NCBI RefSeq assembly: GCF_040802235.1
Contig: NC_133166.1
Coordinates: 434,001 to 498,000 of the forward strand
DNA: 64,000 bases
Reading direction: 5' to 3'
Source: Manis javanica
Lineage: Eukaryota > Chordata > Mammalia > Pholidota > Manidae
The notes under the pieces were generated by a model. It had not been told where the DNA came from and made no database searches. It saw only the letters and a list, made by a program, of their open reading frames with translations. The position numbers were made by a program, and so were the translations under genes. Below are positions 1 through 64,000 of this stretch, in pieces. Positions within the stretch are counted from its first letter, which is position 1. The number at the start of each line of letters is the position of its first letter.

Positions 1-1060
1 ACTCACTGAATTCTTTAGCTACAGAATTTCTGTTTGGCTGATTCTTACAATTTCTATCTCTTGGTTAAATGTCTCATTTCTTTCATGTACTGTCTTCCTG
101 ATTTCATTGATTTGTCTTTCTGTGTTTTCTTATAGCTCTTTGGATTTCCTCAAAACAGCTATCTTCATCAGGCTAATTGCAAGATGCTGTCTTTGTGTTT
201 GGTTACTGAAGAATTATTGTTAACTTTTGGTGATGACATGTTTCCTCGGCTCTTCATGTTACTTGGAGTTTTGATTTGCTGCTTTTGTATATGAAATATC
301 AGATACCTCCTCACGTCTTTACTAGTTGTCTTTGAGTGGGAAATATTTTTCATCCGTTTTGCTTATATCTGAGGTTTCTCCGATCTGTATCGAGTACACC
401 TGCTCCATACTTCTTGCTTTTACTTGTGGCTGATTTCTTAAGCTTGGAAGCTTGCATCCCTTTAATACCCTTTGATATGCTTATCTGCCTTTCTTCATCT
501 CCTCCCTCTCCCCGTCATGGAGGTCCTAGTTCAATACCCCAGGTGCTGTGAGACAGAAATAGGTTTCTTTAGCAGCATTAGCACAGGTACTTTCTGTGCT
601 GTACCAGGTACTTCTCCTCCACTCTACCTTTGTTACTAGGAAGATCACTTCTGGCTAGTTCAGCCCTGTTCTCTGCTGTCTTACAGGAGGGCTGGTGCCG
701 GCACAGTTTCTCTTACCCTATACAATGGATCCAATCTTACCATATTTTATCTCCAATGGTGTTCTGCAAGCTCTCTTTGGGGGTGCTGGTCTTTTGCAAA
801 TTCTCTCTCATCTGTGGGTGTCTTCCCAAGCCAGCCACTTTGTTTTCTCCCTGACCACAGCTAAGAAGGGTTGGGGCCAATTTGATGGCTTCTTCTGGTT
901 CTATAGCCCATACAGGGTCTGTCTACATATTACCCAATGCACGAGCGGGACATACTGCTCCCAGTTCTCTTGGCATACGGTGCTGGACCCCACAACTCCC
1001 AAAAAGGTTTCGGTTATGGATAGATGCCATAACCAAACTTTTTGATTATGGATAGATGCC
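1..1060 (-). mobile_element. Old L1 (L1M-type) 5' region fragment
   Basis: The T-rich text resembles the reverse complement of an ancient L1 ORF1/5' UTR. It parallels a second old L1 at about 32,560-32,960 in this window: both share phrases such as a Ctttctgtgtttt stretch, a block about lost capacity to code around 'ttcctcaaaac', and the 'ctgctccat(a/g)cttctt' run. No reading frame of useful length survives. The element runs off the left edge of the window, so its 3' part (ORF2) would lie to the left. The right boundary near 1,060 is approximate. Confidence 0.55.
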
Positions 1061-2321
1061 AATTTTTAATTATTAGAATGGGGGATAAAAAGGAGGAGTG
1101 TCTTATGCCACAGTGATCCTGACATCACTCCCTTAAGTCATTTTGTAAATTTTTTTGACTGAAAATGTGCTGTGATTTTCAAAAAGCAATGGTTGGAAAG
1201 TTCTGAACAAGATGGCAATTTTTACCCTGGTGTCTTGCCCAGCCCCAATTACATTCCCATGAAAATGACTTGCACAAGTTGCAAATGATGAATTGTATTT
1301 ATTACTACTGGGAATGAGAGATAATGAGAATCTACATGCCAGGAACTTCCTAATGCCACTATATTGACTTTGTTAGATTAAAGAGTCTTGTGTGGATGTG
1401 AGAGAGAAGCTTTGATAATTCCCCACTGACCTTCCCTACTTCAGAGATGAAATGGCACTAACTATATGTGAGCTGAGGAGTTATCAGGAGAACTTCAACA
1501 ATAAAAAAAATGGAATAAATCAATGAACTAATGCCACCCAAACAGAAAAGGACACTTAAAAAAAAAAGATGTAGTGTGTGTGTGTGTATGAGAAAGTTAA
1601 ACTCACTTTTTAGGAAGGGGAAGAAAATCCCTAAAACCCTACTAATTGAACAAACAAGAAAACAAGTTGTTTCACTGGGTTAAAAGGATATCTAACTTCA
1701 GTGATATTCTGCTTACTTAAAATGCTCCTAAAAGCAAATGACTCAAACTAATTAAATGCAAATTGATGGGGAAATACATATAACATACAGAAATGAAAAA
1801 AAAATGAGTTGCAATGTTGATGTAAGCAAAGTAGAATTTAAGGGGAAGAGTGAAGTCATCCAACTACTAACAACAACTACCAAAAATTCATAATGATCAG
1901 TTTGATCACAATTTATAATGATGGTAATAGCCACAACCCAGCGGCATTGAACAACAGCGGCACAGCATTTGAAGCTAAATGTCAAAAACGCAAGACGAAA
2001 TTTATGGCACCACAACTAAAATTACGTAGAGTTTACATCCAGTCAATTTAAGATCATAAAGTTGGCAGAAATTAAATTTAAATATAGGGCATTTAAAAGC
2101 TTTAATGATAGATTTAAATTGACTACAGTAAATATATATCCTCTTTTACAGGTTTTGTAAAATTAAAAAATAAATGAATCTAGAACAAGTTAACAAGAAA
2201 ATCTCAATAAATTTCTGAAAGCAGAAATCAGGTAGGTAAACTTATTGATCACAAGGCCATTCAATTAAATTAAAAAATAAAAAGCAAAACAAAATTCAGT
2301 GTTTTTGTGTGATAGACTAAT
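1061..2321. other. Unassigned intergenic DNA
   Basis: AT-rich sequence with short A-runs and a small (TG)n tract near 1,577. I recognise no gene, RNA or repeat family. An A-rich stretch at about 1,501-1,570 could be the tail of an old retroelement, but I cannot name it. Confidence 0.4.
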
Positions 2322-2867
2322 TGTTAGCCCTGATTTTCAAGGTTCCCTGCATCCCCACTCTTGCTACAACCTTGTCACAGGTAGAGTGTTATTTCCCTAT
2401 TCTTCACCTTGGGCTTGCCATCTGATGTGCTTCAGTTGGCAAGAGTAACAGGGTGCCAGTTCTCATCCTATGCCTTAAAAGGCCTTGTGTGTTTCTACAC
2501 TTACTCACTTGTCTTCTGCCATTGCCCTGCGAACATGTCCTGGGTGCCTACTGGCCCAAGGAGGAGGATAAAAGACATTTGGGTCAGAGCTGTCTCAGCC
2601 AAGCCCAACCTAGACAGCCACACAGTCAGTGGCTAGCTTACTTCAGAGGAATATCCATGTAAGCCAGTTAGTTCTAGATTGTCTGAATCCCAGCCAATCT
2701 CAGTCTAGAGTGGTTGGATCCTAGCTGACCTTCCCCTGACCTGAAGATGCATAAGTGGCAATATTCATTTACTGTTATTATCATTGTTACTTATTGTTAT
2801 TAATGAATGTTGCAGTAAGCACTGAGTTTCAGGGTGGTTTGTTATGCAATGATAGTTAACCAATACA
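2322..2867 (+). mobile_element. MLT1-type MaLR LTR
   Basis: The segment begins TGTTAGCCCTGA and ends with the characteristic MaLR 3' end: a 'gtttcagggtggtttgttatgcaatgatagttaac' type sequence finishing in ...aataca (quoted only in part). It has the LTR TG...CA boundaries, is about 546 bp long, and has no internal coding region attached. It is an old solitary LTR. No perfect 5 bp TSD was seen. Confidence 0.6.
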
Positions 2868-2929
2868 CTATATAATTGGAAATTAAATTAAATTACTATA
2901 ATTGGAAATTAAATTAAAATTTTTCTCCC

Positions 2930-3130
2930 GAGCCAAACTACTTGTTTTCAAATCCTGCTTCTGCCGCTCACTAGCGGTGCAATGCTGGTCAAACTACATA
3001 ATCTCTCTCAGTTTTCTTGTCTGTAAATTAAGGATATCATATCTATCTTGTTAGTTTGTTAAGGTTGATTAAGTGAGTTGATATCTGTCAAGAACTCAGA
3101 ATACTGCTGACACATTTGTCATAGATTATT
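2930..3130 (+). repeat. MIR SINE
   Basis: Recognisable MIR core: 'gagccaaactactt', 'tctgccgctcactag', then 'ctctcagttttcttgtctgtaaa' in sequence order, followed by the 'aagtgagttgatat' tail region. It is diverged, as expected for an ancient tRNA-derived SINE. Confidence 0.7.
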
Positions 3131-3134
3131 GTTT

Positions 3135-3305
3135 TTTGAGTACTCACTGTTTTCCAGCAGTTTTAAATTGAACTAAGTTCTGTTGTGAAACCCACTTCAC
3201 AGAGAAGGAAAGTGCAGCCTGAGGAATTAAGAAGCACAGCTTGTAAGTGAAGGAGTCGGGATTCACATTCAGGATCACAGATACCCAAGCCTTAATACTT
3301 CGCAA
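3135..3305 (-). repeat. MIR SINE
   Basis: Reverse-orientation MIR core: 'ttcacagagaaggaaag', 'agcttgtaagtgaaggag' and 'gattcacattcagg' occur in the order expected of the complement of MIR. It abuts a forward MIR just upstream. Confidence 0.55.
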
Positions 3306-4454
3306 TATGCAACATGTCAAATAACTTCTTAATGTACAGGGAAAGTATGAGGAAATTTTAACAGTACTTAAGAGATGCAGCTAATGCTAAAGTCAGATGT
3401 AATCTTATTTGAAAGAAATGAAGTAACAAAGCTCTCGATGGAATTGCAAGAAGAATATCAATAGAAACCTTAAGGAAAACAGGAGGAAAAAATGATGAGA
3501 ACTATGTTGGGAAAAGGAAGAATAAAATTTCTAAATTTGACAGACAGGTCTTTAAGAATATAGATAAAGTATACAGACTCAGGGCAAGTTTTGCAAGAAA
3601 CAGACAACATCCAAATTTAGAAAAAGGACTAAGTAGAAGAAATTTAAATATGTATTTTAACTAATTACTACCTATTTGCTAAGTACTGGACTTGGTTGGG
3701 GAGCCTGCCTAAGTATCTCTGCAGCAGAGATACCCATAGTAGGTGAAACACTGGTTCCTTCAAACTTTTATGGTTATTAGAGAACCTAAGGTTAAACATA
3801 TATGTTTACCTGTTTTTGACCTTCTCACAGTGCAAGTAATGCAAGCCATTGATTCTGAGAAACTTGATTCACTACTTGCACATGCCATTTTATGCAATTT
3901 AATGCTGAATAAAATGTCTCTAGAGGTACAACTTCTATGTGCACATAAGTGCAACATCTTAAAGGGAAATCACATGGTACAGAGAAAACATTTTTGGACC
4001 AGGACAAAGGAATAAATTTGTCTCCAAATCTGACATTTGTGTTTTGGGTGACTTTGAACAAGTCACACACCATCTGTCATCATGATTTCCCTGTATTAAA
4101 TGAAGACCATTAACCCTTGGTTTCTAAGGTAATCAAGAAATTAAGTTAGGGAAATGCATGTGAGCTTACCTGAAAGACGCTCTTCTCATACTCTCTCCAA
4201 GGATAGCATAATAAGCAACTTGTTGAAGGTCATACTGCTAGTTAATAATGGAATCTAGAATTTTCTAATGCCAATTTCAATGTTTCTTCCCATAAGTGCT
4301 AATGGGCTAACGAATAGCTCCTTCACCCATCCTTGTTAAAAATATACATTTCCTGAAATCCCACTGGACACATAAAAATTTATTGTGTCGTAGATATTCT
4401 TGCCTGTGAGGTATAAATTATTGAGAGCTATATTAATTACACAGAGTGGTTTTG
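3306..4454. other. Unassigned intergenic DNA with MIR-like traces
   Basis: No gene is visible. At about 4,010-4,170 the text resembles a forward MIR core ('gtgactttgaacaagtcac', 'catctgtcatcatg'). At about 4,205-4,300 it resembles a reverse MIR core ('gcaacttgttgaaggtcata', 'ctgctagttaataatgg'). Both are too worn for a firm call. Confidence 0.35.
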
Positions 4455-5790
4455 TTTCAAAGACTAATAGACCAATGGAATGGAAGAGAGTCTAAAACTA
4501 ACTCATGTATACAGACGTTTGATTTAGAGCAAAGCTGGTCCTGCAAGTCAGGAGGGGAAGAGCAGACTTGTCAGCAAATGATGCTAGACAATGGGGTATC
4601 CAAGTAAAATAATGTTGGGTCTTTACACATACCATGTACAAAACTCATTTCCAGGTGGACTCAAAAGGTTGAAGTTCATGGAAAATGAACACTTCGAAGC
4701 ACACTAGCCATAAGGGGAAAGGTTTATAAATTTGGTGACATTAAAATTAAGAATCAATTTCTACTAAAAGATACTGCATGAGAGTGAAAAAACAAACCAG
4801 AAGCTGAGAAAATATATTTTAATACAAATGTTTGATGAACGACTAGCGTCTAGCATGTAAGAAGAAATACTACAGACCACAAGAACACATGTTAAACCAA
4901 AAGAGAAAAGAGTAAATATTCCAACCAGCAAGTCACAAAATAGGTAACCCAAATTGTCTATAAACATATGAAAAGGTATTCAATCTGATTAGCAAGCAGA
5001 GAAATGGAAGTTAATACCATAATCTGATAGTGCACTAGAGAACTAACAGATGTACAAATGTTAAACAGTCGGATGACACAAGTATTGGTAAGGATAGAGA
5101 GCAATGGAAATTCTCATGCACTACTTGTCCAAGTGTAAAACCACAGAATTACTTTGGAAAACAAGTTAGAACTATTTGGAAATGTTGAAGATACGCATTC
5201 AGTTCAACCCAGCAATTGAACTCCTAAGGGCACAAGTTGGGAAAACTCACACACATGTGCATGAAAGAATGCTCATAGCAGTACTCTTAGTAATTACCCT
5301 GTAATGGAAACAGCAAATGTTAATCAACAGCAGAGAGGATAAGTTGTCATGCAGTAAATGGAATAATACATGGCAAGAAAAAAATGAATGATTACAGATG
5401 CACACACAACAATGTGGAGGAAAAGATAATATTTAGGGCAACAAGGCAGTCACAAAGGAATACAAACTAAAGACTTCCATTTACATAGGATACCATTTAT
5501 TTAATGTATATTATGTAAAGTATATGCTCCATGTAAATACTTGGTAAAATGATTGAGAAGATAAAGAATATGATGTTCACCAAAGTGAGGATGGATGGTG
5601 ATTTCCTGTGGATGAAGGGGGATTATGATAAGGAAAAGGCTTGGTGTGCATTTCTGGGACATTACCAATGTTTTATTCTTGATCTGGCCATTTGGTTTAA
5701 AAATATTTTTAAAAGAAGTACATATGTATTTTATGTACTTTATGTACTCATCTGTTTTTATTTACAACAAAAGTGAAAACATAAATATAT
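4455..5790 (+). mobile_element. Old L1 ORF2 3' fragment
   Basis: It carries the order of motifs typical of the L1 ORF2 C-terminal third, heavily mutated: 'agaccaatggaatggaagag', then a 'ttcagttcaacccagcaatt' region, then 'actcctaagggcacaag' and 'taccctgtaatgg'. No open frame remains. It looks like a member of an old mammalian L1M subfamily; the 3' end is approximate. Confidence 0.65.
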
Positions 5791-5934
5791 AAATGAAAGA
5801 CTGGTACAATATATCTGTAAAGCCAATTTTGTAACAAGATCCTTCAAAATATCCTGATCCTTCTGTCACATTAATAGCCTTCCAAGGAAATATGGCCTTA
5901 CATAATCCACGTTCAAAACTCAACACACTAGGTT

Positions 5935-6188
5935 AGGAATCAGATTCTGGAGCCAAACTGCTTGACTTTGACTGATCAGAGCTCTGCCACTGATTAGTAA
6001 GGCTGCCTTGGGCACATCGCTGAGCCTCTCTGTGTCTCAGTTTTCCCATCTGTGAAAAGAGCACAGCAACAGCACCGGTCACCCGCACTATTGTGAGCAT
6101 TAAGTTAATACATGTGAGGATTAGGGTATATATTCTGAGAGCTCAGAATACTGTCTGCACGTAACAAGCACTATAAAAGTGGTAACTC
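5935..6188 (+). repeat. MIR SINE
   Basis: A clear, nearly full-length MIR: 'tctggagccaaactgctt', 'gctctgccactgatta', 'gggcacatcgctgagcctct', 'cagttttcccatctgtg', then 'gagcattaagttaatacatg' and a 3' part with 'aacaagcactataaaag'. Confidence 0.75.
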
Positions 6189-6410
6189 CTAATTGGATCA
6201 TGAGGGGCCATAGAAGAATCAAGGAAGGGCACCAGCTGAGAAAATCTCCCACCAGTTTCTTTCATCCAACCCTCTTGAGAGTAATTAATGGAAAATGCTG
6301 TCTTCTGTTAATTGCCTCTTCTCCCTCCACCATGGACCCAAAGGAAACATTTAAGAGAATCCCTAGTTGGAAGCATCTCTCTTACAAGAACTCTCTGAAT
6401 TCCTGAGGAC
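6189..6410. repeat. Locally duplicated segment, copy 1 (with 37,495-37,720)
   Basis: About 220 bp that is visibly related to 37,495-37,720 in the same orientation. Shared pieces include 'ggaaacatttaagaga', 'gttggaagca' plus 'tctctt', and an 'aattaatgg/aattaactg...aaaa...gtcttctgttaattgc' type core. The match could extend to about 6,780. It is probably either a shared old repeat or one end of an ancient duplication around the OR locus; I cannot tell which. Confidence 0.45.
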
Positions 6411-6984
6411 CAAGGGAAGGCAGCAGTGTGGGAAGTGCCCAGGTTTTACCCAGCTGCAGAATTGTGAAGAACATCTGGGTTAGTAACATTGGCAGGAACA
6501 TCTTAGAACAGTTTGTCTTCAGTGTCTCCCAGTCACCATCCCCACCTGCCTGACCCTGTTCTGTGGTTTTCCCCGTTCCTCACTGCCCTGCTCTCCTAAC
6601 CCACAAAAGGGCTTCCAGTAATAACGCTTTGCTCCCCTCACCCCTCCAGCCATCATCTAACTCTTTTCCTTTCCCAAATACCTATTCTTCTTTGTTTTTC
6701 AAATTACTTTCATTTCTCCTGATAAAAGATTACTTGTATTTTAACAGAAACCTAAGTCCTTCAGCTGAAAATGTTAAGCATTGGCCGGTTTGTGGAGTGG
6801 GAATGGAGGTTACAGATTCCCTGAGGCCCCGGCATGGGGGTCATTGGTTCCAAATTCCACATGACCAAATGATCCCGCTTTTTGCTTTATTAACCCCAGC
6901 TTTGCAATATTAACCTACCAAACTGCCTTAAAATAGTAGTTCTCACCATCGCCATCATTGTCGTAGTAAAATAAGAAAGTTTGG
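6411..6984. other. Unassigned intergenic DNA
   Basis: A C/T-rich stretch at about 6,520-6,720 and a TTTTAACAGAAA phrase that recurs near 38,096. Some open frames run through it by chance, with no domain or repeat I recognise. Confidence 0.35.
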
Positions 6985-7185
6985 CTATAATAACAACTGT
7001 TAGTCAAGAGCCTACTATGTGGCACGCATTGTATTGGGCATTGTTCCAGAACTCAGCACACACAACAACCCTACGAGGTGTCCATTATTGGCACTTCATA
7101 CACGATGAAAATGAAACTCAGAGGTATTAAGAAACTTAGACAAAAGTCACACCATGGACAAGTGTTAGAGTTTAACCTTCCTCAT
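6985..7185 (-). repeat. MIR SINE
   Basis: Complementary MIR 3' half and core: 'gagcctactatgtggcacgc', 'acaacaaccctacgaggtg', 'gatgaaaatgaaactcagag' and 'aagaaacttagacaaaagtc' in order. Confidence 0.65.
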
Positions 7186-7190
7186 AATAA

Positions 7191-7207
7191 CACATTTCTC
7201 CATTTTT
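7191..7207. repeat. Target-site duplication (left) of ERV-tail copy A
   Basis: CACATTTCTCCATTTTT, identical to 8,573-8,589. It lies directly outside the poly(T) (poly(A) in sense) of copy A. Confidence 0.85.
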
Positions 7208-8572
7208 TTTTTTTGAGAGGGCATCTCTCATATTTATTGATCAAATGGTTGTTAACAACAATAAAATTCTGTACAGGGGATTCAATGCACAATCATTAAT
7301 CAACCCCAGGCCTAATTCTCAAGAGTCTCCAATCTTCTGAAGCATAACAAACAAGTTCTTACATGGTGAACAAATTCTTACATAGTGAATAAGTTCTTAC
7401 GTGGTGAACAGTGCAAGGGCAGTCATCACAGAAACTTTCGGTTTTGATCGCGCATCATGAACTATAAACCATCAGGTCAAATGTGAATATTCGTTTGATT
7501 TTTATACTTCATTTATATGTGAATCCCACATTTCTCCCTTATTATTATTATTTTTTTAAATAAAATGCTGAAGTGGTAGGTACATGCAAGATAAAGGTAG
7601 GAAACATAGTTTAGTGCTGTAAGAGGGCAAATGTAGATGATCAGGTGTGTGCCTGTAGACTATGTGTTAATCCAAGCTAGACAAGGGCATTAAAACATCC
7701 GCGGATGCAGAAGATTTCTCTCAAAGCAGGGGGGATGAGGTTCTGAGCCTCACCTCTGTTGATCCCCAATTTCTCACCTGATGGCCCTCCTGCGACTCTG
7801 CCTGTCTTAGGTTGTTCCTCCCTTGAGGAATCTTACCCGTCTCTGGCTAACCAGTCATCTTCCGGGGCCATACAGGGAAATGTAAAGTTGGTAAGTGAGA
7901 GAGAAGCAATATTGTTTGAAAAGGTTAGCTTTTTACTTCTTTGCATATTTATGTCCCGTGGCTTCTATGCCCAGCATTTGTCTTGAGTATCTTTAACACC
8001 TGGAAGAATTATGATACTCGGTAATTTCGATATGAGGCACGAATTCTACTTAACGATTGTAATTAGGAAGGAAGAAGAAAAGTTATAGAAGTAGCAGACG
8101 GAAGAAAACATGGGAGGATTGATTATTTCTTTGACATATCTTCTTGTAGAGTAACATAAGCATGTATAGGTTTTAAACTACTAATTAAATTGAGTGCACA
8201 CATTAACGTAATAGGAATACAGCTACATAACCAAAGCAGACCTATAATTACCAGCCATATCCAGTGAAACAAAAAAAAAAAACAGTTAGGCACCCGAGGC
8301 ATTTGTGAAAACTTATCAATGATATGATGAATATTGTGTAACTGAATTTGAATAGTTTGAGAAAAATCAAACAAATTAAAACAACACATTCCTGGGAACT
8401 GTTGACATCCCATATGTTCTTTTAACAGTAGATAGTCTGTAGTCGCAAGATTTTGGAGCGCTGCAACTTGCACTTCTCCTAATTCTTGGTTGAGTTTCGA
8501 CAGTATAGATCCAGTCAAATTTGTTGTTTTACTGTATGCACAGGCCAGCTTAGATATCTCCTTCTTCATTCC
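7208..8572 (-). mobile_element. 5'-truncated L1 copy A carrying only the ERV-derived 3' tail
   Basis: Starts with poly(T) (the poly(A) tail in sense) and reads, in sense, env-like remnant, LTR-like segment, AATAAA (complement at 7,233-7,238), then tail. It contains none of the L1 coding region; the 5' end is cut inside the env-like frame. A perfect 17 bp TSD flanks it, so it was inserted by target-primed reverse transcription (L1 machinery) rather than as a provirus. It is more like the tail of copy C than those of copies B and D, so it belongs to an older layer of the same family. Confidence 0.85.
8123..8569 (-). pseudogene. ERV envelope transmembrane-subunit remnant (in copy A)
   Basis: An open frame of just under 150 codons beginning MKKEISKLACAY and ending EDMSKK. 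It shows, in order: a heptad-like region rich in Leu/Asn/Gln ('LNQELGEVQVAALQN'), an immunosuppressive-domain-like position followed by a C-X6-C-C motif (GCQQFPGMCC), a second helical part, then one hydrophobic span (WLVIIGLLWLC). These are hallmarks of class I retroviral TM subunits with a CX6CC motif. Everything upstream (SU, cleavage site, complete fusion peptide) is missing, so it cannot be a working envelope. The upstream codon of the open frame is GTG, not ATG; ATG is at the MKKE position. Confidence 0.65.
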
Positions 8573-8589
8573 CACATTTCTCCATTTTT
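8573..8589. repeat. Target-site duplication (right) of ERV-tail copy A
   Basis: Second copy of CACATTTCTCCATTTTT, adjoining the truncated 5' end of copy A. Confidence 0.85.
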
Positions 8590-8728
8590 ATTAAAGACAA
8601 ACAAACCTTAGTCTGAAAGAGAAAGCACTGTCAATTGCTACTATTCTTCTACACACCAAAGAAATGTGGTGGTTTAGAATCTCTGTGTGGTGTCATTTAA
8701 ATTGAAGTACACATTTCTATGAGCTTTT

Positions 8729-8800
8729 AAAATACTGAGAAAAAACAACCATTTGATCAATAAATATGAGAAATGCCCTCTCAAAAAAAAATACTGAGAA
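8729..8800 (+). mobile_element. Micro-insertion: last ~46 bp of the young L1/ERV tail
   Basis: Positions 8,742-8,787 match the extreme 3' end of the family (AACAACCATTTGATCAATAA, then the ATGCCCTCTC end and a short poly(A)). The 13 bp AAAATACTGAGAA occurs on both sides (8,729-8,741 and 8,788-8,800) as a TSD. It is an extremely 5'-truncated retrotransposition event on the plus strand. Confidence 0.8.
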
Positions 8801-9099
8801 TGGATTTCTATTGCCATTTCTGTAAGCAGTTGAAATTGAAAAACATGATGATGCTTGATGTATGAGGCAACTCACCAGTAATTGATACTGAGCCTTCATG
8901 TCTCTTTTGACCCCTTATATCTTCATTTAAAAAAATCAACACTCAGATACTATTGATGTGCAATGTCTTATGTGTAAAATTTTCTAGAAAAAAAATCTTT
9001 GGTGGGGCTAATTCAAGTCTATTTAAAGGCAGGAAGATGAAAACAGTGACATCTGAAAATTCCCATTATTATTATATTTGCAAATTTCTTCCATGTAAT
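8801..9099. other. Unassigned intergenic DNA
   Basis: AT-rich, with no gene or recognisable repeat. Confidence 0.35.
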
Positions 9100-9360
9100 T
9101 GTCCAACTCTAGTCTGTTCATTTCATTTTGCTATAGCATGGCAGTGTGATTAGATCACAGTTTACTTATCCTCTCCACACTGATGGGTATTTGAGTTGTT
9201 TTCAGTCTGAGGCTAATACAGTGCTTCATGGGAATATGCACATATATCCAGTGCAAATGTGTTTAGATCGATTTAGGATATAGATCTGGAAGTAGAATTA
9301 CTGGTTCATAGGGAATCGCTATGGAGTTTATCTCCAACTTCCCTGCCTTAAAAGTGAGAG
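9100..9360 (-). mobile_element. Old L1 ORF2 3' fragment
   Basis: Resembles the complement of a worn L1 ORF2 C-terminus: 'gatgggtatttgagttgtttt', a 'gtagaattactggttcatag' stretch and 'tatggagtttatctccaact'. No frame remains. Confidence 0.5.
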
Positions 9361-10025
9361 GTTGAGGTCCCTAAGAAACAAACTATGAAGCATAGATTTG
9401 TCTGCAGGAAGTTTATTGGGGAATACTCTTCAAGGTCAACACTTTAAAGGGCATGAAAGCAGAACTGGGCACAGGGAAAAGTTAAATGTGTTACAGTGGT
9501 TTTGGCTGGTTCTGTGGGAGCCCTGGAAATTGGAGCTTCAAGTTGATGGGCATGCACGCATTACCTCTGGGGAGATCTTAGGAAATTCCTGGACAGTCAC
9601 TCAGCTGAGAGTCAGCCATGAAAATCTGAAGATGGTAGGATGAATGTTGTAGTCCTGAAGGTGGAATCTGAATACTGCTATAGTTTTTAAATGGATGGTG
9701 ACTGTATGGGTCTCCTTGTATTGTGTATCTTTATGAATGATATTTTGTACATGTTAATCATTTTATAAAACCATATCATGGTAAAAGATGTAGAGTAGAA
9801 CAATATTATGTTGGCCTGCATTGACTATACAGAAATAAGTGCCTTGAAGTACGGTGCTACCATTTCAAATATGTCAAATGTGTTATCCTGGCTAGTCTTT
9901 GGGCAATGGACAATCTGAGACTGTTAATATCTTCATGTAAATACTTTGGAAATTTTTCCTACATATATATATATGAATAAAACTTTCAGTATGCATGGTT
10001 CTGTAACCTGATTTTTCCACTTACT
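9361..10025. other. Unassigned intergenic DNA
   Basis: No gene recognised. 9,375-9,660 has an LTR-like feel ('gcaggaagtttattgggga'), but I cannot name a family. Short (TA)n at about 9,964-9,973. Confidence 0.3.
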
Positions 10026-10042
10026 GTTTCATGCATATTTTT
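10026..10042. repeat. Target-site duplication (left) of full-length L1 copy B
   Basis: GTTTCATGCATATTTTT, perfect match to 18,452-18,468; it merges into the poly(T). Confidence 0.9.
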
Positions 10043-10068
10043 TTTTTTTTGAGAGGGCATCTCTCATA

Positions 10069-10074
10069 TTTATT
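10069..10074 (-). terminator. Polyadenylation signal AATAAA of copy B
   Basis: TTTATT on the plus strand, i.e. AATAAA in sense, 18 bases before the end of unique sequence (the ATGCCCTCTC end) and the start of poly(A). The same spacing is seen in copies A, C and D. It is supplied by the ERV tail, not by the L1 3' UTR. Confidence 0.8.
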
Positions 10075-11007
10075 GATCAAATGGTTGTTAACAACAATAT
10101 AATTCAGTATAGGAGGGTCAATGCTCAATGTACAATCATTAATCCATCTCAAGCCTAATTCTCATCAGTCTCCAATCTTCTGAAGCATAACGAACAAGTT
10201 CTTACATGGTGAACGAATTCTTACAGAGTGAATAAATTCTTACATGGTGAACAGTACAAGGGCATTCATCACAGAAACTTTCGGTTTTGATCATGCAATA
10301 TGACCTATAAACCATCAGGTCAAATATGAATATTCATTTGATTTTTGTACTTGATTTATATGTTGATCCCACATTTCTCCTATTATTATTATTTTTATTT
10401 TTAATAAAATGCTGAAGTGGTAGGTAGATGCAAGATAAAGGTAGAAAACATAGTTTAGTGCTGTAAGAAGGCAAATGTAGATGATCAGATGATCAGGTGT
10501 GTGCCTATGGACCAAGTATTAATCCAGGCTAGACAAGGGCAGCAAGACATCCACGGATGCAGAAGATTTCTCTCAAAGCAGGGGGGGTGAGGTTCTGAGC
10601 CTCACCTCTGTTGATCCCCAAATTCTCACCTGATGGCCCCCCTGCGACTGTGCCTGTCTTAGGTTGTTCCTCCCTTGAGGAATCTTACCCGTCTCTGGCT
10701 AACCAGTCATCTTCCGGGGCCATACAGGGAAATGTAAAGTTGGTAAGTGAGAGAGAAGCCATATTGTTTGCAAAGGTTAGCTTTTTACTTCTTTGCAGAT
10801 TTATGCCCTGTGGCTTCTATGCCCAGCACTTGTCTCGAGGTATCTTTACCACCTGGAGGAATTATGATACTCGGTAAATTCGATATGAGGCACGAATTCT
10901 ATTTAAGGTTTGTAATTAGGAAGGAAGAAGAAAAGCTATAGATGTAGCATATGAAGGAAACTTGGGAGGATTGATTATTTCTTTGACATATCTTCTTGTA
11001 TAGTACC

Positions 11008-11449
11008 TTAAGTATGTATAGGTTTTAAACTACTAACTAATTTGCACACACATATTAACATAATAGGAATACGGTGACATAAACAAAGCAAATCTATAAT
11101 TACCAGCCATCTCCAGTGAAGCCAAGAAAACCATTTAGGCACCCTAGGCATTTGTGAAAATTTATCTATGATATGATGGATATTTTCCAACTGTACTTGA
11201 ACCATCAGACAAATTAAAGCAGCCCATTTCTGGGATCTGTTCACATCCCATATGTTCTTTTAACCATAGATAGTCTATAGTCATGAGATTTTGGGGTGCT
11301 ACAACTTGCACCCCTCCCAACTCCTGGTTGAGTTCCAACAGTACAGATCCAGTCAAATTCGTTGTCTCACTGTATGCACATGCCAGCCTAGACATCTCCC
11401 TCCTCCTTCTTATGGCAAGTCCAGGAGACGGTGGGCTGGATGCAGCCAC
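11008..11449 (-). pseudogene. ERV envelope TM remnant (in copy B), frameshifted
   Basis: Two overlapping frames (11,449-11,162 and 11,244-11,008) together correspond to the TM remnant seen in copy A, with a frameshift between them. The cysteine motif is damaged: the stretch reads GCEQIPEMGC, losing one of the two adjacent cysteines. The C-terminal hydrophobic part is present in the second frame. The residues before it are basic (AIRRRREMS), unlike copies A and C. It is non-coding baggage of the L1 tail as far as the sequence shows. Confidence 0.7.
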
Positions 11450-11885
11450 AACCGCAGCATCGTCCGGATCCCTGTGGAGGCTTTTTGATGATCATCCCCC
11501 GGCACGAGTCCTCCAGAGAGTGCTGATGCCGGAAGCTCCTCCTCATATCGTATCTTAGTTCATTTTCTGGGTATCCAAGCTAGGCCTTGATCTTCTGCGT
11601 AGAAACAAACAGACCCTTTGCCCACACTTTGACATGCCCTCTATACCACTGTGCAGAACTCATTGGAGGTCAGCACACAGTAACTGCTTTTTTTTTTTTT
11701 TTAATTAAGAGAAAGGAATATTATCAGAAAAGAGTACCTCCATAGCTGATCATCTGACACCCTTTAAGTGATCAACATTAAGGATATTTAAAGCATGCGT
11801 TGATCATTGATTTACCAATAGTTTTATCCTGTTAAGGAGTAATCCCCCTTTTCTTTCTTTCTTTCTTTTTTTTTTTTTAAATTTT

Positions 11886-12220
11886 TAATCTACACTTACC
11901 TGAAGAATACTATGTTTACTATGCTCTCCCCTATATCAGGTCCCCCCTAACAACCACATTACGGTTACTGTCCATCAGCTTAGCAAAATGTGGTAGAGTC
12001 ACTACTTGTCCTCTCTGTGTTGTGCAGCCCACCCTCCCCTTTCTCCCTCCCCCCCATGCATGCTAATCTTAATACCCGCCTTCTTCTTCCCCCCCCTTAT
12101 CCCTCCCTGCCCACCCATCCTCCCCAGTTCCTTTCCCTTTGGTACCTGTTAGTCCATTTTTGGGTTCTGTAATTCTGCTGCTGTTTTGTTCCTTCAGTTT
12201 TTCCTTTGTTCCTATACTCC
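11886..12220 (-). other. L1 3' UTR of copy B with G-rich tract
   Basis: Follows the ORF2 stop. In sense it carries a long G-rich stretch (C-rich on the plus strand at about 12,030-12,125) with several runs of three or more Gs, the usual G-quadruplex-prone feature of mammalian L1 3' UTRs. It ends in an A-rich tract (plus-strand CTTT repeats at 11,850-11,870), which is probably the ancestral L1 poly(A) site now buried inside the unit. Confidence 0.75.
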
Positions 12221-15200
12221 TCAGATGAGTGAAATCATTTGGTATTTCTCTTTCTCCGCTTGGCTTATTTCACTGAGCATAATACTCTCCAGCTCCATCC
12301 ATGTTGCTGCAAATGGTTGGATTTTTCCACTTCTTATGGCTGAGTAGTATTCCATTGTGTATATGTACCACATCTTCTTTATCCATTCATCTACAGATGG
12401 ACATTTAGGTTGCTTCCAATTCTTGGCTATTGTAAATAGTGCTGCGATAAACATAGGAGTGCATCTGTCTTTCTCAAACTTGATTGCAGCGTTCTTAGGG
12501 TAAATTCCTAGGAGTGGAATTCCTGGGTCAAATGGTAGGTCTGTTTTGAGCATTTTGATGCACCTCCATACTGCTTTCCACAATGGTTGAACTAATTTAC
12601 ATTCCCACCAGCAGTGTAGGAGGGTTCCCCTTTCTCCACAGCCTCGCCAACATTTGTTGTTGTTTGTCTTTTGGATGGCAGCTATCCTTACTGGTGTAAG
12701 GTGATACCTCATTATAGTTTTAATTTGCATTTCTCTGATAATTAGCGATGTGGAGCATCTTTTCATGTGTCTCTTGGCCATCTGTATTTCTTTTTTGGAG
12801 AACTGTCTGTTCAGTTCCTCTGCCCATTTTTTAATTGGGTTATTTGTTTTTTGTTTGTTGAGGCGTGTGAGCTCTTTATATATTCTGGACGTCAAGCCTT
12901 TATCAGATCTGTCATTTTCAAATATATTCTCCCATACTGTAGGGTTCCTTTTTGTTCTATTGATGGTGTCTTTCGCTGTACAGAAGCTTTTCAGCTTAAT
13001 GTAGTCCCACTTGCTCATTTTTGCTGTTGTTTTCCTTGCCCGGGGAGATATGTTCAAGAAGAGATCACTCATGTTTATGTCTAAGAGGTTTTTGCCTATG
13101 TTTTTTTCCAAGAGTTTAATGGTTTCGTGACTTACATTCAGGTCTTTGATCCATTTTGAGTTTACCTTTGTATATGGGGTTAGACAATGGTCCAGTTTCA
13201 TTCTCCTACATGTAGCTGTCCAGTTTTGCCAGCACCATCTGTTGAAGAGACTGTCATTTTGCCATTGTATGTCCATGGCTCCTTTATCAAATATTAATTG
13301 ACCATATATGTTTGGGTTAATTTCTGGGGTCTCTAATCTGTTCCACTGGTCTGTGGCTCTGTTCTTGTGCCAGTACCAAATTGTCTTGATTACTATGGCT
13401 TTGTAGTAGAGCTTGAAGTTGGGGAGTGAGATCCCCCCTACTTTATTCTTCTTTTTCAGGATTGCTTTGGCTATTCGGGGTCTTTGGTGTTTCCATATGA
13501 ATTTTTGAATTATTTGTTCCAATTCATTGAAGAATGTTGCTGGTAATTTGAGAGGGATTGCATCAAATTTGTATATTGCTTTCGGCAGGATGGCCATTTT
13601 GACGATATTAATTCTTCCTAGCCATGAGCATGGGATGAGTTTCCATTTATTAGTGTCCCCTTTAATTTCTCTTAAGAGTGACTTGTAGTTTTCAGAGTAT
13701 AAGTCTTTCACTTCCTTGGTTAGGTTTATTCCTAGGTATTTTATTCTTTTTGATGCAATGGTGAATGGAATTGTTTTCCTGATTTCTCTTTCTATTGATT
13801 CGTTGTTAGTGTATAGGAAAGCTACAGATTTCTGTGTGTTGATTTTGTATCCTGCAACTTTGCTGTATTCCGATATCAGTTCTAGTAGTTTTGGAGTGGA
13901 GTCTTTAGGGTTTTTTATGTACAGTATCATATCATCTGCAAATAGTGACAGTTTAACTTCTTCTTTACCAATCTGGATTCCTTGTATTTCTTTGTTTTGT
14001 CTGATTGCCGTGGCTAGGACCTCCAGTACTATGTTAAATAACAGTGGGGAGAGTGGGCATCCCTGTCTGGTTCCCGATCTCAGTGGAAATGCTTTCAGCT
14101 TCTCGCTGTTCAGTATAATGCTGGCTGTGGGTTTATCATAGATGGCCTTTATTATGTTGAGGTACTTGCCCTCTATTCCCATTTTGCTGAGAGTTTTTAT
14201 CATGAATGGATGTTGAATTTTGTCAAATGCTTTTTCAGCATCTATGGAGATGATCATGTGGTTTTTGTCTTTCTTTTTGTTGATGTGGTGGATGATGTTG
14301 ATGGATTTTCGAATGTTGTACCATCCTTGCATCCCTGGGATGAACCCCACTTGGTCATGGTGTATGATCCTTTTGATATACTGTTGAATTCTGTTTGCTA
14401 ATATTTTATTGAGTATTTTTGCATCTACATTCATCAGGGATATTGGTCTGTAATTTTCTTTTTTGGTGGGGTCTTTTCCTGGTTTTGGTATTAGGGTGAT
14501 GTTGGCTTCATAGAATGAGTTTGGGAGTATTCCCTCTTCTTCTATTTTGTGGAACACTTTAAGGAGAATGGGTATTATGTCTTCTCTGTGTGTCTGATAA
14601 AATTCCGAGGTAAATCCGTCCGGCCCCGGGGTTTTGTTCTTGGGTAGTTTTTTGATTACTGTTTCAATTTCTTTGCTTGTAATTGGTTTGTTTAACTTTT
14701 GTGTTTCTTCCTTGGTCAGTCTTGGGAGGTTGTATTTTTCTAGGAAGTTGTCCATTTCTTCTAGGTTTTCCAGCTTCTTAGTATATAGGTTTTCATAGTA
14801 GTCTCTAATAATTCTTTGTATTTCTGTGGAGTCTGTCGTGATTTTTCCATTCTCATTTCTGATTATGTTGATTTGTGTTGACTCTCTTTTTCTCTTAATA
14901 AGTTGGGCTAGAGGCTTATCTATTTTGTTTATTTTCTCAAAGAACCAGCTCTTGGTTTCGTTGATTTTTGCTATTGTTTTATTCTTCTCAATTTTGTTTA
15001 TTTCTTCTCTGATCTTTATTATGTCCCTCCTTCTGCTGACTTTAGGCCTCATTTGTTCTTCTTTTTCCAGTTTTAATAATTGTGATGTTAGACTATTCAT
15101 TTGGGATTGTTCTTCCTTCTTCAAGTGTGACTGGATTGCTATATACTTTCCTCTTAAGACTGCTTTCGCTGCATCCCACAGAAGTTGGGGCTTAGTGTTG

Positions 15201-16036
15201 TTGTTGTCATTTGTTTCTATATATTCCTTGATCTCTATTTTGATTTGTTCATTGATCCATTGATTATTTAGTAGCATGTTGTTAAGCCTCCATGTGTTTG
15301 TGAGCCTTTTTGTTTTCTTTGTAGAATTTATTTCTACTTTCATACCTTTGTGGTCTGAAAAATTGGTTGGTAGAATTTCAATATTGTGGAATTTACTGAG
15401 GCTCTTTTTGTGAGCTAGTATGTGGTCTATTCTGGAGAATGTTCCATGTGCACTTGAGAAGAATGTATATCCTGTTGCTTTTGGATGTAAAGTTCTATAG
15501 ATGTCTATTATGTCCATCTGTTCTAGTGTGTTGTTCAGTGCCTGTGTGTCTTTACTTATTTTCTGCCTGGTGGATCTATCCTTTGGGGTGAGTGGTGTGT
15601 TGAAGTCTCCTACAATGAATGCATTGCAGTCTATTTCCCTCTTTAGTTCTGTTAGTATTTGCTTCACATATGCTGGTGCTCCTGTATTGGGTGCATATAT
15701 ATTTAGAATGGTTATATCCTCTTGTTGGACTAAGCCCTTTATCATTATGTAGTGGCCTTCTTTATCTCTTGTTACTTTCTTTGTTTTGAAGTCTATTTTG
15801 TCTGATATTAGTACTGCAACCCCTGCTTTCTTCTCACTGTTGTTTGCCTGAAATATGTTTTTCCATCCCTTGACTTTTAGTCTATGCTTATCTTTGGATT
15901 TAAGGTGAGTTTCTTGTAAGCAGCATATAGATGGGTCTTGCTTTTTTATCCATTCTATTACTCTATGTCTTTTGATTGGTGCATTAAGTCCATTTACATT
16001 TAGGGTGACTATTGAAAGATATGTACTTATTGCCAT
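12221..16036 (-). CDS. L1 ORF2p (endonuclease / reverse transcriptase), intact
   Basis: 1,271 codons from the ATG ([20 protein letters not shown]) to the stop; the open frame extends nine codons further upstream through a TTG, but ATG is the sensible start. ORF2p nicks target DNA and reverse-transcribes L1 RNA in place. Visible domains: an apurinic-type endonuclease (NVNGLN; CCLQETH near residue 42; GDFNTPL; SDHKG near residue 228), the reverse transcriptase ([44 protein letters not shown] near residue 700), and a C-terminal cysteine cluster of form C-X3-C-X7-H-X4-C ([18 protein letters not shown] near residue 1,130-1,147). Length matches mammalian ORF2p (about 1,275). No stop or frameshift interrupts it, unlike every other ORF2 in the window. 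Translation is presumably by reinitiation after ORF1, since there is only about 0.2 kb between them. Confidence 0.95.
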
Positions 16037-16231
16037 TGCAGGCTTTAGATTCGTGGTTACCAAAGGTTCAAGGTTAGCTTCTTTAGTATCTTACTGCCTA
16101 ACTTAGCTCGCTTATTGAGCTGTTATATACACTGTCTGGAGAGTCTTTTCTTCTCTCCCTTCTTATTCCTCCTCCTCCATTCTTCATATGTTGTGTGTTT
16201 TGTTCTGTGCTCTTTTTAGGGGTGCTCCCAT

Positions 16232-17155
16232 CTAGAGCAGTCCCTGTAGGATGCCTTGTAGAGGTGGTTTGTGGGAAGCAAATTCCCTCAGCTTTTGCTT
16301 GTCTGGGAATTGCTTGATCCCACCATCATATTTAAATGATAGTCGTGCTGGATACAGTATCCTTGGTTCAAGGCCCTTCTGTTTCATTGCATTAAGTATA
16401 TCATGCCATTCTCTTCTGGCCTGTAGGGTTTCTGTTGAGAAGTCTGATGTTAGCCTGATTGGTTTTCCTTTATAGGTGACCTTTTTCTCTCTAGCTGCCT
16501 TTAAAACTCTTTCCTTGTCCTTGATCCTTGCCATTTTAATTATTATGTGTCTTGGTGTTGTCCTCCTTGGATCCTTTCTGTTGGGGGTTCTGTATAATTC
16601 CATGGTCTGTTCGATTATTTCCTCCCCCAGTTTGGGGAAGTTTTCAGCAATTATTTCTTCAAAGACACTTTCTATCCCTTTTCCTCTTTCTTCCTCTTCT
16701 GGTATCCCTATAATACGAATGTTTTTCCTTTTGTATTGGTCACATATTTCTCTTAGTGTTGTTTCATTCCTGGAGATCCTTTTATCTCTCTCTATGTCAG
16801 CTTCTATACGTTCCTGTTCTCTGGCTTCTATTCCTTCAATGGCCTCTTGCATCTTATCCATTCTGCTTATAAATCCTTCCAGGGATTGTTTCACTTCTGT
16901 GATCTCTTTCCTGACATCTGTGATCTCCTTCCGGACTTCATCCCACTGCTCTTGCATTTTTCTCTGCATCTCATCCCACTGCTCTTGCATTTTTCTCTGC
17001 ATCTCATCCCATTGCTCTTGCATTTTTCTCTGCATCTCTGTCAGCATGTTCATGATTTTTATTTTGAATTCTTTTTCAGGAAGACTAGTTAGGTCTGTCT
17101 CCTTCTCAGGTGTTGTCTCTGTGATCTTTGTCTGCCTGTAGTTTTGCCTTTTCAT
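16232..17155 (-). CDS. L1 ORF1p (RNA-binding coiled-coil protein), intact
   Basis: 307 codons starting MKRQNYRQTKITETTPE. ORF1p forms trimers that coat L1 RNA and act as a chaperone. In order: a short N-terminal region, a long coiled coil (about residues 35-125) that includes three direct copies of an 11-residue unit (MQRKMQEQWDE; about residues 40-72), the RRM-like domain (RKNIRIIGIPEEEE), and the C-terminal domain (ARREWHDILNAMKQKGLEPR, ARLSF). The repeat adds 22 residues relative to the single unit in the older copy C (MQRNIRERRDE). No disabling mutation. It lies 5' of ORF2 in the same element and would be read from the same transcript. Confidence 0.93.
   Translation of the reverse strand: MKRQNYRQTKITETTPEKETDLTSLPEKEFKIKIMNMLTEMQRKMQEQWDEMQRKMQEQWDEMQRKMQEQWDEVRKEITDVRKEITEVKQSLEGFISRMDKMQEAIEGIEAREQERIEADIERDKRISRNETTLREICDQYKRKNIRIIGIPEEEERGKGIESVFEEIIAENFPKLGEEIIEQTMELYRTPNRKDPRRTTPRHIIIKMARIKDKERVLKAAREKKVTYKGKPIRLTSDFSTETLQARREWHDILNAMKQKGLEPRILYPARLSFKYDGGIKQFPDKQKLREFASHKPPLQGILQGLL
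16939..17037 (-). repeat. 33 bp x 3 in-frame tandem repeat inside ORF1
   Basis: Three adjacent 33 bp units starting at 16,939, 16,972 and 17,005, differing by a single base in the last (CATCCCATTG against CATCCCACTG). They encode the hendecad repeat in the coiled coil. Copy C has one unit at the corresponding place. Confidence 0.95.
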
Positions 17156-18451
17156 GGTGATAGAGATAGTTTGCAGAGCTGGTACAAGTGACCGCTGGAA
17201 TAGCTTCCCTTCTTGTTGGTTTGTAGCCTTTTCCTGGGAGAATAGCGACCTCTAGTGGCTTGTGCTGGGCAGCTGCGCGCAGACAGGGCTTCTGCTTCCT
17301 GCCCAGTTGCTTTGGGGTTTATCTCCGCTGTTGCTGTGGGCTTGGCCTGGCTGGGGCTGTTCCTCCAAAATGGTGGAGCCCCGTTGGAGGGGGAGCAGCC
17401 AGGAGACTATTTATCTCCGTAAGGGGCCTCTGTGCTCCCTGCTGCCCAGGGGGTTAGAGTGCCCAGAGATCCCCAGATTCCCTGCTTCTGGTCTAAGTGA
17501 CCTGTCCTGCCCCTTTAAGATTTCCAAAAAGCACTCTCCAAACCAAAACAACAGCAGCAACAATGAGAGAGGGAACAGAAAGAAAGAGAAAAAAAAAAGG
17601 AAAAAAAGGGAAAAAACAAGCGATTTTTTTTTTTTTTTTTTTTTTTGTCCTCAGGTGCCGGTCCCAGGCACCCGCTCACTGGTCCTGCTGCCCTGTCTCC
17701 CTAGCACCAGGGTCCCTGTCCTTTCAAGGCTTCCAAAAAGCACCCACCCACCGGTCCCGCAGGGAAGGAATGCTCAATATTCTTTGTCCTCAGGCACTGG
17801 TCCCACGCACCCGCTCACCAGTCCCGCCGCCCTGCCTCCCTAGCACCGGGGTCCCTGTCCCTTTTAGGCTTCCAAAAAGCACTCGCAGAAAAGAGAAAAA
17901 AAAAAGGGGAAAAACGCGCGATTTCCTCTGTTCTCAAGTGCCGGTCTCAGGCACCCGCCCACCGGTCCCGCAGGGAAAAACGGGGGATATTCTTTGTCCT
18001 CAGGCGCCGGTCCCAGCCACCCGCTCACCAGTCCCGCCACCGTGCCTCCCTAGCACTGGGGTCCCCGTCCCTTCAAGGCTTTCAAAAAGCGCTCGCCAAA
18101 AAGAGAAAAAAAAAAAAGGGGAAAAACGCGCGACCTCCTCCGTCCTCAGGCACTGGTCTCAGGCACCCGCCCCCAGGTCTCGCAGGGAGAAACGCGGGAT
18201 ATTCTTTTTCCTCCGGCGCCGTTCCCAGGCACCTCCTCACCGGTCCCGCCACCCTGCCTCCCCAGCAACGGGGGCCCGTCCCTCTAAGGCTTCCAAAAAG
18301 CGCTCGCCAAAAAAAAAAAAAAAAAAAAAACACCGCTCCGGTTTCTCTCCACCCGCCGGGAGCCGGGGGGAGGGGCGCTCGGGTCCCGCCGGGCTGGGGC
18401 TTGTATCTTACCCCCTTCACAAGGCGCTGGGTTCTTGCAGGTGTGGATGTG
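17156..18451 (-). promoter_or_regulatory. L1 5' UTR / internal promoter of copy B with ~210 bp tandem units
   Basis: GC- and CpG-rich leader upstream of ORF1. A marker phrase (TCCAAAAAGC or close) recurs at about 17,522, 17,731, 17,870, 18,080 and 18,291, giving steps of about 209, 139, 210 and 211. Each unit also carries a 'caggc(a/g)c(c/t)ggtc' block, a 'cctgcctccc(t)agca' block and an A-rich block on the plus strand. Copy C has only one such unit, so the array arose by expansion. By analogy with the mouse L1 monomers this is probably promoter sequence, but promoter function is an inference. The outermost ~133 bp, with the YY1-like AGCCAAGAT of copy C, is missing. Confidence 0.8.
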
Positions 18452-18468
18452 GTTTCATGCATATTTTT
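18452..18468. repeat. Target-site duplication (right) of copy B
   Basis: Second copy of GTTTCATGCATATTTTT, directly after the 5' UTR end (...GTGTGGATGTG on the plus strand). Confidence 0.9.
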
Positions 18469-18989
18469 ATTGTCAATAAGTATACATTTATTTTGACATG
18501 CTCAATTCAAATGACTGGAAAGTGTATAAGCAATCCTTATGTTATACATTGATTGTATGTCCTCTAACCATAGTTACAATTGTTTTAAGTGAATAAAATG
18601 CTACAATAATATATACATTTTAAACTTTCATACTCATATTCTAGTAAATTTTTTCTCCACCAAGAGTTAATGCATAGTGTGTTCTCTGAGCACTTTTATG
18701 TTGGAAAATACTTTTATGTTGCCTTAACATTTGAATGCCAGTTTGCTTGGTTATAAAACTTGGCACACTTTTTTCGAGGGAGAGTTTGTAATCATTGCTC
18801 TATCATCTTTTGATGTTTAATGTTACTTTAGAAAAGTCCAATGCCAATCTGACGTTTTTCCTTACAGGAAACTTGCTATTCTTTTCCCCTGGATGTCCAA
18901 AGGAATCTTTGTCATTGCAGCCCTGTAACTTCACTAAGGATGACTTGGTGTTGATCCTGTATTGATTTTTCTTAAAACAAGGTGTGTAC
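18469..18989. other. Unassigned DNA, possibly worn LINE
   Basis: T-rich text such as 'ggttataaaacttggcacac' and 'ctatcatcttttgatg' faintly recalls the complement of a half-L1 (HAL1) or old L1 ORF1. Not strong enough for a call. Confidence 0.3.
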
Positions 18990-19404
18990 TTTATTTTTTA
19001 AGTGTATTAATTGAAGTATAGTTGATATACAATATTATATTTGTCTCAAGTATACAACGCAGTGCTTCAACAGTTACACACATTATTAAATCCTCACCCC
19101 AACTAGTGCAGTTACTATCTGTCAACATAGAAAGATGCTACAGAGTTATTGACTATATTCTCCATGCTGCACTTCCAGCCCTGTGAGCAATTTATATTAT
19201 GATTGAGATTTTGTGCTCTTTATCCCCCCTACCCACCTCACCCACCCATCCTAACTCCTCTCCCATGGTAACCACCAGTCACTTCACAGTGTCTATGTGT
19301 CTATTGGTGGTTTTGTTCATTTTGTTTTGTTTTCCCTTTAGATTCCACAAATAAGTGAAATCATAAGTATTTGTCTTTCTCTGTTTGGCTTATTTTACTT
19401 AACA
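18990..19404 (-). mobile_element. 3' end of the old host L1 interrupted by copy C
   Basis: Complement of an L1 3' UTR and ORF2 end ('gaagtatagttgatatacaa' through 'ggtaaccaccagtcac' to 'ggcttattttacttaacat'). It stops abruptly at 19,404. Its missing continuation is found at 21,499-21,656 on the opposite strand: joined across the breakpoint, the old L1 text is uninterrupted. It is the left part of the same old L1 that resumes at 27,456. Confidence 0.75.
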
Positions 19405-21483
19405 TATGTGTTTTTCCATCCCTTGACTTTTAGTCTGTGATTGTCTTTGGGTTTGAGGTGAGTTTCTTGTAAGCAGCATATAGATGGGTCTTGCTTTTTT
19501 ATCCATTCTATTACTCTGTGTCTTTTGATTGGTGCATTCAGTTCATTTACATTTAGGGTGACTATTCAAAGATATGTACTTATTACCATTGCAGGCTTCA
19601 GATTCGTGGTTACCAAATGTTCAAGGTTAGCTTCTTTAGTATCTTACTGCCTAACTTAGCTCGCTTATTGAGCTGTTATATACAATGTCTGGAGATTCTT
19701 TTCTTCTCTCCCTTCGTATTCCTCCTCCTCCATTCTTTATATGTTGGTTGTTTTATTCTGTGCTCTTTCGCGTTTCCTTTAACTGCTTTTAGTGGGTAGT
19801 TGATTTTATTTTTTGCCTTTAGTTAGTATTTGGTTGGTCTGCTTTCTTTGCTATGATTTATTTTCTCTGGTGACATCTGTTTAGTCTTAGGAGTGCTCCC
19901 GTCTAGAGCAGTCCCTCTAAAATACCCTGTAGAGGTAGTTTGGGGGAGGCAAATTCCCTCAACTTTTGCTTGTCTGGGAATTATTTAATCCTTCATATTT
20001 AAATGATAATCATGCTGGATACATTATCCTTGGTTCGAGGCTCATCTGTTTCATTGCATTAAGTATATCATGCCATTGTCTTCTGGCCTGTAAGGTTTCT
20101 GCTGAGAAGTCTGATGATAGCCTGATGGGTTTTCCTTTGCAAATGACCATTTTTTCTGTCTGGTTGCCTTTAATACTTTGTCCTTGTCTTTGATCTTTAC
20201 CATTTTAATTATTATGTGTCTTGGTATTGCCCTCCTTGGGTCCTTTCTGTTGGGAGTTCTGTGTATTTCCGTGGTCTGTTCGATTATTTCCTCCCCCAGT
20301 TTGGGGAAATTTTTGGCAATTATTTCTTCAAAGAAACTTTCTATCCCTTTTTCTCTCTCTTCTTCTTCTGGTACCCCTATAATATGGATATTGTTCCTTT
20401 TGGATTGGTCACACAGTTCTCTTAATATTGTTTCATTCCTGGAGATCCTTTTATCTCTCTCTGCATCAGCTTCTATGCGTTCCTGTTCTCTGGTTTCTAT
20501 TCCATCTATGGCCTCTTGCATCTTATCCATTCTGCTTATAAATCCTTCCAGAGTTTGTTTCACTTCTGTAATCTCTTTCCGGGCATCTGTAATCTCCCTC
20601 CAGACTTCATCTCTTCGCTCTCGTATATTTCTCTGCATCTCCATCAGCATGTTTATGATTTTTGTTTTGAATTCTTTTTCAGGAAGACTGGTTAGGTCTG
20701 TCTCCTCAGGTGTTGTCTCTGTTATCTTTGTCTGCCTGAAATTTTGCCTTTTCATGGTGATAGAGATAGTTTGCAGAGCTGGCACGAGTGATGGCTGGAA
20801 GAAATTCCCTTCTTGTTGGTTTGTGGCCTTCCTCTCCTGGGAGAACAGCGACCTCTTGTGGCTTGTCCTGGGCAGCTGCGTGCAGACGGGGTTTCTGATT
20901 CTTGCCCGGCCGCTATGGAGTTTATCTCCACTGTAGCTGTGGGTGTGGCTTGCCTAGGGCTGCTGCTCTGATATTGTGGAGCTGCGTTGGCTGGGGAATG
21001 CCCGGGAGACTATTATCTGCGTGAGGGGCCTCTGTGCTCCCTGCTGCCCAGGGGGTTAGAGTGCCCAGAGTTCCCCAGATTCCCTGCTGCTGGGCTAAGT
21101 GTCCCAGGATGCTTCCGTCCAGTTTTGGGGTCCCTGTCCCTTTAAGACTTCCAAAGAGCTCTCACTTTTCTTTGTCCCCAGGGCGCCGGCTGTGGGGACC
21201 CACTCACAGGTATTCCTGACCTGTTTCCCTCGCCGCTCCAACTCCTCTACTCCTGCCTGGAGCTGGGGTGTGGGGCGCTCATGTTCCACCAGCCGGGGCT
21301 TGTATCTTACCCCCTTCATGAGGCACTGTGTTTTTGCAGGTGTGGATGTGGTCTGGCTGTTGTCCTGTGTCTTCTGGTCTCTCTTTTAGGAAGAGTTGTC
21401 TTTGTTGTATTTTCAAAAATATATGTGGTTTTGGGAGGAGATTTCCACTGCTCTACTCCTGCTGCAATCTTGGCTCTGCCTCT
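19405..21483 (-). mobile_element. 5' part of young L1 copy C (5' UTR, ORF1, start of ORF2), inverted
   Basis: In sense: complete-looking 5' UTR starting with an AGCCAAGAT motif near 21,470 (the YY1-like site common at mammalian L1 5' ends), a single copy of the marker phrase that is repeated in copy B, ORF1, a long inter-ORF spacer that is about 110 bp longer than that of copy B, and the first part of ORF2 up to the GWK position. The rest of the element continues on the plus strand from 21,657. Confidence 0.85.
19918..20755 (-). pseudogene. L1 ORF1 of copy C, frameshifted
   Basis: ATG at 20,755 (MKRQNFRQTKITETTPEE). The frame is open for about 230 codons through the coiled coil and most of the RRM-like part, but it leaves the correct frame after KVLKATRQKK. 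The C-terminal domain is then out of frame (the visible 'GYHQTSQQKPYRPE' is frame-shifted text). One coiled-coil unit instead of the three in copy B. The 3' limit is by comparison with copy B. Confidence 0.8.
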
Positions 21484-21498
21484 CAACCCTATGTTTAT
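21484..21498. repeat. Target-site duplication of copy C, inverted copy
   Basis: AACCCTATGTTTATT, the reverse complement of AATAAACATAGGGTT at 27,441-27,455. TSDs are normally direct repeats; here the pair is inverted because this copy lies inside the inversion. Confidence 0.85.
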
Positions 21499-21656
21499 TG
21501 CTGCATTATTTTCAATAGCCATGATATGGAAGCAACCAAAGTATCAATCAATAGATGAATGGATGAAAATGGGGTATACATAATGAAATATTATTCAGCC
21601 ATACAAAAGAAAGAATCCTGCCATTTGTGACAAAATGGATGGACCTAGAGAGCATT
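21499..21656 (+). mobile_element. Inverted piece of the old host L1 (ORF2 3' region)
   Basis: Reads as sense L1 ORF2 end ('gctgcattattttcaatagc', 'atgaaatattattcagccat', 'acaaaatggatggacctaga'). The flanking pieces of this old L1 (18,990-19,404 and 27,456 onward) are on the minus strand. It fits exactly between them once inverted. Confidence 0.8.
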
Positions 21657-24600
21657 TCAGGCAAACAACAAAGAGAAGAAAGCAGGGGTTGCAGTACTAG
21701 TATCAGACAAAATAGACCTCAAAACAAAGAAAGTAACAAGAGATAAAGAAGGACATTACATAATGATAAAGGGCTCAGTCCAAAAAGAGGATGTAACCAT
21801 TACAAATATATATGCACCAAAAACAGGAGCACCAGCATATGAGAAACAAATACTAACAGAACTAAAGGGGGAAATAGACTGCAATGCATTCATTTTAGGA
21901 GACTTCAACATGCCACTCACCCCAAAGGATAGATCCACTGGGCAGAAAATAAGTAAGGACATGGAGGCACTGAACAACACACTAGAACAGATGGACCTAA
22001 TAGACATATATACAACTCTATATCCAAAAGAAGCAGGATATACATTCTTCTCAAGTGCACGTGGAACATTCTCCAGAATAGACCACATACTAGCTCACAA
22101 AAAGAGCCTCAGTAAGTTCCAAAAGATTGAAATTATACCAACCAACTTTTCAGACCACAAAGGTATAAAACTAGAAATAAATTCTACAAAGAAAAAAGGC
22201 TCACAAACACATAGAGGCTTAACAACATGTTCCTAAATAATCAAAGAATCAATGAACAAATTGAAATAGAGATCAAGGAGTATATGGAAACAAATGACAA
22301 CAACAACACAAAGCCTGAACTTCTGTGGGACACAGCGAAAGCAGTCTTAAGAGTAAAGTATATAGCGATCCAGGCACACTTAAAGAAGGAAGAACAATCC
22401 CAAATGAATAGTCTAACATCACAATTATCAAAACTGGAAAAAGAAGAACAAATGAGGCCTAAAGTCAGCAGAAGGAGGGACATAATAAAGATCAGAGAAG
22501 AAATAAACAAAATTGAGAAGAATAAAACAATACAAAAAAAATCAATGAAACCAAGAGCTGGTTCTTTGAGAAAATAAACAAAATAGATAAGCTTCTAGCC
22601 AAACTTATTAAGAGAAAAAGAGAATCAACACAAATCAACAGAATCAGAAATGAGAACAGAAAAATCAGAACAGACTCCACAGAAATACAAAGAATTATTA
22701 AAGACTACTACGAAAACCTATATGCTAACAAGCTTGAAAACCTAGAAGAAATGGACAACTTCCTAGAAAAATACAATCTTCCAAGACTGACCAAGGAGGA
22801 AACACAAAAGTTAAACAAACCAACTATGAGCAAGAAATTGAAACGGTAATCAAAAAACTACCCAAGAACAAAACCCCCGGGCCAGACGGATTTACCTCAG
22901 AATTTTATCAGACATACAGAGAAGACATAATACCTATTCTCCTTAAAGTTTTACAAAAAATAGAAGAGGAGGGAATACTCCCAAACTCATTCTATGAAGC
23001 CAACATCACCCTAATACCAAAACCAGGCAAACACCCCACCAAAAAGGAAAATTACAGATCAATACCCCTGATGAACGTAGATGCAAAAATACTCAACAAA
23101 ATATTAGCAAACCGATTTCAAAACTACATCCAGAGGATCATACACCATGACCAAGTGGGATTCATCCCAGGGATGCAAGTATGGTACAACATTCAAAAAT
23201 CCATCAATATCATCAACAAAAAGAAAGACAAAAACCACATGATCATCTCCATAGATGCTGAAAAAGCATTTGACAAAATTCAACATCTATTCATGATAAA
23301 AACTCTCAGTAAAATGGGAATAGAGGGCAAGTACCTCGACATAATAAAGGCCATATATGATAAACCCACAGCCAACATTATACTGAACAGCAAGAAGCTG
23401 AAAGCTTTTCCTCTGGGATTGGGAACTAGACAGGGATGCGCACTCTCCTCCACTGCTATTTAACATAGTACTGAAGGTCCTAGCCATGGCAATCAGACAA
23501 AACAAAGAAATACAAGAAATCCAGATTGGTAAAGAAGAAGTTAAACTGTCACTATTAGCAGATGACATGATATTGTACATAAAAAACCCTAAAGACTCCA
23601 CTCCAAAACTACTAGAACTGATATAGGAATACAGCAAAGTTGCAGGATACAAAATTAACACACAGAAATCTGTGGCTTTCCTATACACTAACAATGAACC
23701 AATAGACATAGAAATCAATAAAACAACTCCATTCACAATTGCATCAAAAAGAATAAAATACCTAGGGATAAACCTAACCAAAAAAGTGAAAGACCTATAC
23801 CCTGAAAACTACAAGACACTCTTAAGAGAAATTAAAGGGGACACTAACAAATGGAAACTCACCCCATGCTCTTGGCTAGGAAGAATTAATATCGTCAAAA
23901 TAGCCATCCTGCCCAAAGCAATATACAGATTTGATGCAATCCCTATCAAATTACCAGCAACATTCTTCAACAAACTGGAACAAATAGTTCAAAAATTCAT
24001 ATGGAAATACCACAGACCTCAAATAGCCAAAGCAATCCTGAGAAAGAATAAAGTGGTGGGGGATCTCACTCCCCAACGTCAAGCTCTACTACAAAGCCAT
24101 AGTAATAAATACAATTTGGTATTGGCACAAGAACAGAGTCACAGACCAGTGGAACAGATTAGAGACTCCAGACATTAACCCAAACATATATGGTCAATTA
24201 ATATTTGATAAAGGAGCCATGGACATATAATGGGGAAATGACAGTCTCTTCAACAGATGGTGCTGGCAAAACTGGACAGCTGCATGTAAGAGAATGAAAC
24301 TGGACCATTGTCTAACCCCATACACAAAAGTAAATTCGAAATGGATCAAAGACCTGAATGTAAGTCATGAAGCCATAAAACTCTCAGAAAAAACTATAGG
24401 CAAAAATCTCTTAGACATAAACATGAGCAACTTCTTCTTGAACATATCTCCCCGGGACAAGGAAATCAAAAGCAAAAATGAACAAGTGGGGCTATATTAA
24501 GCTGAAAATCTTCTGTACAGTAAAAGACACCATCAATAGAACAAAAAGGTACCCTACAGTATGGGAGAGTATATTTGTAAATGACAGATCCAATAAAGGC

Positions 24601-25283
24601 TTGACATCCAAAATATATAAAGAGCTCACCCACCTCAACAAACAGAAAACAAATAATCCATTTAAAAAATGGGCAGAGGAACTGAAAAGACAGTTCTCCA
24701 AAAAAGAAATTCAGATGGCCAACAGACACATGAAAAGATGCTCCACATCGCTAATTATCAGAGAAATACAAGTTAAAACCACAATGAGGTATCACCTCAC
24801 ACCAGTAAGGATGGCTGTCATCCAAAAGACAAACAACAACAAATGTTGGCAAGGTTGTGGAGAAAGGGAAACCCTCCTAAACTGCTGGTGGGAATGTAAA
24901 TTAGTTCAACCATTGTGGAAAGCAGTATGGAGGTTCATAAAAATGGTCAAAATAGACTTACCATTTGACCCAGGAATTCCACTCCTAGTAATTTAACCTA
25001 AGAATGCAGCACTCCAGTTTGAAAAAGACAGATGCACCCTATGTTTATTACAGCACTATTTACAATAGCCAAGAATTGGAAGCAACCTAAGTGTCCATCA
25101 GTAGATGAATGGATAAAGAAGATGTGGTACATATACACAATGGAATATTATTCAGCCATAAGAAGAAAACAAATCCTACCTTTTGCAACAACGTGGATGG
25201 AGCTAGAGGGTATTATGCTCAGTGAAATAAGCCAAGCAGAGAAAGAGAAATACCAAATTATTTCACTCATCTGTAGAGTATAA
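21657..25283 (+). pseudogene. L1 ORF2 of copy C, broken
   Basis: Open stretches at 21,763-22,236, 22,227-22,577, 23,071-23,463, 23,672-24,178, 24,294-24,500, 24,478-24,996 and 25,032-25,283 spell successive parts of ORF2p, including the endonuclease SDHKG region, AEKAFDKIQ, the cysteine cluster ([14 protein letters not shown], where the His of C-X3-C-X7-H-X4-C is Asn) and the C-terminus. The RT motif reads LADDMILY instead of FADD. Multiple frameshifts and stops; not functional. The N-terminal part lies inverted at 19,405 onward. Confidence 0.88.
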
Positions 25284-25629
25284 GAACAAAGGAAAAACTG
25301 AAGGAACAAAACAGCAGCAGAATCACAGAACCCAAGAATGGACTAACAGGTACCAAAGGGAAAGGGACTGAGGAGGATGGGTGGGTAGGGAGGGATAAGG
25401 GAGGGAAGAAGAAAGGGGGTATTATGATTAGCATGCATTATGTGGGGGGTGGGAAAAAGGGGAGGGCTGTGCAACACAGAGAAGACAAGCAGTGATTCTA
25501 CAATATTTTGCTATGCTGATTTACAGTGACTGTAATGGGGTTTGTGGGGGAGACTTGGTATAGGGGAGAGCCTAGTAAACATAATATTCTTCATGTAATT
25601 GTAGATTAATGATAACAAAAAAAAGAGAA

Positions 25630-27412
25630 GGAAAAGGGGGATTACTCCCTGATAGGATAAAACTAACTGCAAATCAAGGATTAATGCATGCTTTACATAT
25701 CCTTAATTTTGATCTTTTAAAGGGCATCAGATGATCAGCTATAGAAGTACATTTTTCTGATAATATTCCTATATCTTAAAAAAAGAGCAGTTCCTGTGTG
25801 GTGATCTCCAATAGGTTCTTCACAATGGTATAAAGGTCATATCAAAGTGTGGGCAAAGGGTTTGTTTGTGTTTATACAGAGGATCAAAGCCTAATTTGAC
25901 TACCCAGAAAATGAATTAAGATACGATATGAAGAAGAACTTCCAACATCAATATCCTCTGAAAGAGTCATTCCAGAAGATGATCATCAAAAAACTTCAAC
26001 AAAGATCCTGGTGCTGCTGCAGTTGTAGCTGCATTCATCCCACCAGGACCTGGACTTGCCATTGGAATGAAGAAGGAGATATCTAAGCTGGCCTGTGCAT
26101 ACAGTAAAACAACAAATTTGACTGGATCTATACTGTCAGAACTCAACCAAGAATTAGGAGAAGTGCAAGTTGCAGCGCTCCAAAATCTTGCGACTACAGA
26201 CTATCTACTGTTAAAAGAACATATGGGATGTGAACAGTTCCCAGGAATGTGTTGTTTTAATTTGTCTGATTTTTCTCAAACTATTCAAATTCAGTTAGAC
26301 AATATGCATCATATCATTGATAAGTTTTCCCAAATGCCTAGGGTGCCTAACTACTTTTTTTTTTGTTTCACTGGATATGGCTGGTAATTGTAGGTCTGCT
26401 TTGGTTATGTAGCTGTATTCCTATTACATTAATGTGTGCACACAATTTAATTAGTAGTTTAAAACCTATACATGTTTATGTTACACTACAAGAAGATATG
26501 TCAAAGAAATAATCAATCTTCCCATGTTTTCTTCCATCTGCTACTTCTATAACTTTTCTTCTTGCTTCCTAATTACAACCGTTAAGTAGAATTCGTGCCT
26601 CATATCGAAATTACTGAGTATCATAATTCTTCCAAGTGGTAAAGATACCTCAAGACAAATGCAGGGCATAGAAGTCACAGGGCATAAATATGCAAAGAAG
26701 TAAAAAGCTAACCTTTTCAAACAATATTGCTTCTCTCTCACTTACCAACTTTACATTTCCCTGTATGGCCCCGGAAGATGACTGGTTAGCCAGAGACGGG
26801 TAAGATTCCTCAAGGGAGGAACAACCTAAGACAGGCAGAGTCACAGGAGGGCCATCAGGTGAGAAATTGGGGATCAACAGAGGTGAGGCTTAGAACCTCT
26901 CCCCCGCCCCCCTGTTTTGAGAGAAATCTTCTGCATCTGTGGATGTTTTATTGCCCTTGTCTAGCTTGGATTAACACATAGTCTACAGGCACACACCTGA
27001 TCATCTACATTTGCCCTCTTACAGCACTAAACTCTGTTTTCTACCTTTATCTTGCATCTACCTACCACTTCAGCATTTTATTTAAAAATAATAATAACAA
27101 CAATCAGGGAGAATTGTGGGATTCACATATAAATCAAATATAAAAATCAAATGAATAATCACATCTGACCTGATTGTTTATAGTTGATGATACATGATCA
27201 AAACCAAAAGTTTCTGTCATATGACTGCACTTGCACTGTTTACTATGGAAGAACTTATTCACCATGTAAGAACTTGTTCATTGTGCTTCAGAAGATTGGA
27301 GACTGTTGAGAATTAGGCTTGGGGTTGATTAATGATTGTGCATTGAGTCCCCTATACAGAATTTTATTGTTGTTAACAACCATTTGATCAATAAATATGA
27401 GAGATGCCCTCT
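25630..27412 (+). mobile_element. ERV-derived 3' tail of copy C
   Basis: Same modules as in copy B: lead segment, A-rich stretch (about 25,779-25,788), env TM remnant, LTR-like part, AATAAA at 27,390-27,395. It is more like copy A than like B or D. Confidence 0.75.
26000..26512 (+). pseudogene. ERV envelope TM remnant (in copy C)
   Basis: Upstream of the ATG at 26,067 the frame reads a hydrophobic, fusion-peptide-like stretch (VAAFIPPGPGLAIG). Then come the heptad region and an intact C-X6-C-C motif (GCEQFPGMCC). The frame breaks at a T-run near 26,355, before the membrane span, whose coding sequence continues out of frame to the EDMSKK end at 26,512. SU and the cleavage site are absent. Non-functional relic. 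Confidence 0.65.
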
Positions 27413-27440
27413 AAAAAAATAAATAAATGAATGAATGAAT

Positions 27441-27455
27441 AATAAACATAGGGTT
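27441..27455. repeat. Target-site duplication of copy C, right copy
   Basis: AATAAACATAGGGTT; partner at 21,484-21,498 in inverse orientation. Confidence 0.85.
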
Positions 27456-28524
27456 ACACATAACTTTTCAAATTGGAAATTTTGTTTTCATTGGATAAAT
27501 CCTTAGAAGTGGGGTTATTGGTCATGTGGTGTTTCTATTTTCAGTTTTTCAAGGAAACTCTATATTGCTTTCCATAGTTGCTGCATCAATTTACATTCCC
27601 ATCAACAGCTTGAGAGGGCTCCCTTTTCCCCACATCCTCGCCAATACTTGTTATTTTTTGTCTTTTGGATAGGGGCCATTCTAAATGGTGTGAGGTGGTA
27701 TCTCATTGTGGTTTTGATTTGCATTTCCCTAATGATTAGCAATGTGGAGCATCTTTTTATGTGCCTGTTGGCTGTCTGTAGTTCTTCTTTGAAAAAATCT
27801 CTATTCAGGTTCTCTGCCCATTTTTTAATAAGGTTATTTGTTTTTCTGGTGAGTCATAAGAGTTCTTTAAATTTTTGGGATGTTAAATCCTTCTAGATAA
27901 ATAATTTATGAATATATTCTATACTGGAGGTTGCCTTTTTGTTTTGATGGTCTCCTTTGCTGTACAGAAGCTTTTTAGCTTGATGTAGTTCCACTTGTTC
28001 ACTTTTGCTTTTGTTTCTCTTGCCCAGAGAGAAGTGTCCAGAAAAATGCTCATGCTTACATTCAAAAGATTTTTCCCTATGTTTTCTTCTAAGAACTTTA
28101 TGGTTTCATGTCTTACACTTAGGTCTTTAATCCATTTCAAGTTTACTTTTGTGTATGGATTAGACAGTAATCTAGTTTCATTCTCTTGCATATAGCTGTC
28201 CAGTTTTCCCAACACCATTTATTGAAGAGAATATTTTTTCCCATTGTATATTCATGGCTCCTTTATAGTATATTAATTGACCATATATGCATGGGTTTAT
28301 ATCTGGGCTTTCTATTATGTTCCATTGATTGATGGGTCTGTTTTTGTGCCAGTACCACACTGTTTTGATTACTATAATTTTGTACTATAGTTTGCAGTGA
28401 GGGAGCATAATCCTAGCTTTGTTCTTCTTTCTCAAGATTTCTTTGGTTATTTGGGGTCTTTTGTAATTTCATATGAATTTTAGGATATTTGTTCTAGTTC
28501 ATTGAGAAATGTCATTGGTACATA

Positions 28525-28850
28525 CTTTCAATCCATAAGTCTAATTCATTTAATTTTATGAAAATATTATTATTAAATTACTTTTGAGTGCTTGCCCTAT
28601 TTCATTATTTTTTCCATATTTAATGATACATAATTGACATATAACATTGTATAATTTAAGGTATACAATGTGAAGATTCAATACATGCATATATTGTAAA
28701 ACAATTACCACAATAAGGTTAGTTAACACCTCCACTGCCTCACAGAATTGTTTTTGTGGTGAGACTATTTTGGATCTACTCTCTTAGCAACTTTAATGTA
28801 TACAATACAGTATTATTAATGATGGTTACTGTAGCACATTAAATAGTTTA
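28525..28850 (-). mobile_element. Old L1 3' UTR fragment nested in old L1
   Basis: Complement of an L1 3' UTR ('gatacataattgacatataa', 'ccacaataaggttagttaac', 'gatctactctcttagcaact'). ORF2 text of the surrounding L1 continues on both sides. Boundaries are approximate. Confidence 0.55.
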
Positions 28851-31819
28851 ATATGGCTAGATATAATTTTATTGATTTGGAAGCTATTGTGAATGGGATT
28901 GTTTTGTTTCTTTTTCAGATAGTTTGTTAGTATATAGAAATGCAGTTGATTTGTGTATACTGATTTTGTATCCTGCAATGTTACTGAATTTGTTCTAATA
29001 ATTTGTGGAAGTCTAGGATTTTCTATGTATAAGATCATGTTTTCTGCAAATAGAGACAATTTTAGTACCTCCATTCTGATTTGGATGACTTTTATTTCTT
29101 ATTATTGCTCTATTGCTCAGGCTAGGACTTCCAGGGCCATGTTGAATAAGACTGGTGAGAGTAGGTGCCCTTGTTTTTTCCTGATTTTGGAGAAAAAGCT
29201 TTCAACCTTTCTCCAATGATGTGACAATAGCTGTGGACTTGCCATATATTGCCTTTATCATGTTCCTTTTATACCCACTTTTGTTGAGGGTTTTTATCAC
29301 AAAAAGATGTTGAATTTTGTTAAATTCTCTTTCTGTATCTATTGTGATGATTATGTGGTTTTTATCTTTCATTCTATTAATGTATTTGTCACATTTATTG
29401 ATTTACATATGTTAAATCATTCTTGGACCAGAGATGAATCCCATTGGATCATGGTGTATGCTACTTTAAATGTGCTATTGAATTTGTTTAATATTTTGTT
29501 GAGAATGTTTCCAACTATATTCATCAGGAATATTGATCTATAGTCTTCTTGTAATATCCTTATCTAGCTTTGGTTGCAGATAATGTCAGTCTCATTAAAT
29601 GAGTTTGGGAATGTTTTCTCCTCTTGTATATTTTGGATGAGCTTGAGAAGGGTTAATCTTAATCTTTAAATGTTTGTTAGTCTTTAAATCCACCCAGGAA
29701 GCCATTGGTTTGGGTATTTTTTTGTTGTTGGGAGGTTTTTTCTTATTGCTTTAATATCCTTAGCCCTTCTTGGTCTATTTTGGTTTTCTATTCCTTCATG
29801 ATTCACTCTTGGCAGTATGTATGTTTATGGGAATTATCCATTTCCTTTAGATTTTCAAATATTTTGGCATATAATTATTCAAATTAGTCACTTATTATTT
29901 GTAGCTCTGTTATCAATTGTAATGTCTCCTCTTTCATTTCTGATTTTATTTATTTAATCTCTCTTTTTTCTTAATCTAGTTAAATATTTGTCAATTGTAT
30001 CTTTTCATAAAACAAGCTCTTAATTTTGTTATATTTTCTATTTTTTTGTTCTCCATTTTATTTATTTCTTCTCCTATCTTTGTTATTTCCTTTCTTCTGC
30101 TAATGTTGAGATTAGTTTGCTCTTCAGATTTTTCTTTTTTCTTAATGTAGACATTTGTTGCTGTAAAACTTACCTCTTAGAACTCCTTTGCTGCATCCCA
30201 TAAGTTTTGGTATGTTGTGTTTCCTTTTCATTTGTTCGAGGGTGTTTTTTTTAACTTCTCTTTTGATTTCTTCTTTACCCCTTTGATTGTTCAAGAGTGT
30301 GCTGTTTAATTTCCATATACTTGTGAGCTTTCCAACTTTTCTCCATTTCTCACTTCTAGTTTCATACAATTGTGGTTGGAAAAGATGCTTGAAATGATTT
30401 AGTGTTCTTAAATTTGTTATGGAATTTTTTATGGCTTAAAAACATCCTGGAGAATGTTTCCTGTGTGCTTGAGTGGAATATGTATCCTGTTGCTGAATGA
30501 AGGAATGTTCTATATATGGTTATTAAGTCAATTTGATCTAAAGTATAATTTAAATCCAATGTTTCCTTAAATATTTTCTGTCTGGATGATCTAGTCATTG
30601 TTGAAAATGGAGTATTGAAGTTCCCTACTGTTATTATAATTTTTTCTGATATTCCCTTCAGTTATGTTAGTATTTGCTTAATATATTTAGGTGCTCTGAT
30701 GGTGAATGAATATTTATTTATGATTGTTATATTTTATTAATGAATTAACCAATTATTATTATATAATGATTGTCATTTTTCTTGTAACAGTTTTGGCCTA
30801 ACATCTACTTTGTCTGATATAAGTATAGCTACATTTGCTCTCTTGTCATTTGCATGAATCATCATTTTCCATCCCTTATTTTTGAACCTTTGTGTACTTT
30901 TAAAGCTGAAGTGAGTCTGTTGAGTCAGCATATAGTTGGGTCTTGTTTGTTTAATCCAGTCAATCACTCTGTGCCTTTTGATAGGAGAATTTAGTCCAAT
31001 TACATTTATTCATAGGTAAGGACTTACTTTGACATCTTTTAATTGTTTTCTGGCTGTTTTAAAATTCCCTTGTTCCTTTCTCTCTCTCTTTCTGTCTTTT
31101 TTTGTGTGTGTGAATTGATGATTTTCCACAGTAGTATGCTTTGATTCTCTTCTCTTCCTCTTCTGTGTATATACTTTGTATATACAAAAATGTGTAGGAT
31201 TTTACTTTGCAGTTATCATGTAGCTTACATAAAACATAGTTACAACAATCTATTTTATGTTGATAATTTTGATTTCATACAAAAGCTCTGCCCTGTTTTC
31301 CCCTCTCCCTCCAAATTATATGGTTTTGATGTCACAATTTACCTCTTTTTATATTGTGTATGTTTTCAAATTACTGTAACTGTAGTTATTTTTCAATACT
31401 TTTGTCATTTGGCTTTTATACTAGAGTTCAATGGTTAACATACCATCATATTTACCTTTATCAGTATGTTGTATATTTTTATGTTACTAATTAGTACCTT
31501 TTCATTTCAGCTTGAAGAAATCCTTTCCAAATTTCTTGTAAGGCAGGTCTGGTGGTGATAACTGCCTTAGCTTTTGGTTGTTTGAGAAAATTTTTATTTC
31601 TTGTTCATTTCTGATGACACATCTGCTGGGTAAAGTAATCTTTGTTGTTGTTTTTTTTTTTCTTTTATCCTATTGAATATATCATTCCAGTCTTTCTCCT
31701 GACTTGAAAAGTCCTACTGAGAAAGCTGTTCATAGCCTTGTGAGGTTTCCCTTGTATGTGAGGATTTTTTTCAATTGCTGCTTTTAAATTTCACTTGTTG
31801 TCTTTGATTTTAATATATA

Positions 31820-32145
31820 GCTGACCCACAATACAGGTTTTAAATGTGTGGGCTCACTTTTATGTATTTTTTTCAATAAATATATTGGAAAGTTTATTGG
31901 ATATTTGCACAATTTGAAAACAATATTTTCTGTACCTTGCTTTATTGTAAGAATACATCATGTAATACATATATACAAAATGTATGTTAATTGACTGTTT
32001 GTGTTATTTGTAAAACTTCCAGTCAACAGTCAGCTATTGGTAGTTAAGTTTTTGGAGAGTCAAAAGTTATACATGGAATTTTGACTGCATGGAGGGGATC
32101 AGTGCCCCTAATTCCTGAGTTGTTCAAGGGTCAACTATAATGTGT
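31820..32145. mobile_element. MER2/Tigger-like DNA transposon relic
   Basis: Starts TATAGCTGACCCACAATACAG and ends GTTGTTCAAGGGTCAACTATA (terminal inverted repeats, imperfect) flanked by TA. The internal text ('tttttttcaataaatatatt', 'ttgactgcatggaggggatc') fits the pogo/Tigger group. About 325 bp, no transposase. Confidence 0.6.
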
Positions 32146-32978
32146 TAGAGAAGATTACTTTGGGTTCAGATTTGGGGGTAATCCATGAATTTCATGAACT
32201 TGGTTGTCCAAATTTCTCCCCAGATTTGGGAAGCTCTTAGCCATTTTTTCTTTAAATAAGTTTTCAGCCCTTTTCTCCCTCTTCTTCTTGTCTAAAACAG
32301 ACTGTTTCTTTTAATGGAGTTCTATAGTTCATGTAGGTGTTCTTCACCCTTTTCCATTTTTTTCTTTGTTTTTCTCTGACTGGATGATTTCAAAGGACTG
32401 TCTTCTATTTCACAGATTTTTTCCTTCTGCTTGGTCTAGTCTTATACTGATTCTCTCTCTTGCATTTTTCATTTCATTCATTATATTCTTAAGCTCTGGA
32501 ATTTCCATTTGGTTCTTTTATTACAATTTCTATATCTCTTAAAATTCTCATTTTTTATGTACTACTTTCCTAAATTCATTGAATTATCTTTCTGTGTTTA
32601 GCTCACTGAGCTTCCTAAAAACAATTATTTTGAATTCTTATTGTGTAAATCACAGACCTTCTTTTCTTTGGATTAGTTACTAGGAAACTATTACGTTTCT
32701 TTATGGTATCATGTCCCTTGATTTTTCATGTTCCCTGAAGACTTGCATTGCTGTATCTGCATTTGAAGAAGGAGTCACCAACTTCAGTGTTCACTGACTG
32801 ACTTTGAGAGAGAAATATCTTATATCAGCCCTATTAGGGATTCTGAGGCTTTCTCAGACTTTTTCCATGCATACTCCTGCTCCATGCTTCTTTATTCCCT
32901 CTAGAAGGGGAATTCTTAAGATTGGATATCTTTCCTTCATCCTTCAAAACCAGCTGCGTTCAGACCACCTCCCGTTTG

Positions 32979-33024
32979 CTTCCCCTAGAGTATTGCTAAA
33001 TGCTCAGCAATACTCTAGGGGAAG
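32979..33024. repeat. Perfect 19 bp inverted repeat with 8 nt loop
   Basis: Left arm CTTCCCCTAGAGTATTGCT (32,979-32,997), loop AAATGCTC, right arm 33,006-33,024 exactly complementary. It sits at the 5' edge of the old L1. Perfect arms in otherwise worn DNA suggest a fairly recent fold-back or templated event. Confidence 0.9.
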
Positions 33025-33650
33025 TACTGAGTACTTATATAGATAGACAGCTATAAAAATATCTATACTCAGTCATAATTTGACAGATGTCTTCACTACC
33101 AAACCAAGTTTATTGTTTTGCTACCTCACTGGGCTCTCGTCTTCATTTAGTATTTGTTTTAAATAGTATTTAGGATTTTAAAGACCAATTAATTGATGCA
33201 CTTAAGTTTAGCCAGCATTGTTAGCAATACTAGTTGTTAGTTTGTGTGATTAGTGCTCTGTATCTGATCTCACTATAACATTAAGTTTCTCTTTTACTTT
33301 AGAATTCTTTCATAGATTTCATTTGCTCCACTGCCCCCTATTCATTCATCATCAGTGGCATAGGTGTTTCCAGATACATTTTTTTAAATGTAGATGGAGA
33401 TCTATACTTACAAGGATGTCCTTTTCACTATGTAGGTTGTACTTAATAAGAAGATTCCTGAAAATAAAGACATAATAATGTACATGAGCAGTTTCTTCTT
33501 TTTTTTGTTATATTGTTTGCAGGGCAATCATTTAACTAGAAGACTGAATAACAGGGTAATGTCATGCATTTAACTTTAATTTTATTTGCCTGAGGATACT
33601 GGAATAACATGAGATTCCTTTTGTTATTTCCATCAGATCTCAGAAGCGCC
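33025..33650. other. Upstream flank of the OR pseudogene
   Basis: AT-rich with no recognised repeat. At its end a pyrimidine-rich stretch and CAG (TTTTGTTATTTCCATCAG, ending 33,636) resembles a 3' splice site just before the start codon, as in OR genes with an upstream non-coding exon. Confidence 0.4.
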
Positions 33651-34595
33651 ATGGCAATGGCTGCAGGAAGAAATAGCACTACAGTTACCAGGTTTATCCT
33701 TTTGGGATTCTCTGAATTTCCAAGGCTTACAGAAGTCCTCTTTTCAATATTCCTAGGGATCTAGCTCACGACAGTGTTCTGGAATGTGGGTCTCATCACC
33801 CTGATCAAAACGGACTTTTATCTGAAGACACCCATGTATTTCTTCACCAGCACTTGCTTTTTTAGATACTTGTTATGTTTCTTCCACAGCTCCCAAGATG
33901 CTGGCAGACTCTTCCAGAAGCAGAAATCCATCTCCTTTGTGGGGTGCACCATGCAGTACTTCTTCTCCAGCCTGGGCCTGACCGAGTGCTGCCTCCTGGC
34001 AGCCATGGCCTATGATCGATGTGCTGTCATCTGTAATCCTCTGCTCTACACTGCCATCATGTCCCGCACCCTCTGCGAGCAGATGGTCGCAGGATCTTGT
34101 ATCACCGGGTTCCTTGGCTCATTTATCCAACTGTGTGCCTTACTTCAGCTCCATTTCTGTGGGCCATACGTCATCAACCACTTCTTCTGTGATCTCCCCC
34201 AACTGCTGATCCTGTCCTGCTCTGATACCTTTTTCTTTCAAATCATGACCTCCGTGCTCACAGTGATCTTTGGACTCACATTTGTCCTGATTATCATGAT
34301 ATCCTATGGTTATATCGTTGCCACCATTTTGAGGATCACTTCTGCTGAAGGTAGGACCAAGGCCTTCAACACCTGCACTTCTCACCTGATGGCAGTGACC
34401 CTCTTCTTTGGCTCAGGTGCCTTTGTCTACTTGTGCCCTGTCTCTGATGATTCTCTGAGCCAAAACAAACTGGCTTCCGTTGTATACACTGTTATCATCC
34501 CCATGTTAAATCCACTGATCTACAGCCTAAGGAACAAGGAAATCAGAGATGCCCTGAGCAGATGGAAGAAAAGAATGCTGTCATGGAATCTTTAA
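33651..34595 (+). pseudogene. Olfactory receptor pseudogene (family 5, OR5AN-like)
   Basis: Homologous along its whole length to the intact gene at 43,958. Start ATG at 33,651 (or 33,657). Codon 38 is TAG at 33,762-33,764 where the intact gene has TAT (Tyr35), a single-base change. A 2 bp loss near 33,855-33,885 and a 1 bp loss near 33,911 bracket a scrambled stretch covering the end of TM2 and the first extracellular loop (reads FRYLLCFFHSSQDAGRLF); together they restore the frame. One Phe codon is also lost (FFSS against FFFSS), and the TM3 motif reads MAYDRCAVICNPLLY instead of DRY. The remainder is open to the end (NPLIYSLRNKE). Not able to make a receptor, barring read-through of the stop. 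Middle and 3' parts are almost identical to the intact gene while the first third is clearly diverged. Confidence 0.9.
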
Positions 34596-34664
34596 GAGGT
34601 GCATTTTAGGGCTTAGAAAACATAGAGAATGGTGAAACGGGTATGGTAACACTTATCAGCCTTG

Positions 34665-35025
34665 TAATACATTGTGTAGTTTTTCATAAATATCTGCTTT
34701 TCCCCTACTCCCTGAGCAATGATTGTACTTCATTCCTTTGAAGTCAGGTTTGACCACATGACTTGTTATGGCAAATGAAATGTGAGCAGATATGGCATCT
34801 CTCACTTCTAGGCAGAGGCTGTACATATATATATACATATATATATATATATGCTTCTTAACTGTCTTCTTTCTCAGTGCTTCCATTAGTGGCTGAGTGG
34901 TAAGGAATAAGATGATGATACAGGAGAAGATCCCTTAGCTGACCTAAGGTGGACATACAGTGTTAGCAGAAATAAATGTTTGGATTGTTTGATACTGTGA
35001 CATAGTCTAACATAACTGTTCTGGA
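34665..35025 (+). mobile_element. MLT1-type MaLR LTR fragment
   Basis: Contains 'tttgaccacatgacttgtta', 'ggcaaatgaaatgtgagcag' and a 3' part ending near 'gtctaacataactgttctgg', typical of worn MLT1 LTRs. It includes an expanded (TA/CATA)n microsatellite at about 34,822-34,853. Confidence 0.5.
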
Positions 35026-36954
35026 AATTTGTACAGGTAATAGTATGCTATTAAAAAAATTAAGTGTTACCATTCATAGGTTTCTTTAGGGCTAGGCAGT
35101 AGGTATCAGGGCATCTTATTGGCAATTGAAAGGATATCAGTTCATGTCTGGCACAATAAAACATTTGATACAACTATCATCTGTGTAATTTGGAAGGAAA
35201 TTTGTGTGGAAAAACAGAATGTTGTAGCATGAGATGGTTGCTGCTAGATGCATCTAACAAGGCCCTACAAAAATGACACAAGTCACAAAACAACTGATTT
35301 GCAAGCAAGAATGGAAGAGAATCTAGAAAGAATCGAGAAACTTGGGGAGTTGCAGAGTTAGGAGAGAAAACTGATTTTCATCTCCAAACCAGTAAAAATG
35401 AACATTAGAATGAGTCTGAGAAAAATGGGCCAATAAAACACAGCCTTGCACCAAGGACCATATCAAGATGTGGTCCTCAGACCTCATCATTGTAAACTCT
35501 AAATGGTTGAAGGTAATGGTCAGTAAATTTTCTTTAATTTGAGATTGTGATTCACATAAAAGAAATTTAGAGTGTTCGAGTATGACTCTTGCAGAGAAGC
35601 CTGATAGGCCTAAGATATTTGAAATTTATGTATGTGGATATACATATATATATGGCAAAGGTATGCCAATGGGAATATGACTGTGAGGTCCACTGGTTGT
35701 ATATTGTATGTCACTATGCAGAAGTATCTCATTTAATAGCTGAATGGAGGTGTCACTAGAGAAAAATACCTTTTAGTTAAGGTACTATCTTCCAGGAAGC
35801 CTTATGTGCACTAAAAAGGTAGTTAATACGGTGCTTTTCTCCCAGTAGCTTAAATATACAACTCCAGGAACTTCTACCCTTCACCATCATTCCCTGTAAC
35901 TCAAATGCATATTTGTGCTTTCTTTTCCCATAAACTTAGGCTCTACCAAGTTAGAGGTCCTAGATCTCAAGGGCAAATACTTTTGTCAGGGGCACAGAAG
36001 GATTCCAGTGAACTTGAAAATGAGCCAGACCAGCAGGCACAGAAAGGACTTTCTGTGTGGTGGGGATAATCGACCTGATTATCATAAGGAGTAGGGTTGC
36101 TGCTGTACAACAGGAAATAGAAGAAGTGTGTCTGGAACACAAGGGATTCACTGGGGCACGTCTTGATATTTCTGTGCCCAAGAGGACAATTAATGGGCAA
36201 TTGCAGCAACCAAGAACTATCAAGAGCAAGGCACCTAAAGGCTCAGACTCTTCAGGGATCTAGGTGTGGTTAACCCTCTAGACAAGCAACCTTGACCAGC
36301 TGAAATAATGGCTAAGAGTGAGGCAAATCTGCAATCAGTGGTAGAGGAACAAGATTAATGTTTGGGTCCTCAGAACCAGCTGCAGTGTGAAGGACAGTAA
36401 ATTGCTTCACTGATCCTATTGACTCTAGCGCCCCTCTTGGCAGGAAGTGAGGGCATCTTGTTCCCGTGAAGATGGTGCCTCCATATTGTAGTGTTGGAGT
36501 CAGATCTTATGGGAAGTCATGAACAGATCTGAGTGGTACAATGGCTTGTCTATATCCATACTTCTTATCTACCTCTTCAAATCCTGTTAGCCTCACTTAT
36601 TTTTTGTTTTTGCTTTTTAATGTGTGTTATTGTCCCAGTTATTGCTGTTACAGCCGGCCTTGTAACCATTTACCGCAGCTTCTCATAAGTACTCGGGCAG
36701 AGGAGCCGGGCAAAGCACCGGACTTATGAAGTGACACAGGGTGGCACTACGTGCCTTCTGACTGGATATTACAGACAAGTGTGTAATATCACCCGCGGAA
36801 TAGTCTTGCTAAAACTATCAAAACTGAATCATATTAAGCCCCTACATCCAACTACCAATTTATATGAAGGACAGAAAAACATATTAAACTGTACTGTAGG
36901 GAGTCAATTAGCAAAATGCAGACTGTGAGAAGTTCCAAAGGAAAAACAAATACA
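35026..36954. other. Unassigned DNA, possible old ERV internal remnant
   Basis: No gene recognised. 35,945-36,540 has a moderately G/C-balanced, gene-like texture ('gaagtgtgtctggaacacaa', 'cagctgcagtgtgaaggaca') that may be worn ERVL/MaLR internal sequence. I could not find a convincing protein match in either strand. Confidence 0.3.
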
Positions 36955-36964
36955 TTTCATAAGG

Positions 36965-37066
36965 GGACACACACAAACACACACACGCACAGAAAGAGAG
37001 AAAGAAACAGAGACCCAAATGCACACATAGAGACAGAGGGAAAGAAACAGAAACTGAGACAGAGAT
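36965..37066. repeat. Simple repeat, (AC)n / (AG)n-rich
   Basis: Alternating ACACAC and AGAGAAAGAAACAGAGAC-type low-complexity sequence. Confidence 0.75.
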
Positions 37067-37494
37067 CATTGATATACTAAAAAAAAGAAACCAAACTGAT
37101 CTTCGAATTTTTAGGTATGCACATGTGAGTGATGAAAGTATAAAGAAAAGTAAGGAAATGATTATCATTAAATCAGAATAGTGGCTACCTGTAAATAGTG
37201 GCTACCTTTGAAAGGATCAAGGTCACAGAGCTCAAAATTAAATCAGAATTCAACCCAAGCAGGTGTGTCCAGAGCCAAAACCACAGTGAATAGCTGTTCT
37301 GATAAAGACTTCCTATGGGTGACCATACAACCTGGTTTGCCTTGGACAATCTGCTTTATGCTTGTCCTGATATGATTATTAACTCTCCTTTTCATGACCA
37401 AAGTTGTCCAGTTTGGATAACAAAAGATATGACTGCATTGAGAGCCCCTCCCAGATCTCATGATTCTAAACATCTGGGAAGAAAATTGGAATTT
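37067..37494. other. Unassigned intergenic DNA
   Basis: A short direct repeat of GTGGCTACCT (near 37,181 and 37,198). No gene or recognised repeat family. Confidence 0.35.
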
Positions 37495-37720
37495 GATTCA
37501 ATTAGGTCATAAGGGGCACATGATAGTATGAAGAAATGGAATCAACTGGGAACATTTCTCCATTTGTTTTCTCCATTACTCCAGAGAATAATTAACTGAA
37601 AACAGTGCCTTCTGCTAATTGCATCCTTTGTCTCCACACTGGACCCTAAGGAAACATTTAAGAGAGTCTTGAGTTGGAAGCACTTCTCTTGTTGCAATGG
37701 CTAGTAGGAGCCATGGCCAA
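37495..37720. repeat. Locally duplicated segment, copy 2 (with 6,189-6,410)
   Basis: Same order of matching blocks as copy 1, including 'cataaggggc', 'tctgctaattgc', 'ggaaacatttaagaga' and 'gttggaagcacttctctt'. Direct orientation, about 31 kb apart. Confidence 0.45.
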
Positions 37721-38339
37721 AGCATAGAGCCTAGGGGAAGTAAGCATCTCCGTCCTGAATGCTCATATTACGAAGTTTGTGTCCTCTAATTCCTGAAAGA
37801 ACTCTGCCCATCTGGGCATCTAAAGTGTGGTCAAGATAGAGCCCCTGGAGAAGGCAGCTGGGGCACCTGCACCACTCAGTTTTCACCAAGACACGCCTGG
37901 CAGAAGTGACAAGAGTATCTGGGTGGGTAAAACTGGAATGGGGCAATTTAGCTTGCCTTCTTCTTCTTGCAACTCTGCTCTCCTATGTGCTAGACCCAGA
38001 GACCTGATGCATCCAGGCTCAATGACTATTTTTACTTTTTTATTTTCTTACAATAACCATGCTCCCTCTCCCCTATGCCAATGGGACTGTTTGAGTTTTA
38101 ACAGAAAGCAAGGAATGTGAACTGAAAGAAAAACATCTAACATGGAATTTCAGGTACAGTGGGTGGAGTGAGGAACCTCGAGCATGGAGGTTTTTCTAAT
38201 AGCTCAACATCTGGGCCAATCAATCCCAAATTTCTACTACCCAGTAATTCCACTTTTCCCCTGTAAAAGATTTTTGGTTAGCAAAATACCTTTAGGATAT
38301 CATCTTTTTTATTATATTTTATTAATATTACAATTCCCA
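37721..38339. other. Unassigned intergenic DNA
   Basis: No gene recognised. The TTTTAACAGAAA phrase near 38,096 matches the one near 6,743, so the duplication may reach this far. Confidence 0.3.
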
Positions 38340-38470
38340 TTTGCAAGAGCTTACAATGTGACCAGCACTCTGTTACATACTTTACATGCCGTACTGAAAT
38401 TGATCTTCACAAAAACACTCTGAAGTGATGATCATTCCTCCCTTATAGATGCAGAAATAAAGAAATAACC
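38340..38470 (-). repeat. MIR SINE fragment (probable)
   Basis: Complement of a MIR 3' half: 'gagcttacaatgtgaccagc', 'actttacatgccgtac', 'cccttatagatgcagaaat'. Confidence 0.45.
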
Positions 38471-38879
38471 ATTCTTAGGAATTAATTTCCCATTTATGTT
38501 CATCAGAGATAGTTGCAACTTTGTGTACTCTGAAAAGAGTAGCTAGAGGGAGTTGATGTAATTTTACTCCAAAGCAATTTGATAGTGTGATTTTGCATAA
38601 ATATACAGTTTTAATAGCTTTTTGAAATACTAAAAATTGTTTTTTGCATCTTTGCAGACCCAACCTTGCAGGGAATGTTGATCATTATAGTAGTTGGTGT
38701 ACAGGGTGACTTAATTTAGCTACAATTGATACTGGGTCAATGAGACCTTTTGATCTTACCTACTCTTGTTTATACTTTTAAAATTATCTTCAAGCTTTAA
38801 ACAACTTATAATTAAATGGTACAATGCTAACAACTAGGAAAATAAAGATAAAAGTGATGCAAACTCTGGATGTAAATTT
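38471..38879. other. Unassigned intergenic DNA
   Basis: No gene or recognised repeat. Confidence 0.35.
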
Positions 38880-39095
38880 GCAGCAGAGTGTAATTGTTAG
38901 ATGCCCAACCCGGGAGCCAGTCTACCCCAGGGGGTTCCCAAGTCTGCCACTTACTGGTGTTAGGAACCTGGGCAAATTCCCTAACTTCATGTACCTCAGA
39001 TTAAAATGGGGTTGCTGTGGGGACTAATTGGGCTAATATTTGTATTAGAAGAGTGACTAGGACAGTAAGTATGCACTAAGTATAATTATTGATGA
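38880..39095 (+). repeat. MIR SINE
   Basis: 'cgggagccagtctacc', 'aagtctgccacttactgg', 'cctgggcaaattccctaa', 'cagattaaaatgggg' and 'agtatgcactaagtat' occur in MIR order. Confidence 0.65.
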
Positions 39096-39464
39096 AGACA
39101 AATAAACAAAAAGGAAGACATTTGCTATACTATACCCTAAAAGTGACAGCTGATTTGTCTTTTTTGATGCTCAAAACCTGTCAGTCTACAGTCTTTTTAT
39201 GATAAAACTAACATAACTCATTTCATCATGTCCAAAGCTTTCAATATGAACCAATAATTATTTCACACTGTTTAGTCTCTTGTTTCTCAGAGAAATTCAT
39301 TTAAGGATCTGGTTAGGACATAAAGGCTACAACACACAAGTGAACAAGCCCAAGCTCATCCCCTACTCCACATCCTGAAACTTCAAGCATCTATGAGCTA
39401 TGTCCCTCCCATGCCCTGCCTTTGAAGGTGGGCCACTGTGTTCTTTGAATTTTCCAAATATGAA

Positions 39465-39540
39465 TTTTATCCTTTTCTTTCCTTCTTTCCTTTCTCCCTT
39501 CCTCCCTCCCTCCCACCTCCCCTCCCTCCTTCCTTGCAAG
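39465..39540. repeat. Pyrimidine-rich simple repeat (CCTT)n/(CTTT)n
   Basis: An uninterrupted C/T tract of CTTT, CCTT and CCTC units. Confidence 0.85.
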
Positions 39541-40689
39541 GAGTAAAACAAGAGAAAATAACTATTAAAGATAGGACATGCTCTCCTTTGCTAACTTAAG
39601 AAGTTTACATCAGGCAGTAATTTCTAATCTGTCACTATGAACACTGTAAATCACAGTGACACAATTTGCTCCATGAAAGGCCCACAGTAAATCAACCTCA
39701 CTGAAACCGAAATCCTCAGATCTCAACAGAATGTTATTGTCTCAGGATTTCTGGATTGCCTGACCCCTGGGGCTCGTTTGGTAGAAGTCATGAGGGCAAA
39801 TAGTAATGGCCACAGAAACACTTTGGATATTTTTCCTACCGTTGTTCCAAGCTATTATCTCAGAGAAACACAAACGGTGCTTCTCATTCTATGATAGAAG
39901 ACTTATTTTCTACATGTATACATATTTACATACACATGGATTTTATATGTTGATGTATATAATTTCCCACCAAAATGGGATAATACGTTAGTGACAGAAA
40001 CCTCTTAAAAATTCTCTTTTAGCCCCATGACTGTGAACATTTTCCAGCTTTAAAGAAGATCCATCATGGCTCTACACAGTTTGAAAATGTATGCACTAAT
40101 AGAAATAAATGACAACACTATTAGTTGAGAGCATTAGGTTCTAACCTCAGGTTCTGACAAAGGCTGAAGGATTCCTTCCACAAACGTGTGCTCTCCACAA
40201 GAGTATGTGGGCTATCGGAGGTTTTCACCAAAAAATAATAGGTGCCGAGGATGGTTTTCCTTTCCTAAGACACAGCTTCATTCTACCTTTGTGTTAGCTT
40301 TCCAAACAGTTGTTTATACTCTAGTAACAAAATCCCACCTAACTCACTTATTCTTTAGAGAAGTGGATCTTGAAGTGTGCTTGGGGAACCAGCAGCATCA
40401 GTGCCACCCGAGAACCTTTGGTAAATGTAGATTCTGGACCTACTACATCAGGAATTCTAGGAGGTAGGGTCTGCTTGTCGATACTCTATTTCATGTTCTA
40501 TTGGTAAATTTGTCTCTCTTGTGCCTATTTAATAATGTCTGAATTTATACAGCTGTATAATTATTTTTGAGGGTGGGTGAGGCCACTCTGTCTACCTTGT
40601 ACTTACTTCTCAGTGCATTGGGCTCTTTGTTTCTCTTGCTTTCATTCTTATTGTAAAATCACGTTCCCCGAGTTCCCCACATACCACAC
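39541..40689. other. Unassigned intergenic DNA
   Basis: No gene or confident repeat in over 1.1 kb. 'gaagtggatcttgaagtgtg' with 'ctggacctactacatcagga' (near 40,360-40,455) looks like an old MER5-type DNA transposon core, with low confidence. Confidence 0.3.
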
Positions 40690-41110
40690 AAACCCTTATG
40701 AATTTGCATTTGCATTAAGAAATGGATCTATATTGAGAATAATTGAAACTTGTAAGTTCTTGAGTCTTCCAAGCCATGAACATGATTTATCTTTCCATTT
40801 ATGTAGGTATTCTTTGACATTTTCATAGAGGTTTATAATTTTATCCATCTGGATGGTTCTTTTGTAAAATTTATTCCTGGATATCATTTAAAATGGCTTC
40901 TTTTTGTTCAACTTTCCAGCTATTCTTGATGGAGCTTAAATATTAAATTGATTTTGAACATTATTTTTTGTATGTTGATTTGCTAAACTCTCATTAATTC
41001 TAATGACTTATCTGTACATTCTTTTTTGTTATCTATGTAGACATTCAGATAATCTGGCAATAAGTATTAATTTTAATAATTGTTATATGTTATGTAGTTT
41101 CTTTGGAGGT
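40690..41110 (-). mobile_element. Old L1 ORF2 fragment
   Basis: Complement of L1 RT-region text ('aagaaatggatctatattga', 'ttccaagccatgaacatgat', 'aggtttataattttatccat'). No open frame. Confidence 0.6.
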
Positions 41111-41269
41111 TTTACAAAGGTAACCAGATCTCCTGGAGGTAATGAAAATATCGTTTCTTTCTTATCCTCAAAAGCTGAAATTCTCATCATTGTTGATAGT
41201 GTAAAATGGTACAAATAGATTAATTTATGGCATGTGAATCATATCTCAGTATAACTGTTTTAAAAATTT

Positions 41270-41870
41270 TACCCTGGTTAAAAACCAATTTGACAGTTTC
41301 TTTTAAAAGTAAATGTACACTCTCCACATAATTCAGCAATTCAACTGTAAAGTATTTACCTTCCCAAATGAAAATATGTCTATACAGTGATTTGCACACA
41401 AAAACTAATGAAAGGTTTATTTATAATAGCTAAAAATTAGAAATAATCCAAATATCCATAAACAGGGAAATGGAAGACCACAATACAGAACATATATGCA
41501 ATGGAATATTATTTAGCCATTCAAAAGGGCAAACTACTGATGAACACAACTCTGGATGAATCTCAGAAACATGTTTGATGAAAGAAGCCAGACATGCAAG
41601 AGTACATACAGTTTGATTCCATCTTTTTGAAAGTCTAGTGAGAGGCAACCCTCATGTAGAGTGACAGAAAAGTCAGTGGTTGCCTAAGGCAGGGTGTTAG
41701 GACACAGGATTGATTTTTAAAAAGACACAAGAGAATATTTTGGAAGGAAGAAAATGTCCTATATATTGTGGTGTGCAAATGGGTGAGCAAACTTGTCACC
41801 TGCACACTTGAAATGAATACATTTTATTTTATGTAAATTATACCTCACTAAAGTTTATTTTAAAATTTGA
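41270..41870 (+). mobile_element. Old L1 3' end
   Basis: Sense ORF2 end and 3' UTR: 'aattcagcaattcaactgta', 'atggaatattatttagccat', a 'ctggatgaatctcagaaaca' stretch, then 'acacttgaaatgaatacatt' and 'ttatacctcactaaag'. Confidence 0.65.
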
Positions 41871-41879
41871 TTGTTTTTC

Positions 41880-43250
41880 TGCCCTTGGTACAGTAGCTAG
41901 AATCTTTAAGGCAAAGATTAATGCAAGATGTGGTGAGCTTCATTTCCTTGTTTTTCATATTCTATCAATATTTACCATTAAAAATGAAATTTACTGAGAT
42001 TGTCAGGTATCTTTTACAAGGTTGAAATATTTCCTTTACCTGATAATTTTTTTACCCTTTAATTTTTCTAGTTGTATCTATTTTGACAATTACATTGCTT
42101 TCTTCTTTAATCTCTTAGTGTGGTGAATTACATGAATTAATTTTCTAATATTAAACTAAACTTGCTTTTCTGGGATAAACTGAAGTTGTTCATGATATTT
42201 TTTTTTACATGTATATTGTTGGATTCACTTTGCCAAAATTTTGTTTAAGATAGTTCTCATCTATGTTCATAAGTGAGCATGGTTATAGTATTTCTTTATT
42301 GTTTCATGCTTATCAGTTTTTGGTATTAAGTTATGATAGTCCCACGAAATAAGTTGGAAATTGCTCCAAATTTCCATACTCTGGAAAATTTTGTGTATGA
42401 TTGGAATTATTGTTTTCCTTTAGTTCTTGGTACAACCTACTGATAAAGCCATTTGGGCCTGGAGTTTTCTGCATGGGAAAATTTTTACCATTGTTTCAAT
42501 TTTTTTTACTGTTTATGGAATATGCAGAATTCCCATTCCTACTTGAGTCAGTTTTGGCAAGTTAGACTTTGGCAAATTTCATTTTATTTAAGTTTTAAAA
42601 CTTATTGACATGAAATTGCTATGAGTATCCTATATGACATCTCCAAGATCTAGAGTTACAGCCCCTTTTCTGTTGTTTTAAAAATTCTTTTTGCTTGTTG
42701 TCACTGGATATGTTAAGAATCAACTTTTGCTTTTCTTGTATTCTTTTGTATTATTCTGTTCTTTGCTAAGAATTATGGTCAGATCATTTTTTTTCAGTCT
42801 TTCTTTTATATACATTCTAACAACTGTATCTCCAAGTCCCTCTTTAGTAAATCTACAACTTGTTAAGTGTCCTCACTATGAAAAAGAAACAATTATGTGA
42901 CATGATAGCTATTAGCTAAAGCTAAAATGGCACTCATATCACAATATGTAATTGCATGAATCAACACATTGTATGCCTTAAAATTATACAATGTTATATG
43001 CCAATTATATGTCAGTTAAAAAAATCCACAAGATTTGATAGGTAGTATTTTTTATTATATTTGTTATAAATATTTTCTAACTTCTTTTAGAGCTTAATTG
43101 ACTTCTGAATAGCTTAGAAATATGTAGTTTCCAATTATGTTTCTTTAATTACTAAATTGTTATTGATTTCTAACTTAATCACGATGTAGTTGGAGAATAT
43201 TATCTGTATTACCAATCCTTTAAAATATGAAGTTTCAGTTTATATTTATA
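41880..43250 (-). mobile_element. Old L1 ORF2 fragment, interrupted
   Basis: Complement of ORF2 (RT part 'gccatttgggcctggagttt', later endonuclease-side text up to 43,250). Interrupted at about 42,885-43,030 by the 3' end of another L1 in plus orientation ('aatcaacacattgtatgcct', 'ttatatgccaattatatgtc'). Confidence 0.6.
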
Positions 43251-43369
43251 TAAAACATAAATATTTAAGTTTTAATATAAAATATTATATTAATATAAAT
43301 ACTAATATAAAATATTAAGTTTTTCACAAACCAAAGGAGTGCTTCAAAACTGTATTGGAAAGATACAAC

Positions 43370-43570
43370 TAATGACACCAGTTCATATGATACTTACTTC
43401 ATGCATGATAGGCACTATACATAACTGAACCAATCTAACATCAAATAAACTCTGTGAGATGTGTTCTATGATCCTTGTTTTACAGATGAAATAACTAAGG
43501 TAGAAAGATTACAGACAGCCTATTCAGAGTCATAAAGCCCAGAGATAAGACAGCCACAGTCCAAAGCAGT
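43370..43570 (-). repeat. MIR SINE
   Basis: Complementary MIR order: 'gataggcactatacataact', 'cttgttttacagatgaaata', 'agcctattcagagtcataa'. Confidence 0.6.
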
Positions 43571-43920
43571 TATGGGACTTACAAGGCCAAACTCCTGGTC
43601 ACTACAGTATACACAGGAGTTATGATCCCATTAGTGTTACCCTAATATTTCTAAAGCAACTTTAAGAAGAGCTTTCCAGGTGTTATTATACTTTCTTTTG
43701 TCTTTTCAAGAGCTGGTGGGTTAATCAGGAAAAGTGCAATTATCCTCTTTTATGTGTGGGAAAAGTGATGTACAGACCCAGTGCCACTACTTAGGGGCAA
43801 AGTTAACCATCGTGATTTCTTCTAAAATGGCCCAATAGTTCTCGGTTCTGTGTTCAGTGTGGGGAGAAGGCGGTTTATTTCAATAGAAATTTAGATAGCA
43901 ACAGACTTAAGAATGTATTC

Positions 43921-43936
43921 TATTCTTTGTCTACAG
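43921..43936 (+). promoter_or_regulatory. Candidate 3' splice site before the OR coding exon
   Basis: TATTCTTTGTCTACAG: a pyrimidine-rich run ending in AG 21 bases before the ATG. OR genes usually have an intronless coding region preceded by one or more non-coding 5' exons. I could not identify the upstream exon or promoter. Confidence 0.4.
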
Positions 43937-43957
43937 ATCCCCAGGATCATCCACGTA

Positions 43958-44899
43958 ATGGCTGGGGGAAGGAACAGCACAATCACGATGTTCATTCTCT
44001 TGGGATTCTCTGAATTTCCAAAACTCACCGTTGTCCTCTTTTCGGTATTCCTAGGGATCTATCTCATGACGGTGTCCTGGAACGTGGGTCTCCTCTCCCT
44101 CATCAGGATGGACTCCCATCTGCACACACCTATGTACTTCTTCCTCAGTAACCTGTCTTTACTGGACATCTGCTATGTTTCCACTATATCTCCCAGGATG
44201 CTGGCAGACTTCTTCCAGAAGCAGAAATCCATCTCCTTTGTGGGGTGCACCATGCAGTACTTCTTCTTCTCCAGCCTGGGCCTGACCGAGTGCTGCCTCC
44301 TGGCAGCCATGGCCTATGATCGATATGCTGCCATCTGCAATCCTCTGCTCTACACTGCCATCATGTCCCCCACCCTCTGTGTGCAGATGGTCGCAGGATC
44401 TTGTATCACCGGGTTCCTTGGCTCATTTATCCAACTGTGTGCCTTACTTCAGCTCCATTTCTGTGGGCCAAACGTCATCAATCACTTCTTCTGTGATCTC
44501 CCCCAACTGCTGATCCTGTCCTGCTCTGATACCTTTTTCTTTCAAATCATGACCTCCGTGCTCACAGTGATCTTTGGACTCGCATCTGTCCTGATTATCA
44601 TGATATCCTATGGTTATATCGTTGCCACCATTTTGAGGATCACTTCAGCTGAAGGCAGGACCAAGGCCTTCAACACCTGCACTTCTCACCTGATGGCAGT
44701 GACCCTCTTCTTTGGCTCAGGTATCTTTGTTTATATGTATCCAAACTCTGTTGATTCCCTGAGTCAAAACAAGTTGGCATCAGTCTTATACACTGTTATC
44801 ATCCCCATGTTAAATCCACTGATCTACAGCCTGAGGAACAAGGAAATCAAAGATGCCCTAAGCAGGTGGGAGAAAAGAATCTTCTCCTGGTGTTGCTAA
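43958..44899 (+). CDS. Olfactory receptor, family 5 type (OR5AN-like), intact
   Basis: 313 codons starting MAGGRNSTITMFILLGFS; a further in-frame ATG 45 bases upstream would add a non-OR-like extension that overlaps the likely splice site, so I start here. A seven-transmembrane odorant GPCR that would signal through Golf in olfactory neurons. Visible OR signatures in order: N-glycosylation site NST at residue 6; PMYFFLSNLSLLDICY after TM1-TM2; MAYDRYAAICNPLLY at the end of TM3; conserved cysteines in the second extracellular loop; SYGYIVATIL in TM5; KAFNTCTSHL at TM6; PMLNPLIYSLRNKE in TM7. Length is normal for the family. From recalled similarity it looks closest to OR5AN/OR5A receptors (the OR5AN group includes musk receptors), but subfamily assignment needs alignment. 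Paired with a broken paralogue about 10 kb upstream in the same orientation. Confidence 0.93.
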   Translation: MAGGRNSTITMFILLGFSEFPKLTVVLFSVFLGIYLMTVSWNVGLLSLIRMDSHLHTPMYFFLSNLSLLDICYVSTISPRMLADFFQKQKSISFVGCTMQYFFFSSLGLTECCLLAAMAYDRYAAICNPLLYTAIMSPTLCVQMVAGSCITGFLGSFIQLCALLQLHFCGPNVINHFFCDLPQLLILSCSDTFFFQIMTSVLTVIFGLASVLIIMISYGYIVATILRITSAEGRTKAFNTCTSHLMAVTLFFGSGIFVYMYPNSVDSLSQNKLASVLYTVIIPMLNPLIYSLRNKEIKDALSRWEKRIFSWCC

Positions 44900-47800
44900 T
44901 TATGGGATTTACTGCAGATGTACAGTGTAGTAGAAAGGACAACTAAAACACTGACCCACAACCCTCTTAATTGTGGGCTGAATGAAGTTGTTATGCTTTT
45001 CTGACTTAAGCCCACAACTTGCACAAGGATAGGAAAGTGCTGAAGAAGTACCTGGGAACTCAGCATTTCCATTCTTCATCAATTATGACTTGACACATCA
45101 GTAGACCAAACAATCCACAACTATTTTTATATATCGTCATAGCTTTATGATCCTACCTTTTATATTCCATTCCAACCTAACTTGCATTACCTCACAGACC
45201 AGAGATGCCAGGACTGGTCAATGCCTCCGGAAGACAACCTCCTTATAGCATCTCATTTTAAGTAAGGAAGATAGTATTAATAGTACTGATATGTCTCTTT
45301 AAAAAGAATATCCTAGCTAGTTTAGTTCTCACATTTGACCTATTCACCTCTGGAAATTATGGATTAATTTCTTCACTTATGGATTTGTCCAGAGCAAAAG
45401 TAACCATAGCAGATCAAAGATTTGTTAACTTCAGACACACACACATTTTTGTAATAGAAACGCTGGACTTGTCTGTCATAGTTAAGGTTTGATTGACCAG
45501 TTGTCCCGGAAAATTCTAAGTTCCTTTGTACAGTCATCTTTGTTCTTCCGTTTTCACTGTGTAACCAGAAAAAGGAGTCATCTAGTGTCTGCTTGTGGCA
45601 TTACCAATGATGTCATCATGTTCCTTTTTTTTTTTTTTTAAGTAGAACAGGTCTCCATTAGGAAGTCATTTCTCTAATAATTAACAGATGGGAAATAGTG
45701 GTAAAATTAGATATAAGAAGCTGAACTTGTGGTGCATAAGAAAGTCTAGATTTGTCTTGTAATCTTGGTTGGAATTGCTACAAGGCATAGAGAAAGACTG
45801 GAGTTGAGATTAGGCAGAAACCACGCTCCGGTTGCTTATTCTCTAATAGGACTCTGATTTCCATAATCTTAGCCAGGAATGAGGGGTAGATTCAAGATGT
45901 TGTTCTGGTAAAAAGAATTGTATATATTTCTCCCTCTGTATTCAAAATGGAAAATTCAAAATCCCCACGAATGTTCATGTGGTAAGAACTTAAGCAAACC
46001 TTTCGGACAACTGAAAGCACTATACCTTTGAGGGTCCTGCGTCTAGGACTCCATATTTCTGGGGGTAGAATCCGACTTCATGGAACTTGGAGGTGAGAGG
46101 GAAAGTTCTTTTGGACAGCAGCCAAGTTGCAGGTATTGGGTAAGACTTTGTCAAGGGAAGTTAGACACGGGGCTGTAGACCTAGATTTCATCTGTCTTTT
46201 TCAGCACGAACATCTGTTAGTGAGGATTCCATTCAGATCTCCCTCGGCTTCAGCCTAATGACCAAGTACATCAAGTGAACACTGGACCAGACTTGAGAAA
46301 GAAAATTAGCTCTTTAAGTATTGTACATTTTGTTTGGTTGAATCCTTACTCTTTTAATGGTCACAGATAATTAAGATCTCTGAAGAGAGATACTATTTGG
46401 AGTCAATGTTACAGCAGAAATGCTTCAATATGTAAAATTCAAAATCTCCTGAATTATGGAAAACAATCCTCAGGAAAGAGTGAAAAGGCTCTTAAGTCAA
46501 AGGGACCTGTTTCCACAGAAGTGTAGCATCCCTTTTATTATGATCTTTAAATCATCTGTAAGATATGGATGTATAGGACACATTTCCCTATGCACAAATG
46601 ACAAAGGTTCAGAGATTCATTAGTCATCGAGAGGCTAAGATATTAGACTTCTGGACAGTACTAAGTGCTTTTCTTTTTGTAACTGCATGTGATTGACATT
46701 TTTTGTCTTGATAATCTTAAAGAAACAAGTATCCTTTCTGTGACACTGTGCTAGGGGAAATATGGTCTGTGTTTATTATTCTATCATACAGTATTTTTTG
46801 ACTTTCTAGGTGCTGCATGACTGAGAATGGGTATGGGGTAGTAAATCCTGTTATAACAAGTTATATTTTCCTTGCTGTGTTAGCAGAAGAGGATGGGATC
46901 TGGTAGCTTCTAGGACCCTGGGTGTGGCTAAGTGCTCCTAAGTCAGTACTGATTGCTGAGTTGGTTGTTTTGTCCATCACTACACATCTCTATCATTTCA
47001 TATTCTATATTTGGAAAACGATGTTGCACATACCTGTATCCCACTTTTCATAAGTGCTCTACTACTTTATTTTTGGTGACTGAAAGTAGATGTCTGCAAA
47101 TGAAGATATAAGTGGAGTTTGGAAAAGTTTCCTAAGTTTCCTAAGTTGAGACATATCCAGGGATGTGGATCAGTGGATTGGTACAACCATGCAAGGGAGC
47201 TTCAGGAAGGTTGAGGCAGCGAGCAGCAAATTGGATGTTTCAGAAAACTAAACGTCAGATTAGAGAACTACCCTGAGATCTTTTCTAAGAATTCAGAGAA
47301 AAAGTATAAAGAGATGATTATGGTGAATAAGAGATGAGGCATGAAGGATTGCTTCAGGAGATCCAACACAATAGACTAGGAGTCCAAAATTCCATCATTA
47401 AACAGATGGAGACAACAGGATTGCTGAATTTTAAGAAAAGGTAGTTTTCTTGATCTGAAGAAAGAATATGGAAAACCTGCCTGTTTTAACCAAGTAATTG
47501 ATTTGTGAAAATTAATTCCAATCCAAATCCCAAAAGCATTTGGTTGGGGGGGGAGGGATAGTAGTGGAAAGCATTTTGTAAAATGGTACTAATGCTCAGC
47601 TTGGAGAATAAAACTTGGTAATAAGAATACTTTGAAAAATAGTAAGTTGTGGCTTGTTTCTCTAGGTTTATCACTCATACAATAATTTAACTATGTGGAA
47701 ATGGTGCAGAAATTGAAAGAAAAACGGAACAAAAATTTACTTTAGGAAAAGATCTAGCTAGATGAAAATGAAAATTTTTACTACAGGAAGTCATCTACAA

Positions 47801-48569
47801 ATAATTGATAAAATTATTCATGTTATAATTCTGAAATTAAATATTTCAGAATGTAAAAATGTTTCTATTTATTTCACAATACATAAAATATAGGTGCTCT
47901 GTGGATTAAAGAATAATAAATAGAGCACATTTAAGCCACAAGAAAATACTAGAAAAAGTACATGAATAAAGTAGATTAATGTATCTAAGAAAATACAAAT
48001 AAATACAAATTTTTAAATGATAAAGAGCTTAATGAGGTCAAAAACCAGGGAGGAAATCACAAAGGAAAATAAGTTGGTGCTCTAAAGACTTTATATTTCT
48101 TTTCAACCAATGACACAAACAAAATTCAAGGATAATCAGCAATTTGAGGAAAATTAAGAAACAAATGATGATCTACAAAGAGTTAAAATTTGGGGGAAGT
48201 TTTATCCCCTTTACTGAAAAGTAATCATTTTATTACAAACCCTGTATATGGCTGAATTACAAAGGAGAAAAAAATTAGTCTAAACAAAACTATGAAAAAT
48301 AGCTCAAACTCAAAGTGATTAGATAAATGCAAATTATAACAACTAAGTGTGCCACATTTCAACTGTCAAATTAATGAAAGTAATGTAAAATAATTAAAAA
48401 TATTGAATAGGGATTAATTATTCTAAAGATCTTTAGTCAAGTATTCCATTTTTTTTTGCAGGGGAGATTCTTAATACTCATTATAAAACTATTTTCCATT
48501 GCTTTGGGGACAAAAAGATGAAATTGACAGTCATGATCATTAAGTGAATTTTACCAAGATCATTCTGCT
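44900..48569. other. Downstream OR flank, mostly unassigned
   Basis: No gene seen over 3.6 kb. Poly(T) at about 45,627-45,641 and a G-run near 47,547. AT-rich text at about 47,870-48,420 could be old L1, but no motif convinced me. Confidence 0.35.
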
Positions 48570-49010
48570 CATTTTTCAGATGATTATTTTGTCTCCTGTG
48601 ACAAAATGACTGGGCAACGTCTAAGAAATCTCTGTTCGAAAAAGCTAAGATAGTAGCAATAGAGACATCTCCCTGCCATGGAAAGATGGCCTCCAGAGAT
48701 AATAAAAATATGTCTCCCTCTGTAGGGGAGGATGGGTAGGCTGCCAGCAGGCTTTTATAAGATCAGGGGTATCTTAATGTCAATGCTTGTCTGCTGTTGC
48801 CCAGACCCCTACCTTGTGTGCGTGTTCTTCCTGGGTCTACCTCCCAGGGGACTTTGACTAGAGAGGTGTGGCAGACACACAGCTAAAGCTGCCTCTTCTC
48901 TGAGCTCGTTGTCTTCATACCAGCCCATGTTACTGAAGTGTGAAAAGCCATTCCAGCAGCTGCCACCACGCTGTTGCCTAGAAACTGTGTAACACAAGAC
49001 AGAGGCTCTT
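48570..49010. mobile_element. Possible solitary LTR
   Basis: TGTGACAAAATGACTGGG start, CTTTTATAAG TATA-like box near 48,753, pyrimidine-rich middle and an end near ...GTGTAACACA. Size and texture fit an ERV1-type solo LTR; no family recognised and no TSD found. Confidence 0.3.
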
Positions 49011-49014
49011 CAGA

Positions 49015-49690
49015 ACACTAAAAATGGAATACTATATGACCCAGTAACTCCATTTCTAGGAATTTACCCAAAGAAAGAAAAATCTCTGATTTGAAAAGAT
49101 ACATGCACCCTTATGTTATTGCCACACTATTTACAATAGCCAAAATATGGAATTAACCTAAGTGTCCATCAATAAATGAATGGTAAAGAAGAGGTGGTAC
49201 ATATGCACAATGGAATATTATTCAGCTATAGAAAAGAAAGAAATCCTTCCATCTGTGACAACATGGATGAACTCAGAGGATATTATGCTAAGTGAAATAA
49301 GCCAGTGGAGAAAGACAAATACCTTATGACTTCATTTACACATGGAATCTAAAAAAACAAAACAAAACAAATTAATGAAACAGCAGTAGACTCATAGACA
49401 CTGAGAAGTGACTGGTGGCTACTGTGGGGAAGAGGTGGGAGGGTGAAATAGGTGAAGGGGATAAAGAAGCACAAAATACCATTCATAATATAAATTAGTT
49501 AAGGGGATGAAAGTACAGCAGAGAGAATATAGTAAATAATTCTGTAACATCTTTTTATGTGGACAGATAGTAATACATTAGTTAGGGTGAAGAGATAATA
49601 ATGTAGATAACTTGCAGCACTATGTTGTAGACTTGGAACCAATATAATATTGTATATCAACTATACTTCAATAAAAAAAATTAAAAACAA
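49015..49690 (+). mobile_element. L1 3' end (ORF2 end + 3' UTR + poly(A))
   Basis: 'tatgacccagtaactccatt', 'tttacaatagccaaaatatg', 'tggaatattattcagctata', then a 3' UTR ending 'aactatacttcaataaaa' with an A-rich tail. Middle-aged, 5'-truncated L1MA-like copy. Confidence 0.75.
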
Positions 49691-49794
49691 AACTGCTTGA
49701 CAAGTTGATACTAGATAAACATCAACCTATCAAAATGAAAGACATCAATAAACTATCAGTATGGCCATGCCCATGCTTACTAATGAAATACCAG

Positions 49795-50010
49795 CTCTGC
49801 TTGTTAGCAATAATGATAATAAGTAGGGCTTCTTGAGCTTTATATGGACTTACTCATTTAATCTGTACAATCCTATGAGAGATTCATTATTTTATGTACT
49901 CATTTTTAACATGAAAAAAAGGTTTAAGTAACTGTGCCAATGTTGAATAGCTCACAAGTGGTACAGATGAAGTTGAAACCGGGACAGTCTGACCAGCATT
50001 GAGCATTCAC
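49795..50010 (-). repeat. MIR SINE
   Basis: Complementary MIR order: 'tatatggacttactcattta', 'tacaatcctatgagag', 'ggtttaagtaactgtgccaa', 'ctcacaagtggtacagatg'. Confidence 0.6.
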
Positions 50011-53000
50011 TACAATGGAAGTTTCATATTTGCACCTCTCTGTGTGGAGGCGAGGTGATATTTACCAGTGCATGGTACCCCTTTCTGCTTCATTGAATTT
50101 TTTTGTTTAAATCTTGGAAGTCTTTTCCTGAGCTGGAATGTCGGATGCTGGTCACTCATATTAAGGGAAAAGTTGTCACAGCAGAACCAGGGAATAATGG
50201 TGAAAATTCTTATTTTTTAAATTCAAAAGCTTTGGTTCAAGTGTAGGACCAAAAAGGCACAGAAGGTGACAAACTTAATAAAACCAAAGATCTTCTTCAC
50301 TGGTGAGTAGAGAAAGCCAAGAGTTGGGTATGAATGAGGAAAGTTTGGATGTATTAGTGTGGGGTCTTGTCCTCTGCTGCCTGATCACTTTGGGTTAAGT
50401 TCAGGGTCTAGAAAGATAGAGAAGCTTTTTGAAGAATCCAAAGGAGAAGGCACTCACTCATAGGTGGGTGCTCCTTGGCTGGGGCACGGGAAAGCAACAC
50501 AGATCCTAGAGTTCTATGTACAACGTAAACATAAGGTGGTAGACTACGTAAAGGGCAGCATGAAAATCCAGGGCTGATACAGGCCTTGAAAAAGTGGTTG
50601 CAGAGAAGCACAGAAGAGGAAAATGAACTTTCCCATGTAACCCAAGAGGGGTTGGAAAGGGCTGGTGGACCAAAAGAAGGAGGAAGAAAAAGCAGAATCT
50701 GTGGAATAATGACCAGAGACCTTCAGGACCATGTACAACTCAGTAGATGGCTGTTCCTGTTTAGATGTCAGTGGTAAAAGGAAGACTTGCCCAAGAACCA
50801 TGTGGAAAAACTGCATCTTGAGGGATGCCAGACAGATCTGAAAGCTGTAAGTCCTCTCTCCCGTAGCACTCCAGTACTTCACAAGTTCTGGAGCGTAGAA
50901 CTGAACCCCAGGGAACAAAAAAAGAGAAAACCCTAGTGGATAGATTTATAGATACTCAATAACTGAAAAAAAGAAAAGATCCCTGGAGTGACTTTATGTG
51001 GAAGTATCTGCAAATAAAAATGACAACATTAAGCTTTTGTCATAAGGTAGAATAGAGGCTCAAAATAGAAATTATGTTAAAAGACAATAAAGAATATGGA
51101 TTTTTACATACTTCAGTTTATGGCATGGAAATATGTTATGCTACATTAAATTGGCAGGAAGGGCCACACAACCTCATGGTCTGCTATTTCTCCTAAGACT
51201 AAATTCTGAGTTCAGATTATATCTACAGATGATGATCAAAGGAAATGAAAGGGAAGAAAGAAAGAATTGGGTACTTTCCCTACAACTATGAATTTTAAGT
51301 CCTAAACTACTTAGATTAGATGGTAGCTAACCTTAGAGTGGCTGTCACCTGGAAAGAAGAGAAAGGAGAGAGGGGGAAGGAAGGAGAGAGGCAAGGACAT
51401 GGGATGGAGGGAGGGAAGATGGGAGAGAGAGAGAAACAATATTTTTCAGGGAGAAAAGGCCCTAGACATCCTAACATCTTGGCAGCAAGGGAGCAAGATA
51501 TAGAACTGCCAAACTTATGTACTAAAACTTTTAGTGAGGAATTGGGCCAACAATATCCTAGGACTTTATTGAGAGGCTCTCCAAGATTACATGTCCATGT
51601 TTTACAATTAGTATAGATACAACTCAGCTCCCATAGCCACCAATATGCTCCAGTGACTCATCTTCTTTACATAGTAACTAGAGATCCAACCAAAGCATGC
51701 TGTGTACCCAGCATCACAGAAATGAGTCAAAACCCTCCGCTCATGGCCAGTCCTTGGTTGCCTCATTTAGACTTTTCAGCCACCACTGTGGTGGGAGGTT
51801 AACCAAGCACTGCCAGACTCTGTTTCTCAGTCCAGGTTTATAAATCTAAATTAGTACCCTCTTTGAGCTTACCTATGTGTCTAATTCATTGCTATGAACT
51901 CAGTCTTTCCAAATAGGACACAAACCTGGCAAGAAATCCCTGTGGGCATGGTTTCATGTGTCCCATGAATCTTTTGGTAAGATTTCTCTCTTATCAGAGC
52001 AGAAAAATCTGGAAGTTTGAAGGAATAAAACACACAGCTACCTCATATTTCTGGGAAGCTGACTACAGCAGATTTAAAATTTAGCCCAGTACTGTAAGCA
52101 TGCCTTCTTAAAGAGAACCTCACAACCACTTTGTCCTGCCAGCAGCACTAAACAGCACTTCTTCTTGGGGAATCGGGTGCAAAGTTCCCACAGAGCCTTC
52201 TCAGGTGAATAAGTAGGAGGTAAAGTGTTGAGGTCCCCTGGAGAGTCAACACTATTATTAGGAATTGTTTCTGGGTGGCAGGATTTGGGGTCATTTCTTA
52301 TAATTGTACTGTTCTGTATTCTTTAAACTTCCTGTGTATTCATTAAATTCCAATTAAATTTAAAAGAATCAAGGGCAGAGAAGAGCCTGAGGGAGGTAGA
52401 GTGAAGTCAGTAAGACACCCACCTGAAGTCTTGTCTGCTACCCAACTGATGCGCTCTTCTAGCTCTTTAGATCAGATTCAAAAGCTCCTAAGAACATCTT
52501 CTGAACATCCCTCATAAAATCACCCGACAAGTTTATATTGGGAGTTGATGACAATAACCTCTGGCATACAGCTGGGTGAAGAAATGCCTCCAAGCCATAC
52601 CAATCTGTACAAAGGCTCATCCCGGGGGTGAAATGTGCTTTCTCCATGCAGTAAGAAGAGCACCTCCTGGCTTAGATCATCCTCTCTGCTCTCATCATTA
52701 TGCGAGAGTTGGTCCCACCCACAGTGACTGGACCAGGAGCAAAAAGGAGTCAGTGACTTGGGTATATTCACAGGCAGATAAAAGCTGGACTTGACAGGGA
52801 AACTTGGAAAATGAATAATGGAATCTCTGATAATGAATAAGTGAACTGCTAATGGAACTGAGCTCTATTGGGATTACAGGTGGCTAGCTTTACCCTCAGA
52901 GGGGAGGAGAGCAATTCTTTATTTGAAATAGGTGTGAGTAATGTAAGTGACGTGCTGATAAACGTAAGTGCTGAGCCAGAATAAACCCAGGGGCTCTGTC

Positions 53001-53339
53001 ATCATGGCAAAATAAAGGCAGACGCCATCCACTAAAAAGAAGTAACATTCTACATACACTCTAAAACCACAGAATCAAGGACCCCATATGTAATTTTCAG
53101 TGGCCTCTGGCTTCTCAGTCTTCCCTGATGCCATCTCTGTCAGCACAGCACATTGGAAAACAATACAAACCTGCAGTCTCCATAAGTACATGTAATTCTC
53201 CTTTATTCTCCACAGTGCGATGCTTGCATCTTTCTACTGGGACTCATCCCATCCCAAATAAGAGATGAAAGACTAATCTTAGAGACAGTAGTATCCTGTT
53301 CAAATTTACAGTTCAAAATTATAAGTAAACTACCAGGGG
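50011..53339. other. Unassigned intergenic DNA
   Basis: Over 3 kb with no gene, RNA or confident repeat. A 124-codon minus-strand open frame (50,544-50,918) has no motif I recognise. A purine-rich tract (GGAGA/GGAAG repeats) lies at about 51,352-51,442. Confidence 0.35.
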
Positions 53340-53507
53340 GCATGGGACCCTTTTTTTTTTGAGTGATGGAAATATTCTAAAATTGGATAGTGGTGATGAT
53401 TGCACAACTCTAGAAACCTACAAAAAATTGTTCTATACTTAAAATGGGTGTATTTTATGACGTGTAAGTTATACTTTTGCACAACTGTTAAAAATAAAAA
53501 TAACATG
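53340..53507 (+). mobile_element. Old L1 3' end
   Basis: 'attggatagtggtgatgatt', 'gcacaactctagaaacc', 'aatgggtgtattttatgac', then an A-rich end: a classic old L1 3' UTR. The next L1 starts right in its A-rich tail. Confidence 0.6.
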
Positions 53508-54559
53508 AGATTCAAGATGGCAGCGTGAGAGGTGAGACAGAGAACTCCTCCCAAAACCACGTATAGTACAAAAATATAGTTAATACAACTAACCCTGGAA
53601 CAGCAACAGGAGGGAAGGCTGCACCAGACTGCATACAGACCTCACGAACAGAGCAGACCTCACGAAGCAGGGTAACATACCAAAGCTTTGATCTGGTGGG
53701 ACCCAAGCCCTTCCCCCACCCCAGCTCAACTGCAGGAGGAAGAGAAAAGAAAATGGAGCAGGGAGCATGTGGAAGCCTAAGACTGCTGAACACCCAGCCC
53801 TGGAGATTTCCTTTGGAGCACAAACCTACACTGCTCTGGAAGTTGGTGGTGTTGGGAACTGGGACAGGCTGAGTGCTTGAGAGACAGATTCTGGCTGTTT
53901 TTGAAGGAAGGGGATCCACATCTGGCTGCTCTGGGACAAAGTAAAGGCAGGCAGTCTGAGAGGCTTGCGAGAGGGCTGCTGAAGGGGCAGGGTTTGCATG
54001 GAGCTTGCTGTGCAGGATAAGGGAGAGCTGGACAAGGTTGTCTGAGCATGCTCTGCCCAGCAGATTGGGAACTCTGAGGAGCTTCAGGCTCTCCATTCCC
54101 CAGCTGGCTACCCAGCTCCGAGGCCTCACACTGTGACATGTAGCCTCCAAGCCTGCAGGCACTGGCTTGAAAAAAGGGAGTCACTGTGCTGGCATCAGGC
54201 CACCCAGAGGGAGGCCCTGCTGACAACAGCTAGAGACACAAAGCACAGAGGCTTACCACTGGGTGCTCAGCCCACTCGCTCTGATACTGGAGACAGGCAC
54301 TGCATATGGGAATCAGGAAACAGCTATTTCCTCCCCCAAGGCACCCGTGCTGCTCCCCTATGATCCCCAACCTCACTCTAGGGGCTCAACAGCTCCAGAG
54401 ACTGGAGATCCTGGGCACTAGAGGGCACCACATACAAACAAGAAACATCAAAGGAGTCTGGTTCAGACCAAAATCTCACAAACCCCAGAAAAAGGGCCAA
54501 ATAAGACTGAACTCACCAATATTTCTGAGAGTTCAAAATAAAAATCATAAACGTACTCA
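53508..54559 (+). promoter_or_regulatory. 5' UTR of the older L1
   Basis: Contains the AAGATGGCAG start motif and a C/G-richer leader without the tandem units of copy B. Chance open frames on both strands. Confidence 0.65.
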
Positions 54560-55260
54560 TGGAGGTACATAAAAATTTTCAAGAACTCAGGAACGAATTT
54601 AAGATGGAGATTCAATCATTAAGAAATTCCATATCTGAAATGAAACATACAATGGAGGGATTTAAAATAGATTGGATGTAGTAGAAGAGATGGTAAATGG
54701 AATAAAAATTAGAGAAGAGGAACATAAAAAAGCTGAGGCACAGAAAGAAAAAGGATCTCTAAGAATAAAAGAATATTGAGAGAACTGTGTGACCAGTCCA
54801 AACAGAACAAAATTCACATTATAGTGGTACTAGAAGAGGAAGAGAGAGAAAAAGGGATAGAAGTGTCATTAAGGTGGTAATTGCTGAAAAATTCCCCAAT
54901 CTTGGGAAGGAAATAGTCTCTCAAGCCATGGAGGTGCACAGATCTCCCAACACAAGGTACCGAAGACAGACAGCATCAAGACATACAATAATTAAAATGG
55001 CAAGCATTAAGGAAGAAGACAGACTTTTAAAAGCAGGTAGAGAGAGAAATAAGATCACATACAAAGGAAAACCCACTAGACTATCATCAGACTTCTCAGC
55101 AGAAACCTTACAGGCCAGAAGGGAGTGGCATGATGTATTTAATGCCATGAGCCAGAAGGGCCTCGAACCAAGAATACTCTACCAGGCAAGGTTATCATTT
55201 AAATTTGAAGGGGAAATTAACAATTTTCAGATAAGCAAAAGCTGAGAGAATTTACCTCCC
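54560..55260 (+). pseudogene. L1 ORF1 of the older L1, broken
   Basis: The coiled-coil part near 54,600-54,800 is interrupted by stops. The RRM/C-terminal part is open at 54,874-55,245 (AEKFPNLGKEIV, KPTRLSSDFSAETLQARREW, ARLSFKFEGEIN). Not functional. Confidence 0.8.
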
Positions 55261-55607
55261 ACAAACCATCTCTACAGTGCATTTTGGAGGGACTACTATA
55301 GATGGAATTATTCCTAAGGATAAATAGATGTCACCAGGGGAAAAAAAACCACAGTGAAGTAGAACAATTAATTACTAAGCAGATACAAAATCAAATCAAC
55401 TACCCCTAAAGTCAATCAAGGGATAGACAAAGAGTACAGAACATGATACCTGACAAGAAAAGAATGGAGGAGGAAGAAAAAGGAGGAAAAAAGAAAAAGA
55501 AACTTTAGGTTGTGTTTGTAATAGCATACAAAGTGAGTAAAATTAGAATGTTAGACAGTAAGGGAATTACCCTTGAACCTTGGGTAACCACAAATCTAAA
55601 GCCTTGA

Positions 55608-58600
55608 ATGACAATAAATACATACCTATCGATAATAACCCTAAATGTAAATGGTCTGAATGCACCAATCAAAAGACATAGAGTCACTGAATGGATAAAA
55701 AAGCAAGACCCATCTATATGCTGTCTACAAGAGACTTACTTCAAACCCAGAGACATATACAGACTGAAAGTAAAGAGATGGAAAAAGATATTTCATGCAA
55801 CTAATAGGGAGAAAAAAGCAGGAGTTGCAGTACTTGTATCAGACAAAACAGACTTTAAAACAAAGAAAGTAACAAGACACAAAGGACATTACATAACGGT
55901 AAAGGGGTCTGTCCAACAAGAGGATATAACTATTATGAATATCTATGCTCCCAACACAGGAGCACCAACATATGTGAAACAAATACTAACAGAATTACAG
56001 GGGCAAATAGAATGCAATGCATTCATTTTAGGAGATTTCAAAACACCACTCACTCCAAAGGACAGATCAACCAGACAAAAAATAAGCAAAGAGACAGAGG
56101 CACTGAACAACATATTACAACAGATGGACCTAACAGACATCTACAGAACACTCCATCCAAAAGCAACAAGATAAACATTCTTCTCAAGTGCACATAGAAC
56201 ATTTTCAAGAATAGATCATATACTAGGCCACAAAAAAAGCCTCAGTAAATTCAAAAAGATTGAAATTGTACTAACCAGCTTCTCAGATTACAAAGGTATG
56301 AAAATAGAAATAAATTACAAAGAAAATGAAAGAGCCCACAAACACATGAAGGTTGAATAACATGCTCCTAAATAACCAGTGGATCAATGACCAAATAAAA
56401 ACAGAGATCAAGCAATATATGGAGACAAATGACAACAATAATTCAACACTGCAAAATCTGTGGGATGCAGCAAAGGCTGTGCTAGGAGGGAAGTATATTG
56501 CAATACAGGCCAAAGAAGAACTATCCAAAATGAATAGTCTAAACTCACAATTAACAAAACTAGGAAAGGAAGAACAAATGAGGCCTAAAGTCAGTAGAAG
56601 GAGGGATATAATAAAGATTAGAGCAGAAATAAATAAAATCGAGAAGAATAAAACAATAGAAAGAATCAATGAAAGCAGGAGCTAGTTTTTGAGAAAATAA
56701 ACAAAATAGATAAACCCCTAGCCAGACTTATCAAGAAAAAAAAGACTCTACACACATAAACAGTATGAGAAATGAGAAAGGAAAAATCACTCTGTACACC
56801 ACAGAAATAGAAAGAATTATGAGGGAATACTATGAAAAATTATATGCTAACAAACTGGATAACCTAGAAGAAATGGACAACTTTCTAGAAAAATACAATC
56901 TTCCAAGGCTGACCCAGGAAGAAATAGAAAATCTCAGTAGACCTTTACCAGCAAGGAAATTGAATTGGTAATCAAAAAAGTACCAAAGAACAAAACCCCT
57001 GGACCAGATGGTTACACTGCTGAATTTTATCAAACATTTAGGGAAGATCTCATACCCATCCTCTTTAAAGTTTTCCAAAAAGTAGAAGAGGAGGAAAGAT
57101 TCCCAAACTCATTCTACAAGGCCAGCATCACTCTAATACCAAAACCAGGCAAAGACACCACAAAAAAAGAAAATTACAGGCCAAGATCCCTGATGAACAA
57201 GGATGCAAAAATACTCAACAAAACATTAGCAAACTGAATTCAAAAATACATGAAAAGGATCATCCATCATGATCAAGTGGGATTCATCCCAGGGATGCAA
57301 GGATGATACAACATTCAAAAATCTATCAACATCACCCACCACATCAACAAAAAGAAGGACAAAGCCACATGATAATCTCCATAGATGCTGAAAAAGCATC
57401 TGACAAAATTCAACATCCATTCATTATAAAAACTCTCAACAAAATGGGTGTAGAGGGAAAGTACCTCAACATAATAAAGATCATATATGACAAACCCACA
57501 GAAACATCATACTTAAGAGCAAGAAGCTGAAAGCCTTTCCTTTAAGATCGGGAACAAGACAAGGACGCCCACTCTCCCCACTTTTATTCAACATAGTTCT
57601 AGAGGTCCTAGCCACAGCAATCAGACAACACAAAGAAATAAAAGGCATCCATATTGGCAAAGACGTAGTCAAATTGTTCCTGTTTGCAGACAACATGATA
57701 TTGTACATAAAAAACCCTAAAGAATCCACTCCAAAACTACTAGATCTAATATCTGAATTCAGTAAAGTTGCAGGATTCAAAATTAATACACAGAAATCTG
57801 TTGCATTCTGATACAACAATGATGAACTAGCAGAAAGAGAAATCAGGAAAACAATTCCATTCACAATTGCATCAAAAAGAATAAAATACCTAGGAATAAA
57901 CCTAACCAAGGAAGTGAAAGACCTATACTCTGAAAAATACAAGACACTCATGAGAGAAATTAAAGAAGATACCAATAAATGGAAATACATCCTGTGTTCA
58001 TGGATAGGAAGAATTAATATTGTCAAAATGGCCATCCTGCCTAAAGCAATCTGTGGATTCAATGCAATCCCTATCAAAATATCAACAGCATTCTTCAATG
58101 AACTAGGGAAAATAGTTCTAAAATTCATATGGAACTGCAAAAGACCTCAAATAGCCAAAGCAATCCTGAGAAGGAAGAATAAAGTGGGGGGAATTACTCT
58201 CCCTGATTTCAAGCTCTACTACAAAGCTACAATTTGGTACTGGCACAAGAATAGACCAATGGAAGAGACTAGAGAGCCCAGATATAAACCCAAGCAAAGA
58301 TGGTGAATTAATATATGGTAAAGGAGCCATGGACATACAATGGGGAAATGACAGCCTCTTCAACAGCTGGTGTTGGCAAAACTGGACAGCTACATGTAGG
58401 AGAATGAAACTGGATCACTGTCTAACCCCATACACAAAAGTAAATTCAAAATGGATCAAATACCTGAATGTAAGTCATGAAACCATTAAACTCGTGGAAA
58501 AAAACATAGGCAAAAATCTCTTGGACATAAACATGAGCAACTTCTTCATGAACATATCTCCCCAGGCAAGGGAAACAACAGAAAAAATGAACAAGTGGGA

Positions 58601-58789
58601 CTATACCAAGCTGAAAATCTTCTGTACAAGAAAGGGCAGCATCAATAGAACAAAAAGACATCCTACAGTATAGGAGAATATATTCATAAATGACATATCT
58701 GATAAGGGGTTGACATCCAAATTATATAAAGAGCTCATGCATCTCAACAAATAAAAAGCAAATAAGCCAATTAAAAAATGGGCAGAGGA
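55608..58789 (+). pseudogene. L1 ORF2 of the older L1, 5' and central part, broken
   Basis: Begins [20 protein letters not shown]. Successive open stretches (55,608-56,174; 56,353-56,685; 56,765-56,971; 56,965-57,237; 57,303-57,530; 57,914-58,306; 58,329-58,673) cover the endonuclease and RT. The RT motif is altered (the DNA at about 57,683 reads FADNMILY). Stops and frameshifts are frequent. It is interrupted at 58,789 by copy D and resumes at 61,441. Confidence 0.88.
58773..58789. repeat. Target-site duplication (left) of copy D
   Basis: AAAAAATGGGCAGAGGA, a piece of host L1 ORF2, identical to 61,441-61,457. Confidence 0.9.
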
Positions 58790-59246
58790 CATCCAAAAGA
58801 CAAACAACAACAAATGTTGGCGAGGCTGTGGAGAAAGGGGAACCCTCCTACACTGCTGGTGGGAATGTAAATTAGTTCAACCATTGTGGAAAGCAGTATG
58901 GAGGTGCATCAAAATGCTCAAAACAGACCTACCATTTGACCCAGGAATTCCACTCCTAGGAATTTACCCTAAGAACGCAGCAATCAAGTTTGAGAAAGAC
59001 AGATGCACTCCTATGTTTATCGCAGCACTATTTACAATAGCCAAGAATTGGAAGCAACCTAAATGTCCATCTGTAGATGAATGGATAAAGAAGATGTGGT
59101 ACATATACACAATGGAATACTACTCAGCCATAAGAAGTGGAAAAATCCAACCATTTGCAGCAACATGGATGGAGCTGGAGAGTATTATGCTCAGTGAAAT
59201 AAGCCAAGCGGAGAAAGAGAAATACCAAATGATTTCACTCATCTGA
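58790..59246 (+). pseudogene. Truncated L1 ORF2 C-terminus (in copy D)
   Basis: Open from the cysteine cluster ([18 protein letters not shown]) to the stop after [10 protein letters not shown]. It lacks the endonuclease and RT, so it is a dead fragment, although the encoded stretch is undamaged and identical to copy B. Confidence 0.9.
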
Positions 59247-59585
59247 GGAGTATAGGAACAAAGGAAAAACTGACGGAACAAAACAGCAGCAGAATTACAG
59301 AACCCAAAAATGGACTAACAGGTACCAAAGGGAAAGGAACTGGGGAGGATGGGTGGGCAGGGAGGGATAAGGGGGGGGAAGAAGAAGGGGGGTATTAAGA
59401 TTAGCATGCATGGGGGGAGGGAGAAAGGGGAGGGTGGGCTGCACAACACAGAGAGGACAAGTAGTGACTCTACCACATTTTGCTAAGCTGATGGACAGTA
59501 ACCGTAATGTGGTTGTTAGGGGGGACCTGATATAGGGGAGAGCATAGTAAACATAGTATTCTTCAGGTAAGTGCAGATTAAAAAT
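59247..59585 (+). other. L1 3' UTR of copy D with G-rich tract
   Basis: G-rich from about 59,344 to 59,441 with several G-runs of four or more (G-quadruplex-prone), followed by the A-rich/AAAG repeat junction at about 59,586-59,616. Confidence 0.75.
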
Positions 59586-60014
59586 TAAAAAAAAAAAAAG
59601 AAAGAAAGAAAGAAAAGGGGGATTACTCCTTAACAGGATAAAACTATTGGTAAATCAAAGATCAACGCATGCTTTAAATATCCTTAATGTTGATCACTTA
59701 AAGGGTGTCAGATGATCAGCTATGGAGGTACTCTTTTCTGATAATATTCCTTTCTCTTAATTAAAAAAAAAAAAAAGCAGTTACTGTGTGCTGACCTCCA
59801 ATGAGTTCTGCACAGTGGTATAGAGGGCATGTCAAAGGGTGGGCAAAGGGTCTGTTTGTTTCTACGCAGAAGATCAAGGCCTAGCTTGGATACCCAGAAA
59901 ATGAACTAAGATACGATATGAGGAGGAGCTTCCGGCATCAGCACTCTCTGGAGGACTCGTGCCGGGGGATGATCATCAAAAAGCCTCCACAGGGATCCGG
60001 ACGATGCTGCGGTT

Positions 60015-60456
60015 GTGGCTGCATCCAGCCCACCGTCTCCTGGACTTGCCATAAGAAGGAGGAGGGAGATGTCTAGGCTGGCATGTGCATACAGTGAGAC
60101 AACGAATTTGACTGGATCTGTACTGTTGGAACTCAACCAGGAGTTGGGAGGGGTGCAAGTTGTAGCACCCCAAAATCTCATGACTATAGACTATCTATGG
60201 TCAAAAGAACATATGGGATGTGAACAGATCCCAGAAATGGGCTGCTTTAATTTGTCTGATGGTTCAAGTACAGTTGGAAAATATCCATCATATCATAGAT
60301 AAATTTTCACAAATGCCTAGGGTGCCTAAATGGTTTTCTTGGCTTCACTGGAGATGGTTGGTAATTATAGATTTGCTTTGTTTATGTCACCGTATTCCTA
60401 TTATGTTAATATGTGTGTGCAAATTAGTTAGTAGTTTAAAACCTATACATACTTAA
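60015..60456 (+). pseudogene. ERV envelope TM remnant (in copy D), frameshifted
   Basis: Two overlapping frames, 60,015-60,302 and 60,220-60,456, as in copy B: heptad-like part, a damaged cysteine motif (GCEQIPEMGC), a frameshift, then the hydrophobic span. SU is absent. No coding capacity for an envelope. Confidence 0.7.
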
Positions 60457-61389
60457 GGTACTATACAAGAAGATATGTCAAAGAAATAATCAATCCTCCC
60501 AAGTTTCCTTCATATGCTACATCTATAGCTTTTCTTCTTCCTTCCTAATTACAAACCTTAAATAGAATTCGTGCCTCATATAGAATTTACCGAGTATCAT
60601 AATTCCTCCAGGTGGTAAAGATACCTCGAGACAAGTGCTGGGCATAGAAGCCACAGGGCATAAATCTGCAAAGAAGTAAAAAGCTAACCTTTGCAAACAA
60701 TATGGCTTCTCTCTCACTTACCAACTTTACATTTCCCTGTATGGCCCCGGAAGATGACTGGTTAGCCAGAGACGGGTAAGATTCCTCAAGGGAGGAACAA
60801 CCTAAGACAGGCACAGTCGCAGGGGGGCCATCAGGTGAGAATTTGGGGATCAACAGAGGTGAGGCTCAGAACCTCACCCCCCCTGCTTTGAGAGAAATCT
60901 TCTGCATCCGTGGATGTCTTGCTGCCCTTGTCTAGCCTGGATTAATACTTAGTCCATAGGCACACACCTGATCATCTGATCATCTACATTTGCCTTCTTA
61001 CAGCACTAAACTATGTTTTCTACCTTTATCTTGCATCTACCTACCACTTCAGAATTTTATTAAAAATAAAAATAATAATAATAGGAGAAATGTGGGATCA
61101 ACATATAAATCAAGTTCAAAAATCAAATGAATATTCATATTTGACCTGATGGTTTATAGGTCATATTGCATGATCAAAACCGAAAGTTTCTGTGATGAAT
61201 GCCCTTGTACTGTTCACCATGTAAGAATTTATTCACTCTGTAAGAATTCGTTCACCATGTAAGAACTTGTTCGTTATGCTTCAGAAGATTGGAGACTGAC
61301 GAGAATTAGGCTTGAGATGGATTAATGATTGTACATTGAGCATTGACCCCCCTATACTGAATTTTATTGTTGTTAACAACCATTTGATC

Positions 61390-61395
61390 AATAAA
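61390..61395 (+). terminator. Polyadenylation signal AATAAA of copy D
   Basis: AATAAA 18 bases before the end of unique sequence, then poly(A). Same layout as in copies A, B and C. Confidence 0.8.
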
Positions 61396-61412
61396 TATGA
61401 GAGATGCCCTCT

Positions 61413-61440
<28 letters not shown>

Positions 61441-61449
<9 letters not shown>

Positions 61450-61457
61450 GCAGAGGA
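61441..61457. repeat. Target-site duplication (right) of copy D
   Basis: Second copy of AAAAAATGGGCAGAGGA; host L1 ORF2 continues from here. Confidence 0.9.
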
Positions 61458-62395
61458 GCTGAACAGACAGTTCCCCAAAGAAGCAATTCAGATGGCCAAC
61501 AGGCACATGAAAAAATGCTCCTCTTTGCTACTCATCAGAGAAATGCAAATTAAAACCACAGCAAGATATCACCTCACACCAGTCAGGATGGCCAACATCC
61601 AAAAGACAAACAACAACAAATGTTGGCAAGGATATGGAGCAAGGGGAACCTTCCTACACTGCTGGTGGGAATGTAAATTAGTTCAACCATTGTGGAAAGC
61701 AGTATGGAGGTTCCTCAAAAAACTAAAAATAGAAATACCATTTGACCCAGGAATTCCACTCCTTGGAATTTACCCTAAGAATGCAGGAGCCCAGTTTGAA
61801 AAAGACATATGCACCCCTATGTTTTTCTCAGCACTATTTACAATAGTCAAGAAATGGAAGCAACCTAAGTGTCCATTAGTAGATGAATGGATAAAGAAGA
61901 TGTGGTACATATACACAATGGAATATTATTCAGCCATAAGAAGAAAACAAATCCTACCATTTGTAACAACATGAATGGAGCTAGAGGGTATTATGCTCAG
62001 TGAAATAAACCAGGTGGAGAAAGACAAGTACCAAATGATTTCACTAATCTGTGGAGTATAAGAACAAAGCAAAAACTGAAGGAACAAAACAGTAGCAGAC
62101 TCACAGAACCCAAGAATGGACTAACAGTTACCAAAGGGAAAGTGAGTGGGGAGGATGGGTGGGAACGGAGGGTAAGGGGGGAAAAGGGGCATTATGATCA
62201 GCACACAAAATGTACGTGGGGAGACACAGGAAGGCAGTATAACACAGAGAAGACAAGTAGTGATTTTACAACATCTTACTACGCTGATAGACAGTGACTG
62301 TAATGGGGTGTGTGGTGGGGACTTGATAATAGGGGGAGTCTAGTAACTATAATGTTGCTCATGTAATTGTACAATAATAATACCAAAATATAAAC
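61441..62395 (+). pseudogene. Older L1 ORF2 C-terminus and 3' UTR (continuation)
   Basis: Carries on from the WAEELNRQF position. The cysteine cluster reads [14 protein letters not shown] (second Cys lost). ORF2 ends at about 62,040 after a stop. The 3' UTR has a weaker G-rich stretch (about 62,140-62,190) and ends near 62,395 in A-rich sequence, with no ERV tail. Confidence 0.85.
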
Positions 62396-62549
62396 AAATA
62401 AATAACATTTGAAGAAAAAAAGAAATGTCTTTAAGCAAGATCTGGTTAAAAGAGCATGAAGATGTCCTATTATACTATGAACTACAGAAATGAACTTAGT
62501 ATAAAAGTCTTCAGTTACCACCAATCACTTCCCACTATTAGTCTATTGC

Positions 62550-63040
62550 TATTTTGTTTGTTTTGCTTTGTTTTAAGATTCCACATGTAAGGGAAATTAA
62601 ATGGTATTTATTTTCCCTGCCTGGCTTATTTCACTGAGCATAATATCCTCTAAGTCCAGCCATGTTATCATAAATGGCAACATTTCTTTCTTTCTTATGG
62701 CTGAATAATATTCCATTGTGTATATGTACCACATCTTCTTTATCATTCATCTATTGATGGACATTTGGTTGCTTTCATATCTTCGCTATTGTAAATAATG
62801 TGGCAATAAACATAGGGATGCATACATATTTTTGAATCACAGATTTTGTTTTCTTTGGACAAATTCCTAGAAGGGGAATTACTGGGTTGTATTGTATTTC
62901 TATTTATATGGTTTTAAGAAAACTCCATACTGCTTTCTATAATGGCTATACCAATTTACATTCACACCAATGGTGTTGGAGGATTCCTATTTCTCCACAT
63001 CCTCACCAGCACTTGATATTTCTTTTGGATAGTCTGCCTT
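62550..63040 (-). mobile_element. Old L1 ORF2 3' fragment
   Basis: Complement of ORF2 end: 'ggctgaataatattccattg', 'catctattgatggacatttg', 'ttcctagaaggggaattact', 'ctatttctccacatcctcac'. Confidence 0.75.
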
Positions 63041-63850
63041 CTGTCTTTAATCCTTGGTGATCATTAATATGTTCCCCATTTCTAGTTTCATCATTTTAAG
63101 AATGCTATGTAAGTGTATTGATTGATGGATTTTTTAAATATTTAACAGTCTCACATCCCTAGAATAAACTCCACTTAGTTGGTATATAATTATTTTTATG
63201 TGTTGTTGAATTACATTTTATATTTTGTTAAAGACTGTTGGGTCTATTTTCATAAAGGATGTTGATCTGTTCCTTCCTTCCTTCCTTCTTCCCTCCTTCC
63301 CTGCCTCCCTCTCTGTCTTTCTTTCTCTTTCTTCATTCTCCTTTGGTACTGCCTTTGTATGCTTTTGGATATTATCAGGATAATAATAGTTTCATAAATG
63401 AATTGGGAAATATTCCATCTCCTTCTGTTTTCTGGAAGGGTGTGCAGAATAGGTGTTAATTCTGCTTTAAACACTTGGTGGAATTCTCCAGTGAAACCAT
63501 CTGGAACTAGACATTTTATTTCGTAGGGGATGAAAATCATAAATTCAATTTTCTTAATTATTATAGGGCTCTTCAAATGATCTATTTCTCGTTGGGGGAG
63601 TTGTAGTTTGTGTTTCTTAAGGTGGTTCATTTAGTTTAAGTTGTAAAATATGTGTGTGTTGACTTGTTCACATTATTCTTTTATACCCTCTTGATGACTG
63701 CTGCTCTTATCATTACTGTTTCTTTCCTTCTGCATGCTTGAGTTTGTTCTTTTTTTTTCTTTGTGTCTTGACTGGGAGCTGAATTTGTTGATGTAAGATT
63801 TTTCTTCTTTTCTAATGCAAGAATTGTGTGCAATTTACATGGTTTCCACT
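63041..63850 (-). mobile_element. Old L1 RT-region fragment with (CCTT)n expansion
   Basis: Complement of an RT segment; the minus-strand peptide scrap reads PDGFTGEFHQVF, the worn counterpart of the [10 protein letters not shown] motif. A pyrimidine microsatellite ((CTTC)n/(CCTC)n) sits at about 63,270-63,340. Further L1-like text continues to about 63,850. Confidence 0.65.
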
Positions 63851-64000
63851 GACACTGTGGATGTGTGAACCATGTTACTAGCCAGTGGATATGAAGGTCC
63901 TGCATCCTACTTTGCCTTCTCTGACATCACCTCAGCAGGAGTGGTTATCACATATTTTCAATATACTTTCCAGGAGTCTAGTTGTACACAGTGGAAGGAA
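63851..64000. other. Unassigned right edge
   Basis: No feature recognised in the last 150 bases. Confidence 0.35.

What the first reader, a model, noticed from the sequence alone, without database searches (positions are those of the whole stretch)
10026..18468. A single retrotransposed unit joins an intact L1 to an ERV env/LTR 3' end
A perfect 17 bp TSD (GTTTCATGCATATTTTT) lies outside both the L1 5' UTR and the poly(A) at the end of an ERV-derived segment. ORF1 and ORF2 are open. So the element's 3' end, including its AATAAA, is retroviral. The same L1 3' UTR-to-ERV junction is seen in copies C and D. This is an L1 lineage that took over an ERV polyadenylation region as its own, apparently with success (at least five insertions in 64 kb).
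Basis: partly seen in the sequence, partly recalled or inferred. Interest (0 to 1): 0.92.

Follow-up and report, generated by a model that had tools for sequence, protein, structure and literature searches.

The report
Pangolin L1 with retroviral 3' end
In this pangolin genome a young, protein-coding LINE-1 family ends not in its own tail but in a 1.8-kb piece of an old retrovirus that supplies its poly(A) signal, and the fused unit has copied itself many thousands of times.

Summary
Element A (window 10043-18451, minus strand) is one insertion: an exact 17-bp target-site duplication flanks the L1 5' UTR and the poly(A) that follows a retrovirus-derived segment. ORF1 and ORF2 are open; A lacks about 130 nt of the full 5' UTR. 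The window holds five insertions with this 3' end, each with its own duplication. The genome is Malayan pangolin. Genome-wide, the ERV-type 3' end plus poly(A) occurs 15,557 times exactly, against 2 exact sites in a pattern excluding poly(A). The L1 3'-UTR end of this subfamily occurs 7,831 times; of those listed, all 88 on C1:1-25.82 Mb are joined to ERV sequence. Of 20 fetched loci, 16 have exact duplications and 11 have both ORFs open. L1 and ERV parts diverge together (Mantel r 0.976, 19 copies). ERV-part distances between copies run from 0.003 to 0.165, roughly 0.7 to 37 My at a borrowed rate. Likely origin: read-through of an L1 lying in an ERV. No founder locus or provirus was found; ten limited literature searches found no report.

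The parts
10026..10042 (+). target-site duplication, 3' copy of element A
   Evidence: exact 17-bp match to 18452-18468
10043..10050 (-). poly(A) tail of A (reads as T on +; runs into the T-rich end of the TSD)
   Evidence: sequence
10051..10384 (-). LTR-derived 3' end (U3-R-like), AATAAA at 10069-10074, poly(A) right after CCCTCTC
   Evidence: 15,557 exact copies of this end plus 8 A in the genome, 2 exact sites in a pattern excluding poly(A); LTR start preceded by something other than the polypurine tract at 28 exact sites, against 3 for a pattern shifted by 15 bases
10385..11689 (-). ERV-derived internal part: env TM remnant (open stretch 11165-11491) to a polypurine-like tract ending at 10385
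   Evidence: TM piece matches ASLV TM 4jpr/5h9c, E 1.3e-6 and 1.5e-6 for A, 9e-11 for the same region of relative L039
11690..11705 (-). A-run inside the joined part; short (7 A) in old copy C
11706..11846 (-). first ~140 nt of the joined sequence ('mid'), origin unassigned, probably the same ERV
   Evidence: present in 27 of the 28 short junction stretches read (all but L079); 7,952 exact copies of its start in the genome
11847..11884 (-). A-rich/(GAAA)n junction at the place of the L1 native poly(A) tail
   Evidence: copies compared
11885..12220 (-). L1 3' UTR
   Evidence: continuous with ORF2; shared with an L1 that lacks the ERV part, 61755-62377
12221..16036 (-). L1 ORF2, 1271 aa, endonuclease and reverse transcriptase, open
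   Evidence: PF03372, PF00078
16232..17155 (-). L1 ORF1, 307 aa, open
   Evidence: PF02994, PF17490; best named relatives from Manis javanica
17156..18451 (-). L1 5' UTR with a tandem-repeat part (17641-18328); first ~130 nt missing
   Evidence: self-comparison; full-length relatives
18452..18468 (+). target-site duplication, 5' copy of element A
7191..8589 (-). copy B: 5'-truncated inside the ERV part, TSDs 7191-7207 / 8573-8589
8729..8800 (+). copy B': 46 bases of the ERV 3' end with poly(A) between TSDs 8729-8741 / 8788-8800
19406..27453 (+). copy C: older L1-ERV element, TSDs 21487-21499 (within an inverted block 19406-21653) / 27441-27453
58773..61457 (+). copy D: 5'-truncated L1-ERV element, 99% identical to A, TSDs 58773-58789 / 61441-61457, inserted in an older L1 that ends without ERV at about 62377

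Best explanation
This is an autonomous L1 lineage of pangolins whose 3' end is a fixed, about 1.8-kb segment of an endogenous retrovirus (env TM remnant plus the U3-R part of the LTR). It is transcribed from the L1 5' UTR through ORF1, ORF2 and the L1 3' UTR into the ERV segment and is polyadenylated at the LTR signal AATAAA; the RNA is then copied by L1 target-primed reverse transcription. Shown: the unit structure, TSDs, open ORFs, copy numbers, shared divergence of the two parts, and poly(A) in the insertions right after the LTR signal. Inferred: transcription and use of that signal (no RNA data), and the origin, by insertion of an L1 in sense orientation into or just before an ERV, read-through past a weak L1 signal to the ERV signal, and success of that read-through copy as founder of the lineage.
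For: Exact TSDs flank A, B, B', C and D and the L1+ERV unit in 16 of 20 fetched loci; old copy L039 (84.6% to A), which starts at 'mid', also has one, 16 bp. The junction is at the same place in copies from about 85% to 100% identical to A. Counts: 7,831 L1 3'-UTR ends, 7,952 junction-side starts, 15,557 ERV ends with poly(A) and 2 in a pattern excluding poly(A); reversed-pattern controls 0 in these four. Of 88 listed UTR-end sites, 88 are joined to ERV sequence: 75 by coordinates, 12 read directly with 'mid', 1 (L079) directly to the later ERV part. L1 and ERV distances correlate (19 copies, r 0.976, 0 of 2000 permutations; 16 copies without three divergent ones, r 0.829, 4 of 2000). Both ORFs are open in 11 of 20 loci and in A. 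AATAAA is absent in the 420 nt before 'mid' in 19 of 19 assessable copies of 21, whereas an ordinary L1 end carrying AATAAA occurs 3,239 times exactly. The joined part is retroviral by its ASLV TM match.
Against: No founder locus (an L1 inside this ERV with ERV on its 5' side) and no provirus was found. No shared U5 was seen beyond the poly(A) site (2 sites, different flanks). The native signal is not cleanly lost: all 19 assessed copies keep ATTAAA 38-48 nt before 'mid', and other copies have AATAAA in the A-rich junction (L042, L046, L048, one of them 97.5% identical to A, and many rows of the list). No RNA data. Pfam has no accepted match to the TM piece. 4 of 20 loci lack a recognisable TSD or 3' end (L009, L023, L026, L028). 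Only 41 of 69 'mid' starts have an exact ERV end in the listed range.
Confidence: 0.85

Rival explanations
1. The chimera arose not by read-through of an L1 lying in an ERV but by template switching during reverse transcription, from a polyadenylated ERV RNA onto the poly(A) tail of an L1 RNA (or by RNA recombination); the fused copy then became the founder.
For: The join sits at the L1 poly(A) place, which this route also predicts; no L1-in-ERV founder was found; L1 chimeras with other RNAs, with the partner on the 5' side, are known in primates (PMC13174262: abstract, outline and passages).
Against: By general knowledge 3' read-through is commoner than a switch that keeps a complete L1; no test here separates the two.
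Confidence: 0.2
2. L1 and ERV are separate insertions that lie side by side by chance or by nesting.
For: The window has nested L1s (D inside an older L1).
Against: The same junction in 40 of 40 scored hits and 88 of 88 listed sites; TSDs enclose the joint unit in 16 of 20 loci; shared divergence.
Confidence: 0.01
3. Many of the 15,557 ERV ends belong to a non-autonomous, SINE-R-like element that begins inside the ERV part and is moved in trans, so the autonomous chimera is a minority.
For: About twice as many ERV ends (15,557) as junction starts (7,952); only 42 of 100 listed ERV ends have an exact 'mid' 1.5-2.3 kb upstream; 4 of 20 loci from a pattern chosen for non-A-rich upstream letters start at 'mid'.
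Against: L1 insertions are usually 5'-truncated (general knowledge), which gives the same excess; exact-match counts lose diverged copies; B starts elsewhere.
Confidence: 0.15
4. The joined segment is not retroviral but another host transcript.
For: 'mid' is unassigned; neither Pfam nor PDB recognised the piece that looked to me like an integrase end; no provirus seen.
Against: TM homology to ASLV and more exact boundaries at the LTR start than at a shifted place, 28 against 3.
Confidence: 0.04

Closest known systems
Human L1 3'-transduction families (recalled; a title on 'an L1 transduction family' was seen only in a reference list)
   Same: L1 RNA reads past its own signal, ends at a downstream signal, and carries the flank to new sites inside one TSD
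   Different: Here the transduced piece is about 1.8 kb of ERV including an LTR signal, is shared by copies up to 0.165 apart, and sits on all 88 L1 3' ends of this subfamily that were checked on C1
SVA (SINE-R-VNTR-Alu) of hominids
   Same: 3' end (SINE-R) derived from the ERV HERV-K, terminating in poly(A); moved by L1 (PMC7353768, passages)
   Different: SVA is non-autonomous; the pangolin unit encodes its own ORF1 and ORF2
Recruitment of new 5' UTRs by mammalian L1
   Same: A foreign regulatory sequence becomes a fixed part of an active L1 lineage (PMC5872511, passages)
   Different: The recruited part here is at the 3' end and is retroviral
5' chimeric L1 insertions with small RNAs, Alu and mRNAs
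   Same: L1 joined to another RNA within one TSD (PMC13174262, abstract, outline and passages)
   Different: The partner is on the 5' side; the words pangolin, Manis, ERV and endogenous retrovirus do not occur in its main text
ERV-Alpha-Mpen of Chinese pangolin
   Same: A pangolin ERV placed between alpha- and betaretroviruses (PMC12584738, passages); our TM matches ASLV, an alpharetrovirus (recalled)
   Different: Not compared by sequence; its stated insertion ages (1.41-3.47 Mya) are far younger than the oldest chimera, so it is not shown to be the source

Membership tests
Mammalian L1 | ORF1 with L1 RNA-binding domains | tested here: met
   PF02994 2e-25, PF17490 3.5e-20
Mammalian L1 | ORF2 with endonuclease and reverse transcriptase | tested here: met
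   PF03372 4.8e-24, PF00078 5.8e-47
Mammalian L1 | Insertion with TSD and 3' poly(A) | tested here: met
   5 of 5 window copies; 16 of 20 loci
Mammalian L1 | Insertions end, with poly(A), at the L1 3' UTR | tested here: not met
   the poly(A) lies about 1.8 kb further on, after the ERV part
Mammalian L1 | Retrotransposition competence | not testable with these tools
   open ORFs and near-identical copies only suggest recent activity
L1 3'-transduction family | Sequence downstream of the L1 poly(A) site carried inside the TSD and ended by a new poly(A) | tested here: met
L1 3'-transduction family | Identified source locus | tested here: inconclusive
   none of the 20 loci inspected at 'mid' showed recognisable ERV upstream: 16 have L1, L039 was checked and has none, L031, L032 and L035 were not checked further; the TM protein search did not complete
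SVA | ERV-derived 3' end with poly(A) | tested here: met
SVA | Non-autonomous composite (hexamer, Alu-like, VNTR, SINE-R) | tested here: not met
   carries L1 ORF1 and ORF2
Endogenous retrovirus (source of the 3' part) | Retroviral TM | tested here: met
   ASLV TM, E 9e-11
Endogenous retrovirus (source of the 3' part) | LTR used as insertion boundary | tested here: met
   28 exact boundaries against 3 for the shifted control, 61 against 24 at one mismatch; at up to 2 mismatches only 244 against 144, so the excess is clear for exact sites only, and the control's own conservation was not measured
Endogenous retrovirus (source of the 3' part) | Paired LTRs / U5 | tested here: inconclusive
   2 sites without poly(A), flanks not shared

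The most novel reading that the evidence does not exclude
After the L1 signal weakened, the ERV LTR became an obligatory polyadenylation module, perhaps also aiding RNA export or stability, and the lineage that carried it displaced ordinary L1 and is the main, still active L1 of pangolins: an autonomous counterpart of what SVA did with HERV-K.
Probability: 0.4. Interest if true: 0.85.

Novelty: new variant of a known kind. Interest (0 to 1): 0.75.

Why it matters
3' transductions are common in mammals but, as far as I know, usually short-lived. Here one became a lasting part of an autonomous L1, with more than fifteen thousand exact copies of its retroviral end. It gives a natural test of how much the L1 3' UTR and its weak poly(A) signal limit L1. 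It also matters for annotation: repeat maskers may count these ERV ends as LTR insertions (the published masking gives 11.14% LTR for this genome, PMC11825179, passage; not tested here).

Tried and rejected
Separate or nested insertions: rejected by TSDs and the repeated junction. An integrase end in the ERV part: my recall only, not supported. L039 as a provirus or empty site: rejected, it is an old 5'-truncated copy with a 16-bp TSD. L029/L030 as LTRs with U5: their flanks differ, so not shown. Relatives of the TM in viral contigs: none confirmed. 31 protein relatives: one named, from Manis javanica, the other 30 unnamed. Novelty searches found no report; they cover open-licence PMC papers only, most listings were capped (for example 20 of 33, 8 of 41, 10 of 47, 12 of 24 shown), and searches returned nothing, perhaps because of the wording of the terms. 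Repbase, Dfam and subscription journals were not searched.
Full report
Where it is. The window is G000:C11:434001-498000 of a 2.56-Gb genome in 63 contigs. Genome size, longest scaffold (241.98 Mb) and NG50 (141.80 Mb) equal those printed for the Malayan pangolin, which is given 62 scaffolds (PMC11825179, passages; contig lengths). The best named ORF1 relatives are from Manis javanica. So the host is taken to be Manis javanica.

The element. On the minus strand, from 18451 down to 10043, A reads: L1 5' UTR with tandem repeats, ORF1, ORF2, L1 3' UTR, an A-rich/(GAAA)n junction, about 140 nt ('mid'), an A-run, an env TM remnant, a polypurine-like tract, and a stretch that begins TGTGGG and ends AATAAATATGAGAGATGCCCTCTC followed by poly(A). 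An exact 17-bp TSD encloses it. ORF1 and ORF2 have the expected L1 domains. Complete relatives have about 130 nt more at the 5' end, starting with a GGCGGAGCCAAGATGGCGGC-like sequence, so A is slightly 5'-truncated.

Copies in the window. B (ERV part only), B' (46 bases of the ERV end with poly(A)), C and D have their own exact TSDs of 17, 13, 13 and 17 bp. B' shows that the ERV end is what remains next to the poly(A) when an insertion is truncated almost to nothing. D is 99% identical to A and sits in an older L1 (82% to A at its 3' end) that ends at its own 3' UTR without ERV. C's 5' part (19406-21653) lies inverted together with a piece of the target L1; its TSD is found in opposite orientation at the two ends accordingly.

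In the genome. The 601-base junction query gave 40 of 40 scored hits, of 228 first-look candidates; a 656-base query from the ERV end gave 40 scored of 640. I fetched 20 of the 40 junction hits as 10-kb loci. All 20 have the junction; 16 reach the L1 5' end; 16 have an exact TSD of 10-16 bp around the unit (15; L022; in L011 the match is mostly A); the other four are L009, L023, L026 and L028. Both ORFs are open in 11 of 20. These 20 are among the best hits to A, so they lean to young copies. In these loci and the window, 25 L1 3' ends were seen: 23 with the junction (the loci were chosen for it) and 2 without, both old (77% and 82% to A). Another 20 loci came from a pattern chosen to have non-A-rich letters before 'mid' (221 sites): 16 have the L1 at the same junction, 4 start at 'mid'.

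Counts by exact pattern, whole genome, all with reversed-pattern control 0: L1 3'-UTR end of this subfamily 7,831; start of 'mid' 7,952; ERV end plus 8 A 15,557; the same ERV end with non-A letters at three set places after it 2 (by chance this form would catch about 42% of ends without poly(A)); ordinary L1 end with its own AATAAA 3,239. Exact counts miss mutated copies and include duplicated segments.

Joint presence. The lists, which show only the first 100 places each, overlap on C1:1-25.82 Mb. Of 88 UTR-end sites there, 75 have an exact 'mid' start 23-57 bases downstream on the same strand. The other 13 were read: 5 among the 20 stretches and 8. Twelve have 'mid' with a change; one, L079, is joined straight to the later ERV part. 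So 88 of 88 carry ERV sequence. My script's motif flagged 17 of the 20 stretches; the other 3 show the junction with a substitution. Some sites on C1 are copies of one another. The pattern is taken from the chimera's own subfamily, so this does not exclude a young ordinary L1 with a different 3' UTR. In the other direction 25 of 100 listed 'mid' starts have no exact UTR end upstream. Of 100 listed ERV ends, 42 have an exact 'mid' 1.5-2.3 kb upstream, 40 of them at 1.74-1.81 kb; of 69 'mid' starts in that range 41 have an exact ERV end downstream. The rest are 5'-truncated, changed or rearranged; I did not sort them.

One lineage. K2P distances between copies for an ORF2 part and for the ERV part correlate at r 0.976 over 19 copies (0 of 2000 permutations reached it), at 0.829 over 16 copies without C, L024 and L028 (4 of 2000), and 3' UTR against ERV at 0.928 over 23 (5 of 2000). 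ERV-part distances from A run from 0.003 to 0.158 over 28 other copies, with no gap wider than 0.03, and the largest between any two of the 29 is 0.165 (L038 was dropped for a short match). At 2.2e-9 per site per year, the mammalian average that PMC12584738 and PMC4643047 used for pangolins (passages), that is about 0.7 to 37 My. The rate is borrowed, so the ages are rough. The older figure precedes the split of the two Asian pangolins given as about 16.4 Mya (PMC12584738).

What the 3' part is. The TM stretch of A matches ASLV TM in PDB entries 4jpr and 5h9c (E 1.3e-6 and 1.5e-6); the same region of old copy L039 matches at 9e-11 and more weakly other viral fusion proteins (27 distinct PDB sequences up to E 1). 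Pfam gave no match above its cut-offs. The last ~330 nt behave as an LTR: its first base is preceded by something other than the polypurine tract at 28 exact sites, 14 of them shown, with different flanks; a control pattern moved 15 bases gave 3. At one mismatch the numbers are 61 and 24, in all up to two mismatches 244 and 144, so only the exact sites speak clearly. Other insertions of this LTR thus probably exist. I found no provirus and no common U5.

How it likely works. In the two ordinary L1 ends seen, an AATAAA lies at the L1 end (L027 flank and window 62377), and an ordinary end with it has 3,239 exact copies. In the chimera AATAAA is absent before 'mid' in 19 of 19 copies assessed; two of the 21 had a changed motif and were not scored. 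Other copies do have AATAAA in the A-rich junction (L042, L046, L048; many rows), and an ATTAAA 38-48 nt before 'mid' remains in all 19, so the L1 signal is weakened rather than gone. The simplest course is that an L1 landed in or before an ERV, its RNA read on to the LTR signal, and that RNA was reverse-transcribed and prospered. The L1 tail kept at the junction fits this, but a switch between two RNAs would leave the same trace.

Known or new. 3' transduction, SVA's HERV-K-derived 3' end, and uptake of new 5' UTRs by L1 are known. An autonomous L1 lineage with a fixed ERV end was not found in ten searches of open papers, whose listings were mostly capped. A 2026 survey of L1 chimeras (PMC13174262: abstract, outline, passages) treats sequences on the 5' side and has no mention of pangolin, Manis, ERV or endogenous retrovirus in its main text.

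Noticed in passing
window 19406-21653: A 2.25-kb inversion takes in the 5' part of copy C and a piece of the old L1 it landed in; breakpoints lie within L1 sequence.
   Followed up: partly
window 17641-18328: The L1 5' UTR holds tandem copies spaced about 211 bases; the array seems to differ in layout between loci.
   Followed up: no
window 8729-8800: A very short L1-type insertion: 46 bases of the ERV end with poly(A) between 13-bp TSDs.
   Followed up: yes
G000 C1, e.g. 1823197/1827574, 4500824/4505201, 23476390/23480767: Pairs of L1 3'-UTR ends 4,377 bases apart on opposite strands recur three times, and pairs about 18.9 kb apart also recur three times: probably segmental duplication on C1 (one search list).
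   Followed up: no
L079 (G000:C1:25680613-25680692): A copy with 'mid' missing, L1 joined straight to the later ERV part; could be a deletion between A-runs or a subfamily.
   Followed up: no
window 33959-34258 and 44263-44562: Direct repeat of 300 nt at 97% identity, outside the copies studied.
   Followed up: no
protein P0151: An unnamed protein carries L1 ORF1 domains and a short match to the TM piece.
   Followed up: no
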